Source: an uncultured Prevotellaceae bacterium (GTDB lineage: Bacteria; Bacteroidota; Bacteroidia; Bacteroidales; Muribaculaceae). From it: 64,000 nt of DNA. Positions 1 through 64,000 of this stretch are shown here, one piece after another. The translations under genes and the position numbers were made by a program. Each line of letters opens with the position of its first letter. Position 1 is the stretch's first letter. The DNA is taken from contig ONJS01000007.1 in assembly GCA_900318205.1 (NCBI GenBank), forward strand, positions 1-64,000, written 5' to 3'. Below the pieces are notes generated by a model, which made no database searches, was not told the origin of the DNA, and saw only the letters and a list, made by a program, of their open reading frames with translations.

Positions 1-1
1 T

Positions 2-193
2 GTCCGCAAGTACATCGCCAAATGGGACTGGAGCGCAATGGCGTGGCGCTCATGGGAAGACTACGACGCCCGCGAGTTCTACTCCCAATTCTTCGAGCGA
101 GTCCCCCTGAACGGATTCAGCGGATCAAAACTGGAGTTTGCCCTCCACCAACAAGAAGTGGAACGCCTATGGAAAGAGATGAACGAGCAATGA
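2..193 (+). CDS. C-terminal end of an unidentified protein (partial)
   Basis: An open frame runs from the window edge to a TGA at 191-193 and gives the last 63 residues of a protein. It is rich in Trp, Tyr and Phe (KWDWSAMAWRSWEDYDAREF near the start of what is visible). No family is recognised. The next gene begins with ATG at 190, so the two overlap by ATGA, which supports this frame as the real one and a shared operon. The competing frame across the same bases has proline/arginine-rich, low-quality content. The 5' end is outside the window. Confidence 0.6.
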   Translation, partial: VRKYIAKWDWSAMAWRSWEDYDAREFYSQFFERVPLNGFSGSKLEFALHQQEVERLWKEMNEQ

Positions 194-666
194 AACAGCG
201 GATACTAGAGGACCTGACAACGACTGAACGCCTGACCCTGCTGGAGCTGATATTCGCTCCCGGGGCGGGTGCCCGTCTTGAACAATCCTCATGCCGGTTA
301 AGCGACATGGAATGGATGTTTGACTTCAATGTAGTGAATCTGGTCGAGAGCCGATACACCTATGAAACTGTCAAGAACATGTTCGATGATTTGAGAAACC
401 AGCTGATGCCGATTTCTGGAGTACACCCGAATTATGGTCTGCTGTGTTTCATCCACATCATCATGTCGGACGGTAATAGTGACAACGAGGTATTCAGCAG
501 GGATGTTCTGAGGTTTATCGACGACTGCAAGTCCTTAGATCTGGTATTTGACCACTTCTTCAGCACCTGCACCGCCCAAGATGGCATCACCCTGCGGGCC
601 GTCTTCGTCGATAATGAGAGACTCGACAACATCAGAGAATGGATCACCAAAGACTCTAGGATATAA
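190..666 (+). CDS. Hypothetical protein, 158 aa
   Basis: I chose the ATG at 190 because it overlaps the stop of the preceding gene (ATGA), although the frame stays open further upstream. The product is a soluble, mildly acidic protein with no signal peptide and no membrane segment. A hydrophobic stretch near the middle (GLLCFIHIIM) is too short and too interrupted to be a membrane span. No catalytic motif is seen and no family is recognised. It is translationally coupled to the gene upstream, so the two products probably work together. A new promoter follows the stop codon. Confidence 0.7.
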   Translation: MKQRILEDLTTTERLTLLELIFAPGAGARLEQSSCRLSDMEWMFDFNVVNLVESRYTYETVKNMFDDLRNQLMPISGVHPNYGLLCFIHIIMSDGNSDNEVFSRDVLRFIDDCKSLDLVFDHFFSTCTAQDGITLRAVFVDNERLDNIREWITKDSRI

Positions 667-679
667 CAACATTTTTTCG

Positions 680-687
680 TAACTTTG
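680..687 (+). promoter_or_regulatory. Bacteroidetes -7 box before the PD-(D/E)XK-like gene
   Basis: TAACTTTG matches the TAnnTTTG -7 consensus of the Bacteroidetes housekeeping sigma factor. It lies 38 bases upstream of the start at 725. No good TTTG is seen at the -33 position; that region is a T-run instead. Confidence 0.5.
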
Positions 688-724
688 CAAAAAACTTTTA
701 TCAACAATTTAATTTATTATCATT

Positions 725-1447
725 ATGGCAGAAATAGGATATGGTTATGGTAGCGAATGGCACTTGATGCGTTTCATGGCACGCCATCGAAAATACTTAG
801 AGAAGAAAATTAGAGAGAGTATTGGGGTAAATGATGGTGACTTTTCTTGGCTTGACTTTAGATTTGTTGAAAAAGGTAAGGCGGCTGATGCTGAGATAAA
901 GGGTTTATCTTTTCTCGATGATATACTTCATGAAAATAAGTTAGGCCTTACAGATAAAAAAATAAAAGATATTAAAAAATCTTTTATCAGTGGCTGGAAT
1001 AGCTCACAAAGTTGGGATGCTGTTTTTGTGCTTAACAATACAATCTATCTCGTCGAAGCAAAAGCCCGTATTGATGAAATGAAAAGTAATAATAAAAATA
1101 ATGGAGGAACTTCAAGGACGAGCATTATACAATTTATGGAAAAGCAATTGTGTAAGTACGGAATAAATGTAAACAAAGAATGGTTAGGCACATATTATCA
1201 ACTTGCCAATAGGCTCGCTACTGTTGCTCTTTTAAAAAATCATGGTGTGAATGCTAAATGTGTTTATATTTATTTTATTGATGGGTTTGAAAAGCCAGGT
1301 ACAGGCTGTAAAGAAAATGCCAATAAAGATCAATTCAATGAGGCCATTCAAGAAGAATTTAAAGCATTAGGATTAACAGATGAGGAAAAGACTGAGGATC
1401 TTCTTACTAATGTTTTTATTAATGCTAAAGAAAATTGCAATAAGTGA
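725..1447 (+). CDS. Putative PD-(D/E)XK-fold nuclease-like protein, 240 aa
   Basis: The product is lysine-rich and soluble. Around residues 98-118 it has WDAVFVLNNTIYLVEAKA, the shape of a PD-(D/E)XK core: an Asp, a beta-hairpin, then E-x-K at the end of a hydrophobic strand. This fold is used by restriction enzymes and many defence nucleases. An upstream Glu-rich helix could supply another acidic residue, but I cannot place it. The gene has its own -7 box and is followed 35 bases later by a metallophosphoesterase gene on the same strand. It is markedly AT-rich compared with the genes before it, which suggests recent acquisition. Nuclease activity is inferred from the motif only; a non-nuclease use of the fold is possible. 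Confidence 0.55.
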   Translation: MAEIGYGYGSEWHLMRFMARHRKYLEKKIRESIGVNDGDFSWLDFRFVEKGKAADAEIKGLSFLDDILHENKLGLTDKKIKDIKKSFISGWNSSQSWDAVFVLNNTIYLVEAKARIDEMKSNNKNNGGTSRTSIIQFMEKQLCKYGINVNKEWLGTYYQLANRLATVALLKNHGVNAKCVYIYFIDGFEKPGTGCKENANKDQFNEAIQEEFKALGLTDEEKTEDLLTNVFINAKENCNK

Positions 1448-1482
1448 ATAGAGAAATATATGACATGTGTCACTAATATTCG

Positions 1483-2280
1483 ATGAATCCAGGAACTGTT
1501 TTCGATTTTCCAGAGGCTAAAGGTGTTGTCATTTGTGGCGATATTCATGGCGAGTTCAATGAGCTTGTCTTTAAGAGCTGCGTTCAGTATGGAATGACGG
1601 ACACGGTGATTATCGTGGCTGGTGACTGCGGATTTGGGTTTGAGCAACCGGGCTATTATGAGAACGTCTATAACCGTAATCGTGGCCGTCTGTCCAAGTC
1701 GAACAACTGGATTCTGTTCGTCAGAGGCAACCACGACAATCCGGCTTACTTTAATGATTTTCCCATCAAGCATCGCCGATGGATGACCATACCTGACTAT
1801 TCTGTGGTCCGGGCGTGTGGCCATAATATCCTATGCGTTGGTGGTGCCATATCCGTCGACAGGTCGTATCGCATGAACCATTCTTCCTACCATCTGCCGA
1901 AACAAGACGAGCCCCTGGCCCGCAATATCTATTGGGCAAACGAGTATCCAGTATTTGATGCTGACAAACTTGATGCTATCAGTAAGAACTTCGCTATAGA
2001 CACCATTGTAACCCACACCGCTCCTTCGTTTTGTGAGCTGACATCAAAGGGCGGCCTGTTTGCAGAGATGGCTATTCGCGATGAGGATTTAACCGAAGAT
2101 GTCAAGAATGAACGCCAGGTAATGGATAAAATCCTTGACTATTTGGCTTCTAATCACCATCCATTGCGACACTGGTTCTACGGGCATTTTCACCAAAGTT
2201 GGCAAGCCATAGACAACGAGGGCATTCATTACAACATGCTCGACATCATGAAAGTAAAGGAATTAAGAGCCAAAGATTAA
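1483..2280 (+). CDS. Calcineurin-like metallophosphoesterase, 265 aa
   Basis: All five metallophosphoesterase blocks are present in order: GDIHG near residue 20, GDCGFG near 47, RGNHDNP near 83, THTAPS near 178, and GHFHQ near 233. These supply the Asp, His and Asn ligands of a two-metal centre that hydrolyses phosphoesters. There is no signal peptide, so the protein should be cytoplasmic. The substrate cannot be told; relatives act on phosphoproteins, nucleotides or nucleic acids. It follows the PD-(D/E)XK-like gene by 35 bases and may be co-transcribed. A second, only distantly similar metallophosphoesterase lies at 40,272-40,967. Confidence 0.85.
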   Translation: MNPGTVFDFPEAKGVVICGDIHGEFNELVFKSCVQYGMTDTVIIVAGDCGFGFEQPGYYENVYNRNRGRLSKSNNWILFVRGNHDNPAYFNDFPIKHRRWMTIPDYSVVRACGHNILCVGGAISVDRSYRMNHSSYHLPKQDEPLARNIYWANEYPVFDADKLDAISKNFAIDTIVTHTAPSFCELTSKGGLFAEMAIRDEDLTEDVKNERQVMDKILDYLASNHHPLRHWFYGHFHQSWQAIDNEGIHYNMLDIMKVKELRAKD

Positions 2281-2345
2281 ATCGAGTTATAGCTCCCTTT
2301 CTCACTTGAAATCTCATTCAAACCTGCCGAATCACATCAAAAAAT

Positions 2346-2376
2346 TTTGCCGAATCGAAATGTTTTACTACCTTTG
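2346..2376 (+). promoter_or_regulatory. Promoter of the broken ATPase gene
   Basis: TTTG at 2346-2349 and TACCTTTG at 2369-2376 are separated by 19 bases, a textbook Bacteroidetes -33/-7 pair. The promoter sits inside a 45-bp repeat unit (2345-2389) that begins with TTGCCGAAT and ends with CGGCAGAATATA. The same unit recurs downstream of the gene at 3800-3844. Confidence 0.65.
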
Positions 2377-2408
2377 CGGCAGAATATAACCACAAAATCA
2401 TTTAGACT

Positions 2409-3681
2409 ATGAGCGCAATCGTTGGAAGAAAACAGGAAATAGAAGAGCTCGAAAGGCTCTACCGGAGTGACCGACCTGAGTTCGTGGCCGTGTATGGCAG
2501 ACGGCGTGTGGGCAAGACATTCCTTATCAAACAGGCACTGAAGAACCGTATCACATTCCAGCATACAGGCGTTTCGCCCATTGACCAGGATGATGCAAAA
2601 AGCCGGATGAAGACCCAGTTGGAGAGTTTCTATTATTCCATGCTGAATCATGGACTTGAGGGGTTCAAGAAGCCCAAGTCATGGATGGAGGCTTTCTACC
2701 AGTTAGAGCAGCTGCTTACAAGCTTGGATGACGGCAAACGCCAGGTGGTGTTCATCGACGAAATGCCATGGATGGACACGCCGCGTTCTGGATTCCTGCC
2801 GGCTTTCGAAAATTTCTGGAACGGATGGTGCTCAGGGCGTGATAATATGATGCTCATTGTCTGTGGCAGCGCTACCTCCTGGATTCTTGGGAACCTGTCC
2901 CGAAGCCGTGGAGGTCTTTACGGGCGCTTGACTGATGAAATCAAACTATTACCATTCACGCTGAAAGAATGTGAGGAATATTTTGAGGGAGAAGGCATTG
3001 AACTGTCCCGTTATGATATCGTGCAGAGCCACATGGTGTTTGGTGGCATACCGTACTATCTCAGTTTAAGATGAGTTTAACCGCTTGTTTAATGCCATCT
3101 TCGGTAATCCCGAAGACAGCAAGAAGATTATCCGCCTGCTTGCGACGCGTCATAACGGTTTCACAAGGGAAGAGATTGCAAAATCCACGGGGGTGCCACT
3201 CGGTGGAGGGCTTTCAGATACACTTGCAGCTTTGGCTGAGAGCGATTTCATTTTGCGTTATATGCCCTACCGCCATTCCAAAGTCGAGCACTATAAACTC
3301 ATTGATAACTTCTGTCTTTTCTGGCTGAAATATGTAGAACCCAACCTGACTGATGTGGATTTCATGACCGACAATATCACTTCTGATGTGATGAGATTCT
3401 GGAAAGGTGTGGCTTTTGAGGAGGTCTGCTGGCAACATGTTACCCAGATCAAACGTGCTTTAGAGATTGGCGGGGTCAAGTCATCTCTGTCTGCTTGGAG
3501 CGTTAAAGGTGATGACGAAAATGAGGGAGCTCAGATAGACCTTCTTATCAATAGGGCCGACAATGTGGTGAATCTTTGCGAAATGGTTCATCTCACCATG
3601 ATCACAACTTACGGTGTTGCATACGGTAAACATAGCGGAATAGTCCAGAAGCAGGTTGTTCTTGATGACCTGTTCGAGTAA
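2409..3681 (+). pseudogene. Decayed DUF234-type AAA ATPase (ATPase plus PD-(D/E)XK domain)
   Basis: The first reading frame, 2409-3074, has the ATPase half: GRKQEIEELERL, Walker A GRRRVGKT near residue 35, Walker B VVFIDEMPW, and a sensor-like CGSATSW. It stops at TGA 3072-3074, just after GGIPYYLSL. The second frame resumes at about 3073 with EFNRLFNAIFGNPED and runs to 3681. In intact relatives roughly 25-30 residues lie between these blocks, so a segment has been lost with a frame change. A second loss is visible near 3588. Family members have an E-x-K core (NLCEMK) followed by about 35 residues before the (h)LTMITTYG block, but here NLCEM is joined directly to VHLTMITTYG. This also removes the nuclease Lys. 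The gene is therefore very likely inactive, although the N-terminal ATPase fragment could still be made. Confidence 0.8.
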
Positions 3682-3747
3682 GTAAGAAACTTTATACATA
3701 CTTTTCAAAAATAGCATCAATTTTCAGCAGAATAAAATAGTTATATC

Positions 3748-3844
3748 TTGCCGAATTATACTAAAAATACCCATTAGCGGCAGAATATAGTATAGTATAT
3801 TTTGCCGAATCGATACTTTTTACTGCATTGTCGGCAGAATATAA
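3748..3844. repeat. Tandem dyad repeats CGGCAGAATATA / TTGCCGAAT
   Basis: Two copies (3748-3789 and 3800-3844) share the ends TTGCCGAAT and CGGCAGAATATA around a diverged centre of about 21 bases. A further copy carries the promoter at 2345-2389. Between the two downstream copies, CGGCAGAATATA is followed after 6 bases by TATATTTTGCCG. This forms a 12-bp inverted repeat with one mismatch. The copy at 3800 has lost the TAnnTTTG box that is intact at 2369. The arrangement looks like repeated protein-binding dyads or relics of duplicated promoters. Confidence 0.6.
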
Positions 3845-4123
3845 GGCTATAATAAGTCCAACCTGCACGTCTTTTTGTGTTAATTGGACCACTTTCATTT
3901 GTTTTTGTCTGGGGCAATCAGATAAAAATTGTCGTTAAATGGCTTATTCATATTCTGATATCACATTTCTCGAGAACCCATTCAGTTTCTCGGTCGCCCT
4001 CAAAACTTCATTGGAACCTCATCGAACGATTTTTCCTTGATGTCCACTTGGCCTTCACTTGTGCTCCGGCCAGTGTCCATTTAACCAGGAAAAATGCTTA
4101 CGCCGTTGTGGAATAGAAGAAAG

Positions 4124-4297
4124 GAACGGCTCGCTAACGCTCACCCAAACCGCCTCTTCCCCCTAGATGAATTAAGTTGGCAAATTGCAGCTGTTGGCAT
4201 TATTGGTCTTTATCGATTGGCGGGGGAATGATAATGTTGTACTCTGAGTTATTTCAAGAGAGAGAGGCAGTTTGGGTGAGCCGAAGGCGAACCGTTC
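4124..4297. repeat. 174-bp element with about 35-bp terminal inverted repeats
   Basis: The left arm, 4124-4158, contains GAACGG, CTCACCCAAAC and GCCTCT. The right arm, 4261-4297, contains AGAGGC, GTTTGGGTGAG and CCGTTC in the matching inverted order, with four or five substitutions and one gap. About 100 bases with no open frame lie between the arms. It could be a MITE-like non-autonomous element or a strongly folded RNA. No transposase or reverse transcriptase is near it, and no target-site duplication was convincingly seen. Confidence 0.6.
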
Positions 4298-4359
4298 TTT
4301 TCCCTTTATTTATCTATCATTGAACTGATTATCACACCAATACTCGACCTGTTATTCTT

Positions 4360-4643
4360 AGAAAATTCAAATACCTCTATAAGAATCAATATTTCATTAA
4401 AAATATTATTCCTTTATTGAGAGAGTATTGGACCTGTTTTTTTTAGAAAATTCAGATATCTCTATAGTAAGCATGTTTTGTCAGAAAAAAATTACACTAT
4501 AGAGTACCAATTCTTCCGAAATTTCAAAATACCACTTTTTTATAAGAAAATTCAAATACTCTATAAGAATAGGGATTATTACAGAAAAAAATATGTATGG
4601 TAAGGTAGCAAATTCTTCCAAAATCCAAGAATACCAGTTTTTT
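4360..4643. repeat. Degenerate tandem repeats, unit about 85-105 bp
   Basis: AGAAAATTCAAATACCTCTA recurs with few changes at 4360, 4445 and 4545. The first two copies are also preceded by a shared GACCTGTT. A second shared block, AATTCTTCC followed by about 20 bases of similar sequence ending in a T-run, occurs at 4508-4541 and 4610-4643. CAGAAAAAAAT precedes each of these. The tract is very AT-rich. It lies directly 3' of the primase-like gene, in a 1-kb stretch without a credible gene. It may be a decayed satellite or an iteron-like origin region. Confidence 0.5.
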
Positions 4644-4698
4644 GATCGGAACGAAAAAATAGAGACCAACCCGTGATTGAGTTGATCTGTTTGTTGAA

Positions 4699-5709
4699 TT
4701 AATGTCCTGACTTATACTCGTTGTAGGACCTGTAGTTACTTCGTTCTGTGCCATAGAGATGCTGGTTTCTATCGTAAGCATTATAAACGGCTCTTTCCAC
4801 CTTATCCTTATCGAAGCCGGTGGGTAGGAATTTGGATTCGAGGTAATCAAGTGCTTTTTCCATCTCGATGCCAGCCTTACACAAACCGCAAGCCTGGGCA
4901 AATACACTTTTTGTCCTGTGTCCATCCTGATAGTTATTCGGGAACTTACTCCATTTGATATCAAGAATGTTGATTATCTGGTCATCACTCAAAGTGCATC
5001 TCATCCTATTCATTTCTGCAATAAACCCTTCAGCAGTCAAGAAAGGTTTATCTGGCTGAGTAGTATTGTTGCCGCTTGATGAACTGTAATTCTGCGTCTG
5101 TTTAGGCTTATCAAACTCCGGTTTGTGTTCGTAATGCCATGAGGTCGCATTGGGATTATAGTAGATGCCGGGGTCATAACTGATATAGCAAGGATGGCTA
5201 AGATCCTCACAACGGCTATCAGATAGAATCCCAAACGCATCAGTGAAGAGTTGCTCAACCTGGCGGTAACAATTGCCGTAATCATCAATGCTGTAGTTAT
5301 CGGTTATGATTACCACTTTCAATCCGTTACCGCTGGGACTGAGGAAATAAGCCAATACAAACGGCCAACTAGAGATTGTCTGTTTGATGCAATTCAAATC
5401 CAGACCAGCCTGGTAATCGAGATCTATGCATACAAGGGACGACATTGATACGCATCCGGCATTATTCCTGTATGAAAAGATACCTTGCCAAGTGATGACG
5501 TAAAGATGCTTTTTGAGTTCGTCCCGTTGTTTTTTGATGGGTTCGTTCCTGATGTCGTTAATCTTTTCAGCGACACCATAGTCCCCGGTCCTGATGATGT
5601 TGATAATGACCTCGGCATTGCACTTCTTCGTTAAATCCTCATTGTCGGTGTCCCAGGCATTGTTGAACACTCCGACTACAAATTGATTGCTTAAATTCGT
5701 TTTCTCCAT
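4699..5709 (-). CDS. BT4734/BF3469-type primase-like (VirE N-domain) protein, 336 aa
   Basis: The N-terminal half resembles the BT4734/BF3469 domain found on Bacteroidetes mobile elements, which is related to archaeo-eukaryotic primases. It has a D-x-D strand (VCIDLDYQ, near residue 95) followed by SPSGNGLKVV, as in that fold. A low-complexity Ser/Asn/Thr linker lies around residues 210-230. The C-terminal helical region (GHRTKSVFAQACGLCKAGI) matches the usual tail of these proteins. I chose the ATG at 5709 over an in-frame TTG at 5721 that overlaps the stop of the helicase gene. The gene follows the helicase by 8 bases, so the two form an operon. A role in element replication is inferred from context. 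Confidence 0.75.
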   Translation of the reverse strand: MEKTNLSNQFVVGVFNNAWDTDNEDLTKKCNAEVIINIIRTGDYGVAEKINDIRNEPIKKQRDELKKHLYVITWQGIFSYRNNAGCVSMSSLVCIDLDYQAGLDLNCIKQTISSWPFVLAYFLSPSGNGLKVVIITDNYSIDDYGNCYRQVEQLFTDAFGILSDSRCEDLSHPCYISYDPGIYYNPNATSWHYEHKPEFDKPKQTQNYSSSSGNNTTQPDKPFLTAEGFIAEMNRMRCTLSDDQIINILDIKWSKFPNNYQDGHRTKSVFAQACGLCKAGIEMEKALDYLESKFLPTGFDKDKVERAVYNAYDRNQHLYGTERSNYRSYNEYKSGH

Positions 5710-5717
5710 ATCGTAAA

Positions 5718-7631
5718 TCAAATATTAAGTTTATATCCATTTTGTTTCTTTCCGTATTCGTCTGTATAGCGGGCCGGGATAACATCAGGCAAATACTTGA
5801 TAATCTCTGTCGCTTTGGCCGTAGCAGTCATGCCAAGCCGGTCATACTCTGCCTGTATCATCTTTTTGATGGCGGCATTTGAATACACGACATCGGGCTC
5901 AAGCTGAATGTTGATCATGCTGGCTCTGCGTACATTATCCAGTTCCCGCTTCAGGTTGGCTTCAATATATGCACAACGCTGGATTCTGTCGGGGCCGAGC
6001 TCGTGATAATACTCCTTGCACTCATACGGGATGACCGGGGTTTGGTCTATGAGGTCTTCAAGACAGGGATAGTAGTTGATGGTGTCAACAATCAGCTTCA
6101 TTCGCCGCTCAAAATTGCCGTCCTGATCAAATAGCGCCATGAATTGAGTGAACAGTTTTTCATGTTGGGCGTTCTGATCCTTGGGGACGAAGCCATTCTC
6201 CCGCATAAAACTGAGCATCTGGTATGTGCTCTGGTATTGATTGGCTTTAATCTCGGCTGCCCTGATATCAGAGACGTAGGCTAGCTCATTACATACTGCT
6301 GACCATGTGCCGTCGGGATTATCTACGGCATCCACGTAATCTATGGTGTAATGGTTCTTCTCCTGAGCCTGCAGGATGCGGTCCTTGTGGCCTTTATGGG
6401 TCACGTTCTGCAGTTCCGATACCTGTTGAATGGAGTCTGCCCGTTTGTCAGCGTAATGCTGAAGCAATTCATTCAAGTTCATCTGCCCTTCAAGGTTACT
6501 GTTCTTGTGCTTGTAGTAGTAGAAGATCTCTTTCCTGAAGGGGTTGTTCTTGGATCTGCAGCGTCCCGCTATCTGCGGCAGGTCGATGGATATGTCGAGA
6601 GCGAGATTGTCCCAGTGACAGTCGGCAAACACATACGAGGTTGAACTATCCGAATAGAAATCGGTGCCCTCAAACGAACACTTGGTAACAAACATGAAGG
6701 GCTTGTTCAATGTCGTGTATTCCGTCTCGTTGGGTACGGTCCCGATTGAAAAACCTACCCGCTTCAGGCGTGCCCAGTTGCTGGTCGTGTCAGCACATAT
6801 CACCAACGTTTCTGCCGGTGTCAGGGTGTACTTCCTGATAATTCTGACGATGTCTTCCACGCTGTTCAGGAAGAACACCGCCTCGATCGAGTCCAGCCGC
6901 TGTCCACCGACATTCTTTGACTTGAAGACGCCGCTTCTTCTATAATCCTTGATGATTTGGCCTATTGCGCTAACAGGGCTTGTCATCTCCGAGTAATACA
7001 CGTTAACAGTCTCAACCCTGCTCGGGTCCCATTGCAGCGTCACATAAGGCAGGTTCTGAAACTGGCCAAGGACGCTAAGGTACGCATCTTTCAACGGCGT
7101 GGCACTGATATAGACGGTTCTGTTGGGCAATGTTTCCAATTGGTGCAACAGGTTGACCTCAACTGATCCCTTGAACTTGACATCGGTGAAGATGCAGGTG
7201 AACTCGTCCACAACTATCGTGAACTGATCCATCAGATTCCAATTAGTCAAAGCGTCAACCACATAGGGCAGAGAGTCATAAGTCACCATAATTTTGGGCA
7301 CTAACAGTTGACCACCAAATGGATTCCCTCCACAAAAGCTCAGGTAATCACCCATGGCGCTTATAGTGTTGCTCACATCACCACCGTTGCTCCTGTCAAA
7401 ATAGAACAGTTTGCCTGCAGTCCTACTTCCTTTAAGTTTACTTGTGATCAATGCTTTTCTCGGACTCACAAGGATCACCGGTAGGTCGTTTGTCAGGTAG
7501 TAATCCGTACAGCCACATCCACATATCGATTTATTTAAGATGATATGCCCCGGTGGCATAATGTTGTCAAAATCTGTCCAATTCGACAGATACTGGTACT
7601 CTTTAGGTACCTGAATCTCAAAATTTTGCAT
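5718..7631 (-). CDS. SF2 DEAD-like helicase of a mobile element, Walker A divergent, 637 aa
   Basis: Helicase motifs appear in order. A motif I-like loop lies near residue 38 (KSICGCGCTDYY), motif II is VVDEFTCIF, motif III is ISATPL, and motif VI is QIAGRCRS. The motif I loop lacks the usual G-K-S/T, so ATP binding is either unusual or lost. Motifs II and VI look intact (D-E and Q-x-x-G-R-x-R). The C-terminal 250 residues are helical and charged with no recognised domain. It heads a two-gene minus-strand operon with the primase-like gene, which suggests a primase-helicase replication module of an integrated plasmid or conjugative element. No relaxase or replication initiator is nearby. Confidence 0.7.
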   Translation of the reverse strand: MQNFEIQVPKEYQYLSNWTDFDNIMPPGHIILNKSICGCGCTDYYLTNDLPVILVSPRKALITSKLKGSRTAGKLFYFDRSNGGDVSNTISAMGDYLSFCGGNPFGGQLLVPKIMVTYDSLPYVVDALTNWNLMDQFTIVVDEFTCIFTDVKFKGSVEVNLLHQLETLPNRTVYISATPLKDAYLSVLGQFQNLPYVTLQWDPSRVETVNVYYSEMTSPVSAIGQIIKDYRRSGVFKSKNVGGQRLDSIEAVFFLNSVEDIVRIIRKYTLTPAETLVICADTTSNWARLKRVGFSIGTVPNETEYTTLNKPFMFVTKCSFEGTDFYSDSSTSYVFADCHWDNLALDISIDLPQIAGRCRSKNNPFRKEIFYYYKHKNSNLEGQMNLNELLQHYADKRADSIQQVSELQNVTHKGHKDRILQAQEKNHYTIDYVDAVDNPDGTWSAVCNELAYVSDIRAAEIKANQYQSTYQMLSFMRENGFVPKDQNAQHEKLFTQFMALFDQDGNFERRMKLIVDTINYYPCLEDLIDQTPVIPYECKEYYHELGPDRIQRCAYIEANLKRELDNVRRASMINIQLEPDVVYSNAAIKKMIQAEYDRLGMTATAKATEIIKYLPDVIPARYTDEYGKKQNGYKLNI

Positions 7632-7787
7632 AAATCAAATATTTTTAAAAGGTTCTTTTTGATGAAAATCATCTTTCATATACATGTAAGAATTTGAGGG
7701 GGTTTGAATTCTAAAAATTTTATTACAGCATGTTTTTGGGGGTATGATCAGCGATTTTCTTAGCGACAACGACATGTAAAAAAAACA

Positions 7788-7819
7788 ATAGGGGCCGGTT
7801 TAACCCTTTTTACCCCTAT
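7788..7819. terminator. Bidirectional hairpin terminator
   Basis: ATAGGGG at 7788-7794 pairs with CCCCTAT at 7813-7819. A T-rich tract follows on the plus strand, and an A-run on the other side gives a T-run when read on the minus strand. Together with the hairpin at 7882 it isolates the five-gene operon from the helicase gene. Confidence 0.5.
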
Positions 7820-7881
7820 GCCTGTTTTTGTTTTTTATTGTCGCGTTTAGATGTATCTGCCTGAAAAACAACAAAAAAGAA

Positions 7882-7908
7882 GGCGACATCCCTTACCCAA
7901 GTGTCGCC
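7882..7908 (-). terminator. Rho-independent terminator of the five-gene operon
   Basis: Read on the minus strand, GGCGACA and TGTCGCC form a 7-bp GC-rich stem followed by TTCTTTTTTG. It lies about 90 bases beyond the stop codon at 8000. The rest of the 368-base gap (7632-7999) shows no gene. Confidence 0.75.
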
Positions 7909-7999
7909 CTCATAGCATGACATGACCTAACCGAATTGTCGCAATAAAATGTTGGGCCAAAAGGCAAATATCCTCTAGGGCCAATCACAAATTATAAGA

Positions 8000-8272
8000 T
8001 CATCTGCTTGAAATCTCATCATATTTCTCATACGGCAGGTTTGTGATGAACTCGATATCAAAGTCCCAATCATCATAATCATCGTCTTGCCATATGAAGT
8101 CTTTTGAACTAACTATATGATACTCTTCGCCAAAACATTTTAATACGTTTCTTAGCAGGATTTCTTCAATATTTGCAGTGTCACCGTTGCAGATGATTGC
8201 AAGGAACCCATCTTCATTGGACCATACATTTCCTATTTTCCTAATGTCTTCTTTCTCTACTTGAATGTTCAT
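8000..8272 (-). CDS. Family A small acidic protein, copy 2, 90 aa
   Basis: This is the last gene of the operon and a clear paralogue of the 87-aa gene at 8882-9145. The shared pattern is MNI-V-ED--KIGN at the start, GFLAI-C-GDT-N-EEILLR in the middle, and FITNLPYE-YD at the end. The product is acidic, with a run of Asp near residues 67-75. No enzyme motif is seen and no family is recognised. The start ATG overlaps the stop of the preceding gene by four bases, so translation is coupled. The two copies have diverged most in the linker before FITNLPYE. Confidence 0.8.
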   Translation of the reverse strand: MNIQVEKEDIRKIGNVWSNEDGFLAIICNGDTANIEEILLRNVLKCFGEEYHIVSSKDFIWQDDDYDDWDFDIEFITNLPYEKYDEISSR

Positions 8273-8538
8273 AATTCTTTATTTGTTTTATCATGTTTTC
8301 TGCTGATGATACTCAGTGTAATACCCTTTGACGCCAGATATTTCACTAAGCGCTTATACTGTTGCTTTCGTTGGCGTTTCCTTGGACATAGCACAAAAAG
8401 ATCAATCAGCTTTATTGTCATCTCATAACCGCTACCGCAGTCATAAGCCGTCTTGAATCCCTCATCATGTTGCTTGAGGGATTCTATGTCGAGGGCGAAA
8501 TACCGCTCCTCAATCTCATTATTGTGGTTGTATTTCAT
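8269..8538 (-). CDS. Family B small basic protein, copy 2, 89 aa
   Basis: The C-terminal half is paralogous to the 116-aa gene immediately upstream (8535-8885). Both have a block of the form T-(K/Q)L-DL followed by P-(K/A)R-R, then (V/L)K-LA--G(I/V)TL-I-SRK. The tail is strongly basic (CPRKRQRKQQYKR), consistent with nucleic-acid binding, but no known fold is recognised. It is joined by ATGA overlaps to the genes on both sides. The N-terminal 40 residues do not match the paralogue. Confidence 0.75.
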   Translation of the reverse strand: MKYNHNNEIEERYFALDIESLKQHDEGFKTAYDCGSGYEMTIKLIDLFVLCPRKRQRKQQYKRLVKYLASKGITLSIISRKHDKTNKEL

Positions 8539-8885
8539 TTCGTCTTCCTCGATTTGATAGTTAAAGTCACACCTCTATTGGCCAGTTCCTTGACCAAGCC
8601 GTTATAGGCAGTAATTCGCCTCCTTGCCCTTGGGATTATGGCCAGCAAATCTTGTAATTGAACTGTGAGGTGTTGTCCTTCAATAAGAGGCCCGTATTCA
8701 GCCTCCAGTCTCTTGATCTCATCGGCATATGGATCACCCGGTTGTTGCCCGTCGTCCATATCATCCGGTGCCGCATCTAACTCATTTTTCTCCTCAGCCT
8801 CAAGACACAATCTGCGGAAATCTGTCATCGGCTGCTGCTCCGTCTCCTGCATAGTGGAGAACAGTGCTTGCATTAACTGAATCAT
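8535..8885 (-). CDS. Family B small protein, copy 1, 116 aa
   Basis: The N-terminal 60 residues are acidic and Gln/Glu-rich (EAEEKNELDAAPDDMDDGQQ). The C-terminal 50 residues carry the basic B-family block (PRARRRITAYNGLVKELANR). The two halves have opposite charge. The gene overlaps the upstream A-family gene and the downstream B-family copy by four bases each. No function is recognised. The B block resembles a short helix-turn-helix-like helical pair, but that is only an impression. Confidence 0.75.
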   Translation of the reverse strand: MIQLMQALFSTMQETEQQPMTDFRRLCLEAEEKNELDAAPDDMDDGQQPGDPYADEIKRLEAEYGPLIEGQHLTVQLQDLLAIIPRARRRITAYNGLVKELANRGVTLTIKSRKTK

Positions 8886-9145
8886 TTTATCATATCATAT
8901 ATCTCATACGGTAAGTTTGTGATAAACAAAATATCGTAAACTTCTTCTCCGTTAAAAGTTTCCCATATGTCTTCTTCAGCCTTGATGACCTTGTACTCAT
9001 CACCAAAATACTTCAAGATGGATCTCAATAGAATCTCTTCAGTGTTAGATGTGTCCCCATCGCATACTATCGCCAGGAATCCTCCTTCATTGTACTTTGT
9101 ATTTCCGATTTTCTTAATGTCCTCCTCTGTTACTTTTATATTCAT
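8882..9145 (-). CDS. Family A small acidic protein, copy 1, 87 aa
   Basis: This is the paralogue of the 90-aa protein at 8000-8272, with the same three blocks and the same length. The first 30 bases of the gene overlap the end of the 207-aa gene in another frame. The paralogy supports the ATG at 9145, because both copies begin with the same residues (MNI). It is probably cytoplasmic. With the downstream genes it forms an A'-B'-B-A order, as if a two-gene unit was duplicated and rearranged. Confidence 0.75.
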   Translation of the reverse strand: MNIKVTEEDIKKIGNTKYNEGGFLAIVCDGDTSNTEEILLRSILKYFGDEYKVIKAEEDIWETFNGEEVYDILFITNLPYEIYDMIK

Positions 9146-9737
9146 GATTTAGAATCGTATATATTGTTCTACATTTGTCAAGATGCTTTTCAAAAAAGTC
9201 ATTCTTCAAATAATCCTCATTACCCTGCCATGACCAAAATCGATCCAATCTTTCTTCTCTGGTCATTTTATCAAAATCATCATGAGCCGCCTTAAAATCA
9301 GTAACCATTTTCTGCGCCTTCTCAATTATGCGATCAAACGAATACATTATTGACAGTTCACTATATGATTCAATTATCGTAGAATATGCATCATCCAAGT
9401 CCTTTTCATCAATATAGTAGTGCCTATTGGTGTAAAAGAGGTTATTGATGCTTGACCTGAATATGAAGTTGAATTCCAAAGGATTGGCATCGGTTAGATA
9501 TTCTTTCTTCCCTAGACATAAATCCAATTCATCCTTTGATACCTGACCAACTTCATACTGTTGCATGAGATGGCACATAAAATTAGCGACATTCATCAAG
9601 ACATCTTTTTCAGAAACTGCAATATCCATATCAGGGTCCTTATAGCTCCCATCCACATAATGAACCATTTCATTGGCAGCGTCTTCAGCATTGTCAAAAA
9701 CAGGAATCACTCTAGTTCCTTCTTTTTCTTTTTCCAT
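9114..9737 (-). CDS. Hypothetical protein heading the A/B operon, 207 aa
   Basis: This is the first gene of the five-gene minus-strand operon. The product is acidic, mostly helical, and has no signal or membrane segment. Features include a conserved-looking IMYSFDRIIEKAQKM helix and an aromatic WSWQGNEDYLKNDFFEKH segment. No family is recognised. It diverges from the BREX operon across a 379-base AT-rich gap, so it could be an unlinked neighbour or a regulator or partner of BREX. Nothing in its sequence looks like a WYL or HTH regulator. Confidence 0.7.
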   Translation of the reverse strand: MEKEKEGTRVIPVFDNAEDAANEMVHYVDGSYKDPDMDIAVSEKDVLMNVANFMCHLMQQYEVGQVSKDELDLCLGKKEYLTDANPLEFNFIFRSSINNLFYTNRHYYIDEKDLDDAYSTIIESYSELSIMYSFDRIIEKAQKMVTDFKAAHDDFDKMTREERLDRFWSWQGNEDYLKNDFFEKHLDKCRTIYTILNHEYKSNRGGH

Positions 9738-10034
9738 ACTTATAGATTGATTATAAATAAATTAAACTTATATTCTAATAATAAGAAGACAATACCGTTA
9801 TTATCTCCTTTTTCATCATTTCAGAGATAAGGTTATACCCCGATATTTACTGCGTTTTTCACGTTTTGATGTTGACATAGGATTATCAGTTTACGAAATC
9901 TCAAAAACTTCTTTATAGTTCTAATTATTATTTTCAATCAAATTATTGTTAGTTTTTTAACAACGAATGTATTCTATCATATGCTTAACTTAACTATTTT
10001 TTAGGAAAAAGACCTACATTTAGAAGATTATTTG

Positions 10035-10081
10035 TATATTTGCAACAAATAATTGTTATACTTTTGTTTTTGAAACAAAAG
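10035..10081 (+). promoter_or_regulatory. BREX operon promoter with a perfect palindromic operator
   Basis: Two TAnnTTTG boxes lie before brxA: TATATTTG at 10035-10042 and TACTTTTG at 10059-10066. The second overlaps a perfect inverted repeat, CTTTTGTTT at 10061-10069 and AAACAAAAG at 10073-10081, with a 3-base spacer. The palindrome covers the -7 box and the expected transcription start. This is where a repressor would block transcription, although it could also act as a hairpin in the 5' leader. The rest of the 379-base gap (9738-10116) is AT-rich with no gene seen. Confidence 0.55.
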
Positions 10082-10116
10082 ACGTGAAACCATAACAAAA
10101 CAGACACTAAATAATC

Positions 10117-10755
10117 GTGAAAGAAGAAGCCAACATATACAATATTACATTTACTGCAGGATCTGCAATGCTCAATCAGATGCATGCTGTAGCAGAAACT
10201 TTCCTGGATTGTAATGGGGATTGGCAACGCACAAAGGCTAGAACCCTCAAAGAGAATCTGATGCAACAGGAAAAGATGTCTTCCAATCTTAGATATTTTA
10301 CTTTGATTAAGCAACGCTTAGAGGTATTGAACGCAGAAGAACTCAATATGCTCGTCAATGGAACTGTAGCCGTTCGCCGTTTGATTGTATTACTAGCAAT
10401 TTGCAAAGCACATTCTTTTATTTTTGACTTCATAGCAGAGAATGTTCGTGAGTGTTTCTATAATCAATACGAGAAGGTGACACACGCCAACTTCAATGAA
10501 TTCTACAACGAGAAAAAGTATGAGCATCCCGAGTTGGAGCAGGCCACAGAAAACACGGTTTATAAAATGCGCCAGGTCACCTTCCTCATCTTGGAGCAAA
10601 CAGAGTTGATTGAAGATGTAGGTTCCGGTATTATTCGCCGTCCTTATCTTTCTGAAGCCATGGAGCAACTTGTCGTAAAAGACGATCCTAAATGGCTTGC
10701 TATCTATCTCTATTCCGATAATGAAATAAGTAATCTCAGAGACCTCTATGCATAA
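10117..10755 (+). CDS. brxA: BrxA, BREX type I protein (DUF1819), 212 aa
   Basis: This is the first gene of a canonical type I BREX operon. The N-terminal FTAGSAMLNQMHAVAETFL and the downstream helical blocks are typical of the DUF1819/BrxA family, a small DNA-binding helical protein. The start is GTG at 10117; no better ATG precedes the conserved FTAGS block. The gene overlaps brxB by eight bases. In studied type I systems BrxA is among the less critical components for defence and methylation. Identity rests on the sequence blocks and on the order of all six genes. Confidence 0.9.
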   Translation: MKEEANIYNITFTAGSAMLNQMHAVAETFLDCNGDWQRTKARTLKENLMQQEKMSSNLRYFTLIKQRLEVLNAEELNMLVNGTVAVRRLIVLLAICKAHSFIFDFIAENVRECFYNQYEKVTHANFNEFYNEKKYEHPELEQATENTVYKMRQVTFLILEQTELIEDVGSGIIRRPYLSEAMEQLVVKDDPKWLAIYLYSDNEISNLRDLYA

Positions 10756-11329
10756 CCAGATGATTGATTTAGATACCCTTTTCGAGGGTATATATAACAA
10801 ACTTATATCACCCGAGTTCGGAAAGAACATTGGTGGTGAACTCCCGCTGTTCGTCCAGCCTGTGCCTTCGGAACTACAGACGGATGTGGAAAGTCAGATA
10901 AAACGACTTTCTACCCGACTTCAAAAGAAGGGAATTGTATCTGTGTCCATCAATCTCTATGACCTTTGCATGGAAATCCTTCGTGAGGCAGATGTACTTG
11001 ATACCATTTTGGAACAAGAGCAGGAAATAAAGCGTGAGGACATCATTTCAACGCTCGACAGTGTGCTTGATATCAAGTCAGTCATCATTCCTCGAATCAA
11101 GGAGGCAATCTTGGAGACCCACCCACAATATGTTTTTATCAGTGGCGTTGGCAATGTCTATCCTTTCGTACGCTCGCATGGAATTCTGAACAATATCGAC
11201 GAACTGACAGGCGAATGCAACCTTATTTTGTTCTTTCCTGGAGAGTACAATAATCTTCAGCTTAAACTCTTTGGAAGTATTTCTGATGAGAACTATTATC
11301 GCGGTCATAATCTTAATGAATTTAGCTAA
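10748..11329 (+). CDS. brxB: BrxB, BREX type I protein (DUF1788), 193 aa
   Basis: The protein matches the DUF1788/BrxB family in length and in its C-terminal blocks: VFISGVGNVYPFVRSH, LILFFPGEY, then LKLFG and YYRGHNL. BrxB is needed for BREX DNA methylation and phage exclusion in model systems and is thought to be part of the core complex with BrxC, PglX and PglZ. The start is ATG at 10748, inside the end of brxA, or ATG at 10760. The brxC start lies within 20 bases of its stop or overlaps it. Confidence 0.9.
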   Translation: MHNQMIDLDTLFEGIYNKLISPEFGKNIGGELPLFVQPVPSELQTDVESQIKRLSTRLQKKGIVSVSINLYDLCMEILREADVLDTILEQEQEIKREDIISTLDSVLDIKSVIIPRIKEAILETHPQYVFISGVGNVYPFVRSHGILNNIDELTGECNLILFFPGEYNNLQLKLFGSISDENYYRGHNLNEFS

Positions 11330-11348
11330 TAACAAAAATATTTACGAT

Positions 11349-14300
11349 ATGATACAACAAGATATTTATTCAAAAGACATCACTCGCGAAATCAATGGTG
11401 TCATCAAGGCCGATAGTAAGCTTGAACTTGAGAAAGAGGTTACTGAATACGTGATTACAGCCGAGCAGATGCAGCCGAGACTTCTGCCTGCATTGTTTAA
11501 AACGCTTGTTCCTCCCGCAAAGCCAACCTGTGTATGGATTTCAGGCGACTTCGGTAGCGGCAAATCACATCTATTGAAAATCCTTTCATACGTTCTTGAA
11601 AACGAACTTGTGGTTAATAATCGCAAGTGTGCAGACATCTTTGCAGACAAAGCAAGCGAAGACTTTGAATTGAAAGGAGACATCCAGAAAGCATGCCGTG
11701 TTCCTACAGAAAGCGTATTGTTCAACATTCAAGAGAAACTTGATGGTATCGGAAAGAGTCATATAGATCCGGTGCTTAATATCTTCTTGAAAGAGTTTAA
11801 CCGTAAACTTGGATTTGATGATAAGAAGCCTGAGATTGCTGAGATTGAAAGGTATTTTGCCAAGAAAGGAAAGTATGAATGGTTGAAATCTGAATATAAG
11901 GCACGTTTTGGCAGGGAATGGATAGAAGACCGACCTACCATTCTATTGAAAAAACAGAACTTGGCCGAGTTGCTTGCTGACCTTGATGGTACAAGCATTG
12001 ATGTAGCACTCAACAACGTCACGACCCAAATTAACAAATACACGCTTGACATTGATGGATTCGTGGCTCTGATCAAAGCTCATTTGGATCAACAAATCCC
12101 TGGCAGTCGTTTCATATTCTTTGTAGACGAAGTAGGCCAGTTCATTGGCAAGGACGTTCATCGTATGCTCAGCCTTCAGACCATTGCTGAAGGACTAATA
12201 GATAAAACAGATGGACGAGCATCCATCTTCGTAACATCTCAAATGGACATTGATGCAACACTTGGCAATTTGGAGAAGCAACAAGAATATGACTTCTCTC
12301 GTATTCAAGGACGTTTCACTACCCGTATCAACCTAACTAGTGCTAACGCGGACGAAGTGATTCAGCGTCGTCTTTTGGAGAAAAAATCAGAGCCCCAGCA
12401 ACAACTCTGTATGGTCTATGATGATCAAAAGAATATAATCAAAAGCCTTTTTAATTTTGGTGATAATAGCCAGTTTAAGAGTTCTTATAAATCAGATGCC
12501 CAATTTGCCATCGACTTTCCTTTCGTTGATTATCAGTTTGACTTACTTCAACGTTGTATTATTGAGCTTAGCAAGAATAATGCTTTCAGCGGCAGACAAC
12601 AGTCTGTGGGTGAGCGTTCCTTGTTGACCATCACTCAGGAGGTTGCGAAGGCATACAAGGATAAGGATTTGAACCAAATTGTTCAGTTCTGTGACATGTA
12701 TGAAGGTATTCGTGGTATCCTCCAGACAAAAATACAAACAGACATACAGCAGGCAGAAAAAACTCTTGATGACGATATGGCATTAAAAGTGTTAAAAGCC
12801 CTTTTCCTTGTCAAATATGTCAAGGGATTCCCTTCAACTGTTGACAATATCACAAAAATAATGCTTCCGACTCTTGATACAGACTTTCCGGAGTATAAGA
12901 GTAAAATACAGGAAGCGCTCAACAAGCTCGTTTATACTTCATATATAGAGAAAGGCGCCAATGATGAATATCACTATCAAACCAATGAAGAGAAAGACAT
13001 TGAGACAGAGATAAAAAATGAGGATCTTCAACCTGATGCCATCAATAATGAGATGAAGAAGATTTTCCGAGATGAGATATTCTCTGATAGCAAGATCAAG
13101 CTTTCCAACTTTAAGATATTCCCGTATGGGCGTATTGTTGATGAGCAAAAAGATGGTCGTGATGCAGAAATGTATATCCACTTCATTACGCCGTTAAATG
13201 GCTTAACGAGCACAGATGTCAGTTCAATGAATATGTACTCGTTACAACATCCAAATCAACTCTGCATTGTTCTTGGGGAAGACAAGTATCTGGCAGAAGA
13301 TATTTCTATGTTCAAGAAAGCCGATAAGTGCCTAACCCGTCTTCTTTCTGTAGGATCTGATGGGTATCGTCAGCAAATCGTTACAGATAAACGTCGTGTG
13401 AACACACGACGTCGTGAAAGCATTGTCAACAGATTGACAGACCTTACAAAAAATGCTCGTCTATTCATGGCTGGTCAAGAGATTACAGATATTCGCCAGA
13501 CAGATTTGCGTGGCCGTTTAAACGAAGGGATGGCAAGACTTGTCGAACAGGTTTACACCAACTTGAAGATGCTTACTGTCGAATACGATGATGCTATGTT
13601 AAAAACAATCATCAACAGTACAGAAAATGCAGCGATCTTTGGAGAAGAAATGGACAACTGCTCACAGGAAATATTCAACAAAATCAACAATAATAAGCAG
13701 CTTAGTATACGTACAAAGGTGAAAGATCTTGTTGACTATTTTCGTGGCAATTCATATGGATGGTATGAGACGGCTACGCTCTGTTTACTTGCAAAGTTGT
13801 ACAAGATGGATAGAATTTCTTTCCGTTCAAATGGCAGTCCCGTAGCAGACCGTGACCTGTACAATAATATGACAAATAGTAACCTCCAAGCTGTGCTTAT
13901 AGTCGATATTGAGGAAACTATTACCACTTCACAGGTAGCAATATTAAAGAATTTATATAGAGAATTCTTTAGTGATGAAAGCTGTTCGGCTCAGAGTGCA
14001 AAGGACGTTCATCAGCAGTTTATTAACCGTCTGAAAGACGAGATCACAGTACTTCGCAGTGTGAGAGATCAAAACGATTTTGAGTTCACTAAACCACTTG
14101 AAGAGATAATTCCTCAATTCCAGCAAATTGCAAATAGTGTCTATCCTGCGCTTTACAGGATGACTTCAAATATTGAAGAGGCTATCGATCGCAAGATGGA
14201 AGAGGCTGATGTTATAAGTGAGTTCGTCAATGGCAGCCAATACAATATTTTTAAGCGAATCGAGACCACCAAAAAAGGTAATCAGGCGAACCTCGTCTAT

Positions 14301-14876
14301 GTAACACCGAACCTAATACAAATCCTAGATGAGATTTACGCATCGAGAACCCCATGGGACCAGATGACGAAAGCAAAGGACACATTGGACACCATTTATA
14401 ATGAGATCTCAGATAGGCAAAAAGAAGAGCGGCAGAAAGCGATTAATAACATAAAAAGCAAATTGGATGCCCTGAAGGCTCTTCCGGCTTTCTCCACATT
14501 AACGCAATCACAACAGAGCCAAGTTGATGCCATATTTACTGTGTTGACGGCAAATGCCAAGGAGGAACGTTATATCGGCAATTTGATTGCAATGAGCGGT
14601 AATATTACCGAAGCATACGAACGTTGTATCAAGTCCATCAACGAATGGGTTGAGTCTGCCGAGGCTGAGCACAAACGTCAAGAAGAAAAAAAAGGCACTC
14701 CTGCAGTCACACCTCATCGTCCAGTTAAGACATATATCAACAAGAGTAGCGCTATGAACGTGAGCTTCACTAAAAATGTTCTAGAAACACCAGAGGATGT
14801 AGAGGCATACATTGAAGCATTGAAGACTCGTTTGATGGATTTCATCATGCAGAATAAGAACATTATGTTAAACTGA
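11349..14876 (+). CDS. brxC: BrxC, BREX type I ATPase, about 1175 aa
   Basis: This is a large P-loop ATPase. The start is MIQQDIYSKDITREINGVIK, the usual BrxC opening. Walker A is GDFGSGKSH near residue 66 and Walker B is FFVDEVGQF near residue 258. Long helical and coiled regions follow, ending in IMQNKNIML. BrxC is the motor-like ATPase of the BREX complex and is needed for both methylation and defence. I prefer the ATG at 11349 because it sits just before the conserved block. An in-frame ATG at 11316 would overlap the end of brxB. The frame is intact throughout. Confidence 0.93.
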   Translation: MIQQDIYSKDITREINGVIKADSKLELEKEVTEYVITAEQMQPRLLPALFKTLVPPAKPTCVWISGDFGSGKSHLLKILSYVLENELVVNNRKCADIFADKASEDFELKGDIQKACRVPTESVLFNIQEKLDGIGKSHIDPVLNIFLKEFNRKLGFDDKKPEIAEIERYFAKKGKYEWLKSEYKARFGREWIEDRPTILLKKQNLAELLADLDGTSIDVALNNVTTQINKYTLDIDGFVALIKAHLDQQIPGSRFIFFVDEVGQFIGKDVHRMLSLQTIAEGLIDKTDGRASIFVTSQMDIDATLGNLEKQQEYDFSRIQGRFTTRINLTSANADEVIQRRLLEKKSEPQQQLCMVYDDQKNIIKSLFNFGDNSQFKSSYKSDAQFAIDFPFVDYQFDLLQRCIIELSKNNAFSGRQQSVGERSLLTITQEVAKAYKDKDLNQIVQFCDMYEGIRGILQTKIQTDIQQAEKTLDDDMALKVLKALFLVKYVKGFPSTVDNITKIMLPTLDTDFPEYKSKIQEALNKLVYTSYIEKGANDEYHYQTNEEKDIETEIKNEDLQPDAINNEMKKIFRDEIFSDSKIKLSNFKIFPYGRIVDEQKDGRDAEMYIHFITPLNGLTSTDVSSMNMYSLQHPNQLCIVLGEDKYLAEDISMFKKADKCLTRLLSVGSDGYRQQIVTDKRRVNTRRRESIVNRLTDLTKNARLFMAGQEITDIRQTDLRGRLNEGMARLVEQVYTNLKMLTVEYDDAMLKTIINSTENAAIFGEEMDNCSQEIFNKINNNKQLSIRTKVKDLVDYFRGNSYGWYETATLCLLAKLYKMDRISFRSNGSPVADRDLYNNMTNSNLQAVLIVDIEETITTSQVAILKNLYREFFSDESCSAQSAKDVHQQFINRLKDEITVLRSVRDQNDFEFTKPLEEIIPQFQQIANSVYPALYRMTSNIEEAIDRKMEEADVISEFVNGSQYNIFKRIETTKKGNQANLVYVTPNLIQILDEIYASRTPWDQMTKAKDTLDTIYNEISDRQKEERQKAINNIKSKLDALKALPAFSTLTQSQQSQVDAIFTVLTANAKEERYIGNLIAMSGNITEAYERCIKSINEWVESAEAEHKRQEEKKGTPAVTPHRPVKTYINKSSAMNVSFTKNVLETPEDVEAYIEALKTRLMDFIMQNKNIMLN

Positions 14877-14891
14877 TTAATATATTTGTAT

Positions 14892-17800
14892 ATGGCAACA
14901 AACACAGCGGCATTAAAGTCATTTGCACAAAAGACACGCGCAAAACTCATATCGCTTATCACAACCAAGCTTCAGTTTGTGCTCAACGCTGATACTGCAG
15001 AGCTTCGAGGTTATGAACGTCAGATTGATGAACTGAGACGCCAGGTTCACGACAAGACGGAGAAGATAGTGATTGAAGAAGTCGCCTACACATGGTTTAA
15101 CCGTGTGATGGCACTCCGTTTCATGGATGCCAACGGCTACAATGCACCTATGATTGTCACTCCTGCAGCAGGACAGGCTCGCCCTGAAATATTGCAGGAT
15201 GCAATGGCGGGGGTATTTGATGAGGAGCTATTGCTTACACCGGAAGAAAAACAACTCCCTGAAGCAAAGCTATATCGCAAGCTTCTTGTGGCTGTGTGCA
15301 ACAAAAAGATGTCTAAACCCATGCCGTTCTTGTTTGAACACATATCTGATTACACTGAACTTCTCTTGCCTGATGATTTGCTTTCCGATCAAAGTTTCAT
15401 CAATGACATTCGTATTGGCATGATAGACGAAGACTGCCAGAATGTTGAACTCATGGGATGGCTTTACCAGTTTTACATCACTGATCGCAAAGCGGATGCT
15501 GAGAGAAAAAAATCCAAGAAGGGTGGCCTAAAGAGTGATGAGCAGGCTGCTGCCACACAACTCTTTACGCCTCATTGGATAGTGCGCTATATGGTAGAGA
15601 ATAGTCTTGGCCGTATCTGGATGACGCTGCATCCGGAGAGCCATCTTGTGGATGACATGCCGTATTACATTGCAACACCAGAAGGCCAGACAGACATCAT
15701 TCCAGAAGACATACATTCCGCCAAGGACATACGCTTTCTCGACCCTTGTATGGGTAGCGGTCACATCCTCGTCTATGCCTTCGACTTGTTCTGTAAGATG
15801 TATGAGGAGGAGGGTGAGCAGGCAAAGGACATTCCTGCGCTCATCATCCAGAACAACCTCTATGGTATAGATATTGACCGTCGATGCTACCAGTTGGCCG
15901 CATTCGCCCTCACCATGAAGGCTCGTGCTTATTACCGCCGATACCTTCGCCATCCGGTCAGCCCTAACGTCATAGCGCTCGAAAAGATTGACCGTAACAC
16001 GATTGACTCTGCTGGCTCATGGGGAAAGAAGTCGCTGATGTGGCAGTTTGAGAATATCGACACGATTGGCTCGCTCCTGAAGGTGACGCCAGAAGAGTGT
16101 GCAGCCATTCGTGTGGAAAACAATAGTTTGTTTGGCGTTCGTCAGCAGGTGATGAAGACGCAAGCAGAATACCTGTCGAGGAAGTATCATTGTGTAGTAA
16201 CGAATCCGCCGTATTTAGGGAAAGGGATGGGAGATGTTTTAAAATCTTTTTTGTTATTAGAATATCCTAACGGCTCAGCTGATCTTATGGCTTCGTTTGT
16301 AGAAAGAAATCTGGACTATTCTGACAAAGATGCATATGTGGCTATGATAAATCAGCAGAGTTGGATGTATAATGTGACATATGAATCTTTAAGAAAAGAA
16401 ATCGTTAATAATAGCTTTATTTCAAGTGTACTACATTTAGGTCCTAGAACTTTTCCTGAAATAGGTGGTGAAAAAGTTCAAAATGTCACTTTTGTTTTAC
16501 GTAACGCATTGTCAAAAAGTAATGGGCTATATATACGACTGACAGATTATAATGACCCTTATTTGAAAGATAAGATGGCAAGGAAAATCATTCAAGAGCG
16601 AGAAAACAACTATTTTGTTTTCAATCAAGCTGACATTTTGGATATTCCTACAGCTATATTCGGATATTGGCTTTCTTCAACACAAAAGGAGATTCTGTCT
16701 AAATCAAATAGCTTTGATAACGTATCTTCACCGTGTACAGGAATGCAATCTGGTGCGAATAGTAAATTTGTGAGATTGTGGTTTGAAGTTTCAAAACGAG
16801 ATATTGATAATTATAAAGTTCCTTTTAAAAAAAAATGGTGCTATTATCAAATGGGTGGCGAATCGATTGCTTGGTATGACTATCTTCCTGCTCATGTAAT
16901 CTTATGGGAAAATGATGGTACGGAGGTTAAATCTCATAAAAGTTCTGTTATAAGAAATCAGAAATTTTATGGAAACCTTGGTATTAGTTGGAAAAGAATT
17001 TCTGGACCAGACAACAAATTAAAATTGCTCAAAAAGGGATATATATTTGATCAGGCAGCAGATACATTGTTCCCAAACGAAAACAAATACTTTAACTTTA
17101 TATTCGGGTTCCTTAATAGTAAGGTTTTAGGAGTGTTTCTAAAATTATTTAGCGCAACGCATAATTTAACATCAGGATCAATAGGTAGAGTTCCAATTTT
17201 CATGATTGATGATGAAGAGATAGACAAATTGGTTGATACATGTATATCAATAGCCAAAGATTATAGTGAGAGTTTGGAGTCTTCTGACTCTTTTATGTCA
17301 TTGAAATTTATTGATAGTGCGAGCGTTGAAGATCTTTGTGAAAGATACAAATGCTATTGGAATAATAGATTCATAACTCTCCACGACAATGAAATGCGAT
17401 TAAACGAAAAGTATATTATGATATATGGTTTGGGCAATGAGTTAGACTCGAATATATCTTTAGACGAAGTTACAATTCTTCAAAGAGGCGAGATCAGCAT
17501 TGAGGATAAGCGCATCGTTTGGCATGACGATGCCATCATCAAGCAGTTCATCAACTGGCTTGTGGGCTGCTTGATGGGGCGTTACTCTGCGGATAAGCCC
17601 GGGCTAATCATTGCCAGTCAAGGTCAGTCACTATCTGACCTTGACTTGCCAGCACATACCATTGAGATAGACGATGACGGCATCATTCCCGTTATTATGG
17701 AAGAGGACTTCTTCACCGATGATCTCACACAGCGCATAGAGGCTGCCGTGAAGACACTCTTCGGCGAGAAGAATTTCTACGATAACATGAAGTATATCAA

Positions 17801-18290
17801 GACAGCATTGGGTATGAACCTTCGTGACTACCTCTTTAAGAACTTCTACGCTGACCATCAGCAGATGTACTCCGCGAAGGGAGCCAAGCGTCCTATCTAC
17901 TGGCTCTTCAGCAGTGCGATGGGCGACAAGAAAAAGAAGGGCTACTTCAAGGCTCTTGTCTATATGCACCGTCTGGAGGCTGACACGTTGTCGAAACTCC
18001 ATGCCGACTATGTGCATCCATACCTCTCCAAGATTGAGCAGCAACTTGTCGAAGCTGAGGACAATGCTACACGTGATGACCTGTCATCGAAGCAAAAGAA
18101 GATTGCCCTCGACTTGGCCGAAACGCTCCGCGACAAGGTGCGCGAGGTGAAGGCATTCGAGACGCAACTGGTGGAGATGGCCAGTGCCCGCATCACCATT
18201 GACCTTGATGACGGAGTAAAAGCCAATTATCCGAAGTTCTATCCTCTCGTGGAGCCTATCAAGGGACTTGAAAGTAGCAATGACAATTAA
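14892..18290 (+). CDS. pglX: PglX, BREX type I adenine-specific DNA methyltransferase, about 1132 aa
   Basis: SAM-binding motif I is LDPCMGSGHIL near residue 283 and catalytic motif IV is NPPY near residue 438, as in gamma-type N6-adenine methyltransferases. PglX methylates host DNA at a short non-palindromic site and gives BREX its self/non-self signal. The ATG at 14892 is preferred over a TTG at 14886. Base composition changes inside the gene. From just after NPPY (about 16,200) to about 17,480 the sequence is much more AT-rich, while both flanks have more GC-rich third positions. That segment corresponds to the specificity region, suggesting a recombined target-recognition domain. Confidence 0.93.
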   Translation: MATNTAALKSFAQKTRAKLISLITTKLQFVLNADTAELRGYERQIDELRRQVHDKTEKIVIEEVAYTWFNRVMALRFMDANGYNAPMIVTPAAGQARPEILQDAMAGVFDEELLLTPEEKQLPEAKLYRKLLVAVCNKKMSKPMPFLFEHISDYTELLLPDDLLSDQSFINDIRIGMIDEDCQNVELMGWLYQFYITDRKADAERKKSKKGGLKSDEQAAATQLFTPHWIVRYMVENSLGRIWMTLHPESHLVDDMPYYIATPEGQTDIIPEDIHSAKDIRFLDPCMGSGHILVYAFDLFCKMYEEEGEQAKDIPALIIQNNLYGIDIDRRCYQLAAFALTMKARAYYRRYLRHPVSPNVIALEKIDRNTIDSAGSWGKKSLMWQFENIDTIGSLLKVTPEECAAIRVENNSLFGVRQQVMKTQAEYLSRKYHCVVTNPPYLGKGMGDVLKSFLLLEYPNGSADLMASFVERNLDYSDKDAYVAMINQQSWMYNVTYESLRKEIVNNSFISSVLHLGPRTFPEIGGEKVQNVTFVLRNALSKSNGLYIRLTDYNDPYLKDKMARKIIQERENNYFVFNQADILDIPTAIFGYWLSSTQKEILSKSNSFDNVSSPCTGMQSGANSKFVRLWFEVSKRDIDNYKVPFKKKWCYYQMGGESIAWYDYLPAHVILWENDGTEVKSHKSSVIRNQKFYGNLGISWKRISGPDNKLKLLKKGYIFDQAADTLFPNENKYFNFIFGFLNSKVLGVFLKLFSATHNLTSGSIGRVPIFMIDDEEIDKLVDTCISIAKDYSESLESSDSFMSLKFIDSASVEDLCERYKCYWNNRFITLHDNEMRLNEKYIMIYGLGNELDSNISLDEVTILQRGEISIEDKRIVWHDDAIIKQFINWLVGCLMGRYSADKPGLIIASQGQSLSDLDLPAHTIEIDDDGIIPVIMEEDFFTDDLTQRIEAAVKTLFGEKNFYDNMKYIKTALGMNLRDYLFKNFYADHQQMYSAKGAKRPIYWLFSSAMGDKKKKGYFKALVYMHRLEADTLSKLHADYVHPYLSKIEQQLVEAEDNATRDDLSSKQKKIALDLAETLRDKVREVKAFETQLVEMASARITIDLDDGVKANYPKFYPLVEPIKGLESSNDN

Positions 18291-18296
18291 TGGAGC

Positions 18297-20792
18297 ATGA
18301 CAGATTCAACACAGCAAAAGATACAACAGGTACTTAGCGATCTCATAGACCGCTACGGACGGGTGTTCTGGTATGATGAAGGCGGACAGATGCAACTGTT
18401 CGCCACATCTCTTGAACTCCCTGGCGTAGAGGTGCTGACCCTACAGAATAATGCATTCTCCCTAAAGTACCGCATACTGAAGGGAGAACAGCCTGAGCGT
18501 GGCTTTATCATCTATAGTCCAGAAGCAAAACCTGCTGACGATGACAACTGGCTTCTCGACTTACTGGTATCAGCAGCACCGTTCTCTGCCGACATGGGAT
18601 CACTGTATGCTGCTGAGTGTGGCATACCTCTGGAACTGAAGGAGAAGGTTGTGGACAAGCATCTCGAATTCTTCAAGACTGCACCAAACCGTAGCAAATT
18701 GACTGTTCGTCTGCATCCAGGCATGGATGTGATAGATATCGAGAAGCAGATGCAGGCTGTGGTATGTCGCACCGAGCCTAATTATGACCAGCTGTCCCTT
18801 TCTCTTATCCGCGAAACATACGAAGGAAAGACAGACATTCAAGATAAGTTGGAGAGATACAATCTGCTTGAATTGTATTGGGAAGATATAGATCAAGTAT
18901 TTGGCTACACTGGTCAGCATCATGTTAAAAACTTGCTAATTGTGTTATTCCAAGATGACATGAAGCGCAAGCTGGAAGGTAGCAAGCTTCGCAATGAAGC
19001 ACATATCTTCATGCGTGACTGGCGTGACAGTCGACAATATGGTGAACTCTATAAACAATGGGCGCAGCGTCTTGAAGATGAATTGCAAATCAAGAGCCAA
19101 ATTCAAGACTATAACATTGAGCAGCTTATTCAGATAGAAACATTCCCTTGTGTGGATAAGGTTATAGCTCAATATTTACAACTGGAGGTACATAATGGCA
19201 CTATGACCGTGGAAAAGATGGAATCTATAGTTGAAGAAAGAGAGCACAAGCTCTTTTTCCCCATTGCTATGCACACCATCAAGGCCCTTCTTGAAGCCCG
19301 CAGGTTGATCGAGGATGTTGACCAGAAAATGAAAGGCCTTATCATCAACACTGCAGAAGAAGGATTCCAGATGTACTGCAACGACCTTTATACCATAGAC
19401 CTCCACTATCGCCGCTACTTCACTGAAGAGAAAGTAGCGGAAAGTAAGAATCTTCTTGCGGACATCACAGAAATGGTGCAGCGCAAGTACACTAACGGTT
19501 TCTTGCTGGAACTGGCAAAGAAATGGCAGCCTATGGTGGATTCCATGGATAAGTGGCAGATTAAAGGTATCATTAATCAGTGTAACTTTTACGACAACTA
19601 TGTGAATCCATATGTGGAGAAGGGCAATAAACTCTTCGTCATCATCAGCGATGCTCTCCGATATGAGACCATGGTGGAGATGCAACAACGTATTAGTCGG
19701 TTAAACCGAATGGTGACAGACATGAAACCTGCAATGCTCTCCACACAGCCCTCCTATACTCAGTTAGGAATGGCAGCATTACTACCTAACCGACAACTCT
19801 CATATGAAAAACTGCAGGATGAGGTGTTTGCAGACGGACTAAGTACCAAGGGAACTGCAGCTCGACAGAAGGTGCTGGAACAGAGAGTGCTTAAAAGCCT
19901 TGCCATCTCTGCAAAGGATTTTCTAGAGATAACCACACCGAAAACTTACTTCAAGGACTATGACCTTATATATATTTACAGCAACAAAATAGATTTTGTC
20001 GGAGACAAGAGGGAAACAGAAGGCGAAGTCTTCAAAGCAACTGAAGAAGAATTTGACCATGTTATCAAAATGGTAGAACTAATCCGTAACGGAAATGGTT
20101 CTAACATCATCATCACTTCTGACCACGGCTACCTCTATCAGAATGAACAACTCGATGAGAGTGAATTTGTCGACTTCAAGGTAATGGGCGATATAATCAC
20201 AGACACACGGCGTTTCATCATCGGCAATAAACTGCAACCAGGTAATGCAGTTAAGACATGGAATAGCGAAGCCGTTGGGTTGAAGGCTGGTCGTCAGATT
20301 CAGATAGCAAAAGCTATGAACCGCATGCGCAAGCAAGGTAGCGGAAGTCACTTCGTTCATGGTGGCTCCATGCTTCAGGAGATTGTCGTGCCTGTTCTTC
20401 ATGTTAACATTAAGAAAGCTGCCGATGTCAGCCAAGTAGATGTGGATATTCTGAACAAGCGTGCAAAACTGACCACAAACAACCAGACCATCAGTTTCTA
20501 CCAGACAGAAGCTGTAAATGAAAAAGTGAAAGGCATTATTCTTCGCATAGGTTTTTATGATGCTCAGGACTCCCTCATATCAGACTCTATCAACATGGTA
20601 TTTGACAGTGAGAATACTGATAGTACACAACGCGAGAAGAAGCATATATTTGTATTCAAGAATCATCTATCAAAGTTAAATGGCCAAGAGGTAAGGCTGA
20701 AGATGGAACGTCAAATACCTAATACCGAACAATATGTTCTATATAAAGAAGAGTCATACAAGGTGAGCGTAATGTTTCAAGCAGAATGGTAA
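18297..20792 (+). CDS. pglZ: PglZ, BREX alkaline-phosphatase-superfamily protein, 831 aa
   Basis: The N-terminal 400 residues are typical BREX-1 PglZ sequence. The PglZ domain has FVIISDALRYE near residue 448 and IIITSDHGYLYQ near residue 604. These carry the Asp and His metal ligands of the alkaline phosphatase superfamily. PglZ is essential for BREX methylation and defence in model systems, though its substrate is not settled. It starts seven bases after pglX stops and is followed seven bases later by brxL, so it belongs to the same operon. The frame is intact. Confidence 0.93.
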   Translation: MTDSTQQKIQQVLSDLIDRYGRVFWYDEGGQMQLFATSLELPGVEVLTLQNNAFSLKYRILKGEQPERGFIIYSPEAKPADDDNWLLDLLVSAAPFSADMGSLYAAECGIPLELKEKVVDKHLEFFKTAPNRSKLTVRLHPGMDVIDIEKQMQAVVCRTEPNYDQLSLSLIRETYEGKTDIQDKLERYNLLELYWEDIDQVFGYTGQHHVKNLLIVLFQDDMKRKLEGSKLRNEAHIFMRDWRDSRQYGELYKQWAQRLEDELQIKSQIQDYNIEQLIQIETFPCVDKVIAQYLQLEVHNGTMTVEKMESIVEEREHKLFFPIAMHTIKALLEARRLIEDVDQKMKGLIINTAEEGFQMYCNDLYTIDLHYRRYFTEEKVAESKNLLADITEMVQRKYTNGFLLELAKKWQPMVDSMDKWQIKGIINQCNFYDNYVNPYVEKGNKLFVIISDALRYETMVEMQQRISRLNRMVTDMKPAMLSTQPSYTQLGMAALLPNRQLSYEKLQDEVFADGLSTKGTAARQKVLEQRVLKSLAISAKDFLEITTPKTYFKDYDLIYIYSNKIDFVGDKRETEGEVFKATEEEFDHVIKMVELIRNGNGSNIIITSDHGYLYQNEQLDESEFVDFKVMGDIITDTRRFIIGNKLQPGNAVKTWNSEAVGLKAGRQIQIAKAMNRMRKQGSGSHFVHGGSMLQEIVVPVLHVNIKKAADVSQVDVDILNKRAKLTTNNQTISFYQTEAVNEKVKGIILRIGFYDAQDSLISDSINMVFDSENTDSTQREKKHIFVFKNHLSKLNGQEVRLKMERQIPNTEQYVLYKEESYKVSVMFQAEW

Positions 20793-20804
20793 AGCTTAAT
20801 GATT

Positions 20805-21035
20805 ATGAATGAATTAGATAAAAAATTAAATGAATACTATGGTGGGAAAGTAGTGCGTAAAGATCTCACCAAAAGTATCAAAGAGGGCGCCAACGTGCCA
20901 AGTTACGTGCTAGAGTACCTTCTTGGTATGTATTGCGCTACGGACGATGAGGAAAATATTGAGAATGGCAAAACGATGGTAAAGCATGTCCTTGCTGACA
21001 ATTTTGTGCGTCCAGATGAAGATGAAAAAGATTAA
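20805..21035 (+). CDS. brxL: BrxL fragment 1 (N-terminal 76 residues)
   Basis: This frame holds the extreme N-terminus of BrxL and ends RPDEDEKD at TAA 21033-21035, after the A5 run shifts the frame. An in-frame ATG at 20799 is an alternative start. On its own it lacks any catalytic part. Confidence 0.7.
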   Translation: MNELDKKLNEYYGGKVVRKDLTKSIKEGANVPSYVLEYLLGMYCATDDEENIENGKTMVKHVLADNFVRPDEDEKD

Positions 21036-21429
21036 ATCCAAGATTCGTGAACGCGGCCATTACAAAATTATTGACAAGGTATCTGCAAAACTCAATGAAC
21101 GAACAGATAGTTATGAAGGGCAAATTTTTAACATCAATATTAACCATATTCACATCAATGATACCTATGTAAAGAATTATGAAAAGTTGCTATGTGGCGG
21201 CATCTGGTGTATCATTGATATGGAATACAATTACGATGAAAACACAAGGGCCACTCCATTCCAGATTCTTTCATTGAAACCAATTCAAATGCCAGCAACA
21301 GACATTGAGGAATACATGGAGGGGCGTAAACATTTTACACTGGATGAATGGATTGAAGTTATTTGCCGCAGTGTGGGTATGGAACCAACAAATCTTGATG
21401 AAAAGACCCGTTGGCATTTGGTCGCTTGA
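21016..21429 (+). CDS. brxL: BrxL fragment 2 (middle of the N-terminal region)
   Basis: This frame continues BrxL from IKSKIRERG through YEKLLCGGIWCI and MEPTNLDEKTRWHLVA to the TGA at 21427. An ATG at 21016 overlaps the end of fragment 1 and could start it, which would add MKMKK to the natural sequence. Confidence 0.65.
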   Translation: MKMKKIKSKIRERGHYKIIDKVSAKLNERTDSYEGQIFNININHIHINDTYVKNYEKLLCGGIWCIIDMEYNYDENTRATPFQILSLKPIQMPATDIEEYMEGRKHFTLDEWIEVICRSVGMEPTNLDEKTRWHLVA

Positions 21430-22833
21430 ATGATACCATTCGTAGAGAACAACTATAATATTTGTGAACTAGGCCCTCGTGGAACAGGTAAGTCTTACGT
21501 TTACGATGAGCTGTCTCCATACTCCATATTAATATCTGGAGGACAAACAACAGTAGCCAATCTCTTTTATAATATGGGGCACCACACAGTTGGCCTTGTC
21601 GGCATCTGGGATGTCATAGCTTTTGATGAAGTTGCTGGAATCAATTTGAAAGACAAGGACGGTATCCAGATCATGAAAGGCTATATGGCTAATGGTTCTT
21701 TCAGCCGTGGTAAGGAAAGCATCAATGCAAATGCTTCAATGGTGTTTGTGGGTAATATTAACGGTAGCATAGAGAACCTTGTTAAGGTGAGTCACCTGCT
21801 TTCACCATTTCCAAAGGATATGATTGATACTGCATTTTTCGATCGATTCCATCACTATTTACCTGGATGGGAGATTCCTAAGATGAGACCTGAGTTCTTT
21901 ACTGATTCATTTGGTTTCATTTCTGACTATTTCTCTGAATGTATGCGGGAAATGAGAAAGCGGAGCTTTAGCGATGCCATTCAAAAGTATTTCCGTTTAG
22001 GTAAAGACCTCAATCAGCGAGATGTGATAGCTGTTAAGAAAACTGTCAGTGGCCTACTTAAACTGTTATTCCCAGATGGTAACTTCAACAAGGAAGATGT
22101 GCGTAAATGCTTGGAGTATGCTTTGATTGGTCGTAGACGCATAAAGGAACAGTTGAAGAAAATCGGTGGCCTGGAATTCTATGATGTGCATTTCAGCTAC
22201 ATAGACTTGGAAGATGGAGAGGAAAGATATGTGACTACACCAGAGAATGGCGGATCTGCTCTTATTCCAGAGGGTGACCTTCAGCCCGGATCTCTTTATG
22301 GAATAGCTCATCAACCCGGAGAAGGCAACCTTGGACTGTTGCGATTGGATTTGCAGGTAATGCCGGGCAATGGCAAATTTACACATACAGGTTTTGGTAG
22401 CGGTAGTGCTATCAGTGACGAATTGAAAGAAGCCGTGAATTATTGCCGCTCAAATTTGAGTCGAATTTCACAAAACGTTCATTTTGCCGATTTTGAATTA
22501 CATATGAAAGCAACGGATATAAATGGGATTGGAACATTACAAGGATTGGAACTAGGCGTATTTATATCCCTTGTGTCTGGTCTCACGGAACGATCTGTTC
22601 AATCTCAGATGTGTGTTCTCGGTTCGATGAGCATTGGCGGTACAATCATACCGACCAGCGACCTTCCTGGTGCTCTCCAAATAGCAGCTGATGCAGGAGC
22701 CAAACGCATTCTTATACCTGTTGCCGATATGATGCAATACTCTAAAGTCCCTTCAGATTTGATTTCGAAGTTTAGCCTAGAAGTATATTCCGACCCAGTA
22801 GATGCAGCCTTTAAGGCCTTGGGTATAAAGTAG
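21430..22833 (+). CDS. brxL: BrxL fragment 3 (AAA+ and Lon-like C-terminal part, 467 aa)
   Basis: It starts at the ATG directly after the TGA (TGAATG). It carries Walker A (GPRGTGKS) at residues 14-21, Walker B (AFDEVAG), and the C-terminal Lon-like region through GSMSIGGTIIPTSDLPGALQ. It is long enough to fold as an ATPase without the N-terminal DNA-binding part. Confidence 0.75.
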   Translation: MIPFVENNYNICELGPRGTGKSYVYDELSPYSILISGGQTTVANLFYNMGHHTVGLVGIWDVIAFDEVAGINLKDKDGIQIMKGYMANGSFSRGKESINANASMVFVGNINGSIENLVKVSHLLSPFPKDMIDTAFFDRFHHYLPGWEIPKMRPEFFTDSFGFISDYFSECMREMRKRSFSDAIQKYFRLGKDLNQRDVIAVKKTVSGLLKLLFPDGNFNKEDVRKCLEYALIGRRRIKEQLKKIGGLEFYDVHFSYIDLEDGEERYVTTPENGGSALIPEGDLQPGSLYGIAHQPGEGNLGLLRLDLQVMPGNGKFTHTGFGSGSAISDELKEAVNYCRSNLSRISQNVHFADFELHMKATDINGIGTLQGLELGVFISLVSGLTERSVQSQMCVLGSMSIGGTIIPTSDLPGALQIAADAGAKRILIPVADMMQYSKVPSDLISKFSLEVYSDPVDAAFKALGIK

Positions 22834-22897
22834 TTATTTTTACTGCATTTGGTTTGGTTTCTTATATCAATAATATTGATTTTGATAGGTTTGGCGT

Positions 22898-23449
22898 ATG
22901 GCAAATTTAAAAATAAAAGTTGAGGTGCGCCACGAATATAATTCAAAAACAGTAGACGTTGAAGTAAATCTTACAGAAGAGGAAACCGATGTCCTTATCG
23001 GTTTAATCAGAAAGGACAGATCTACTCTTGATATCGAAAAACTGCAGTTGGCTGAAGAAAATCCATTTCTATATGAGAAGATTGACGGTATTTGCAAAAA
23101 AGTTGCTTATGAAACAGAAGGTCATGTTATTCTTGAAGAAGGATTTGAAAAAGATTATTTTGACTATGACGTGAATCTCATTCTATTCTGTAGAGATAAC
23201 TGCGGTTACAAAAAGAGTTCCAATGGAAATACCATTTTGGCGTCCGATGTAGAGAATTTCAATCCATGGTTTCGTAACTATATTGGCAAACTTGAATTTG
23301 ATGAGGCAATTGAATTCCTTAAGGTACATACTGAGTTTGCAATAAATCTCGATGATACTATCGATGAAATTGGCAGACGATATAACTGTGAGTTGTCTAA
23401 AACAATCTTGAAATTAAATGATTATCAACAAAATATTGAAACAAAATAA
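22898..23449 (+). CDS. Hypothetical acidic protein after brxL, 183 aa
   Basis: It opens with alternating residues (MANLKIKVEVRHEY) that suggest a beta-strand, followed by acidic helical sequence. A CRDNCGYK motif near residue 100 has two Cys but not a full zinc site. No family is recognised. It begins 64 bases after brxL on the same strand and could be the first of three co-transcribed accessory genes. All three have low GC, acidic products and a beta-strand-like start. Confidence 0.65.
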   Translation: MANLKIKVEVRHEYNSKTVDVEVNLTEEETDVLIGLIRKDRSTLDIEKLQLAEENPFLYEKIDGICKKVAYETEGHVILEEGFEKDYFDYDVNLILFCRDNCGYKKSSNGNTILASDVENFNPWFRNYIGKLEFDEAIEFLKVHTEFAINLDDTIDEIGRRYNCELSKTILKLNDYQQNIETK

Positions 23450-23472
23450 CTATTAATTCAAAAAGAGATAAT

Positions 23473-23868
23473 ATGGATAAGATAAAGATTAACATTGACC
23501 TCAGAATCAATCGTGGTGATTATGGAGATTTTGGGTTCGAAATTGAGAAACAATATGCTGATAGGCTTTTTGCCGAGTATGATAAAGTAATCAAGCCTGG
23601 AATTGTTAAGGGAACTGATTTCATGGATTATCTGGCAGATAATCAACCAGATCTTGCCAAGGCGGTAAAAGAGGCCATTATTGATAAATTGTTTTGGCAT
23701 TGCAGGGAAAACAGTGACGCTGACAATCCCGACTATTTCCCGCTGGTTGATTTGATTTATGATATAGATCGTCAGCCGATTAAACCTAACAGTAGTCTTC
23801 TTTATACAGTCGGAATCACCATCTCGAAAAGAAACGAGTTTGAATACGATTTTACTAATATGGACTAA
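23473..23868 (+). CDS. Hypothetical acidic protein, 131 aa
   Basis: The N-terminus MDKIKINIDLRINRGDYGDF resembles the start of its neighbour (alternating charged and hydrophobic residues), followed by helices. There is no signal, membrane span or catalytic motif. It starts 23 bases after the 183-aa gene, so the two are likely co-transcribed. No family is recognised. Confidence 0.65.
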   Translation: MDKIKINIDLRINRGDYGDFGFEIEKQYADRLFAEYDKVIKPGIVKGTDFMDYLADNQPDLAKAVKEAIIDKLFWHCRENSDADNPDYFPLVDLIYDIDRQPIKPNSSLLYTVGITISKRNEFEYDFTNMD

Positions 23869-23909
23869 GACACACTTTAATGAAAGGTTAAAACAAAGTT
23901 TAAGGTATT

Positions 23910-24587
23910 ATGAAAGTAAAATTAAGAATACACTCAATGGAACCACTTCACGGATACATCCACCCCTGCGTGGAATTTGAAGTGGAGCAAATTGAAAAAT
24001 CTAATGATGATGTCAGCTCAGAAGAATGTAACCTTGTAATCAAGAGTGTTGTATACCCAGCTAGCATGTTAGATGATAATATTGAAAAAGCATTTACAGA
24101 GAGTGCTTTATGGGTTATAGACACAGATGATTACAATTCAAGCATCGAGATGGATAACGAAGGTGCTTTTGTAAAGCTAACTCACGATGATTTGTTTGAG
24201 CTTGTGGATTTATCAACCCATGAAATAGAAAAGAAAAATGAACATCTTGATCATTTTGATAACATCCTTAGTGGTTTTTTTGAAGACAGAAAATTTGACG
24301 AAGAATATGCAGAGGCATTGTACCAAAGGATTATAGCAGAATTCGAGAAATATCTTAAAGATAATAATATGCCTAAAGATAATCCGGATATCATTTCTTA
24401 TTTCGAGAAGATGCTTGAAAAAGATGATACATTCTTTTGTGAATTATTCAACAAAGAAGATTTTAAAGGATATAAAATTAAAGATTTGCCTGAATCGTAT
24501 CAAGATGATTTTGATTATTTCAAGATGGGGCTTGAAGCAAGGTTAAGAATTAATAGAGACCTTGACCTTGACCTAGATGAAGATTAA
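23910..24587 (+). CDS. Hypothetical acidic protein, 225 aa
   Basis: The protein is strongly acidic, ends in an alternating Asp-Leu run (DLDLDLDED), and has long Glu/Lys helices in its second half. It begins with a strand-like MKVKLRIHSMEP, as the two genes before it do. Nothing in it points to an enzyme. It is the last clear gene before the convergent hairpin terminator. An anti-nuclease, immunity or scaffold role cannot be told from sequence. Confidence 0.65.
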   Translation: MKVKLRIHSMEPLHGYIHPCVEFEVEQIEKSNDDVSSEECNLVIKSVVYPASMLDDNIEKAFTESALWVIDTDDYNSSIEMDNEGAFVKLTHDDLFELVDLSTHEIEKKNEHLDHFDNILSGFFEDRKFDEEYAEALYQRIIAEFEKYLKDNNMPKDNPDIISYFEKMLEKDDTFFCELFNKEDFKGYKIKDLPESYQDDFDYFKMGLEARLRINRDLDLDLDED

Positions 24588-24592
24588 AATTT

Positions 24593-24787
24593 GTGGTCAA
24601 TGTAGAGTCAATCATAGCCTTATATGATATTAACGAAGGTACCATGGGTGGATCTGAGTTGGAAGCGCTGTCTTTCGCAGATTACTTTGATGATAAATCG
24701 CCTTCTGAAGTAAAACTGGGATATAATAATAATAACAAGACCGAATCACGTGCGATGATTCGGTCTTGTCTTAGTAGTAATCATTAA
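24593..24787 (+). CDS. Short doubtful frame, possibly a gene remnant
   Basis: A GTG-started frame of 64 codons follows the 225-aa gene by five bases. Its first 45 residues (ALYDINEGTMGGSELEALSF and on) read like protein sequence. The last 20 are encoded by the terminator hairpin itself, so an intact gene is unlikely. It may be the tail of a lost gene. Confidence 0.25.
   Translation: MVNVESIIALYDINEGTMGGSELEALSFADYFDDKSPSEVKLGYNNNNKTESRAMIRSCLSSNH
24736..24768. terminator. Perfect 13-bp hairpin between convergent operons
   Basis: CAAGACCGAATCA at 24736-24748 pairs exactly with TGATTCGGTCTTG at 24756-24768 around a 7-base loop. It sits between the rightward BREX/accessory genes and the leftward helicase gene, which ends at 24847. 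It should act as a terminator for one or both directions. No long T-run follows. Confidence 0.65.
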
Positions 24788-24846
24788 TGCAACCAGTTCA
24801 TTGTTCATGCACAGAGCTAGCATACAAGATCTAACCAGTTGTCTGC

Positions 24847-27800
24847 TCAAGAGAGTTCATGAACTATGGAATAAACAGGATAGAAAATGATGGCGTGGGT
24901 AACATCGAATCCAGCATCCTTAAGCGCAGCTACATAAGCAGACAATTGCGGGTAGTAGGACTTGGTATGCTCGTCAAGTTTGACGCCCTGGAATGTCTTA
25001 TAGTCCACAAGCACACAATGCTGCCCTGCTTCATCAGTATAATGCCACAACAAATCCATCTCGCCACGCAATGTACGGCCATCACGCAGTGTCATCATGA
25101 AAGGCAATTCTTGTTCGACCTTGTCTCCATCTTGCTGCGGAAATTTGGATTGCAAAGTGTCATATAGCCAGTCAGCCGACCGTATAATTGCATCGATGTG
25201 TCCTGCCAGTTGATTAGCCACACCATAGCCATTAATAACACTGATAGCCACTTGGTGGTTAAGTTCATCTTTGCCCTTTTGATAGGCGGCGAATATGTCA
25301 TGAATGCAGCTGCCGATGGTGGCATACTCACTGCCCCAACCTTTTGTGTCAATCGATATGCCATGTTCCAGCCACTTGGTATGAGCATTAAAGCCATCAA
25401 ACTCCTCCAACTTACTCGGGGACAAGTAACGAGTACCATATACGCTATGCGTTTGTGGCTTGTTCACAATCGTGTACTCAGGCTGTGTAGCCTTGACTGC
25501 ATCTTCGCTGGGCACATTAATCTCTTCAAGGTGATTCTCACAATCAGGAATGCCCCAAATGTGGTTCTTGTCAGGCGTATCAATACCAATATTGGCCAAC
25601 CAAGCAAAGCGATTATCTATGCCTAAAGAAATGATACAATCCTTTGCACGTGTCATCCCCACATAGAGGAGACGTGTTTCTTCACCTCGAGTGCGTTTTT
25701 CCAAAGAATCATAAATATCCAACTCCTTGATTTTATCAACCATTGGGTCTGCAGGCTTGGCATTGGCTCCCTTAATGATATTGGGGAAAAAGTGCAGGTA
25801 ATACTCCTTAGCAAACGGATCGTCACTCGAAGCATTATCATGAAGGACCATTTCACGAACTCTCATGAATTGTTTCTTGATAAGTTCGCTGCTATCAAGA
25901 CTGTCTGTATTGAGCTCATTGAGAATCACAACAGGCCATTCAAGACCTTTTGCGCCATGGTAAGTAAAGACTTTTACGGTGTCTGACTGATTATCACGTT
26001 CCTTGTCTGGCTCAATGCTGTTGAGATAATAGATAAAACCATTGATTGAGGAGCCCAGGCCCATCTGAACGCACATTTGGTCATAATCATCGGCCAAGTG
26101 CTGCACGGTCGAAAGGTTCTGATTGCGGATGATGCTATCACCCCACTTTGCTACAAGGGCTGGAAGATTGCACTCATAGATGAGTCCTCGGACAATCTCA
26201 GGGACAGAAAGATGCTTGAAGCGGTCTGCCATGTCTCGCAACAAAGCCACTTCATGATCATCTTCTTTCCAGTTATCTTTTGACGCATCAAATTCTTTGT
26301 CGTCGTTCCCATTGATAATGCTCAATACATAGTCAATGCGTTCACGTAAGATATCTACAGTGGTTTTTCCCCATAACAGTCTCATCAAGTCTGCAATGAC
26401 ATGTTTGCTATCCGGATTCTGGACAAATTGCAACAAAACGACAACGAGTTGCACCTCGATACGCTGCATGATGGCATCCTCGGACTCAGAAACGGGTATG
26501 TCAAACTTGCGCATGGCTTTAACGATGTCTTTGATAGTGTCATTCCTACGACAGAGGATAGCAATATCTTTGGGACGAATCATTGTTAGTGGCTCATCAA
26601 GAGTTCCACTATGAACCAGCATCTTGGAGTCAAGCAATTCTTTAACTCGCCATGCGATAGCCTCAGGTTTAGTCTTCTGCTGGTTCCCCTTTTTCGGGTT
26701 ATTCCAATGAACGATGGAATCATAATTTAATTGATTATCCTTAAAATGAGGGCTGAGTGTAATGCACAACGGATCTATCTCATCCTTAAATTTATCAGCA
26801 AAGACGCTATTGACGAGATTCACAAGGGATGGGCGTGATCGCCAGCTCTCAACTAACCTGCCCGAGCCCAATCTATCAGGTCCCTCCTCGCCATGGAAGT
26901 CAGCATCATTGTAGAAATGGAAATGTTTCGAGACTGAATTTACGAGATCAGTGTCCGCGCCACGAAAACCATAAATAGCCTGCTTGGGGTCACCAACCCA
27001 AAATGAATGGCCGTCGGTTCCAGCAATCAGTTCTGAAAGGCAATTGAATATCTTCAACTGGATAGGGTTGGAATCCTGGAACTCATCTACCATGACAAGC
27101 CGATAGTTCTCGCGGATATAATCCTGTACTTCTTTCTCTTTTGTGATGAGATGGAGGAAAAGTCGCTCCATATCATTGTAGGAAATGATGTGGTTGCGCT
27201 TTTTATAAGCAACATAGTCATCTCGCCATTCCTTGGCCAAATGAAAAATTGCCTGGATGAAAGGCTCCATTATATCAAGATCCGCCTTAGAGATTGAACT
27301 CTTTTCAAGAGTTTCCTTTAAGGCAGTAAAATGGACACATTCTTTTGCAAGAGCTCCTGGAGAACAAGGATCTTTAATAAGCGAGTTAACCTCATTTAGC
27401 CAATTACGATCGCGCTTTTGAGAAAGCAATTTTGTACCTATTTTTTCATGTTTATCAGCCTTATCCCCAGATTTCTTTGATTTTGATCTACAAAAGGCGC
27501 AGTACTCCTCCAATGCTTTAGCTACAAAATCATAATTAACCGGGGGGGCCACATAAATGGAACGTACATTTTCCAAGCTCCTGCTAATGCTTTCATCAAC
27601 ATCATTCACATCGTAGTATTCCATTTTTTCTACGATATCACGAAGGTGTCGTTGCCAAAATAGGAAATCTGGATGACTGTATGCATCGCTGATATCATAA
27701 TAGTCACGAAATTTGCGGAACGCTTCCAATTCTTTCTGTTTTTTCAAAACACCGTTATCGTCCCTCTCTCTGACTATCCTTGCCAAAGACTGATTCATAT

Positions 27801-28146
27801 AGAAGTCTTCGTCGCGTTCATTAATGGTTTGTATCTCCGCTCCATAGCCAAGCAGATACCAAAACTTCTTGATAAAACGAAGGGCAACAGAATGCACTGT
27901 ACCAATTGCAGCACTATCAATTTGAGCCGCGGCATCAAGGTTTCCTGCCTCAAGGAGTTTTTGCCTGGCTTTCTCACGAAACTCGGCTGCAGCAAGTTCG
28001 GTGAATGTAGTGAGAATGACTTGTGATGGTTTAATGAGAGAATTGCCATCACCATTTTTTTCAGCCAGTTTTTCTGAAAGAATGCGTGTCAGTGTGAATG
28101 TCTTTCCTGAACCGGCTCCTGCGTTGATATATGTAACGTTTTTCAT
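24847..28146 (-). CDS. AddA/RecB-like UvrD-family helicase-nuclease, 1099 aa
   Basis: Superfamily 1 helicase motifs are clear: NAGAGSGKTFTL at residues 8-19, MVDEFQDSNP near 350, WVGDPKQAIYGFRGAD, TYHGAKGLEWPVV, and LLYVGMTRAKD near 825. The C-terminus has a RecB-type nuclease domain: GSCIHDIF, GEMDLLW near 1030, and VLVDYKTF near 1047, giving the H, D and D-x-K residues. The architecture is that of AddA. It is coupled to the upstream nuclease gene by a TAATG overlap, as addB-addA pairs are. A house-keeping AddAB is possible. Placement inside the island and convergence on BREX suggest a defence-associated copy. Confidence 0.85.
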   Translation of the reverse strand: MKNVTYINAGAGSGKTFTLTRILSEKLAEKNGDGNSLIKPSQVILTTFTELAAAEFREKARQKLLEAGNLDAAAQIDSAAIGTVHSVALRFIKKFWYLLGYGAEIQTINERDEDFYMNQSLARIVRERDDNGVLKKQKELEAFRKFRDYYDISDAYSHPDFLFWQRHLRDIVEKMEYYDVNDVDESISRSLENVRSIYVAPPVNYDFVAKALEEYCAFCRSKSKKSGDKADKHEKIGTKLLSQKRDRNWLNEVNSLIKDPCSPGALAKECVHFTALKETLEKSSISKADLDIMEPFIQAIFHLAKEWRDDYVAYKKRNHIISYNDMERLFLHLITKEKEVQDYIRENYRLVMVDEFQDSNPIQLKIFNCLSELIAGTDGHSFWVGDPKQAIYGFRGADTDLVNSVSKHFHFYNDADFHGEEGPDRLGSGRLVESWRSRPSLVNLVNSVFADKFKDEIDPLCITLSPHFKDNQLNYDSIVHWNNPKKGNQQKTKPEAIAWRVKELLDSKMLVHSGTLDEPLTMIRPKDIAILCRRNDTIKDIVKAMRKFDIPVSESEDAIMQRIEVQLVVVLLQFVQNPDSKHVIADLMRLLWGKTTVDILRERIDYVLSIINGNDDKEFDASKDNWKEDDHEVALLRDMADRFKHLSVPEIVRGLIYECNLPALVAKWGDSIIRNQNLSTVQHLADDYDQMCVQMGLGSSINGFIYYLNSIEPDKERDNQSDTVKVFTYHGAKGLEWPVVILNELNTDSLDSSELIKKQFMRVREMVLHDNASSDDPFAKEYYLHFFPNIIKGANAKPADPMVDKIKELDIYDSLEKRTRGEETRLLYVGMTRAKDCIISLGIDNRFAWLANIGIDTPDKNHIWGIPDCENHLEEINVPSEDAVKATQPEYTIVNKPQTHSVYGTRYLSPSKLEEFDGFNAHTKWLEHGISIDTKGWGSEYATIGSCIHDIFAAYQKGKDELNHQVAISVINGYGVANQLAGHIDAIIRSADWLYDTLQSKFPQQDGDKVEQELPFMMTLRDGRTLRGEMDLLWHYTDEAGQHCVLVDYKTFQGVKLDEHTKSYYPQLSAYVAALKDAGFDVTHAIIFYPVYSIVHELS

Positions 28147-30905
28147 TATTTCAGTCTGCCTTTAAGAATTGGATGTGACGTAGCTACCTCAGATGGCTCG
28201 GAATCTTTTTTATCGAAAGTTTTCTTTTTGGTATTTTTGAAGACTTTCTCAGATTTCTTTATTGCGGACACAAGGGTTTTATTTGGTGCTTTGCCTTCGT
28301 ATTTCTCTTCAACATCAAGTGGGCAAAGGTTATTATCGCTTGTCATTGAATAGTAGTTGTCAGTGTCAGTAAACACATCCAACATTTCAGCCTCTTCGAT
28401 GTGCCCTCGTTTTAGTTCTTCCATCCTGAATTCATAAGAATTCTGAATTTGCTCAAAGAGGTCACTGCTGCTATTGGAATCAATACGTTTAATCAATCGT
28501 GATTTGGGAATTTCTTCAAAATCTGTGGTCAACAATTGATTCTTCGGCATCAAGTAATAAGCGACACCAGCGACATTTTTTCCGGGGTATGTTGCCAAAA
28601 CCGCTTGGCGATACAACTCCAACTGGATGGCCGTGTTGTTTTCCAAATATTCGCTATATTTCTTACTGTAACTCCATTTGAAATCAATAATAACAAAGCG
28701 GCCATCAGCCTGGGTGAGTAAGAAGTCTATACGAGCGCCAAAATCGCCAATAGTTCTCAGTTTGAGGTGCTTATTTTCTTCAGGGAAATATACCTCACAT
28801 CCAACTGGGCTCCATTGATTTTCCTTCATGATGTCAATAAGGGCAAGCATACTTCTCTTGAGTTGAACTTTAAACTCGATGAGCGTTGATGCACTTTCCT
28901 CAAGACGCATGAGTAGTCCAGTCGAATCAATAGCATCTTCAAGCCGTTGGTCAAATTCATCACACGTGAGTTTACGCATCTGCTCAATTTCTTTGTTGGC
29001 ATCCTCAATGACATGCTCAAAGAAATGGTGTGCGACAAGACCAGTAATAACATATAAACTCATAAGCTGTTCCTCGTCAGGCATTGGCAACCTTGCCACA
29101 TATTGCATCAAATAGTTGAACGGGAAGTTGATCAATGTATCAAGCGAAGTATTGCTCTCTTTGCGGCCTTGGTAGTCAATATCGCCCAATTCCAGTGCCT
29201 TGACTGGGCTGAAGCGATCAATGACATCATGGGTAGAAGTGGTCTCTATCATTTCGAAAAGATCGTTTGGCTTTGACGCCCTCAGTTTAATGCCCGCCTG
29301 CTTGAAAGCATAACGTACCTCAGCAATGAGCGGATGCTCGCCTAAACGAGTGGTGCCGTCAAATCTACTGCGAATCAGTATTACACAATCACAAGCATTT
29401 ATGATTCGGGCACACTCCGACCGGCACATTTGCAGATGCTTTGCAAAATCAGGCACAATACAACCCTTTGATTTCAAGTAGTTCCGTTCTGTTGAGCTCA
29501 GAAAGTCATAGGAATCCATTTCCTTATCATCTTCTTGACAATCAAGCCAGATTATAGTCTGGGCTTTCACTGCAAGCGACCTAATGTTTGAAATGACATT
29601 GTAGGAACCATTCTCGGCAGCCTGCAATGAGTAGTTCATTGGACGGTAAATCTGTAGGATTAACTTTTCAAGATCACTATAGCTCACCTTGTTGGGTAAC
29701 GGCTGCAGGGCGATATTTAGTGAATCAAGAAAAGTGATAAGTTGGTGCAATTGATCTTTTCGTGCTTGCGGAAGTTCATTATCGGCAAAATGTCCTGTTG
29801 CCCATGTTTTCAACATATCAATATAGGCTATGACATCGTTCTTTTCAATGCCACGGCTATAATCTGCACGTATGGGAGCCAAAAATGGCATTTTCTTAGT
29901 ACGGGCTTGAGAAGTGGGTTTACTCTCTTTGTTCAAGAACTCAAAAGATTCTATAATCTCTTCCCACTCATCACGCTCAACGCCTTTCTCACGCACTTTT
30001 TTTTCACCGAAACCGCATTGTGATATCAGTAATCGGGCAAGGCGCCTTCTTAATGCGCCAGGAATCGGAGACATGGGTAACATTAGATATGACACCAGGT
30101 TCTGTATGTTCAGTGGACGTGAGAAGATACTCATGCTAAGTTTGAACAGTTGCAACAGTTGAGGATTACTGTCTCTGAACGTTGAATGCAATTGTGGACG
30201 ATCCCAAGTGTACAGTGTGTGATTTAGCCTTACATTATTTCGGTTTATAACCGCGGTGCCTTCAGGAAGCATTTTAATTTGCGCAAACCACTCGTAAGCA
30301 TCATTGACATCATCAAACTCAATTAGTTTTATTCTGTCGATATTCCCGACATGAGGTTCTAAATCCTCGTTCACCGTCTTTGTGATTATTGTTCCCTTGC
30401 ATCCAATAGATAGCAGGGTCCGTTGAATGATGTGTGGAATCTCACTCCAGGGGCAGTCCACTTGAATCTCCTCAACACATCCATTCAGGTAGTTGGATTT
30501 ATCGTACACCTCGCTGATCCGTCGCCAACAATCCGCAAAGCCCATTGCCTTGAAATCTTTCTCTATACTTGAAAGCACATCAATCTTACGGGCATTGGGA
30601 TCATCACATTTTCCATCCCAACCTGCCATAATTAATGCATCGCGCCATTGCAGCAACTTCGCTGCCACCCCTAATGGATCCACATGGGCCGCCTGCTCAA
30701 AAACGGTACCAGGGATGTGATTCATCATCACCTTATGATACTCGGCCTCACGTTCAACATCGGATTTTGTTGCCAGGTGGATTCCTGCTCGCAGCTGCAG
30801 CTGATCGAGCAACCCCATATTGCCGACGTATGTGGTACCAATCACTTTAGGCGAATCACCAAGGTATGTGTCGCCATCATAGAAAGGACTATAGATTATC
30901 TTCAT
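28146..30905 (-). CDS. AddB-like protein with PD-(D/E)XK nuclease domain, 919 aa
   Basis: The long N-terminal region has no Walker A and looks like a degenerate helicase, as in AddB. The C-terminal nuclease has GARIDFLL near residue 722, FVIIDFKWSYSKKY near 738 (D-x-K), and a following QLELYRQA (Q-x-x-x-Y). Basic residues make up the tail. No obvious four-Cys iron-sulphur set was found, so it may lack that AddB feature. It would pair with the helicase encoded next to it to resect and cleave DNA ends. The two genes share a single base at the TAATG junction. A 273-aa gene of unknown function precedes it by 27 bases. Confidence 0.75.
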   Translation of the reverse strand: MKIIYSPFYDGDTYLGDSPKVIGTTYVGNMGLLDQLQLRAGIHLATKSDVEREAEYHKVMMNHIPGTVFEQAAHVDPLGVAAKLLQWRDALIMAGWDGKCDDPNARKIDVLSSIEKDFKAMGFADCWRRISEVYDKSNYLNGCVEEIQVDCPWSEIPHIIQRTLLSIGCKGTIITKTVNEDLEPHVGNIDRIKLIEFDDVNDAYEWFAQIKMLPEGTAVINRNNVRLNHTLYTWDRPQLHSTFRDSNPQLLQLFKLSMSIFSRPLNIQNLVSYLMLPMSPIPGALRRRLARLLISQCGFGEKKVREKGVERDEWEEIIESFEFLNKESKPTSQARTKKMPFLAPIRADYSRGIEKNDVIAYIDMLKTWATGHFADNELPQARKDQLHQLITFLDSLNIALQPLPNKVSYSDLEKLILQIYRPMNYSLQAAENGSYNVISNIRSLAVKAQTIIWLDCQEDDKEMDSYDFLSSTERNYLKSKGCIVPDFAKHLQMCRSECARIINACDCVILIRSRFDGTTRLGEHPLIAEVRYAFKQAGIKLRASKPNDLFEMIETTSTHDVIDRFSPVKALELGDIDYQGRKESNTSLDTLINFPFNYLMQYVARLPMPDEEQLMSLYVITGLVAHHFFEHVIEDANKEIEQMRKLTCDEFDQRLEDAIDSTGLLMRLEESASTLIEFKVQLKRSMLALIDIMKENQWSPVGCEVYFPEENKHLKLRTIGDFGARIDFLLTQADGRFVIIDFKWSYSKKYSEYLENNTAIQLELYRQAVLATYPGKNVAGVAYYLMPKNQLLTTDFEEIPKSRLIKRIDSNSSSDLFEQIQNSYEFRMEELKRGHIEEAEMLDVFTDTDNYYSMTSDNNLCPLDVEEKYEGKAPNKTLVSAIKKSEKVFKNTKKKTFDKKDSEPSEVATSHPILKGRLK

Positions 30906-30932
30906 GTCATTACTGAATATAGCACTATATTA

Positions 30933-31754
30933 TTAATCGAGACTTTGGTAATGAGCAAGTTTGATAGCCTCCATTAGGCGTGGGTCATCGAACTTGCCAA
31001 CATTTTCGTAGATTGTTCTTAGTATAAATCCCATGAACATGTTGTCACCTACGGGTGGGGGTAATTCTTCTTTTGGCGTACTCTCTATGATGGTTTTAGC
31101 AGTGCCGTTAATCTCGTCCATGAAGATGATATGATGTTCGTGAGGTCGATGACAAATATCACTGACCATGTCAAACAGATCTTTATAAAGATATTTTAGG
31201 TCATAAAATGTCAGGTTCTTGTCAAATAATTTTGCAGTAAGTATGTCAACATACTCATCATCGGAGATCTTTATGTTATGATAGCAATCGTATAATGCCT
31301 CTTTATCATCGCGAAAGTATTCGGTACGTTTCACCTTGAACTTGCAGCAATTGATAAAGTCGTCCAAGTCCACATCTGTTACTATGGCAGGGCCACCTGC
31401 CCAATGCTGATCTCTTTCGGGGATATATTCCTCCCAATCGATTCCTTCTAATTCATTAATAGCATCATGGAAGAAATCATATCTATCTTCAGCACTATTG
31501 AAAGGCCCATTCTCAGCTATTTCCTGTTCGATGGCTTTTTTGAGTATTTTCACGTCACCATCTCTGATGCTTGCATAGGTTGTCTGCTCGCCGGAATCAA
31601 CATCGTAACGGAGTTTGTAAAACTTTCGGCGCGGGTTATTATTAAGGTACTCTTTGGCCGCATTGCGACACCATTCCATTCTTTTTTTCATACGATCCCA
31701 GTAGGCTTGAGCCACTTCTAAATCGCTGAATTTCTTGTCGTCGATTCCAAACAT
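30933..31754 (-). CDS. Hypothetical protein upstream of the AddB-like gene, 273 aa
   Basis: This is the first gene of a three-gene operon with the AddB- and AddA-like genes. The product is helical and charged, with an aromatic-rich middle and two short His-rich spots (HRPHEHHIIF near residue 205). It has no signal peptide, membrane span or recognisable enzyme motif. Its position suggests a partner or regulator of the helicase-nuclease pair. It has a Bacteroidetes -7 box upstream (31825-31832). Confidence 0.7.
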   Translation of the reverse strand: MFGIDDKKFSDLEVAQAYWDRMKKRMEWCRNAAKEYLNNNPRRKFYKLRYDVDSGEQTTYASIRDGDVKILKKAIEQEIAENGPFNSAEDRYDFFHDAINELEGIDWEEYIPERDQHWAGGPAIVTDVDLDDFINCCKFKVKRTEYFRDDKEALYDCYHNIKISDDEYVDILTAKLFDKNLTFYDLKYLYKDLFDMVSDICHRPHEHHIIFMDEINGTAKTIIESTPKEELPPPVGDNMFMGFILRTIYENVGKFDDPRLMEAIKLAHYQSLD

Positions 31755-31824
31755 ATTCTTTCAAATTATAGTTTAACGTGAGGTTAATATGGTCAATCGT
31801 GATTCGTAAATGCTGTTGACGTTG

Positions 31825-31832
31825 CAAAAATA
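31825..31832 (-). promoter_or_regulatory. -7 box of the helicase-nuclease operon
   Basis: Read on the minus strand this is TATTTTTG, matching TAnnTTTG, about 70 bases before the start at 31754. The same bases lie inside a 60-codon open frame (31793-31975), which therefore is probably not a gene. The gap from 31755 to 31989 holds nothing else clear. Confidence 0.45.
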
Positions 31833-31989
31833 CGAAAAAAAACGAAATAATCAAGTATTAGGACGCGTGCATCGTTGATTGCCTCATGGGCCTCTTTTTG
31901 CTTTTCGTCAGTGAGTTTTAGATATTTCATAATACTTGAAGTTAATTGTATTAAGATTAATCTCGTAATGCTCAATTTCCGCGCCTTGA

Positions 31990-32676
31990 CTATAGGATGT
32001 TTCTCAGGAACGGATGGATGGTTTCGTCATTCACTGATGCGATACGGATGTCTGATGTGATGAATGCCCGTTCTTCCATTGACATCATTGACCACAAATT
32101 CTCGTCACAGACCTTGACCATTGAATAATACATGCAATGGAGAACTTTTTCACGCACATTTGTCGGGTACTTGTCCCACCACTGATTCGCGGTTGCGGCA
32201 AGATAAACCATCCCTAATTCTTCATCGTGATATTTGAGACGTGGCGAAGTGACCAGATCTAAGGCAATTTCCATTGCCCCGTTAAAGTCAAAAAGCGTTT
32301 TTCCCAGCTCATAAATATCTAACTTCGCATTCTTAAACCAATCGATGTACTGAGGAAGATAAGTCGCTTCTTCAATTTCACGAAGTATCTGGATGGCTGT
32401 CAACCGATAGTAGTCACAACATTGTTCATCATTCCACACGGCGATGAGGGCATCCTGTCGTTCAATGATATCAAAGAATATTGCTGCGAGGCGAGGTTTG
32501 CGGTTTGGAAACACCTTCACATCTTGTCTGAACAGCGGTAGCCACTCGTCACAATCCTTGATAATCGTGCGCCACTCTGGTGCATGGCTATCAAGGAAAT
32601 TGATCAGCAGCTCAAACTCGCCAACCCATCTGGCACTCTCATTGAATTCTTGTTATATTGATGTGATTCTTGCCAT
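31990..32676 (-). pseudogene. Hypothetical 228-aa protein with a stop at codon 8
   Basis: From ATG at 32676 the frame reads MARITSI, then TAA (32653-32655), then continues open as QEFNESARWVGEFELLINFL to a stop at 31990. The sequence after the stop is good helical protein with no other break. A single change in codon 8 has therefore probably knocked out normal initiation. The only later in-frame start seen is a GTG at about 32520, giving 176 residues. The family is not recognised. The gene is on the same strand as the SprT/WG block. Confidence 0.55.
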
Positions 32677-32755
32677 AATACCTATGTGATTTTATTGTTA
32701 ATGACGTTGTTAAACAGCAACTTTCAATTTGTAATCATGTTCAAAACATTTACCG

Positions 32756-33217
32756 TTAAATGATTCTTTGGATTATCCTGAATTTGACTATCGACGCGAT
32801 ATGGTAGCATAATATAAATGGGAGGGAGAAGATGCTCTCTCGTTTATCTATATATCCTTTTCTCATCCAACTATGCCACACTTTTACGTTATATTGACTT
32901 TCAATACGTTTGCACTCTTTGATAAACGCAATACCGTGTTTTTTGCCTTTTTTATATTTTTGCGTTACTGATAAGTGTGCCATTTCGTGCAATAATACGC
33001 TTTTCAGTTTTTCTTCGTCCCAATCGATTCTTTTACTTACTTTAATGGATGGATTCTTAACTCGACGATTCTTGTCTATTTCAAATTCGAATATGCCAAC
33101 AATAGTTTTAAAACTTTTGCTTAGAAAACCTAGATTGACGCTTTTCAGTTTACCATCAAAATACAATTGGTTGTATTCATCAAACCGCAGTTGTAAATCC
33201 TCCTTTGTCATCGTCAT
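32756..33217 (-). CDS. SprT-like zinc metallopeptidase, copy 1, 153 aa
   Basis: The N-terminus MTMTKEDLQLRFDEYNQLYF matches the SprT-like domain opening. The zinc site is LLHEMAHLSV (H-E-x-x-H) near residue 77, with a third ligand region KHGIAFIKECKRI. SprT-family proteases of the SPRTN type cut DNA-protein crosslinks; bacterial relatives are poorly known. It is one of three paralogues within 6.3 kb (others at 34,383 and 38,618). I chose the ATG at 33217 because the paralogues begin at the same motif. It overlaps the end of the upstream gene by about 38 bases. Confidence 0.8.
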   Translation of the reverse strand: MTMTKEDLQLRFDEYNQLYFDGKLKSVNLGFLSKSFKTIVGIFEFEIDKNRRVKNPSIKVSKRIDWDEEKLKSVLLHEMAHLSVTQKYKKGKKHGIAFIKECKRIESQYNVKVWHSWMRKGYIDKRESIFSLPFILCYHIASIVKFRIIQRII

Positions 33218-33980
33218 GAACTGCACTATCGCATTTATAAAGTACCCTAGGATTCTTGTGCATACCTCCTATAACCATTTTGACGCCCTCAACAGGATAA
33301 TACCCGTCCCACATATACGTACTGCGAACATCTCGAAGAACAAAATGTGGTAATATATGATAGCGGTGGATAATGTCATGTAATATTCCATCTTTCCCAA
33401 ATCGATCGTAATTACCTCCGAGTCCATGATCCTGAAGCAAAAATAACCAGGGAGCCTTTTTGTATTGCAACACGAACAATTGATAATACGTAGAAATGCC
33501 ATCAGCAAAAAGGTAGGTAAGGGCCAAACGTTTGGCACCCCATGAATCAGCCTTATCTTCATTTCGCTCATAGATTTCCATTATGCAAAATGGTTTTACG
33601 TTATCTTCTACTGCGAATCTTCTATTCCTAATCTGAGGCACCAAGTCAGATGGAATCTGAAAATCACCATGAGGCAATATTTCTTCATATGGCCATTCGA
33701 CACTTCCAATGGGATGATAGCCCAAAAGTGCTTTTTCATTGCCCAACTCTTGCTCAACTCGTTCACGGGTTACACCATAATCCACATAAAGAAAAGTGTG
33801 TACACAGTGTGCTTTATTTGCTGTCTTGATTAAGCAACCGTCAAAAAGGCTACCTGGATAATAGCCAATCCGACCTCCCATAAATTCTCTAAACTCAACA
33901 TAATCACCAGGGCAATAGTTTACCAGCCATGATGGCATATTCTCTCTCCAATTCTTGAGATATTCTGTCATTTTCTCCAT
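33180..33980 (-). CDS. Hypothetical protein, 266 aa
   Basis: The protein is soluble, rich in Tyr and Trp, with sequence such as VEFREFMGGRIGYYPGSLFD near the start and FVLRDVRSTYMWDGYYPVEG near the end. No family or catalytic motif is recognised. The ATG at 33980 is chosen over an upstream TTG because it begins eight bases after the stop of the membrane-protein gene. Its 3' end overlaps the start of the SprT-like gene, so the two are coupled. Confidence 0.65.
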   Translation of the reverse strand: MEKMTEYLKNWRENMPSWLVNYCPGDYVEFREFMGGRIGYYPGSLFDGCLIKTANKAHCVHTFLYVDYGVTRERVEQELGNEKALLGYHPIGSVEWPYEEILPHGDFQIPSDLVPQIRNRRFAVEDNVKPFCIMEIYERNEDKADSWGAKRLALTYLFADGISTYYQLFVLQYKKAPWLFLLQDHGLGGNYDRFGKDGILHDIIHRYHILPHFVLRDVRSTYMWDGYYPVEGVKMVIGGMHKNPRVLYKCDSAVHDDDKGGFTTAV

Positions 33981-33987
33981 AATGCTA

Positions 33988-34353
33988 TCACTTATATCTT
34001 TTTGTCGGTTCGTTGTCAATCCTGTAATCTACTGTCCAGCCGTCAGTAATGATTGTTATGCTATGACGATAGCCGTCCTTTCGGCAACGGAAATCTCCTT
34101 CAAACCTGTTCCCGACTTCGTGGCCGACAGATAAGTTAGTCGCATCATATCCCTCTTTTGTAAGGATCTTGAACACAACATTCTCTAATGCGCCTAAGGT
34201 ATAGGCGTGATCATTGCCGTAGTCTTGAATGAATTTATACAATAAACTACGACCACCCGTTAATCGTTGAGCAATCCAAACGATTAACAGCACTCCTATG
34301 ATGATGGGAATGGAGATTATTAGTACAATTCCCAATGCTTCTAAAAAATCCAT
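33988..34353 (-). CDS. Small single-pass membrane protein, 121 aa
   Basis: Residues 7-29 form one strong transmembrane segment (ALGIVLIISIPIIIGVLLIV). The remaining 90 residues are soluble and contain a beta-rich C-terminal part (HSITIITDGWTVDYRID). There is no lipobox. No family is recognised. It sits between the second SprT-like gene and the 266-aa gene on the same strand. Confidence 0.65.
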   Translation of the reverse strand: MDFLEALGIVLIISIPIIIGVLLIVWIAQRLTGGRSLLYKFIQDYGNDHAYTLGALENVVFKILTKEGYDATNLSVGHEVGNRFEGDFRCRKDGYRHSITIITDGWTVDYRIDNEPTKRYK

Positions 34354-34382
34354 GATATCTCTTTTTAATCGTTAATATTGAA

Positions 34383-34835
34383 TCAGGTCAGATTATAGTA
34401 GATTCGCCTCACGAACTTTCCCCACCAAGAGGTCGGGACTCTTTCTCGTATATGGTAGATATGGTGAGGATGGATGTGAATGTTCTGCCCAAATTGACGT
34501 TTAATCCTCCTGACTTGTTTGCGGAATCGTTTCCCATGGCCGAATAAACCATACCAGCTGAACCCGTCAATTCCCTTGCAGCCGTCGATAGCAACTACAT
34601 AGTGATGTATCATTTCATGAATGAGCACGTCCCTAAGAGAATCCTCTGTCCAGTTAACGTCACAAGTCAACCCGATCCTGTACTTACGTTTGCCGTTCTT
34701 TCCAGAAGAGAACATATAACGGCCAAGGCAACTCAATTTAGTAACGGAGAACTCGCACCGGGGCAGCGCCGAGCCGAAATACAGTCGGTTGTACTCGTCA
34801 AACCGTGCCTTCAAGTCTTCCTTTGTTATCTTCAT
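34383..34835 (-). CDS. SprT-like zinc metallopeptidase, copy 2, 150 aa
   Basis: It opens with MKITKEDLKARFDEYNRLYF, nearly the same as copy 1, which fixes the start at 34835 despite an open frame further upstream. The zinc site is LIHEMIHHYV, followed by GHGKRFRKQVRRIKRQF and a His-rich IHIHPHHIYHI that may hold the third ligand. The tail is basic, as expected for a DNA-associated protein. It lies 16 bases after the M20-type peptidase gene. Confidence 0.8.
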   Translation of the reverse strand: MKITKEDLKARFDEYNRLYFGSALPRCEFSVTKLSCLGRYMFSSGKNGKRKYRIGLTCDVNWTEDSLRDVLIHEMIHHYVVAIDGCKGIDGFSWYGLFGHGKRFRKQVRRIKRQFGQNIHIHPHHIYHIRERVPTSWWGKFVRRIYYNLT

Positions 34836-34851
34836 ATGGTCTTGAATAAAT

Positions 34852-35724
34852 CTATTTGTGGTTATTAAATAGCGCTTTAAAGTAATTAAAATCTGCGTTA
34901 TCAACATCCAAATAGTGTGGCGTATAAGGTATTATATACTCTTTGTTACCTAATCGATTGATAAGGTGAAGCCCCATAGCCACGGCTTGATCCATATCCT
35001 CTGCAACCACATATTCGATGGATGTGTGATGATTGTAATAGCCAGCACTAAAGTTCATACATGCGAGGCAGGTATTCATTCTCAGCATCATAACGTCGGT
35101 ATAAGGATGGGCTTCAAAATTGGTCAGGCCGTGTTTGTTCCCCAACTCCCTAAGGAACTTCTCATAGAATGTCTTATCAAACAACAGCTCACCGCCACAC
35201 GACCACGATGCGCTATTTCGACCAGGAGCGTCAAAAGCAATGATATATCCAACATCCCTGAACCAAGACAGTTCGGCAACCTCACTGCCGCCACACCCGA
35301 TTTCCTCTTCTACAAAGAAAACGGCCTTACACACTGGCAACATTTCCATGATGGTTAATGCGATAACAATTCCGGCCTTATCGTCTCCGCCCAAGCCAAA
35401 GTCCTCGGCAAAAATGAGATGATTGCCATTGACAACCTCTGTCTGCAAAGGAATTTTCTTGTTTGCTTCGATAAATGGAATCTGGCGACTGTGAACAGTA
35501 TCCATGTGTGCGACAAGACATGGAAAGAAGCGGCCTTTTTCCAAAGAGCCCTTTTGCAGATAAATATTTCCTTTGTTGTCAATATGCGCTTGAAGTCCAT
35601 GCTCCGTTGCGTACTTGAAAAGAAACTCCTGCATTCTCACTTCTTTCCCACTATAGGTAGGAATTGATAGCACCTGGTACAGCAAGTTCTCGTCTATCGT
35701 TGTTAAACCTAATCGTTGCCACAT
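34852..35724 (-). CDS. M20/M28-type zinc aminopeptidase-like protein, 290 aa
   Basis: Metal-binding blocks appear in order: LVAHMDTVH near residue 72, GLGGDDKAG near 112, FVEEEIGCGGSE near 137, FDAPGRN, and a late His in HHTSIEYV. This is the two-zinc exopeptidase fold of the peptidase T and M42/M20 families. At 290 residues it is shorter than typical M20 peptidases (about 400), so the dimerisation lid domain is probably missing or reduced. There is no signal peptide. Its presence among SprT-like and WG-like genes is odd for a nutritional peptidase and may mean a processing role. Confidence 0.75.
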   Translation of the reverse strand: MWQRLGLTTIDENLLYQVLSIPTYSGKEVRMQEFLFKYATEHGLQAHIDNKGNIYLQKGSLEKGRFFPCLVAHMDTVHSRQIPFIEANKKIPLQTEVVNGNHLIFAEDFGLGGDDKAGIVIALTIMEMLPVCKAVFFVEEEIGCGGSEVAELSWFRDVGYIIAFDAPGRNSASWSCGGELLFDKTFYEKFLRELGNKHGLTNFEAHPYTDVMMLRMNTCLACMNFSAGYYNHHTSIEYVVAEDMDQAVAMGLHLINRLGNKEYIIPYTPHYLDVDNADFNYFKALFNNHK

Positions 35725-35748
35725 AAATTCTGACTAATTAACTTCAAC

Positions 35749-37335
35749 TTAATCAAGGGCTGATTCTGCATTCAGATATTCTAACTCCTGGAAATAGTCG
35801 GTATTCTCGTTTCTCTCTTTCTCTAATTCAGCATAGGTCTTTGCGCCACTCGATAACATGAGTTCTTCGAGAGTTGATAGCAGCCTTATGGTATCCGCAT
35901 CGGTGCAACGTGATTTTATAGACAAGAGAAGGTCAAGTGATGATCTCTTCCCGTCATGCATATTGACCGTATCACCTGCTTGAAGCGCCCATTTAGCCGA
36001 TTTCAAATAGAATTGAATCAGATTATAGTTGGGCGTTTTTGCCCTCTTGATGTGATTTGACGCTTTTTTTAGGAATTTATGCATCGACCGTGTGACAGGA
36101 CTGCCCAATCCTCGAAAACTTTCAAGAGCCTTTTCGACGTCATCCCACACCAATCCGTCATAATACTCATGATCCCTAATACAGCCTTTAATCAGGTCGT
36201 TGAATACTTCCTCTTTGAAGGGATCTAAGATTTGATTATCAATCGACTCGCGTAGCCAAGCCATTTCATCCAGAAGCATTGTAACAGGCAACGTGCGGCA
36301 TTTATCGAACCATTCAAACTCAAAAAGCGGAGGAAAACAGTGCTCATTATAATGGGTGATCAAAAGAACCCGCACGTCGCCTCTTTTTAGATCCTTGCTG
36401 TGACCGATGGCATATACAGGTACCCCAATCAAGCCACTCTTGAGAGCCTTTTCACGAATTGATCTTGTGAACAAACGCAATTCCTTAGCTGTCACAAATT
36501 CATCTTCGGCTTGCCAGATTTTAACGACATAATACCACGAGTTGCTGAATACTCTCATTTTCTTGAATTGCTCAACACATTCCCTCAGAGCATGTTTGCC
36601 AGTAGCTTTGGCAAAGTAGAAAGAGTACTCGTAAGAGAATTTGTTGCATAACATCTTCAGGTCTCTTTCTGTGATTGGGAGGTCATCGTCGGGGTTGATG
36701 AGCATATCCAAGATTTCTTCTTTGCAATAACGCTCAAGTTCAATCCATTCACCATTTATCATAACGACATTGGGGTTTTTGCTGTCCTTTTGACCCATGT
36801 AATTCATCGTGGTGATGATATCAAACGCGTCGCTGCACAACCAGAATGGTGAATAATCATTTGATTCTCCTTCAAATGTTCTAACCCGAGTCAAGACTTC
36901 CATAGCTTTGTCATCGATGTACATCTCTCGTCCATCCTTAACGGCATAAAACACATTACCGCCAAATTTTCTCTTGATGTAATCATACTCGGCGGGAATT
37001 ATCACCTTACCGTCAACCTTAATACCAGCCTTGCCGTTCACAACGTACGGACGTTCCTCTTCTTGCAGATAACCAGAAGTGGTGCAGCCATTGGATTCTT
37101 CAATGAATCTCCAATTAGGCGTAATGCGCAACACGTGATCCCGACATACACCGATAAAGATGTTTTCTGGTTCATAAAGTATAGTGCCATCAATATCTCT
37201 CAGTCCCCAGAGACCGTTTACTTCAAATTTCTTGGCTCTTTTCGCTCTTTCTAATTTTGAACAGCCATTAACACCGTATTGTGTTTTTGTTGACTCCTGT
37301 GGACTTCCCGCTATGGGGTCATTAAATTCTTCCAT
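35749..37335 (-). CDS. WG-repeat-like protein, copy 1, 528 aa
   Basis: The first 180 residues contain WG-type beta-repeats: FEVNGLWGLRDIDGTILYEP, NGKAGIKVDGKVIIPAEYDY and KDGREMYIDDKAMEVL. The repeats (about 40 residues each) are followed by about 350 residues of helical sequence with no recognised domain. The ATG at 37335 is used instead of an in-frame TTG at 37341. Two shorter relatives of the repeat part are encoded at 37,388 and 39,516. WG repeats are common in Bacteroidetes and probably bind proteins; no specific function is assigned. Confidence 0.7.
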   Translation of the reverse strand: MEEFNDPIAGSPQESTKTQYGVNGCSKLERAKRAKKFEVNGLWGLRDIDGTILYEPENIFIGVCRDHVLRITPNWRFIEESNGCTTSGYLQEEERPYVVNGKAGIKVDGKVIIPAEYDYIKRKFGGNVFYAVKDGREMYIDDKAMEVLTRVRTFEGESNDYSPFWLCSDAFDIITTMNYMGQKDSKNPNVVMINGEWIELERYCKEEILDMLINPDDDLPITERDLKMLCNKFSYEYSFYFAKATGKHALRECVEQFKKMRVFSNSWYYVVKIWQAEDEFVTAKELRLFTRSIREKALKSGLIGVPVYAIGHSKDLKRGDVRVLLITHYNEHCFPPLFEFEWFDKCRTLPVTMLLDEMAWLRESIDNQILDPFKEEVFNDLIKGCIRDHEYYDGLVWDDVEKALESFRGLGSPVTRSMHKFLKKASNHIKRAKTPNYNLIQFYLKSAKWALQAGDTVNMHDGKRSSLDLLLSIKSRCTDADTIRLLSTLEELMLSSGAKTYAELEKERNENTDYFQELEYLNAESALD

Positions 37336-37387
37336 AATCAAAAACGCTTTAAGATTGTTCTGTTAAGTTACTTTAATCTGATGTTTT

Positions 37388-38230
37388 TTACTTTATCGTC
37401 CAATAAAGTATATAGAAGAGCTCATCGCCGATCCGGGCGTAAAAGTATTCGTCAAATTCATCGTCCATAATTCGGTATTCAACACGCCGAACGAAGATCT
37501 CATCATATTTCGGCCCGCAATAATGCTCATAGAGGTTGGGATACTTGCGGTCTTCTGGCCACCACCATCCCCACTTGCCGTCCTTGGAAAACAAAGACAA
37601 TTCCATTTCTGGAACATCATAGATGGCATCCATTTCCACTTCAATTGGTAAAGTGTAGAACATTCCCTCCAGATTGGCCATACCTTGTTTTCCGTCTTTC
37701 AACAGGATATAGTTGTCGTCAATTCCTGGTTTTCGGAAAATGAAGTCGTATTCAAATGGAATAATCACATGCTGTTCATCGTCGACTACTCCCCATTTGC
37801 CATCTTTTTTGACGACATTCGTAGTCCAGTAGTGGCAGTTCAAAAATATATAATCGTCAAATGTGAAAGAAATCTCCTCGTAAATTGGAGGCAGAACCTC
37901 AAGGCCTGCAATCGTCCTCAGCCCCTTTTTGCCACCCTTAATGAAAACAAAGTTAGGATAGCCATTATTTTTGCAATAGTCCTCAAAGGCATGATAAAGC
38001 GGATCCAACTCTTCTTTAAACCGTCTCCACCGTTCCTTTCGATCAGTCAATTTATAACATTCATCGGACATGGCTCTATATCGTATCATCATCCTTGCAA
38101 CCTCTACATGCTGTTCATTGCTCAAATGATGCGCCGTCGCGTTCGCCTCCAGTTCTTGCCATAATTCATAACAAGTCTGGAACTCATTTTGCCATTCATC
38201 AAGCCATCTGACTGTTCTATTGAATTTCAT
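37388..38230 (-). CDS. WG-repeat-like protein, copy 2, 280 aa
   Basis: A helical N-terminal third (about 95 residues) precedes WG-type repeats: KGGKKGLRTIAGLEVLPPIY, KDGKWGVVDDEQHVIIPFEY, KDGKQGMANLEG and KDGKWGWWWPEDRKYPNLYE. The repeats are spaced about 40 residues apart. The layout, helical N-domain then GKKGLR repeats, matches the protein at 39,516-40,259, so the two are paralogues. It is cytoplasmic by sequence. The last repeats are degenerate and Tyr/Phe-rich. Confidence 0.75.
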   Translation of the reverse strand: MKFNRTVRWLDEWQNEFQTCYELWQELEANATAHHLSNEQHVEVARMMIRYRAMSDECYKLTDRKERWRRFKEELDPLYHAFEDYCKNNGYPNFVFIKGGKKGLRTIAGLEVLPPIYEEISFTFDDYIFLNCHYWTTNVVKKDGKWGVVDDEQHVIIPFEYDFIFRKPGIDDNYILLKDGKQGMANLEGMFYTLPIEVEMDAIYDVPEMELSLFSKDGKWGWWWPEDRKYPNLYEHYCGPKYDEIFVRRVEYRIMDDEFDEYFYARIGDELFYILYWTIK

Positions 38231-38241
38231 TTCTTGGGTTT

Positions 38242-38544
38242 TTATTTATTTGTGTTTATCTTTTTCGATTGCTTTTTGGGCGCGTGGGATTTATAGATGA
38301 TATGGTCGAAAACCTTCTCCAGCTTCTCGCCGATCCACACCACTACATGAAGACCTCCAACTATCAAATAGAATACTACAAACGCCCAATTTCCAATCAA
38401 ACTCATTAAAACGTAGCACAAAACCCTTGTGCCTGTTACCTCCGTTCTTCCCTCATTGTTCTCAAATCCCCAAAAGAAGATGAAACATAGCATGGCCAGC
38501 ACAAACCCAATAGCCCAAAGCGTTAAAAACAATTCAGTGCTCAT
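38242..38544 (-). CDS. Small membrane protein with two spans, 100 aa
   Basis: Two hydrophobic segments are visible: LFLTLWAIGFVLAMLCFIFF near the N-terminus and a second over YVLMSLIGNWAFVVFYLIVG. The C-terminal tail is basic and Lys-rich (APKKQSKKINTNK). I chose the ATG at 38544; a GTG at 38571 would extend it by nine residues. It follows the SprT-like gene by about 70 bases. No family is recognised. Confidence 0.65.
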   Translation of the reverse strand: MSTELFLTLWAIGFVLAMLCFIFFWGFENNEGRTEVTGTRVLCYVLMSLIGNWAFVVFYLIVGGLHVVVWIGEKLEKVFDHIIYKSHAPKKQSKKINTNK

Positions 38545-38617
38545 ATCTCCAATATTTTTTTTTGATTCCACTATTATCTAAGTCATATTGTAATTGATAT
38601 CTCCGTTGATGAATTTG

Positions 38618-39049
38618 TTAGCTGGCTGGTGCCCAGAAAAATCGGGCCAATGAACGCTTGGGTGCTGCTGCGCTGACCTTCAGTCCACGCAAATTCGGAT
38701 GAACCTGGATATTCAAGCCATATTTCTCGTTCATCTCGGCTGCCGCTTTCAGGAATCGTGGGCCGTGCATTTTCTTCTCGACATTCTTGGAACGCTCCAG
38801 TTTGTAGTGCAGCATCTCGTGAACGAGGACATCACGAAGATATTCCTCGGTCCAGTCATAGTACATCGATATTCCGATTCTGACGTTGCGAAGCCTGCTG
38901 CCTGGTGAATGTTGGTTGCAGCTGAATCGGCCAAAACACCTGAATGACTTGATCAGGTAGAACTCATAGGGCCACAATAGACGGCCGCCGAAATACAACT
39001 TGTTATACTCTTCGAACTTCTCCTCTAATAGTTCAACAGTGACTTCCAT
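38618..39049 (-). CDS. SprT-like zinc metallopeptidase, copy 3, 143 aa
   Basis: It opens MEVTVELLEEKFEEYNKLYF and has the zinc site LVHEMLHYKLE near residue 78, then HGPRFLKAAAEMNEKYGLNI. This is the same layout as the two other copies, but the sequence is more diverged and more GC-rich. The C-terminal tail is Ala/Ser/Lys-rich. The acidic 134-aa gene lies 12 bases upstream. The three copies form a local paralogue set, suggesting separate partners or substrates rather than dosage. Confidence 0.8.
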   Translation of the reverse strand: MEVTVELLEEKFEEYNKLYFGGRLLWPYEFYLIKSFRCFGRFSCNQHSPGSRLRNVRIGISMYYDWTEEYLRDVLVHEMLHYKLERSKNVEKKMHGPRFLKAAAEMNEKYGLNIQVHPNLRGLKVSAAAPKRSLARFFWAPAS

Positions 39050-39061
39050 TCTGATTAACTC

Positions 39062-39466
39062 TTAAGCATTAACTTCATCGTCCTCAAAATCGCCATCGTA
39101 GTAGTCATTCATCAAGTCATACTCGCTATACAGCAAATCACCGTCTTCGTACACTAAATCGCCATCTACATCAGGATCGTATAATCTGATGTCAGAGATG
39201 AAAACGTCCATGGCATAGTCTTCAACCGCCTTTTCGACTCGTTTCTGAAACTCCGGCATACGCATTCTTATCATTAACCCAATATAGTGGGCCCAAGGAT
39301 TTGCATTGTACTCCTTGAATTTGCGGTACTCTTCTTCGGTAGCCCAGAAGAATACCGAATCCTCACCGTCGCCGATTAATTCCAAGTCGTGAAACATAAA
39401 GGTAACCTTCACCACAACCTGTCCCTCACGCTCCTGTATGTTCATATCGTTATTCAAATCTTCCAT
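39062..39466 (-). CDS. Acidic hypothetical protein, 134 aa
   Basis: The last 40 residues are extremely rich in Asp, Glu and Tyr (DPDVDGDLVYEDGDLLYSEY and on), a DNA-mimic-like composition. The first half has FWATEEEYRKFKEYNANPWA. There are no Cys pairs and no membrane span. No family is recognised. It is directly upstream of the third SprT-like gene, a position where an inhibitor or adaptor of the protease would make sense, but that is inference. Confidence 0.65.
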   Translation of the reverse strand: MEDLNNDMNIQEREGQVVVKVTFMFHDLELIGDGEDSVFFWATEEEYRKFKEYNANPWAHYIGLMIRMRMPEFQKRVEKAVEDYAMDVFISDIRLYDPDVDGDLVYEDGDLLYSEYDLMNDYYDGDFEDDEVNA

Positions 39467-39515
39467 TTTGTGTCCTCCTTAATGATGTCAATTAAAGTTA
39501 TTCCTCATTCTCAGT

Positions 39516-40259
39516 TTAGTCGTCCGGTGCGCAGATGAATCCCAAGTCGTACAGTTCGTCCTGCTCCTCGTCTGTTAGGTTGTCGTATTCTTCATCGCTG
39601 ATGAAACGCTTGTCCATGGTGACGCGGCCTTTGACGCCGTCCTTGATGAAGGTGAAATCATCCCCGATGCCATTGTCGATGATGTCGTCATATTCGGGTG
39701 AGATATAAATCAGTGAGCCCATCCCGATGATGCCGTATTTGTCGTTATCGCCTTTCAAAATGATATGGTCATCACAAGGCCTGTAATAGTCGACCAACTC
39801 GTAAGGGGTAAAGACTTTGCCCAATATGATGAGGGCAAAATGATTCAAGTCTTCGGACTTGAAGGCGATATTGAATGGGGTGAACGGGATGGGTTCCACA
39901 TAATGGAGTTCAAAGTCTGTACGCGGTGTACCCTTGCCGTCACGCTCAACCAGAGCGACCTTGTCACCCTTCTTAGCCCCCACAAGCATCATGGGCAGAT
40001 AATAGGGTCGTGGTATGAGGAAATCATCATAGATGACCGGCACCACCACTTCGCCGCGAACATTGCGCAATCCTTTCTTGCCGTTCTCTTCAAAGACCTC
40101 GTCGTACCAGTCATATCCAAACATCAGTTCATGTTGCTCTTGCATAAGGGCCAAATAATTGTCGGCTTCTCGTCCAACGCGTTCAATTTCGTGCTTGAGG
40201 AAATCCAGTCTGTCAGCTTGTACTGCTGTTGCTTTCGGTTTATTTTCTTTGTCGTTCAT
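39516..40259 (-). CDS. WG-repeat-like protein, copy 3, 247 aa
   Basis: A helical N-terminal segment (HEIERVGREADNYLALMQEQ) is followed by WG-type repeats: EENGKKGLRNVRGEVVVPVI, a diverged unit, KGDNDKYGIIGMGSLIYISP and KDGVKGRVTMDKRFISDEEY. It is a paralogue of the 280-aa protein at 37,388. It ends with an acidic tail. The metallophosphoesterase gene lies upstream by 12 bases, so the two are probably co-transcribed. Confidence 0.75.
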   Translation of the reverse strand: MNDKENKPKATAVQADRLDFLKHEIERVGREADNYLALMQEQHELMFGYDWYDEVFEENGKKGLRNVRGEVVVPVIYDDFLIPRPYYLPMMLVGAKKGDKVALVERDGKGTPRTDFELHYVEPIPFTPFNIAFKSEDLNHFALIILGKVFTPYELVDYYRPCDDHIILKGDNDKYGIIGMGSLIYISPEYDDIIDNGIGDDFTFIKDGVKGRVTMDKRFISDEEYDNLTDEEQDELYDLGFICAPDD

Positions 40260-40271
40260 AGTGCTATGGCT

Positions 40272-40967
40272 TTATTGTTTTATAAGTTTGTTTTCGTAAA
40301 AGTTATTATTCTCTATCACAAGATAGGATTTGTTGTCCAGCGCGTCACACAACCAAAGGTTATTTGGAATGTCGCTTGAGTTCTTCACGTTGAAGCAATG
40401 CTCCACTGGTGTATGACCGACCACTTGGTCATAGTCCGGAATCATTACATTGACCAATGTCTCCGGTCGGATCCATGTGGGGGGTTGTTCGGGTGAGGTT
40501 CCATAAATGTCCCGAGGATCGCTAGAGCAGAATCCAAATCGCTCGCTTGGGTCGAGTGAATTGATTCTGTCTAAAGTGAGATGATTTGACTCAAGCCACT
40601 TCGTCGAAATCCCTGCATGGCTAAATATCGTGTTGCCTATCACATGAATCCATTGGGTGTTGGCAAGGAATTCCTCTTTGAGATCCGTCATCAACTCAGC
40701 AACCCATGGAAAGTACCCGCTACATTCTGCCCAATAGTAGCCCAGATGTTGCATATCGTGGTTGCCGCGCAGCAAGATGGTCTCGGGATGGTGGTCCTTG
40801 AAGCGCATGATTTCCAAGAGGTTTGACACCTGATCCGACTCGGAAACACCCTCATGGGACGACACATAATCCCCCAAGAAAATCACTTGGTCGGGCTGCT
40901 CTTCATCTATGATATCCTTCCACACCGTGAGACCATGTATGTCTCCTAATACAACTATTTTCATCAT
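40272..40967 (-). CDS. PPP-type metallophosphoesterase, 231 aa
   Basis: The blocks are VVLGDIHG at the N-terminus, FLGDYVSSHEG near residue 33, LLRGNHDMQHLG near 66, FSHAGIS near 115 and VGHTPVEH near 184. The GD(Y)V and GNHD spacing fits serine/threonine phosphatase or ApaH-like enzymes rather than the YfcE type. It could dephosphorylate a protein or cleave a dinucleotide; no kinase is in view. The second of three ATG/TTG candidates (40967) is used. It differs clearly from the enzyme at 1,483-2,280. Confidence 0.8.
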   Translation of the reverse strand: MMKIVVLGDIHGLTVWKDIIDEEQPDQVIFLGDYVSSHEGVSESDQVSNLLEIMRFKDHHPETILLRGNHDMQHLGYYWAECSGYFPWVAELMTDLKEEFLANTQWIHVIGNTIFSHAGISTKWLESNHLTLDRINSLDPSERFGFCSSDPRDIYGTSPEQPPTWIRPETLVNVMIPDYDQVVGHTPVEHCFNVKNSSDIPNNLWLCDALDNKSYLVIENNNFYENKLIKQ

Positions 40968-41004
40968 CAATGTCGTTCGTTATCTTGTTGTTCTTTTTAA
41001 CGTT

Positions 41005-42138
41005 TTATTGTTTGTCCTTCTCGCGGAAGTATCGCTTGATAGTTCCAGAATCAATTACATTTGTCTGGAAAATCTCTTTCAATTTGTCGTGCCTGAACCG
41101 ACACAATTGGAATTCAAGTTCTTCGATTCGTTTGTTAATGGGCGTGATCGAATGCTGGTAGGAAACGTTGTCGATCTGTCCTCGTTTCAATTGGGCTTTC
41201 AACGCCTTCTTCTGCATTTTGAGGTGCTCAATCTCTTGGCTAATCTTTGTTTCAAGTTTTCCATCTTCAGCGAGAAACGCCCTAGCTTCATCTTCTTTGA
41301 ATGAGATGAGGGCGAAGAGATACTTTTCGCGCCAGTGGGACGATTCTTCAGTCAACCTCTCAAGGCACCGGTTCAGTCGGTCAATCTCATGCTGCATGAA
41401 ATGAGTTGTGATGACGTGGTCATAATCCAACTTGCTGTTATCCTCGCGATGGAGGATGTCCAACACCTCTTGCAAGGTATAAGCCTGGTAATGAACCTTG
41501 GCTTCGGTATAGCGTGTGTTGATTTTGATAAATGAGCCACAGTGTCTGCCGAACGATGACAATGTCACGGTCTCTATATTTCCGTCTTCACGCACCGTAC
41601 TACAGCGATTCATGCCGCTCAACGGAGATCCCGCGAGGCGATAAATGAGGCTTCGGCACCCTTCATTATCGATGCACATAGCGTCATCGCTGGTTTGCCA
41701 CCATTCGAGATATACCCCCAGTGTGGGGCGCTTGAAACCACTGGTGCCCGTGTAGGCCAGTCCGCTTTGTACTGCAACGGGAGCGAGAAACATTCGGCTG
41801 TCATTCATGATGCGATCCATATGAGCAAGCAGATAAAAGGCATTGTCAACGAATAGTTGCTGCTTTTGCATCCATTCGTCCGAAACGTGCGTTGTTTTCG
41901 GCTTGCATTTCCGCACCGTGAGATATTGCCCAGTGGTATCAAGTTCCAATTTGTCTTGGAATTCCGTTTCAATGTCTTCATCTGCAAGTGGATAACAATC
42001 CAGTTGGGTTCCGTTGAGCAAGACTATTTTGCCATCAGGAAAAGTCTCCTTCTCGTCTTGATGTTTCTTTTCGGAGGACTTTGCAGAAAGGCATTGAGTA
42101 TTTCCTCCGAACAATTCATTGCTTTCATTCATAATCAT
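41005..42138 (-). CDS. Hypothetical protein with C-terminal coiled coil, 377 aa
   Basis: Residues 1-230 are globular with no recognised motif. From about residue 245 to 350 the sequence is rich in Glu, Lys, Leu and Gln in a heptad-like pattern (EIDRLNRCLERLTEES and KISQEIEHLKMQKKALKAQL), predicting a coiled coil. There is no signal peptide. A second ATG three codons later is an alternative start. It sits between the metallophosphoesterase and two short genes on the same strand. Confidence 0.65.
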   Translation of the reverse strand: MIMNESNELFGGNTQCLSAKSSEKKHQDEKETFPDGKIVLLNGTQLDCYPLADEDIETEFQDKLELDTTGQYLTVRKCKPKTTHVSDEWMQKQQLFVDNAFYLLAHMDRIMNDSRMFLAPVAVQSGLAYTGTSGFKRPTLGVYLEWWQTSDDAMCIDNEGCRSLIYRLAGSPLSGMNRCSTVREDGNIETVTLSSFGRHCGSFIKINTRYTEAKVHYQAYTLQEVLDILHREDNSKLDYDHVITTHFMQHEIDRLNRCLERLTEESSHWREKYLFALISFKEDEARAFLAEDGKLETKISQEIEHLKMQKKALKAQLKRGQIDNVSYQHSITPINKRIEELEFQLCRFRHDKLKEIFQTNVIDSGTIKRYFREKDKQ

Positions 42139-42188
42139 ATCGTTTCCCTTTTAGAGTAGTTTTGTTTAGAATAAAAGGTTAAACCCGA

Positions 42189-42443
42189 TCAATTGACTTT
42201 ACTTTCGAGGTCGATTCCGTTCTCGTTGCTGATGACAACGACATTCTGATCGTCATAGGGAATCCATGCGATTTCTCTCACGGCTCCAAGCAAATAAGAC
42301 TTATTTAATTTTAATAAGACTATACGTTTGCGTTCCTGCTGATTGGCATTCAAAAATGTTCTGAACTCATCATGATCAAGGACAAGAATGTTACAACTCG
42401 GTTTAACCGCTTTACGATAGATGCACCTTACAATGATAGTCAT
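42189..42443 (-). CDS. Small hypothetical protein, 84 aa
   Basis: This is a compact basic protein with alternating hydrophobic strands (MTIIVRCIY, KRIVLLKLN, NVVVISNENG). No family is recognised. It follows the 69-aa gene in the same direction and precedes the coiled-coil gene by 50 bases. It is short, but its codon pattern is consistent with a real gene. Confidence 0.5.
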   Translation of the reverse strand: MTIIVRCIYRKAVKPSCNILVLDHDEFRTFLNANQQERKRIVLLKLNKSYLLGAVREIAWIPYDDQNVVVISNENGIDLESKVN

Positions 42444-42554
42444 ATACCATTTAGTCTTTTGTTTGAGAAAAAATATTATCGCCTGTTTATCAGATCAATA
42501 AGCAGCGAATACAGGAGGGGCTTTTGTCTAACCCCTCCTGGACGCAGCCTTGGA

Positions 42555-42764
42555 TCAAGAGGCCATAGCGAGTGTAGAGGCCGGTTTCAAGTGGAAATGC
42601 TTGGTGAAAGCAGCCAACAAGAGGTCAGCTTCGGTATGGTTGAGGTCGAAGAGCGTCACTTCGGTCTCGTCATTGCACAACATTGTGTGTACTCCTTTGC
42701 AATAAAAATAGTTACGGATTCGGTTCACCAGACGCGGATTACTGTTTTTGATAGAGATAGTCAT
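42555..42764 (-). CDS. Small hypothetical protein, 69 aa
   Basis: The protein has strand-like starts (MTISIKNSNPRLVNRIRNYF) and a C-terminal helix (HTEADLLLAAFTKHFH). I chose the ATG at 42764; an ATG at 42791 is possible. It lies just downstream of the AAA+ ATPase gene. No family is recognised. Confidence 0.5.
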   Translation of the reverse strand: MTISIKNSNPRLVNRIRNYFYCKGVHTMLCNDETEVTLFDLNHTEADLLLAAFTKHFHLKPASTLAMAS

Positions 42765-42823
42765 AGAAAACTTGTTTTTATGGTTTAACATACTAGTAGA
42801 AGTCAATTTGTTAGTTCAATGTT

Positions 42824-44629
42824 TCACGCCACGAAGCCTACTCGCCTTGCGTTGGTGTTGTTGTCGTTGATGCACTCGCTGCCGCACAGTTCGTGGAGTA
42901 AATTTAAGCGGTCACCAGACTCTTCCCCGTGGAGGATTCCGTCGATAGCGAACTTGCGTGCCACATTCTCGATTTGGCCACCACTCAGATCATAATCACG
43001 GCCAAGAGCCTTGCACTCGTTTTCGCTCAACTCGGGTAACATTTGGTGCCAGATGCGAACCCGCACACTCTCGTCGGGCCGTTCAAACTGCACCTTGTAA
43101 AGGAAACGGCGCTCAAAGGCTGCATCAAGGTTCTCGGTCAAATTGGTTGTGGCTATCAAAATGCCGTTGAGCGTTTCCATTTCTTGGAGGATGATATTCT
43201 GCATAGAGTTCTCCATTTTGTCAACCGAACGCTGTGCGCCAGTCATTCTAACTCCAAAGATGGCGTCGGCTTCATTGAACAGCAGAATCGGTGTCACCTT
43301 TGCTTTCTCCACCAGCTTACGATAGTGGTCGAACAATCCCTTGATGTTTTTCTCACTTTCGCCGACCCACTTGCTCTTGATTTGAGAGAAGTCCACAGCC
43401 ATAATGTCTCGCCCCGTCTCTCGAGCGAGCTGATAAACGGTCTCGGTCTTGCCAGTACCCGGCCCGCCGTAGAGTAAACACGTCAGTCCAGAACGGTTAT
43501 AGCGTTTTTTCATTCGCTCTACGATTTCCTTGTACTTCTTGGATTCCAAGAAATGCTGCAAGTCATTCACTTGTTTGGACACCCTGTCGCTGTAGAATAG
43601 TTCTTTGGGAGCAATGGTGGCCGATTTTAAAACACCGTCCAACTTCTCTTCGCCCCGAGTCAGCTTGATGTTGGCGAGCAATTTCTTGCGAGCCTTAATG
43701 GTAAGCGAGAAAACACCGGTGTCGGCAATTCCATTGTAACAGAAGTGCTCGACCAAACCTTCTCTCATTAATTCGTGGCGACCGCTACGCATAGCCATTC
43801 TCACATTATATAATTCTTGATTATTGGGGAACAAGTCGCCCAAATCACAGAACGTCACTTCACTGTCATTACTGCTCACAAGCTTGTCGCAGAAGAGCAA
43901 CAGAATCAAAACGCTTTGCTCCAAAAGTCCCAATTTGCCGATTTCACGGCAGATGCGCAAGTCCTTGTTCTCATTGAGCAACTCTTCAACTTCTTCGAAA
44001 ACCATTTCTTGGTTCATATTGAAGTTGTTAATATCCGCAACAAAACCGTGGAAATAAACCAAGAGTGCTTCGTCGTCATTGAACTTGCGTTTAGGCGGTT
44101 GATAGTCAGTATTGGTTGTGAGGGTTCTTATGATGCGATTTGGTATCTTGTATGCCATTTCTCCCCAGTGGTTGTTTGACATACTCAGCAAGCGGTTGCG
44201 CACCAGACTGTCAAGGTGAGTTGCCAATGACATTGCCCGAGCCTTAGACAATTCAAGCTTTCTAGCAAAGTCGGTAAAAGTGATATTGTTGGGGCCTTCG
44301 TCGACACAAACGCAGAACAAGAATGCTTCGATTGGGGTGATTTGTAAGCGGCGAGCAAGATAGTCGAGGGCGCTGCCGTGACAGTCGGCGAAGTCAAACT
44401 CTTCGAGAATGTTCATATAGCGCTGTAGTGTGTCGTTCACAAAGTCAATCGCGTCAAGCAAGGATGTCGGCTCGGTCTCAGAGTTGAAGTCCGAAGGCGG
44501 TACCAGACCGTCTTTCTCCAGTTCTTCAAGGGTGATGTTAATGCACTCGTCGTTAGTCTCATTTTCCACGTTGTTCATTGTACACTCGTTGTTCATACAC
44601 TCTTCTTTAATCTTTTTGCTATCCTTCAT
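42824..44629 (-). CDS. AAA+ ATPase, 601 aa
   Basis: A long helical N-terminal region (about 380 residues) leads into one AAA+ module. Walker A is LYGGPGTGKTET, Walker B is ILLFNEADAIF, sensor 1 is ATTN, and the arginine-finger region is AFERRF. Walker B has Asn where most AAA+ proteins have Asp, but the catalytic Glu is kept. I place the start at 44629 (MKDSKKIKEECMNN), because the upstream open frame crosses a region with strong inverted repeats. Known AAA+ proteins of this layout remodel proteins; a partner is probably among the neighbouring genes. Acidic residues dominate the first 60 positions. Confidence 0.8.
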   Translation of the reverse strand: MKDSKKIKEECMNNECTMNNVENETNDECINITLEELEKDGLVPPSDFNSETEPTSLLDAIDFVNDTLQRYMNILEEFDFADCHGSALDYLARRLQITPIEAFLFCVCVDEGPNNITFTDFARKLELSKARAMSLATHLDSLVRNRLLSMSNNHWGEMAYKIPNRIIRTLTTNTDYQPPKRKFNDDEALLVYFHGFVADINNFNMNQEMVFEEVEELLNENKDLRICREIGKLGLLEQSVLILLLFCDKLVSSNDSEVTFCDLGDLFPNNQELYNVRMAMRSGRHELMREGLVEHFCYNGIADTGVFSLTIKARKKLLANIKLTRGEEKLDGVLKSATIAPKELFYSDRVSKQVNDLQHFLESKKYKEIVERMKKRYNRSGLTCLLYGGPGTGKTETVYQLARETGRDIMAVDFSQIKSKWVGESEKNIKGLFDHYRKLVEKAKVTPILLFNEADAIFGVRMTGAQRSVDKMENSMQNIILQEMETLNGILIATTNLTENLDAAFERRFLYKVQFERPDESVRVRIWHQMLPELSENECKALGRDYDLSGGQIENVARKFAIDGILHGEESGDRLNLLHELCGSECINDNNTNARRVGFVA

Positions 44630-44712
44630 ATGAAAAAGTAATTTTATTTGTGTTTTAACATTATTAATACACACAGGCCTGATGGCCGATTTTCCAAGGG
44701 CACCTTCAGTTG

Positions 44713-44754
44713 TGAAGGCGTGCAGTACTTGCTGCGACAACCACAATGGTTGTC
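44713..44754. promoter_or_regulatory. Inverted repeats upstream of the AAA+ gene
   Basis: GACAACCA at 44736-44743 and TGGTTGTC at 44747-44754 form a perfect 8-bp dyad with a 3-base spacer. Just before it, CCTTCA and TGAAGG (about 44703-44718) form another. The 489-base gap from 44630 to 45118 has no convincing gene. These dyads are candidates for an operator or leader structure of the AAA+ gene. Confidence 0.4.
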
Positions 44755-45118
44755 ACACAATCATAAATCAGAATGTCAAATAGTTTGTTCATAAACATTT
44801 TTAATTATTAATTACCAGTTAATAACTCGTATCGTTTTCCCACCGTGGCGTTTATGATTGCTCGGTTGGAGCGGCTCTCAGTCCGTCTCTTGATACATTA
44901 AAATTTCAACGATCTCTCACCATTTTCTTAAAAAGTGGTGCGAAATTATAAATTTCATTTGAAACTACCAAATAATTTAACGTAAAATATGTTAAATGTC
45001 AGATAATTTACGTCTAACCTTCTGTTGTTTAATCGGTTGCAATTTAACATTTCAATTAACATTTAAGCGGTGCCCATCAAAGTAATCTGAGCATGTAAAT
45101 TAAGCCAACGCTAAACGC

Positions 45119-45298
45119 TTATGTCGGTGTGATGGACAAGATGATCACATCCTTGTCTCGGCTAATAGTGCCACGTTTCTTCAGCTCGGCTATGGCTTCA
45201 CTCTCACTTGCCGAATATAACATTACCGTCGCAGACGCATTAGTTGCAGACGCTGCACTCACCACTCGATAAACCACTCGATAACTACGTTTTACCAT
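45119..45298 (-). CDS. Small basic hypothetical protein, 59 aa
   Basis: It starts MVKRSYRVVYRVVSAASATN, followed by a Ser/Ala-rich middle and a C-terminal strand (KDVIILSITPT). Its own -7 box (TAACTTTG on the minus strand, 45346-45353) lies about 50 bases upstream. No family is recognised. The alternating SEAIAELKKRG helix suggests a small fold with two strands and a helix, possibly an RNA- or protein-binding module. Confidence 0.5.
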   Translation of the reverse strand: MVKRSYRVVYRVVSAASATNASATVMLYSASESEAIAELKKRGTISRDKDVIILSITPT

Positions 45299-45345
45299 AA
45301 TACATTCCTTATTAAAGTTCAACAATCATTTTTCTTTTACGAGCA

Positions 45346-45353
45346 CAAAGTTA
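45346..45353 (-). promoter_or_regulatory. -7 box of the 59-aa gene
   Basis: On the minus strand the bases read TAACTTTG, a perfect TAnnTTTG. No convincing -33 TTTG is seen at the usual spacing. Confidence 0.45.
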
Positions 45354-45516
45354 TGATACTTATTTGGATTGGCAATCATCCAAATCGTCCAAATGAAAAT
45401 GGCAAACCAAACCCACAAGATTGTTGCAATTATACACCAATCCCACACGAAAATAGACTTCGATTATTTGCCTATAGATGGATGTGGTTAATTAGAGGAG
45501 ATCCATCATGAAAGAA

Positions 45517-46389
45517 TCATTTGCTATATTTGAAGCCATTCTTAAATCTCAGTATACAGCCAAATGGTGTTTCTTCGATGAACTTGCATCTAATGCCATA
45601 TGGTTTTCTGACGTTCCAACCTCTGATGAACTCTTTCAAGCTACTTTTATACCCTTCGTTTAATTCGAGTTCATAAGCCCAGATGCGTTGATTTTCATCA
45701 TAGTCGTACGTATAGATACAATATTCGCCAAACTCCGATTGTAATCTGTCCATGATGAAATCTTCAATATCTTGTTGTAACTCATTCCAATCGAATACTC
45801 TATAGCCGTAATCCGCATCTAAAAACCATTCAAACTCTTCATTTCCATCAGAATCATACGAAACAACAGTTTTATAACCCATTCGTTTCAGTTTCTTAAA
45901 AACCAGATCGGATTCGCCTACAACAAAATAAGGTTTGTCGCCCTCGCAAACCATGCCTGCGGTTTCCTCATCATATTTGCCATCAGAATACCAACCGATA
46001 AGACCTGTCAAAGTGTCATAATCATCCTTAAGTTGTTGAATCCGTTCCTTGTCTTTGAGAAGGTAAATGCCTTTGGCCGTTACTGTCTTGATGATTCTCT
46101 TGACATATGGTATATAGTGACCAACTTCGTCTTTAACCCAAGCTTTTACGTCATAGTGCAAATAGACCTTTTTCTTTGCGCGCTTCACTTGCTTTTCAGT
46201 GGATTTAAAATAGAAAATGTACTTTCCTATCTCGCCATCGTAATCAAAATACAAATTAGGCTCACCGCACATTCTCCAAATCGCAAAGACAAACCAAAAA
46301 TCGGGTTCTTGCCCATAACCATGCATGATGGCACATAGCCCATCCTTATTCAGTTTGTTAACAACTCTTTGTTCTTCGTAGATATACAT
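45517..46389 (-). CDS. Hypothetical protein, 290 aa
   Basis: The protein is soluble, Tyr- and Asp-rich, and mostly beta-like in the first half (EIGKYIFYFKSTEKQ, KKVYLHYDVKAWV). The second half contains a helical FDWNELQQDIEDFIMDRLQ. No motif or family is recognised. It lies between a small gene and the HTH-like gene, all on the minus strand. AT-rich codons suggest recent transfer. Confidence 0.65.
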   Translation of the reverse strand: MYIYEEQRVVNKLNKDGLCAIMHGYGQEPDFWFVFAIWRMCGEPNLYFDYDGEIGKYIFYFKSTEKQVKRAKKKVYLHYDVKAWVKDEVGHYIPYVKRIIKTVTAKGIYLLKDKERIQQLKDDYDTLTGLIGWYSDGKYDEETAGMVCEGDKPYFVVGESDLVFKKLKRMGYKTVVSYDSDGNEEFEWFLDADYGYRVFDWNELQQDIEDFIMDRLQSEFGEYCIYTYDYDENQRIWAYELELNEGYKSSLKEFIRGWNVRKPYGIRCKFIEETPFGCILRFKNGFKYSK

Positions 46390-46543
46390 AGCTACTTAAA
46401 TTAATTGTCTTTAATAAGAATGATGTGTAAATCAGATTAATAAGATCTCGTTTACGATTATTCAATTCATCAATCGCAATGCAAAACTATTATAATCTTC
46501 AATATCAGCAATCATCTGTTTTTATCCATTGCCCTATTTGATA

Positions 46544-47116
46544 TCATTCCCCTTGTTGACTGGCCTCGGGCAATAGCCTATAGCTGATGGTCCTGTCTCC
46601 TGTGGAAAAGGATCCTAGTGATTTCCCATCACGTATCACCTCGCTCACCAAAAGCGGGTACCGCTCAATGATATGTGTGAGAATAAGCTGGTCGCCCTGC
46701 AGCAACTTACTGTTCTCACTCTTCAAGACCAGGAAGTGACAGTCGCTCTGATACTCCATGTCCACAATACGCTTAGGAAAATACATGATGCGGATGCGAC
46801 GGCCTGGCTCTAACTGTCGCACGATTACCTCTTTTCGTTTACCCGTAAACGAAGATGAAGCATATGCATAATCCATACGACGTAATTGCTCCCAAGTTTC
46901 GCAGCCGACGTAACGAGCAATGATGTTGAGCGTGGTGATGCGAGGATTATGCTCGTCGCGGATAAAGCCCAACAACCGCTTGATTGTGTTGATGCCGATG
47001 TGCTCTCCAGTGAGCGACTCAATGTCAAGCGCTAAATATTCGCAATCCGCAGAACTTCTGATCTTACGCCCACATTGTGTTTCCATATATTTAATGGTGA
47101 ATCTATCGAGTACCAT
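46544..47116 (-). CDS. Putative HTH-type regulator, 190 aa
   Basis: Residues 30-80 (LTGEHIGINTIKRLLGFIRD, then NPRITTLNIIARYVGCETW) resemble a helix-turn-helix seen in several Bacteroidetes proteins, where a short helix ending in a kinked turn precedes a recognition-like helix. The C-terminal 100 residues are beta-rich (GRRIRIMYFPKRIVDMEY). It has its own promoter (TATCTTTG on the minus strand, 47161-47168) and lies next to the integrase gene. It is a candidate regulator of the element or of the block downstream. Confidence 0.55.
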   Translation of the reverse strand: MVLDRFTIKYMETQCGRKIRSSADCEYLALDIESLTGEHIGINTIKRLLGFIRDEHNPRITTLNIIARYVGCETWEQLRRMDYAYASSSFTGKRKEVIVRQLEPGRRIRIMYFPKRIVDMEYQSDCHFLVLKSENSKLLQGDQLILTHIIERYPLLVSEVIRDGKSLGSFSTGDRTISYRLLPEASQQGE

Positions 47117-47160
47117 ATCTTGCTAAAACCTTTTGTTTGATACATTTGAAATTGCGTCAA

Positions 47161-47168
47161 CAAAGATA
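47161..47168 (-). promoter_or_regulatory. -7 box of the HTH-like gene
   Basis: On the minus strand the sequence is TATCTTTG, 44 bases before the start codon at 47116. This gap (47117-47398) otherwise holds only a possible coding relic on the plus strand. Confidence 0.5.
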
Positions 47169-47398
47169 CAATGTTTTAGCAAATTAAAAAAAACAACCCA
47201 TGTTTATTTTCAAGAACCATTCCGGAGCAAGCCCGTTCTCCTCGTCGAGGAGGGCGCCTTGCATTACTTTTTCCGCTCCATACCCGATAACTTTGCCGTT
47301 GGTCGCAATTTTTCTAGAGTATATCCATTCATCTCGTCTGCAATGTGCCTTATCGCTTCTCGTTTCCGGGATACTATGCGAATAATGAGAGTATTGCG

Positions 47399-50300
47399 TT
47401 ATTTCTTGCAGGCGAAGTATATATCAGCGATTGTATTGTATTGTTCAAGATTGATTTTTCTTGCTTTCGAACCTTCATCTCCAAGCCCTACAGACATCAT
47501 ATAGCCTGCACTGCCTCCGAAGACATTGCAAACAGGTGTCCATAGTTCTCCTGATCCAGTCCATTGTGAAACGTACTCAGGAGAGATTCCTTCACGATTT
47601 GATTCATCAATTACATTTGATCTTGAGGCTTCTTCATTTGAATTTGTAATAAGTCGTATCAGGAACTTTAAGCTCGCCTTTGTACGACCATTCCATTTTA
47701 ATTTGAATGACAGAGGGGTATTTGAAGCCGTGCCAAGAAAATGTTTCAAGCATGTAGCCACATTAACATTATCCGTTGACTCAAGTACTGTTATAAATTG
47801 TTTATACTTGTTTAGTTTATCTTTCTCTGTCAGCAATCTAATAAACTTATCAATATCAAGATTTTGAATGCTGACAGGAAGGAAGTTCACTTTTGAACTA
47901 GTTTCCTTGCGATTCTCTCCTTTATTATTTCTATCACCAGCATCATTCTGATCTTTGATTACAACATTCTTTTCTCTCGTGTTTGTTGCGTCTGACTGTT
48001 CATCGTCACAAGTCTTGAGATCTTCATAAGCACCTTTAAACTCGCTATACTGTTCCATACGATTTAAAACTCTATCGTATATCCTTTTTTCTGAAGAATA
48101 AGCTCCTTGCTTAATCATTTCAAGAGCTTCAACCATCTTGAACCAAATAGATGCCAATTGCCCTTTCTGATAAACTAGATAATCTCCTCCAACAGTCTTG
48201 GGCGTATTTGAACGAAAAGGAGACTCGAACAAAAAAGAATCCTGGATTAAATCAAGATCTTCATTTGAGCAATCCAAAATGCCATTTGGATAAGCTGAAC
48301 GTAACTCATCAATAATCTTAATAAATTTATTGTTATAAAAGTCTAATTCGTAAGCATATATTATTAGTATCTTGGCTTCACGCTCACAAGAATCGATTGT
48401 ATTAGAGAAACTATCAACATCTCCTGAGACAATTGAATTATATATCTTTATCTTAATGTCACGTGGGCATTCTGTATTTTCGATTAGAGCCTCCAGCTTC
48501 TTTTTGGGTATTGTCTGCAATTCTTGATGTACTATGGTCCATTCTGGGGAATAATTAAGTTTTCGTTTAATTAGTTTGTTGATAAGTGCTTTATCAACAA
48601 TCGGACGATTGTTCATCCTATGAAGGATGATTTTCTGAAACAGCCGAGAAAAGATATCGATTTTCCATATTAGGCCCGAATTCTTTACAAATCTTAAAGC
48701 CGGCTCACTTTCTAATTCTTCGAATATGTCTCTTAAAAAAGTTCGTCCTTCTTCATCTATTATGTTTGAATCCCTGAATACCTTCTTTGCCGACTCTGTA
48801 AGCATACTCAAAAAAGCATACGGAGTATTATCGGGGTCAGAATTATACCCTTTATCCATTGTCTCATGATCATCAGTTTCCCACAACGACTCATCATTAT
48901 CTACATCTTCAAGTGAAATTGATTCGATTTCATTGTCAATGTATTCTTGTTGTGCATCAGCTTTATCTGCCTCGGCCAAGCCTATATCAACTATCTCTTT
49001 CAAACCGTTGAGGTAGTTCCTAAAATCATTGAACTGATTTGAATCCGTTCCCGATATTATCTTTGTTATATTTGTGGATTGATTATCATCAATTGGTGTC
49101 TCTTTAGAGACAGAGGGAGAAGCAATATGATTAGATTGATGTTCATGCGATTCATCGTCGTCGACGTCACTGTATAGGTCGGATTCGATTCGGTTGATTT
49201 CATCTTCTACAGTGAGCTGAGCGTAGACTCGTTTTATCATCTCATCATTGGCATGACCTGTCATCCTGCACAACCTTTCTGGACTGACGCCCTTCCTGAT
49301 CATGTTAGTTATAAACGTGCATCTAGCATCGTGGCTGGATAAAGTCTTATATAACGGTTTCCTTACTTCTTTTTGAGTTGAGTCAATTTTGACGATCTCC
49401 CTGTCTAATCCTGCTTTCTTAGCTATTCTTCTAATTGCTTCATTATATGTATTATTGCCTTTACCTTTCGTCTTTTCTTCAAATTCCTTCGGGTCAACAA
49501 TCGTATGGTTCTTGATTTTGTCCATCAACATTGTAACCTTGGAAGTTATGGGAATAATCGCATTGATGTTCTCCTTCGTTGTAGAAACAACGATATACTT
49601 ATATTTCTTTCCTTGCTTGACCTTGTAGTTCCCGGTGAGCAGCTTGGCCAAGTCTGAAACACGCTGACCACACTCAAGATGAAGCAAGAATACATCACGG
49701 TACTCCTCTTCAACTGGGGTTAGACCAGAACAACTCTCTATTGCTGCAACTTCATTATCTAGCAGAGGGATATGCCCCATTTGGTCTTCTCTACGAGGAT
49801 CATCAACTTTAATCCAAACGACAGGGCTGGGTGCTTTTTCTTGGGGGACAAGCACTTTATTGATCAGCAAGGCGATGATGGCGCCACAACGGTTCAATTG
49901 GCCGACACCAAAGTTTCTCCTGCTGCCATCTTCTTTACTCTTGTTCATCTTGTTAATCAGGTACTCCTTATACATATTTAAACCTCTCTGACTAAATATC
50001 TGCATGGTTTTATCCTTCTCCCGCAAGGTGTCTACAAAACGGCCAAACTCACTCAGGAGCGATTCGCTTTGACGTTTTGTGCTATCCTTGATAGATGGCT
50101 TAACGTAGCTATGGTAATATTCCAAAGCATCAGCTGCAACATAAACGAGGTTGATTTTCTTTATAGCCATATCCCTATTGATGAATCTTTTGAGTGTTTC
50201 TGCTATGTCATCGATATTATTGTTGCAAATATACTCAATAAATTCCGAAAAATAGCCTCTCAATTTATTTAAATAATTGTTGGCAATTTTGTTGTTACGA

Positions 50301-50512
50301 TTATCCTGCTTACTCTGGATATTTGATATCACTGCAAGCTGCCTCTCTTGATCCCATTGGCTGGCATAAACCTTCATCTTGGTATATATTCGATACCGCT
50401 TACCGTCTATGCTAGCAACGAGGTATATTTGGCAGGGATGCGTGGAATGAGAATTTCGTAAATAGAATTTCAACTTGCTCTCTCTGTAAAATATTTGTCC
50501 TTTTTTGCTCAT
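47399..50512 (-). CDS. Oversized tyrosine site-specific recombinase (integrase), 1037 aa
   Basis: The first 440 residues are a Bacteroidetes-type tyrosine recombinase: an arm-binding and core-binding region, ECGQRVSDLAKLL with the first catalytic Arg near residue 285, SSHDARCTFITNM with His and Arg near 392, and GHANDEMIKRVYAQL with His and the nucleophilic Tyr near 425. A further 590 or so residues follow, beginning with an acidic linker (SDVDDDESHEHQ). These contain helical segments and a C-terminal domain (LKWNGRTKASLKFLIRLITN). Typical integrases of this group are about 400 residues long. The ATG at 50512 is used instead of an upstream GTG. It is the last accessory gene before core chromosome. 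Confidence 0.85.
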   Translation of the reverse strand: MSKKGQIFYRESKLKFYLRNSHSTHPCQIYLVASIDGKRYRIYTKMKVYASQWDQERQLAVISNIQSKQDNRNNKIANNYLNKLRGYFSEFIEYICNNNIDDIAETLKRFINRDMAIKKINLVYVAADALEYYHSYVKPSIKDSTKRQSESLLSEFGRFVDTLREKDKTMQIFSQRGLNMYKEYLINKMNKSKEDGSRRNFGVGQLNRCGAIIALLINKVLVPQEKAPSPVVWIKVDDPRREDQMGHIPLLDNEVAAIESCSGLTPVEEEYRDVFLLHLECGQRVSDLAKLLTGNYKVKQGKKYKYIVVSTTKENINAIIPITSKVTMLMDKIKNHTIVDPKEFEEKTKGKGNNTYNEAIRRIAKKAGLDREIVKIDSTQKEVRKPLYKTLSSHDARCTFITNMIRKGVSPERLCRMTGHANDEMIKRVYAQLTVEDEINRIESDLYSDVDDDESHEHQSNHIASPSVSKETPIDDNQSTNITKIISGTDSNQFNDFRNYLNGLKEIVDIGLAEADKADAQQEYIDNEIESISLEDVDNDESLWETDDHETMDKGYNSDPDNTPYAFLSMLTESAKKVFRDSNIIDEEGRTFLRDIFEELESEPALRFVKNSGLIWKIDIFSRLFQKIILHRMNNRPIVDKALINKLIKRKLNYSPEWTIVHQELQTIPKKKLEALIENTECPRDIKIKIYNSIVSGDVDSFSNTIDSCEREAKILIIYAYELDFYNNKFIKIIDELRSAYPNGILDCSNEDLDLIQDSFLFESPFRSNTPKTVGGDYLVYQKGQLASIWFKMVEALEMIKQGAYSSEKRIYDRVLNRMEQYSEFKGAYEDLKTCDDEQSDATNTREKNVVIKDQNDAGDRNNKGENRKETSSKVNFLPVSIQNLDIDKFIRLLTEKDKLNKYKQFITVLESTDNVNVATCLKHFLGTASNTPLSFKLKWNGRTKASLKFLIRLITNSNEEASRSNVIDESNREGISPEYVSQWTGSGELWTPVCNVFGGSAGYMMSVGLGDEGSKARKINLEQYNTIADIYFACKK

Positions 50513-50683
50513 AATTTTGACACAGAATTTGATCACACACTACTATTTATGGTAACATTTTGAACCCTTTTTGTACCCAAATTTTGTGTCATTTTAGCCA
50601 TTTTAATGGCAAATCTATGGAAGCAAGCCCGAAAAACGATTGTAATAACAATCTAAATATCAGTTGTTTATACCGATAAAAAG

Positions 50684-50700
50684 TTGGCACGGTAATTGCA
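50684..50700 (+). promoter_or_regulatory. Sigma-54 (-24/-12) promoter-like site
   Basis: TTGGCACGGTAATTGCA fits the -24/-12 consensus (TGGCAC, five bases, TTGC) without a mismatch in the core. It points rightward into a terminator-like hairpin at 50755-50790 and then the acetyltransferase gene. The rest of the 344-base gap (50513-50856) shows no gene. Confidence 0.5.
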
Positions 50701-50754
50701 GATATAGGTTCGAACTCATAATTTTTGGAGGTTTTTTAGGGTTAAACATGATTG

Positions 50755-50790
50755 TCAGCATCCCTCGTGAGAGTCGTGCTGATTTTTTTT
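50755..50790 (+). terminator. Rho-independent terminator-like hairpin
   Basis: TCAGCA at 50755-50760 pairs with TGCTGA at 50777-50782, with a small CTC/GAG pair in the loop, followed by eight T. It lies between the sigma-54-like site and the acetyltransferase promoter, so it would end a transcript of about 80 bases. Confidence 0.6.
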
Positions 50791-50825
50791 CGTCTTGTAT
50801 GGCTCGGCCTTTCCTGTTTTCTGAG

Positions 50826-50833
50826 TACATTTG
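50826..50833 (+). promoter_or_regulatory. -7 box of the acetyltransferase gene
   Basis: TACATTTG matches TAnnTTTG and lies 24 bases before the start codon. No clear -33 TTTG is present. Confidence 0.5.
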
Positions 50834-50856
50834 CAGAAAAAGTAAGAGACACGATT

Positions 50857-51411
50857 ATGACTGAGAAAGAGAAAATGCTGGCGGGCGAGTTGTATAGTGC
50901 TGTCGATGGCCAGTTGATCAAGGAACTGAACGAGACGAAGGATGTCATTCATGAATATAACCTCCTGATGCCCACCGATATGGAGAAACGTAAGCGTATG
51001 CTGATGGACCTGCTGGGGTATGTGGGAGACGACAAGGTGTTTATCAACCAGCCGTTCTATTGTGACTATGGCAAGCACATCAGCGTGGGCAAGCGGTTCT
51101 TTGCCAATTTCAATTTCACGGTGCTTGACGAGGCGTTGGTGACCATCGGTGACGATTGCTTTGTTGGGCCCAACGTGAGCATCTACACGGCTTGTCACAG
51201 TACGGACCCTGTGGAGCGCAACACGCGCCGTGAGTGGGCGCGGCCGGTGACCATCGGCGACAATGTGTGGATTGGTGGCTCGGTGACGATTCTGCCTGGC
51301 GTAACCATCGGTGATAACGTGACCATCGGTGCCGGGTCGGTCGTGACGCATGACATCCCGTCCAACACTATTGCTGTGGGCAATCCCTGCCGTGTTATTA
51401 AGAACCTATAG
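50857..51411 (+). CDS. maa: Maltose/galactoside O-acetyltransferase (hexapeptide repeat), 184 aa
   Basis: Typical of the Maa/LacA family: MTEKEKMLAGELYSAVDGQL at the start, the NFNFTVLDEALVTIGDDCFV block, the catalytic His in YTACHSTDP, and left-handed beta-helix hexapeptides (VTIGDNVWIGGSVTILPGVT). It transfers an acetyl group from acetyl-CoA to a sugar hydroxyl. It is cytoplasmic. The length matches the family. It is the first clear core gene after the island, so the integrase attachment site should lie just upstream. Confidence 0.9.
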   Translation: MTEKEKMLAGELYSAVDGQLIKELNETKDVIHEYNLLMPTDMEKRKRMLMDLLGYVGDDKVFINQPFYCDYGKHISVGKRFFANFNFTVLDEALVTIGDDCFVGPNVSIYTACHSTDPVERNTRREWARPVTIGDNVWIGGSVTILPGVTIGDNVTIGAGSVVTHDIPSNTIAVGNPCRVIKNL

Positions 51412-51423
51412 GATGCAACAAAT

Positions 51424-51453
51424 GCCGTTACGGTCCCGGGGGACCATAACGGC
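51424..51453. terminator. GC-rich hairpin between convergent genes
   Basis: GCCGTTA and TAACGGC flank an inner GGTCCC/GGGACC stem, forming a long imperfect hairpin. It lies just past the acetyltransferase stop and before the end of rpmH on the other strand. There is no T-run. Confidence 0.5.
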
Positions 51454-51510
51454 TTGATGCGTTGTAGAGTAGCGGGCTCAGGGCCCGCAACGTCACTTTA
51501 CAAGATGGGA

Positions 51511-51663
51511 TTACTTGTAAACGGTGTCGCTGACGGTGAGGCTGTAGCGACCCTTAGCGCGACGACGGGCAAGAACCTTGCGACCGTCGGCGGTGCGCAT
51601 GCGATGACGGAAGCCATGCTTGTTGGCTTTCTTACGGTTCGAGGGTTGGAATGTTCTTTTCAT
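51511..51663 (-). CDS. rpmH: 50S ribosomal protein L34
   Basis: A 50-residue frame reads [20 protein letters not shown] and continues with [20 protein letters not shown], the universal L34 sequence. It is a small, very basic protein of the large ribosomal subunit. The full length is normal for the family. It is divergent from efp, about 200 bases away. Confidence 0.97.
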
Positions 51664-51772
51664 TTCTTATCTCTGTTTTTTAGTTGTTCCGAAAAATTTT
51701 CGCAAAATGCGGTGCAAAATTAGTCCTTTTTTTCAAATTACACAAATCAAAACGCATTTTTGCAGAAAAGTT

Positions 51773-51803
51773 TTTGTTTTTTTTCTCAAAATCACTACTT
51801 TTG
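51773..51803 (+). promoter_or_regulatory. efp promoter
   Basis: TTTG at 51773-51776 and TACTTTTG at 51796-51803 are spaced by 19 bases, matching the -33/-7 consensus. The start codon is 65 bases downstream. Confidence 0.7.
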
Positions 51804-51867
51804 CACCCACAATTGACTGAGAACAAACTAATTTTACATAAAACAATAGCATAACAACAGTACAATT

Positions 51868-52431
51868 ATGATTAATGCTCAAGACATCAAGAACGGAACG
51901 TGCATCCGCATGGATGGCGATCTGTATTTCTGCATCGAATTCCTTCATGTAAAACCCGGTAAGGGTAACACCTTCATGCGCACCAAGTTGAAAAACGTCG
52001 TTGACGGCCGCGTGCTGGAGCGTCGCTTCAACATCGGTGAGAAGCTCGAGGACGTGCGCGTAGAGCGTCGCCCCTACCAGTACCTCTACATGGATGGTCA
52101 GGACGCTATGTTCATGAACAACGAGACCTTTGAGCAGATCCCCATCAGCAAGGACTTGATCACCGGCGCCGACTATATGAAGGAAGGCGACATCGTTGAG
52201 GTTGTCAGCGACGCTTCGACCGAGACCGTCCTCTTCGCCGAGATGCCCATCAAGACCCAGTTGAAGATTACTTATACCGAGCCTGGTGTGAAGGGTGATA
52301 CCGCCACCAATACCCTCAAGCCCGCCACCGTCGAGACCGGCGCCACCGTACGCGTGCCCCTGTTCATCGACACCGACGAGATCATTGAGGTTGATACCCG
52401 TGACGGCAGCTATCAGGGCCGCGTGAGGTAA
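51868..52431 (+). CDS. efp: Elongation factor P, 187 aa
   Basis: The full-length EF-P sequence has [20 protein letters not shown] at the N-terminus. The tip loop VKPGKGNTF carries Lys32, equivalent to the residue that is modified in many bacteria. The C-terminal OB domain ends ...[16 protein letters not shown] relieves ribosome stalling at proline runs by binding between the P and E sites. It is followed by a strong terminator. Confidence 0.97.
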
Positions 52432-52454
52432 TCACTTGACTTGATAAAACAATA

Positions 52455-52500
52455 CCAGGGACGCTTCCTTATCGGGGGCGTCCCTGGCTGTTTATTGTTT
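52455..52500 (+). terminator. efp terminator
   Basis: CCAGGGACGC at 52455-52464 pairs perfectly with GCGTCCCTGG at 52478-52487, followed by CTGTTTATTGTTT. Confidence 0.85.
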
Positions 52501-52530
52501 GGATGTGTAGTTCTATGAAATAGGCCTATG

Positions 52531-53028
52531 TCAGAGCTTCTTCAGGATCCAGGGTAGGGGTTCGAGGATCTTGAGGCAGACTTTCTTGTCGAGGTTGCGG
52601 AGCATGGCAGCGGCGTCACCGCTGTTGTCAAAGCCTTGTGCGACGACGAAGTATTGCCTGTCCTTACCGCCGAAGAGGACGTAGCTGCCCTTCAGGCCGC
52701 ACTCCTCGCGCAGACGGTCACGATAGCTCTTGGCGTTGATCTTCTGAGTGAATGTGGCGACCACAACGTTGTAGTCATGGGCCACGTCGGTCGAGTCGAT
52801 AGCGACGTTGGCATTGACATAGAGCATCCTGACGCTGTCCCCGTTGATGACGTGGGTGTAACGCTGGCGTTCCGCCTCAATCTTGGCATATTCTTCAGCG
52901 CCGACGCCTGTCTGCCGCCTTTCCATAGCCTTCTCGTAGGCCTCACGGTAATTCTTCTCGCTGCTGTGGCAGGCTGTCAAGAAAAGGCCCGCCATCAACA
53001 CTGCCAATATATATAATGTCTTCTTCAT
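52531..53028 (-). CDS. SPOR-domain lipoprotein, 165 aa
   Basis: The N-terminus MKKTLYILAVLMAGLFLTAC is a lipoprotein signal, with the lipobox Cys at residue 20. After a charged helical linker the C-terminal half fits a SPOR domain (YNVVVATFTQKINAKSYRDR, then YFVVAQGFDNSGDAAAMLR), which binds denuded peptidoglycan at the division site. It is expected at the cell envelope. It lies downstream of the phosphoesterase gene on the same strand. Confidence 0.8.
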   Translation of the reverse strand: MKKTLYILAVLMAGLFLTACHSSEKNYREAYEKAMERRQTGVGAEEYAKIEAERQRYTHVINGDSVRMLYVNANVAIDSTDVAHDYNVVVATFTQKINAKSYRDRLREECGLKGSYVLFGGKDRQYFVVAQGFDNSGDAAAMLRNLDKKVCLKILEPLPWILKKL

Positions 53029-53068
53029 TGCTGTTTTTATCTTGTTGCTGCCACGCCATGGCGAGGCC

Positions 53069-53563
53069 TTATTTCGCTAATTCAATGACTTGGGCATGGG
53101 TGATGTTGCCGTTGTCGAGGGTGAGGGTTACCAGCGTGCGCACAACTTGCCAGCCCTGCACTCCAGCGGCACCGGGATTGACCACGAGGCAACCGAGTGC
53201 TCGGTCGGGCATCACCTTGAGGATATGGCTATGGCCGCACACGAACAGTTTGGGCCTCGACAGCTCCAGTCGCTGGCGGATACCGGGGGCGTATTTGCCT
53301 GGATAGCCGCCGATGTGTGTCATGACGACCTTGACGCCTTCAACCTCAAAGATTTCCATCTCTTTGAAACGTCGCCTGAGGCTTGCCCCGTCCACATTAC
53401 CGCTGACGGCGCGGAATACGGGTGCGATAGCTTCCAGTTTGTCAGCCAGCTCGTCACTGCCGATATCGCCAGCATGCCACACCTCGTCGCAGTCGGCAAA
53501 GTGCTGTGCATAGCGGTCATCCCACCATGCATGCGTGTCACTGATGATGCCTATCTTTTTCAT
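53069..53563 (-). CDS. YfcE/MJ0936-type phosphodiesterase, 164 aa
   Basis: The compact metallophosphoesterase layout has GIISDTHAWWD, WHAGDIGSDE, SGNVDG, MTHIGGYPG and VCGHSHILKV, with the GH-S-H block typical of the YfcE group. It hydrolyses phosphodiesters in vitro in relatives; the physiological substrate is unknown. It is cytoplasmic and single-domain. A heptanucleotide array separates it from ribE. Confidence 0.85.
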   Translation of the reverse strand: MKKIGIISDTHAWWDDRYAQHFADCDEVWHAGDIGSDELADKLEAIAPVFRAVSGNVDGASLRRRFKEMEIFEVEGVKVVMTHIGGYPGKYAPGIRQRLELSRPKLFVCGHSHILKVMPDRALGCLVVNPGAAGVQGWQVVRTLVTLTLDNGNITHAQVIELAK

Positions 53564-53567
53564 TGGA

Positions 53568-53631
53568 TTTTAGACGTTAGATGCCAGACTTTAGACTTTA
53601 GACCTTAGTCTTTAGACCTTAGACTTTAGTG
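53568..53631. repeat. Heptanucleotide tandem array (TTTAGAC/CTTAGAC)
   Basis: From 53590 six consecutive 7-base units read TTTAGAC, TTTAGAC, CTTAGTC, TTTAGAC, CTTAGAC and TTTAGTG, with partly matching units before. It lies between ribE and the phosphoesterase gene. Confidence 0.75.
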
Positions 53632-53659
53632 AGTCTGAGGAATCCTGGCTGTGTCTCAG

Positions 53660-54268
53660 TTACAGGGCAAACTCCATTAAGCGGGCCAGGTACTTGCCGA
53701 TGATGTCGAACTCTAGGTTGACCACGGTACCCACCTCAATGCAGTGGAAGTTGGTGATCTCGCGGGTGTAGGGGATGATGGCGACCTGGAAACTGTCGCG
53801 CTCGCTGTTGCACACCGTGAGTGAAACGCCATTGACCGTGACGCTGCCTTTCTCGACCGTGACATATCCCTTGCGGGCCATTTCGGGAGCCACTTCATAC
53901 TTGAACGTGAAGTAGTGGCTGCCGTCCACTTCCTTGACGTCGGTGCAGACGGCCGTCTGGTCCACATGGCCTTGCACGATGTGACCGTCAAGGCGTCCCT
54001 CGATGAGCATCGAGCGCTCCACGTTCACCTCGTCGCCCACCTTGAGCAGTCCCAGGTTGCTGCGGTCCAGCGTTTCCTGGATGGCAGTCACCGTATAGGT
54101 GCCGTCGCCAGGCAGTTCTACCACGGTGAGGCACACGCCGTTGTGCGACACGCTCTGGTCGATTTTCAACTCGTCGGTGAAGCTGCACTTCAAGGTGATG
54201 TGCAGGTTACCACCGTCCTTACGCAATGCGACGACGCGCGCCGCTTCTTCTACGATTCCCGAAAACAT
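53660..54268 (-). CDS. ribE: Riboflavin synthase alpha subunit, 202 aa
   Basis: The two tandem lumazine-binding barrels are visible. The first begins MFSGIVEEAARVVALRKDGG and has SVSHNGVCLTVVEL. The second has GHIVQGHVDQTAVCTDVKEV and SVTVNGVSLTVCNSE. It joins two molecules of dimethylribityllumazine to make riboflavin. The length is normal. It is cytoplasmic. Confidence 0.95.
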   Translation of the reverse strand: MFSGIVEEAARVVALRKDGGNLHITLKCSFTDELKIDQSVSHNGVCLTVVELPGDGTYTVTAIQETLDRSNLGLLKVGDEVNVERSMLIEGRLDGHIVQGHVDQTAVCTDVKEVDGSHYFTFKYEVAPEMARKGYVTVEKGSVTVNGVSLTVCNSERDSFQVAIIPYTREITNFHCIEVGTVVNLEFDIIGKYLARLMEFAL

Positions 54269-54397
54269 ATTGTTGTTCTTTCTTCTTTAGCTTATTAATA
54301 ATGTGTCAATACTAATCATTAAACGTGAACAAGGGCGGTTTATTGCACTCATGCAATAATAAGGCATGCCGCCGTATCCTTCGCTCAAAAAGCAAAT

Positions 54398-54425
54398 CCC
54401 CGCCTCCTGAACACCAGGGGCGGGG
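54398..54425 (-). terminator. pfp terminator
   Basis: CCCCGCC and GGCGGGG form a GC stem with an inner CCT/AGG pair. Read on the minus strand a T-rich tail (ATTTGCTTTTTG) follows, about 80 bases past the pfp stop. Confidence 0.75.
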
Positions 54426-54504
54426 AGCAAGCTGTTTAGAAGTTAAACTATATACTTAAAGTCTAACGGGGCGGGTGCCCTTGGGACGATAAGCCAAAGT
54501 TGTG

Positions 54505-56166
54505 TTACTTTTTGCCGAACTGCTCAAAGAAGAGCGTGTAGGTCGTCTTGTCAACCAACTCCTCGGGACCGAAGAACTGGATGGGACCCGGATAGATGTA
54601 GCAGGTCTCGAGGGCCCACTGCTCGCGGTTCTCGACAAAGTGCCTGAAGGGTGCGCCCTCAAGGTCAACGAGAGCCTTGCGGATAACGGGTTTGTCCTTG
54701 CCGGCACGACGTTCCATGTTCATCATCATAGTGATGGGTACACCACAGGCTACCCAATCCTGAGCCTTGCGTCCCAGGTGGGTGATGGCCGACATATAGC
54801 CGGTAGCGCCCACAAAGATGAGGTGCGAAGCGTTGTAACCCAGTGAGTAGCAATAGTCGGCGTCAAAGTTCGAGGGGAATGAGCAACGGCCCTCGTAACC
54901 GAAGAAGTGGTGCTGTGTCTTGAACTTGATCGGCTCGATTTCGCCGGCCTCGATGCGCGTGTTGAGCTCGTGGGCCACCATGCGGCTGAGCAGACGCTCG
55001 CTCTCGATCTGCGATACCATCACGTTGCCGTGCTCGTCGCGGTCAAGCGTGAGCTGGCGTGCTACGTCGTCGGGCAGCGAGTCGTAAACGATGCGGTTCT
55101 CCTCGCTCAGGTGTTCACGCACGAAGTCGCTCTGTGCGGTATCACGCAGGCTGGAGATCTCGGGATGGTCGCTCATCATCTCGTTGAGCTCGGCGATGAG
55201 TTTCTTCATCGTGGGGACAAACTCGACAATGCCCTCGGGAACGAGGACCGTGCCATAGTCCATACCCATATTGTGACGCTTGATGACGATAGTGGCAATT
55301 TCCTCGGCAATGTCATGCAGGGTCATTTCACGGGCCTCAACCTCCTCGCTGATGATGCAGTAGTTGGGGCGGGTCTGCAAGGCGCACTCCAGGGCGATGT
55401 GTGACGCCGAGCGTCCCATCAGCTTCATGAAGTGCCAGTATTTCTTGGCTGAGTTGCAGTCGCGGGCTACGTTACCGATGAGCTCGCTGTAGACCTTGGT
55501 GGCGGTGTCGAAACCGAAGGAAATCTCAACCTGTTCGTTCTTGAGGTCGCCGTCGATGGTCTTGGGGACACCGATGACCTGGATGCCGGCATCATGAGCC
55601 TTGTAGTACTCGGCAAGGATGGCAGCGTTGGTGTTGCTGTCGTCACCACCGATGATGACCACTGCAGTAATCTTGAGCTCGCGCAGGATCTGAAGGCCAG
55701 CCTCAAACTGCTCGGGCTTTTCGAGCTTGGTGCGGCCTGAACCGATGAGGTCAAAGCCACCCGTGTTGCGGTATTGCTCGATCATGTCGCCAGTAATCTC
55801 AATGTAGCGATGCTTTACCAGGCCGTTGGGACCGCCCAGGAAACCATACAGGCGGCAATACTTGTTCAGCGCCTTGATACCGTCATAGAGACCACAGATC
55901 ACGTTGTGGCCGCCAGGAGCCTGTCCACCACTGAGAATGACACCCACGTTAAAGGGCTTCTCGGGCGGCATGGCAGAATCGTCGCGCTCAAAGGTCAATT
56001 GAGGCATGCCATAGGTGCAGGGGAACAACTCCTTGATGGCTTCTTGGTCAGCCACCGACTGTGTGGGTTCACCCTCGACCGCACGCACGGGGCACCTAAG
56101 CGTAACGGGTAATTTGGGCCTATAGGTAAGCCTCATCTGCTCCAGTAAACTTTTATTGTCAGTCAT
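54505..56166 (-). CDS. pfp: Pyrophosphate-dependent fructose-6-phosphate 1-phosphotransferase, 553 aa
   Basis: Long-form PFP with GGQAPGGHN near residue 77, IIGGDDSNTNAA near 170, PKTIDGDLKN near 200, FGFDTATK, and MGRSASHIALE. The Asp in GGDDS and the Lys in PKTIDGD are the residues that select pyrophosphate over ATP. It interconverts fructose 6-phosphate and fructose 1,6-bisphosphate in glycolysis. The ATG at 56166 is used because the 28 upstream residues look like non-coding sequence. Terminators and a promoter frame it as a single-gene unit. Confidence 0.95.
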   Translation of the reverse strand: MTDNKSLLEQMRLTYRPKLPVTLRCPVRAVEGEPTQSVADQEAIKELFPCTYGMPQLTFERDDSAMPPEKPFNVGVILSGGQAPGGHNVICGLYDGIKALNKYCRLYGFLGGPNGLVKHRYIEITGDMIEQYRNTGGFDLIGSGRTKLEKPEQFEAGLQILRELKITAVVIIGGDDSNTNAAILAEYYKAHDAGIQVIGVPKTIDGDLKNEQVEISFGFDTATKVYSELIGNVARDCNSAKKYWHFMKLMGRSASHIALECALQTRPNYCIISEEVEAREMTLHDIAEEIATIVIKRHNMGMDYGTVLVPEGIVEFVPTMKKLIAELNEMMSDHPEISSLRDTAQSDFVREHLSEENRIVYDSLPDDVARQLTLDRDEHGNVMVSQIESERLLSRMVAHELNTRIEAGEIEPIKFKTQHHFFGYEGRCSFPSNFDADYCYSLGYNASHLIFVGATGYMSAITHLGRKAQDWVACGVPITMMMNMERRAGKDKPVIRKALVDLEGAPFRHFVENREQWALETCYIYPGPIQFFGPEELVDKTTYTLFFEQFGKK

Positions 56167-56219
56167 TGTACTTATAATTTTTGGTTTGTATAAACGAATA
56201 AACAATCTTTTTACCGCCA

Positions 56220-56227
56220 CAAAAGTA
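56220..56227 (-). promoter_or_regulatory. -7 box of pfp
   Basis: On the minus strand it reads TACTTTTG, 54 bases before the pfp start. The rest of the 337-base divergent gap (56167-56503) is AT-rich with no gene seen apart from the methyltransferase promoter. Confidence 0.5.
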
Positions 56228-56462
56228 CTGCAAATTTGTCGCGCCCACACTATAAAAACCTAACAATTTTTTGATTTCTACAGCCCAATTTAGAATTTTT
56301 GACACTTTTGGGCCCTGAAATGACGATTTTTCGGCTATGCGCCTGATTTGCTAACAATTCGCAAGCCCCTAAAGAGGTGATAAAAAGCGGTTTTTGGCGT
56401 TTGTGCAATGATTCCTGAGAGATTTGTTGAGATGAATGGGGCTGTGTCTCTGAAAAATTGAT

Positions 56463-56470
56463 TATATTTG
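56463..56470 (+). promoter_or_regulatory. -7 box of the RsmI-like gene
   Basis: TATATTTG lies 34 bases before the start at 56504. AGGAG directly abuts the ATG, too close to serve as a normal ribosome site. Confidence 0.5.
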
Positions 56471-56503
56471 CAGTTTAGTATTGAAACAATGACCTGACAG
56501 GAG

Positions 56504-57220
56504 ATGTTAGAGGCTGGATTATATTTGATTCCCAGCCAGTTGAGCGATGTGCCGCTGGACAGGGCGTTGCCCGTACACAACATTGAGGTTGTGCGCGGCA
56601 TTCGGCATTTTGTCGTGGAGAGTCTGCGCTCGGCTCGCCGCTTCCTCAAGAAGTGTGACCGCGCAATCGATATCGACGCGCTGACGTTCCATGAACTGAA
56701 CGAGCACAGCGACCTCAAGGACACCGTTGCCCTTGAAGCGATGCTGGAGCCCATCGGCCGCGGCGAAGCGGTAGGCGTCATCAGCGATGCCGGCTGTCCG
56801 GCTGTCGCCGACCCGGGTGCCGACTTGGTTGCCATCGCCCAGCGTAAAGGATATAAGGTGTTTCCGCTAGTGGGACCCTCAAGCATCTTGATGAGCTTGA
56901 TGGCATCGGGGTTCAATGGTCAGCGGTTTGCCTTCGAGGGCTATCTGCCCGTTGACGCTTCGGCACGCCAGGCGCGTCTCAAGGAGATGACACGGCGCAT
57001 CGAGCGCGAGCATCAGACCCAGATCTTTATCGAGGCGCCTTATCGCAACAACCAGCTGATTGCCGACCTGATTCGTCACTTGCCTGCCTCCATGCGATTG
57101 TGTGTGGCGAGTGACATCACTGGCGAGAACCAGACCATTGTCACCCGTACGCTGTCGCAGTGGCGCCAGGCACAGTATGACTATCACAAGGTGCCCACCA
57201 TCTTCCTGTTGTACCAATAA
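56504..57220 (+). CDS. RsmI-like SAM-dependent (tetrapyrrole-methylase fold) methyltransferase, 238 aa
   Basis: The YLIPSQLSDVPLDRALP opening, VISDAGCPAVADPG near residue 95 and FPLVGPSSILMSLMASGFNG near 125 are the SAM-binding blocks of the tetrapyrrole-methylase fold. The group includes RsmI, which 2'-O-methylates C1402 of 16S rRNA, but this shorter Bacteroidetes form may act on another substrate. It is followed 19 bases later by the metallo-beta-lactamase-fold gene. Confidence 0.85.
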   Translation: MLEAGLYLIPSQLSDVPLDRALPVHNIEVVRGIRHFVVESLRSARRFLKKCDRAIDIDALTFHELNEHSDLKDTVALEAMLEPIGRGEAVGVISDAGCPAVADPGADLVAIAQRKGYKVFPLVGPSSILMSLMASGFNGQRFAFEGYLPVDASARQARLKEMTRRIEREHQTQIFIEAPYRNNQLIADLIRHLPASMRLCVASDITGENQTIVTRTLSQWRQAQYDYHKVPTIFLLYQ

Positions 57221-57238
57221 GAAAAATTATCCCGCATT

Positions 57239-58264
57239 ATGGCAGGACACAAATATAAAGGATATACCAATGATGGCAAGCCGTTGAAGATCGCCTTTGA
57301 CGTCGATGGTGATGACACGCCCCATGGTGAGGTGCTCGACGAGACGCCGGTCGCCACACCGCAGTATTATGGGGTGGGGAAGGGATTGTGTTTCATGAGC
57401 CTGTGCAGTGGCAGCAGCGGCAACTGTGCCTATTTGGGTACGCCGCTTGGCGGCATCCTCATTGATGCCGGCATCAAACCGCCGCCCAAGACCAAGCGTA
57501 AACGCAAGAAGAGCGAGGAGGATGTCCTCAATTTGGATGAGGCGTTTGCCGCTCTGGAGCGTAACGGTGTGCCTCGTGAAATGGTCAAGGGGGTATTGCT
57601 CACCCATGCCCACCAGGACCACATGCGTTGCCTGTATCCGGCGGTGAGCCGATGCCGTTGCAGCGTCTATTGTACAATGGGCGTGATGAGCCAGTTGTTG
57701 CAGCGCTGCCGCATCCCTGGACGCATTCAGGATCACCATGTCCCTATTTTCAAGGAAATTCCCTTCAGGGTGGTGGATATGGAAATTACGGCTTTTGAGA
57801 CAAGCCATGATGTGAAGAGCGTGGGCTTTGACATCGAATATGAGGGGGAACACTTTGTCGTGGCGACCGACATGGGCATCGTTACCGAGCGCGCAGCCCA
57901 CTACATGAGCCGTGCCAACTACCTGATGATCGAATGTAACTATGACCTGCAGATGCTGGAGAAGGGCAAGTATCCTGCAATGCTCAAGGACCGTGTGAAG
58001 GGTGAAAAAGGCCACCTGGACAATGAGGTTGCGGCACAGTTTGTCGCCGAGCATTATCATGATGGCCTGCGCTATGTTTTCCTGTGCCACCTGAGCAAGG
58101 ACAACAACACCGAGGAGATTGCCCTGACTACAATGCGTCACGCGTTAGAGGCCAAGGGGCTTACCGTCGGCGATGGCTCCAACTCCGCCGACCAGATCGG
58201 CCGTAACGTCCAGATTTACGCTTTGCCCCGCTATAACTCTTCTGACTGGTTTGTGCTGGCTTAG
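57239..58264 (+). CDS. YycJ-like metallo-beta-lactamase-fold hydrolase, 341 aa
   Basis: The core motifs are LCSGSSGNCAYL near residue 56, ILIDAG, LLTHAHQDHMRCL (H-x-H-x-D-H) near 120, and later FETSHDVKSVGF, VATDMG and CHLSKDN. They belong to the MBL-fold group that includes YycJ/WalJ, a cytoplasmic DNA-processing exonuclease in some bacteria. An insertion of Lys/Arg-rich sequence (PPPKTKRKRKKSEEDV) splits the first strand from the zinc motif. The last 104 bases overlap the tail of the convergent gene on the other strand. Confidence 0.85.
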   Translation: MAGHKYKGYTNDGKPLKIAFDVDGDDTPHGEVLDETPVATPQYYGVGKGLCFMSLCSGSSGNCAYLGTPLGGILIDAGIKPPPKTKRKRKKSEEDVLNLDEAFAALERNGVPREMVKGVLLTHAHQDHMRCLYPAVSRCRCSVYCTMGVMSQLLQRCRIPGRIQDHHVPIFKEIPFRVVDMEITAFETSHDVKSVGFDIEYEGEHFVVATDMGIVTERAAHYMSRANYLMIECNYDLQMLEKGKYPAMLKDRVKGEKGHLDNEVAAQFVAEHYHDGLRYVFLCHLSKDNNTEEIALTTMRHALEAKGLTVGDGSNSADQIGRNVQIYALPRYNSSDWFVLA

Positions 58265-59378
58265 AGTATCTCTTTTTCTTGTGATGGTACTTGTATTGGC
58301 GCTTGTATTGATACTTGTTGCCGCCTTTTGAATTGTATTTCTTTTTTTCGTACCCGCTCTTGGGCTGATAGGTGCTTTTCTTCTTGACGGGAGTTTCGGC
58401 AGGTTTTGTTGCAGCCTTGGTCGGGTTGATGGGCTCGGGCTTGATCTTGTCGTCAAACAGTTTGTAGTTGTCGTTGCCATTCATCAGCTGCTTGAAATCC
58501 TCGGTGAGGTAAGGCTCAAGGTCGTCATAGTCGATCATGATTTCTACGGCATTGTCGCTGATGCTTCCCTGCTTATACTGGAATAGGATGCCCTTCTTGC
58601 TGCAGCACACCTCGGCAGGCACGTTCAGCGCGTGCTGCAACTGGTTGGACTCGCCGCGGCTCTTGTTCAGTTCGTCAATCTTCTTGTTGATGAGTTTCAA
58701 CACCTTATTCTCCTTGTCCACGTCGGCAATGAGGATGTCGATGCGTGACAGCACGCGTTGGCGTTGGCGGTCATAGTGAACGAAGTAGTCATTCTCGCTC
58801 GTCGTGCGGCCGTTATATTCCACTTTGTCAATCTCCATCACCAGTAAGCGCTGTGAGGTCATGTAAGGATAGACAAGGACTTGACTCACGTTGCCATAGA
58901 CGGGAACGATGGTGGGAGCACTGGACAGTGACTTGTAATCCTCACCCAGGGGCTTGTTGAACGACGGCTTGTTCAGGTACAGGTAGCGAGCATCCTTCAT
59001 CCTTGACTGAGCGTTGTCGAAGGCCTTGCTGATCAGTTCCTTGTTCAACGCCTCAAACTCGCTGTCACCGTTCACCTTGCGGGGCCAGCGCACTTTCACA
59101 TGCTTGATGCTGGTGTAGCGTGTGCTGTTGTCTCCGCTGACGCTTGGCGTGTTGGCGATGTAGTAGTAGGTGTTGTGCTGCAACTCGTCAAACAGGTCTT
59201 CCTGGAATGTGGTAATCACCGTATCGGCTTCGGCAATGGTTTCTGTCGTGTCGCGTTGGTCAAAAAAGTTTTGACTCTTGCCACTGGCCTCGATGCGGCG
59301 TGACATATACCAGCCTGCCGCCACCAGGTCGATGAACGACAGCAGGATAATGGTGATGATGAGGTTTCTTTTGGTCAT
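58161..59378 (-). CDS. Membrane-anchored DUF3298-like protein with basic tail, 405 aa
   Basis: An N-terminal hydrophobic anchor (NLIITIILLSFIDLVAAGWY) is followed by a periplasmic domain. That domain contains strands and motifs like those of DUF3298 (RWPRKVNGDSEFEALNKELI and QKFSxxN-like regions; VCCSKKGILFQYKQGSI near residue 260). The tail of about 80 residues is rich in Lys, Arg, Ser and Tyr (QYKRQYKYHHKKKRY). It runs 104 bases into the end of the convergent gene, so it may be an extension created by loss of an earlier stop. Function is unknown. Confidence 0.7.
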   Translation of the reverse strand: MTKRNLIITIILLSFIDLVAAGWYMSRRIEASGKSQNFFDQRDTTETIAEADTVITTFQEDLFDELQHNTYYYIANTPSVSGDNSTRYTSIKHVKVRWPRKVNGDSEFEALNKELISKAFDNAQSRMKDARYLYLNKPSFNKPLGEDYKSLSSAPTIVPVYGNVSQVLVYPYMTSQRLLVMEIDKVEYNGRTTSENDYFVHYDRQRQRVLSRIDILIADVDKENKVLKLINKKIDELNKSRGESNQLQHALNVPAEVCCSKKGILFQYKQGSISDNAVEIMIDYDDLEPYLTEDFKQLMNGNDNYKLFDDKIKPEPINPTKAATKPAETPVKKKSTYQPKSGYEKKKYNSKGGNKYQYKRQYKYHHKKKRYSKPAQTSQKSYSGAKRKSGRYGRSGRRSWSHRRR

Positions 59379-59404
59379 ATTTGTTGGTGAAATATCTTCT
59401 TCTA

Positions 59405-59453
59405 AAACTCCTAATTTCTAACTCCTAACTCCTAACTCCTAACTTCTAACTCT
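59405..59453. repeat. Heptanucleotide tandem array (TAACTCC), encodes the IspH C-terminus
   Basis: Seven 7-base units run AAACTCC, TAATTTC, three TAACTCC, TAACTTC and TAACTCT. The ispH stop (CTA on this strand at 59432-59434) lies inside the array, so its last residues (ELEVRS) are repeat-encoded. Confidence 0.8.
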
Positions 59454-60313
59454 TTGCTGACCGCATCGCTCACGCGCTGCATCAGCCAGCGTGGTGTGCT
59501 GGTGGCACCGCAGATGCCGATGCGCTCCTTGCCGGTGAGCCACGACGGGTCAATGTCCGCCTCGCTGCTGACAAGGTGTGAGTCGGGATTGGCGTCCAGG
59601 CACTCGGCAAACAGGATGCGCCCGTTGCTGCTCTTGGCACCGCTGACGAACAGGATCAGTTCGTGCTGGCGGGCAAACTCGCGGATCTGAGGGATGCGAT
59701 TGGCGACCGAGCGGCAGATGGTGTCAAAGCTGCGGAAAGTTACCCCCGGCTGCACGCGGCGCTTGATCTCCTCGACGATGTGCCGGAATTCCTGCACACT
59801 TTTGGTCGTCTGGGAGTAGAGGTAGATGTCGCGGCTATAGTCGATCTTGTCAATCTCCTCGATGTTCTCGATAACGGTGGCGCGGCCCTGGGTCTGCCCG
59901 ACGAGACCTAATACCTCGGCATGGCCCCGCTTGCCGTAGATGACTATCTGCGGTGCGGGCTTACCTTCCTCGGCCGTGTTGTAGGTGGCGTTGATGCGTT
60001 GTTGCAGCTTGAGGACTACAGGACAGGTGGCGTCGATAATCTCGATGCGATTGCGGCGGGCGATTTCATAGGTCTCGGGCGGCTCGCCGTGGGCACGCAG
60101 CAACACCTTCACGTCGTGCAGCTGTTCCAACTGTTCGTGGGTGATGGTCTCCAGCCCTCGGCTGGCAAGGCGGTCCACTTCGGCTGTGTTGTGCACGATG
60201 TCGCCCAGGCAGTAGAGGTGCCCCGTCTTGTTGAGCTCCTCTTCGGCCTTGCTGATGGCGGTCGTTACCCCAAAGCAGAACCCCGATCCCTTATCAATCT
60301 CGATAATAGCCAT
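59432..60313 (-). CDS. ispH: 4-hydroxy-3-methylbut-2-enyl diphosphate reductase
   Basis: The cluster-binding Cys residues are in GSGFCFGV (Cys13), IDATCPVV (near 95) and DTICRSVANR (near 197). The substrate-binding HGEP (in LLRAHGEPP) and the late GICGATSTP block are also present. IspH carries a [4Fe-4S] cluster and makes IPP and DMAPP, the last step of the MEP pathway. The 293-residue length is normal. The C-terminus reads KELEVRS and is encoded by the heptamer array. It follows cmk on the same strand. Confidence 0.95.
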   Translation of the reverse strand: MAIIEIDKGSGFCFGVTTAISKAEEELNKTGHLYCLGDIVHNTAEVDRLASRGLETITHEQLEQLHDVKVLLRAHGEPPETYEIARRNRIEIIDATCPVVLKLQQRINATYNTAEEGKPAPQIVIYGKRGHAEVLGLVGQTQGRATVIENIEEIDKIDYSRDIYLYSQTTKSVQEFRHIVEEIKRRVQPGVTFRSFDTICRSVANRIPQIREFARQHELILFVSGAKSSNGRILFAECLDANPDSHLVSSEADIDPSWLTGKERIGICGATSTPRWLMQRVSDAVSKELEVRS

Positions 60314-60351
60314 TTTTCCCTTTTAGCAGTCAGCTGTTAGAAAGCGGATGC

Positions 60352-60385
60352 CACTCCTAACTCCTAACTTCTAACTCCTAACTCT
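60352..60385. repeat. Heptanucleotide tandem array (TAACTCC), encodes the Cmk C-terminus
   Basis: Units are TAACTCC (60358), TAACTTC (60365), TAACTCC (60372) and TAACTCT (60379), preceded by a partial CACTCC. The cmk stop lies at 60371-60373 within the array, so the protein ends ...SRVRS, with the same final VRS as IspH. Confidence 0.8.
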
Positions 60386-61072
60386 AGAAAGGTAGAGCTG
60401 ATAAAGCCACTCGTTCTGGTCCTCGATGCTCAAGTGCGAGTTGTCGAGTACCACGGCATCCTCGGCCTGGCGCAACGGACTCTCCTTGCGTGTGCTGTCG
60501 ATGCGGTCACGCTCGGTGACGTTCTCCAGCACCTCTTCAAAGGTCGTTGTTGTGTCGCCCTTGGCTCGCAACTCGTCAAAGCGGCGTTGGGCGCGCACCT
60601 CGGCGCTCGCCGTGGCAAATACCTTCATCTCGGCGTCGGGGAATACCACTGTGCCGATGTCGCGGCCGTCCATCACCACGCCCTTGTCCTTGCCCATAGC
60701 CTGTTGTTGCTTGACCATCGCCTTGCGGACAAATCCGATGGCTGCAATAATGCTCACCACGTTGCTCACGCGCATCGAGCGGATGTAGCGCTCCACGTTC
60801 TTGCCATTGAGCACAGTCACACTCTTGCCGTCCTTGGTGGGGCGGAAGGTGATCATGATGTCGCCGCGTTTCAAGTGCTCCTTGAGGGCCTTCTCGTCAA
60901 CTTTTTCACCCTTGATGAGTTTGTTGCGCAGAGCAAACAGAGTCACTGCCCTGTACATCGCACCCGTGTCCACATAGGCATAGCCGATGCGCCTTGCCAG
61001 CGCCTTGGCCATTGTGCTCTTACCGGTCGACGAGTGTCCGTCAATCGCTATCGTAATCTTCTTCAATGCCAT
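60371..61072 (-). CDS. cmk: Cytidylate kinase, 233 aa
   Basis: [20 protein letters not shown] has the P-loop (GHSSTGKS), then [32 protein letters not shown] and [10 protein letters not shown], all typical of Cmk. It phosphorylates CMP and dCMP with ATP. The ATG at 61072 is used; the open frame upstream adds three residues. The C-terminus ends in VRS, encoded by the heptamer array next to it. Confidence 0.95.
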
Positions 61073-61278
61073 GATTCCCAATTAATGTTGATTTTCAGGG
61101 GACAAAGATACTGCAACTCCAACGAAATGCCAAAATTATTTCAGTATTTCTCAAACTCAGCCTATCTTGCCCTCTCAAAGCAAGGATATGTACTCAATAT
61201 TACCTCCGCACAAACGTAGTGATTAAAGTCAGTTCGATGGAATAGTTATTGACATCCAATGCGTTAGCAACTCCCAAC

Positions 61279-61322
61279 TCCTCTCCCGCCTGGGGGGAGG
61301 TGCCCGAAGGGCGGAGGAGGGG
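61279..61322. repeat. GC-rich REP-like hairpin
   Basis: CCTCTCCCGCC and GGGCGGAGGAGG surround GGAGGTGCCCGAA, forming a strong stem. This type of sequence recurs in Bacteroidales intergenic regions. The 495-base gap from 61073 to 61567 holds this, two further palindromes and a promoter, but no gene. Confidence 0.5.
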
Positions 61323-61375
61323 GAGTGATTAGAGGGGGCCAGGGGGCGTTGATATACCAATTCGCCTCTGATTTT

Positions 61376-61506
61376 TCGGCCTACCGGCCAAGAACCTTTA
61401 ACTCGTCGAAGCCAAAATGTTCAAAATTATAAATAAAATTATAATAAAAATTTAATTTGTTTAATTTTTATACAAATTTTGTTTGATTTCTCGGCCGTTA
61501 GGCCGA
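61376..61506. repeat. Pair of GGCC palindromes bounding an AT-rich tract
   Basis: TCGGCC, TACC, GGCCAA at 61376-61391 and TCGGCC, GTTA, GGCCGA at 61491-61506 are alike. The roughly 100 bases between them are almost pure A and T. Confidence 0.5.
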
Positions 61507-61528
61507 TTTAAATTGTGTCAAGTGAAGT

Positions 61529-61562
61529 TTTGCAAACCTTCTCCAAAAAAATACTATCTTTG
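61529..61562 (+). promoter_or_regulatory. Promoter of the TPR lipoprotein gene, possibly leaderless
   Basis: TTTG at 61529-61532 and TATCTTTG at 61555-61562 are spaced by 22 bases. The only usable start, GTG at 61568, lies five bases after the -7 box, so the transcript may begin at or very near the start codon. Confidence 0.5.
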
Positions 61563-61567
61563 TAGGC

Positions 61568-63358
61568 GTGAAACAACTGCTGGTTGTCATATTGGTGATG
61601 CTGGTGCTGGGGGCGGTGGTCCCGGGCTGCAGTGATGCGACACGTTACGACAGCCGGCTCACGACCGCCGACAGCTTGATGCATGACAATCCCGACAGCG
61701 CCTTGGCAATAATCGAAGCCGTGAATCGTGATAGCCTCACCACCGAGCACGACCGAGCCTACCGCGACCTGCTCCTTACCCAAGCCCGTTACAGAAAACG
61801 TACTGCCTTCGCAAATGACAGTATCATCAATTATGCCTTGTCGTACTACCGTGCCCACCCCGCAGAACGTGAAAAGCTCACTCGCGCCTATATCTATAAA
61901 GGTGCTGTGATGGAAGAACTCGGTCAGCCCGACTCCGCCATGCTCTATTATAAAACGGCTGAAAAAGTTGCAGGGTCTAATGATTATTTTAATTTAGGTT
62001 ACAGCAACTTACGCATTGCACAACTGTATCAGAGTTTTTATGTCAACGACAGTGCAGTGGTGGAAAGAATGAAAAGAGCAAGTCGCTATTTTACTGCAAT
62101 TGGCGATACGGGGTTTCTGATTACGGCTCTTGGTACCCAAGGTGGCTATCCTAATATCGTTGGACAGGATTCTGCCTGTTTCTACCTCAATCAGGCCATT
62201 GATTTTGCCCGTAAGATTGACTCCCCAAAGGGTCTGCAATACCAGTCCAAATTGGCAGGAATCTATTTTTACCATGGAGATTATCAGCGAGCCAAGGACC
62301 TAGCAATGGGTATCGTGAAGAACCATCCTGAAGAATGTAACGAGAATCAGTTCTATTTCTATGCAATAAATTCTTTTATTTGTCTTGGCGATATAGATTC
62401 TGCCCGCTGGCTGATGTCGTTGGTTCCCAAGCCAGAAACTTCGGTCGATAGCATGAATTATTTCAGGAGTCTGGACAACATTTCATTAGCTGATAAAAGG
62501 TACCAATATACCCAGCTATATTCTGAGATTGCATCAAATACAAAAATTAATATATTAAATGGCAGCAGAGATTCCAAGTTGGTAGAGACTGAACTAACAT
62601 GGGATGCTCATCAAACTAAAGCAGAATCAGACAGCAACTGGAAAAAAATCATACTATGTCTGATATTAGCCATTATATTATTGCTCATTGCTGGTATCCT
62701 TATTGTCTGGAAACGCATCTATGACTATCGCAGTCTGTTATCTGAAGCCCAGACTGAATTAGAAAAGTTGCTCAATGACATTGATGAAAATCGTCTTGAA
62801 TGGGAGAATGAGAGAAATCTCTATCGGCAAGAGATAGAAGCAAAAAGCAATGAGTTAAAAGAGGCAAAAGAGAAACGTCTTGATTTGGAACGTGAACAAT
62901 TGAAAAAATATCGTCAGATTTCTAACACAATCAGACTAAGACATAAAGCGCTGGATGAATTATATGAGAATATAAAGATAAAAACAATCACCGAAAACGG
63001 TGGAAAGAGCGTTAAATCCGTTCTTAGATTATTCAAGGAATTGTATGAGCAAAAAGGAATTATTCAGAAACCACTGCCAATGTCTTTTTGGGATACACTG
63101 AAGCTTTCGGTTGATGGAGAATTTCAGGGTATCGCTACATTTGTTGAACAAAAGTATCCCGATCTGTCAATTAATGATATGCACCTATTCCTGCTAGCGT
63201 GTGCAAATATTCCGAATCTATTCATTAAGATATGTATGAATTATACGAGCGATGTGACTGCCAGCAAGAACAAAAAAAGATTAATGAGCAATAAAATCAA
63301 GTTAAATGTGACTATTGACGAATTTGTTCAAATGTATCTACATGGAGAGTTAAAATAA
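61568..63358 (+). CDS. TPR-containing membrane lipoprotein with coiled coil, 596 aa
   Basis: The GTG start gives a lipoprotein signal (MKQLLVVILVMLVLGAVVPG, then lipobox Cys21). Residues 30-330 carry helical TPR-like repeats (for example AYIYKGAVMEELGQPDSAML). One transmembrane span lies at about 358-382 (IILCLILAIILLLIAGILIV), followed by a long Glu-rich coiled coil to about 470. The C-terminal domain (GGKSVKSVLRLFKELYEQKG and YPDLSINDMHLFLLACANIP) resembles that of Bacteroidetes TPR-TM regulators, without an obvious HTH. It probably senses envelope signals. The encoding region turns AT-rich after about 61,900. Downstream a strong terminator ends it. Confidence 0.8.
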   Translation: MKQLLVVILVMLVLGAVVPGCSDATRYDSRLTTADSLMHDNPDSALAIIEAVNRDSLTTEHDRAYRDLLLTQARYRKRTAFANDSIINYALSYYRAHPAEREKLTRAYIYKGAVMEELGQPDSAMLYYKTAEKVAGSNDYFNLGYSNLRIAQLYQSFYVNDSAVVERMKRASRYFTAIGDTGFLITALGTQGGYPNIVGQDSACFYLNQAIDFARKIDSPKGLQYQSKLAGIYFYHGDYQRAKDLAMGIVKNHPEECNENQFYFYAINSFICLGDIDSARWLMSLVPKPETSVDSMNYFRSLDNISLADKRYQYTQLYSEIASNTKINILNGSRDSKLVETELTWDAHQTKAESDSNWKKIILCLILAIILLLIAGILIVWKRIYDYRSLLSEAQTELEKLLNDIDENRLEWENERNLYRQEIEAKSNELKEAKEKRLDLEREQLKKYRQISNTIRLRHKALDELYENIKIKTITENGGKSVKSVLRLFKELYEQKGIIQKPLPMSFWDTLKLSVDGEFQGIATFVEQKYPDLSINDMHLFLLACANIPNLFIKICMNYTSDVTASKNKKRLMSNKIKLNVTIDEFVQMYLHGELK

Positions 63359-63422
63359 CGCACACATTGGCACATTTTCTGCAGAGGAAAAATAATAAAT
63401 TTCCATCATATTGATTATCATG

Positions 63423-63455
63423 CAATTAGCAATCAAAAATGCTAATTGTTTTTTT
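63423..63455 (+). terminator. Rho-independent terminator
   Basis: CAATTAGCA at 63423-63431 pairs perfectly with TGCTAATTG at 63440-63448, followed by seven T. Confidence 0.85.
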
Positions 63456-63478
63456 GCATATATCCCATTTTTTTGTTA

Positions 63479-63486
63479 TATTTTTG
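63479..63486 (+). promoter_or_regulatory. -7 box of the small secreted peptide gene
   Basis: TATTTTTG lies about 60 bases before the ATG at 63547, directly after the terminator. A TTTG-like stretch lies upstream within T-runs. Confidence 0.45.
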
Positions 63487-63546
63487 TAGCCGAACAAACA
63501 AGAGATTTACAGAGACAATGATAAATTTAAAACAAACAAAATTATT

Positions 63547-63690
63547 ATGGTAAAGATCCGATTAAAGAACATTTTGCTGATAGTATCCTTTCTTCTGTAT
63601 GAGATAGAGGCATCTGGGAAAGTCACCCTTCAAGACGGTTTCAATGTGGAGAAAGGGGCAACCTTTGCTGTCTATCCATCAAGTTTTTGA
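63547..63690 (+). CDS. Small secreted peptide of the coat-hanger-stack type, 47 aa
   Basis: A signal-like N-terminus (MVKIRLKNILLIVSFLLYEI) is followed by SGKVTLQDGFNVEKGATFAV and YPSSF. The VTL--GF-V-KGA-F pattern is a single unit of the beta-repeat seen at the ends of Bacteroidales secreted proteins (the 3-coat-hanger stack domain). A whole gene made of one unit is unusual. It may be a remnant of a larger protein or a real small peptide. The next gene starts 67 bases later. Confidence 0.6.
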   Translation: MVKIRLKNILLIVSFLLYEIEASGKVTLQDGFNVEKGATFAVYPSSF

Positions 63691-63757
63691 AAAACATCTT
63701 AGGCGTTTTCAAAATGATTAGTATTTTTTGCAAAGTAAGATTTAACCTAAAATTTAA

Positions 63758-64000
63758 ATGAATATGAATACAAGATTTATGATAGCATTATTGACCCTGC
63801 TGGGCATGACCCAGGCTACGGCACAAGAATACGAGTACGTTCCGTTCGTTCGCGAGGGTGTGAAGTGGGTGTATTGCTACTATAATCCATTCCGAAGTGA
63901 CATTTTGGACATGCCAGAAGGCTTGCAATATTACAGTTTCGAGATGGGAGGTGACATCCAGATAGGTGACAAATACTACAAGCCTGTCGTTCTGACACAT
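63758..64000 (+). CDS. Secreted protein, N-terminal part (runs off the window)
   Basis: Signal peptide MNMNTRFMIALLTLLGMTQA, with likely cleavage after TATA before QEYEYVPFVREG. The mature part begins EYVPFVREGVKWVYCYYN, a start seen in many Bacteroidales secreted proteins that carry a C-terminal sorting or coat-hanger domain. The 3' end is outside the window, so the function cannot be told. Confidence 0.75.
   Translation, partial: MNMNTRFMIALLTLLGMTQATAQEYEYVPFVREGVKWVYCYYNPFRSDILDMPEGLQYYSFEMGGDIQIGDKYYKPVVLTH

Follow-up and report, generated by a model that had tools for sequence, protein, structure and literature searches.

The type I BREX operon on this 64,000-nucleotide stretch of DNA from an uncultured Prevotellaceae bacterium (hereafter the window) carries five open genes and a sixth, brxL, that is broken twice, by a one-base change of reading frame and by an in-frame stop codon. 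We consider it likely that the two breaks record a genuine loss of brxL in the recent past, after which the remaining five-gene cassette would be expected to methylate, and ordinary pseudogenisation or gene loss, rather than the emergence of a new system, is the most likely course of events. As we envisage it, brxL would have been inactivated very recently by a frame change of a single base and by a nonsense change, and the five open genes would be expected to keep the methyltransferase complex (BrxA, BrxB, BrxC, PglX, and PglZ) working. The full-length BrxL ring, which is thought to act on unmodified phage DNA, could then not be made, such that the cell would still methylate its BREX motif and exclusion would be lost or altered.

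The BREX operon and its interrupted sixth gene

The operon occupies approximately positions 10117 to 22833 in the order brxA-brxB-brxC-pglX-pglZ-brxL (Table 1), and PADLOC BREX models match all six genes in this order. NCBIfam names BrxC, PglX, PglZ, and BrxL and gave no match for brxA or brxB, both of which are named by Pfam, in which BrxC is matched by two domain models only and PglX by general methylase models only. None of brxA, brxB, brxC, pglX, and pglZ has an internal stop, and each spans almost the full length of its best PADLOC model, thereby bearing out a sequence-only reading that had recognized six type I BREX genes in order, five of them intact. The true start of brxC is probably near 11349, the PADLOC match beginning at residue 27 of the open frame. 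Assignment to type I follows from PglX (NF033452) and PglZ type A (TIGR02687), both of which score above the NCBIfam cut-off, as does BrxC; the BrxL of such a system, expected in a single frame, is here present as a sixth gene that is broken. The operon was probably acquired horizontally, to judge from its scattered occurrence across the genus and from its nearest relatives, which are in other families.

Table 1. Genes, gene pieces, and sequence features of the BREX operon in the window
Feature	Position	Strand	Description
brxA	10117..10755	+	212 aa from GTG; Pfam BrxA 8.7e-39; PADLOC BrxA; no internal stop
brxB	10748..11329	+	193 aa; Pfam BrxB 3.2e-37; PADLOC BrxB
brxC	11271..14876	+	open frame from TTG 11271; NCBIfam NF033441 896.5 bits; PADLOC
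brxC motif and run			Walker A GDFGSGKS; A8 run at 14686, in frame
pglX	14886..18290	+	BREX-1 adenine methyltransferase; NCBIfam NF033452 1040.4 bits
pglX motif and run			NPPY motif; A9 run at 16827, in frame
pglZ type A	18297..20792	+	831 aa; TIGR02687 617.3 bits
brxL 5' piece	20805..21035	+	76 aa; matches BrxL residues 1-75; TIGR02653 positions 2-75
A5 run, reading frame change	21025..21029	+	shifted relative to all seven nearest relatives
brxL middle piece	21022..21429	+	next frame, ends in TGA; TIGR02653 positions 74-206
In-frame TGA	21427..21429	+	replaces Arg codon kept in 47/47 aligned relatives
brxL 3' piece	21430..22833	+	467 aa; PF13337 positions 58-313 and Lon_C; TIGR02653 positions 209-674

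That brxL is broken at these two sites had been read from the sequence, and the open frames, the DNA, and the alignment of relatives agree on it. The frame from ATG 20805 ends at the TAA of 21033-21035, and the middle piece lies one base over, in an open reading frame (ORF) of 20986-21429 with possible starts at ATG 20986, 21016, and 21022. Most of the AAA+ domain, including Walker A, and the Lon-like C-terminal domain fall in the 3' piece, and the three pieces together run through TIGR02653, a model of 675 positions. The further claim that the TGA stands where relatives have Arg also holds, in every aligned relative of an alignment of 48 rows, one of them a gap, from which three loci of under 300 aa were dropped beforehand. 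No second BrxL was found in the own genome with the 3' piece as query, the one other match being weak (26% identity, in an 854-aa frame that is presumably Lon).

Several neighboring features deserve mention in their own right. Within pglX, positions 16229-17451 have no DNA match to L003, a nearest relative of the operon, although both flanks match at 77-79%; the A9 run (16827-16835) lies inside this segment and is a candidate site for slippage or phase variation next to an exchanged specificity region. Adjoining the BREX operon on the minus strand (24847-30905) is an AddA/AddB-like pair, comprising a UvrD helicase with a PD-(D/E)XK domain and a PD-(D/E)XK partner. Among 100 other genomes of the genus, only four carry a near full-length relative of the AddA-like helicase, at 33-39% identity, and the pair looks accessory, perhaps representing another defense system. 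Farther along the same strand, a 640-aa AAA ATPase (42824-44746) matches the PADLOC IetA model at 5e-30. Its neighbors are a series of minus-strand ORFs (31990-42138), and of those tested the majority gave no Pfam or PHROG match. A BT4734-like (VirE-N/PrimPol-like) gene and a 637-aa neighbor, also on the minus strand (4699-7631), together suggest a mobile element beside BREX, the neighbor being patchily distributed (13 of 101 genomes of the genus, own included, at up to 95% identity over 438 residues). A final minus-strand ORF (47399-50536) encodes 1,045 aa, an unusual length for a tyrosine integrase; residues 31-107 give an arm-type DNA-binding match, and the integrase domain spans residues 273-442.

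Intact brxL in relatives and the age of the breaks

A contig search of genomes yielded 51 relative BREX loci, among which the 5', middle, and 3' parts of BrxL are all matched in 48, and in the same frame in each of these 48; L046, L049, and L052 match the 3' piece only. In 44 of the 51, the locus contains an unbroken frame no shorter than 640 aa, and the other seven either run into a contig end or are short or truncated: the frame of L004 (676 aa) reaches the contig end, L052 and L053 are cut by one, and that of L043 has 488 aa, with a match ending at 481. The match of L050 (4265-5212) stops at BrxL position 317, and in two Marinobacter salexigens loci, L046 (10001-11200) and L049 (2279-2974), the first 269 BrxL residues are unmatched. 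The BrxL proteins of the seven nearest relatives (L003 to L009) are all 675 aa long.

Whole genomes were searched with the intact L003 protein as query (E up to 1e-60), yielding BrxL matches in 14 of 397 genomes of a family sample and 14 of 393 of an order sample, the own genome included in each. Across both samples the own genome has the only match with an internal stop, in a search that reveals in-frame stops and to which a frameshift would appear merely as a shorter match; 3 of the 26 other matching genomes (G035, G399, and G433) are cut by a contig end. A broken brxL is rare among the sampled relatives, which counts against reading this one as a genuine loss.

Closer relatives were sought in several collections. 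No close BrxL was found in the genus (101 genomes, own included), where the best matches besides the own genome are in G008 (41% across 270 aa) and G035 (56% across 151 aa, cut off at a contig end). The IMG/VR search found no relative; among plasmids, 268 records had DNA matches, all at 60-80% identity and all spanning less than 80% of the query; and phage records returned seven matches, the best listed being 73.5% identical in protein across 61% of the query. As a test of genes travelling with BREX, the three ORFs downstream of the operon were compared with L003 to L009, and no match was listed. For a base rate, E. coli HS brxL was matched in 406 of 5,426 E. coli genomes; judged by span, 60 of the 406 rows taken at even steps comprise 46 with the full 2,085-base span in one piece, 5 covering 90-96%, and 9 remnants of 4-16%. 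These nine E. coli remnants are annotated as S16 family serine protease or peptidase.

The three brxL pieces (5', middle, and 3') share 93.2, 94.6, and 95.5% amino acid identity with L003 and 81-86% DNA identity, with dN near 0.03, dS saturated or undefined, and most dN/dS ratios undefined. Third codon positions hold 25 of 32, 54 of 63, and 233 of 268 of the differences, respectively, and this bias together with the low dN indicates that selection held on all three pieces until just before the breaks. On this evidence from substitution patterns, the breaks are either very young or errors. About 3.7% of random substitutions in an intact relative would give a nonsense codon, which makes it plausible, though not expected, that a second hit closely followed the first; two breaks with almost no further decay are slightly more than one recent hit predicts.

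Among 670 BrxL residues, there are five changes particular to the window at sites where all seven nearest relatives agree, and two particular to L003. A faster evolution of brxL in the own lineage was considered and dropped, the relative-rate count with L005 as outgroup giving 18 changes for the window against 11 for L003 (chi-square of 1.69); the same test on pglZ is even (54 against 47). The C-terminal part of brxC (54 against 21) and pglX (137 against 70) are faster on the window side with this outgroup, for which we have no explanation beyond a mosaic history or, in pglX, exchange; brxL is not the outlier among these genes. The window-only change at BrxL position 259 was likewise rejected as a third lesion, its column being variable (R 11, S 11, T 9, N 8, A 7, and Q 2).

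Alternative explanations for the breaks

The first alternative is that both breaks are errors in the deposited consensus of a draft, perhaps metagenome-assembled, genome, and that the brxL of the organism itself is intact. We regard this as improbable but deserving of scrutiny: the assembly is a draft of 53 contigs, 94.77% complete and 2.33% contaminated, the pieces show no decay beyond the two breaks, and relatives are mostly intact, both in 44 of the 51 loci and in the matches of the 26 other genomes, which are without internal stops. Evidence from elsewhere in the genome and operon, although indirect, argues against error. A set of 26 other long ORFs (78 kb), consisting of 19 SusC/ACR_tran-family ORFs (61 kb) and 7 ORFs of the window (17 kb) and chosen after the fact, is open throughout despite containing 95 runs of at least five equal bases, with the caveat that for one member, the AddB-like ORF, the model covers only part of its length. 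All 42 SusC-model matches and all 3 ACR_tran matches in the genome are without internal stop. Sixteen SusC matches pass the cut-off; 15 of these extend across almost the entire model, and the match of the remaining one, a 904-aa frame, begins at position 99. Longer homopolymers are in frame within the operon itself (A8 in brxC, A9 in pglX, and an A6 run at 20820 in brxL), and only one break alters a run length, the other being a substitution. Were breaks evenly spread over this ORF set, chosen as it was after the fact, both would fall in brxL by chance with a probability of about 0.0006.

Nested within the reading of genuine loss is the possibility that the loss was selected, BrxL being costly or toxic and its removal favored while the methyltransferase was kept. 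The high toxicity of BrxL alone in E. coli, as described in PMC6326788, and the open state of the other five BREX genes here are in keeping with such a history, which nonetheless strikes us as doubtful: the event is too young to show selection keeping the other five genes, and neutral loss fits equally well.

A functional split BrxL is unlikely. Under this explanation, two or three polypeptides would arise by start-stop coupling and reassemble in the ring, and the arrangement of the pieces offers some encouragement: jointly they cover nearly all residues save the lost Arg, and starts are available at both junctions, with ATG 21022 preceding the TAA of 21033-21035 and the TGA at 21427 touching ATG 21430. 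The sequence-only reading had proposed that this last ATG could restart translation of the AAA+ half. The ATG does adjoin the TGA and open a 467-aa ORF, but this ORF is not an intact AAA+ half because positions 1-57 of the Pfam BrxL ATPase model have no counterpart in it. Nor is the restart codon special, since the same Met codon occurs in all seven nearest relatives (and Met in 30 of 48 aligned relatives), which shows that the ATG predates the break. In an intact relative, 19 of 215 codons that are one step from a stop directly precede a start codon, and the adjacency of TGA and ATG thus needs no explanation.

The positions of the breaks also speak against a split protein. When they are placed by alignment to the solved BrxL of Acinetobacter (8emc), whose domain limits are given as approximately 1-146 and 170-469 (PMC10164562), neither coincides with a domain boundary. 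Break 1 interrupts the N-terminal domain, adjacent to the position equivalent to E79, a subunit contact in Acinetobacter, where, in the mutants described in PMC10164562, the E79 change alone was tolerated and only E280Q clearly reduced restriction. Break 2 lies inside the AAA+ domain, upstream of Walker A. A structure model of L003 BrxL (mean pLDDT of 70.9, with residues 218-359, below 50, left out) predicts that break 1 falls within helix 70-83 and break 2 just past helix 199-207. With breaks off the domain boundaries, an ordinary restart Met, and all 48 relatives that have the three parts in one frame with none split, the proposal of a split BrxL is weakly supported: reassembly of two or three polypeptides is very improbable, and a working three-piece BrxL coupled translationally at both junctions, which would make a split and possibly tunable effector, is marginally more so.

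A full-length BrxL produced by recoding, through a frameshift and a stop readthrough, is the least credible explanation, to which we give almost no weight: the pieces are conserved, but two separate events would be needed, 4 of the 17 ORFs of the window that were checked end normally in TGA, and the required shift is +1 (or -2), the wrong direction for programmed -1 frameshifting, which is ruled out. A-rich slippery sites give a -1 shift, and an A5 run is short for slippage.

Comparison with known systems and implications

This locus is best classed with systems already described, as a further type I BREX operon whose brxL has probably become a pseudogene. The type I system of E. coli HS has the same six genes in the same order, and both it and that of Acinetobacter sp. 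394 have, as here, a long BrxL with a Lon-like C-terminal part; unlike in those systems, brxL is here broken twice. The system of Acinetobacter sp. 394 also includes brxR (PMC9122589), which was not seen here. Our search of the open-licence literature found no paper mentioning BREX and brxL together with pseudogenes or with Bacteroidetes. Truncated brxL genes are described in Antarctic cyanobacterial metagenome-assembled genomes (PMC9716671), where pglX is truncated too, whereas here only brxL is affected, and incomplete or frameshifted BREX genes are described on Acinetobacter plasmids (PMC10117892).

Other parallels are laboratory mutants. The brxL deletions of E. coli and Acinetobacter (PMC6326788 and PMC9122589) likewise retain all methylation genes and have no BrxL, but they are deletions, while the breaks here are small, natural, and known from sequence alone. 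According to these accounts, brxL is dispensable for methylation both in E. coli (PMC6326788), which agrees with what the sequence-only reading had stated of that system, and in Acinetobacter (PMC9122589); in both it is needed for defense, which its loss ends or reduces. The gene is also described as dispensable for methylation in Salmonella (PMC9009780 and PMC11341690). In Salmonella strain D23580, deletion of brxL left defense intact or raised it against several phages (PMC11341690), so that even a real break might not produce the phenotype predicted here. In mutants of D23580 and LT2 (StySA), a 3' brxL remnant can be expressed (PMC11341690 and PMC9009780), and overexpression of a C-terminal BrxL fragment in StySA changed global transcription (PMC9009780); by analogy, translation of the 467-aa remnant here could yield a product that is not inert.

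Extended to this strain by analogy with these mutants, retention of methylation is probable, and loss of exclusion is likely but uncertain. The sequence-only reading is accordingly upheld in part: a type I BREX with a broken brxL is present, but a methylate-only phenotype is not implied by the break itself, as Salmonella D23580 illustrates (PMC11341690).

The locus carries a caution for surveys, in that gene-presence calls of a "complete BREX" can conceal a dead effector. If the breaks are real, this strain is a natural counterpart of the laboratory brxL deletions, in a lineage, probably Bacteroidota to judge from the nearest BREX relatives and the SusC copies, that lies outside the Proteobacteria, where the papers cited here studied BrxL. 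It would then be a test case both for the disputed role of BrxL and for the persistence of BREX as a methylation-only cassette.
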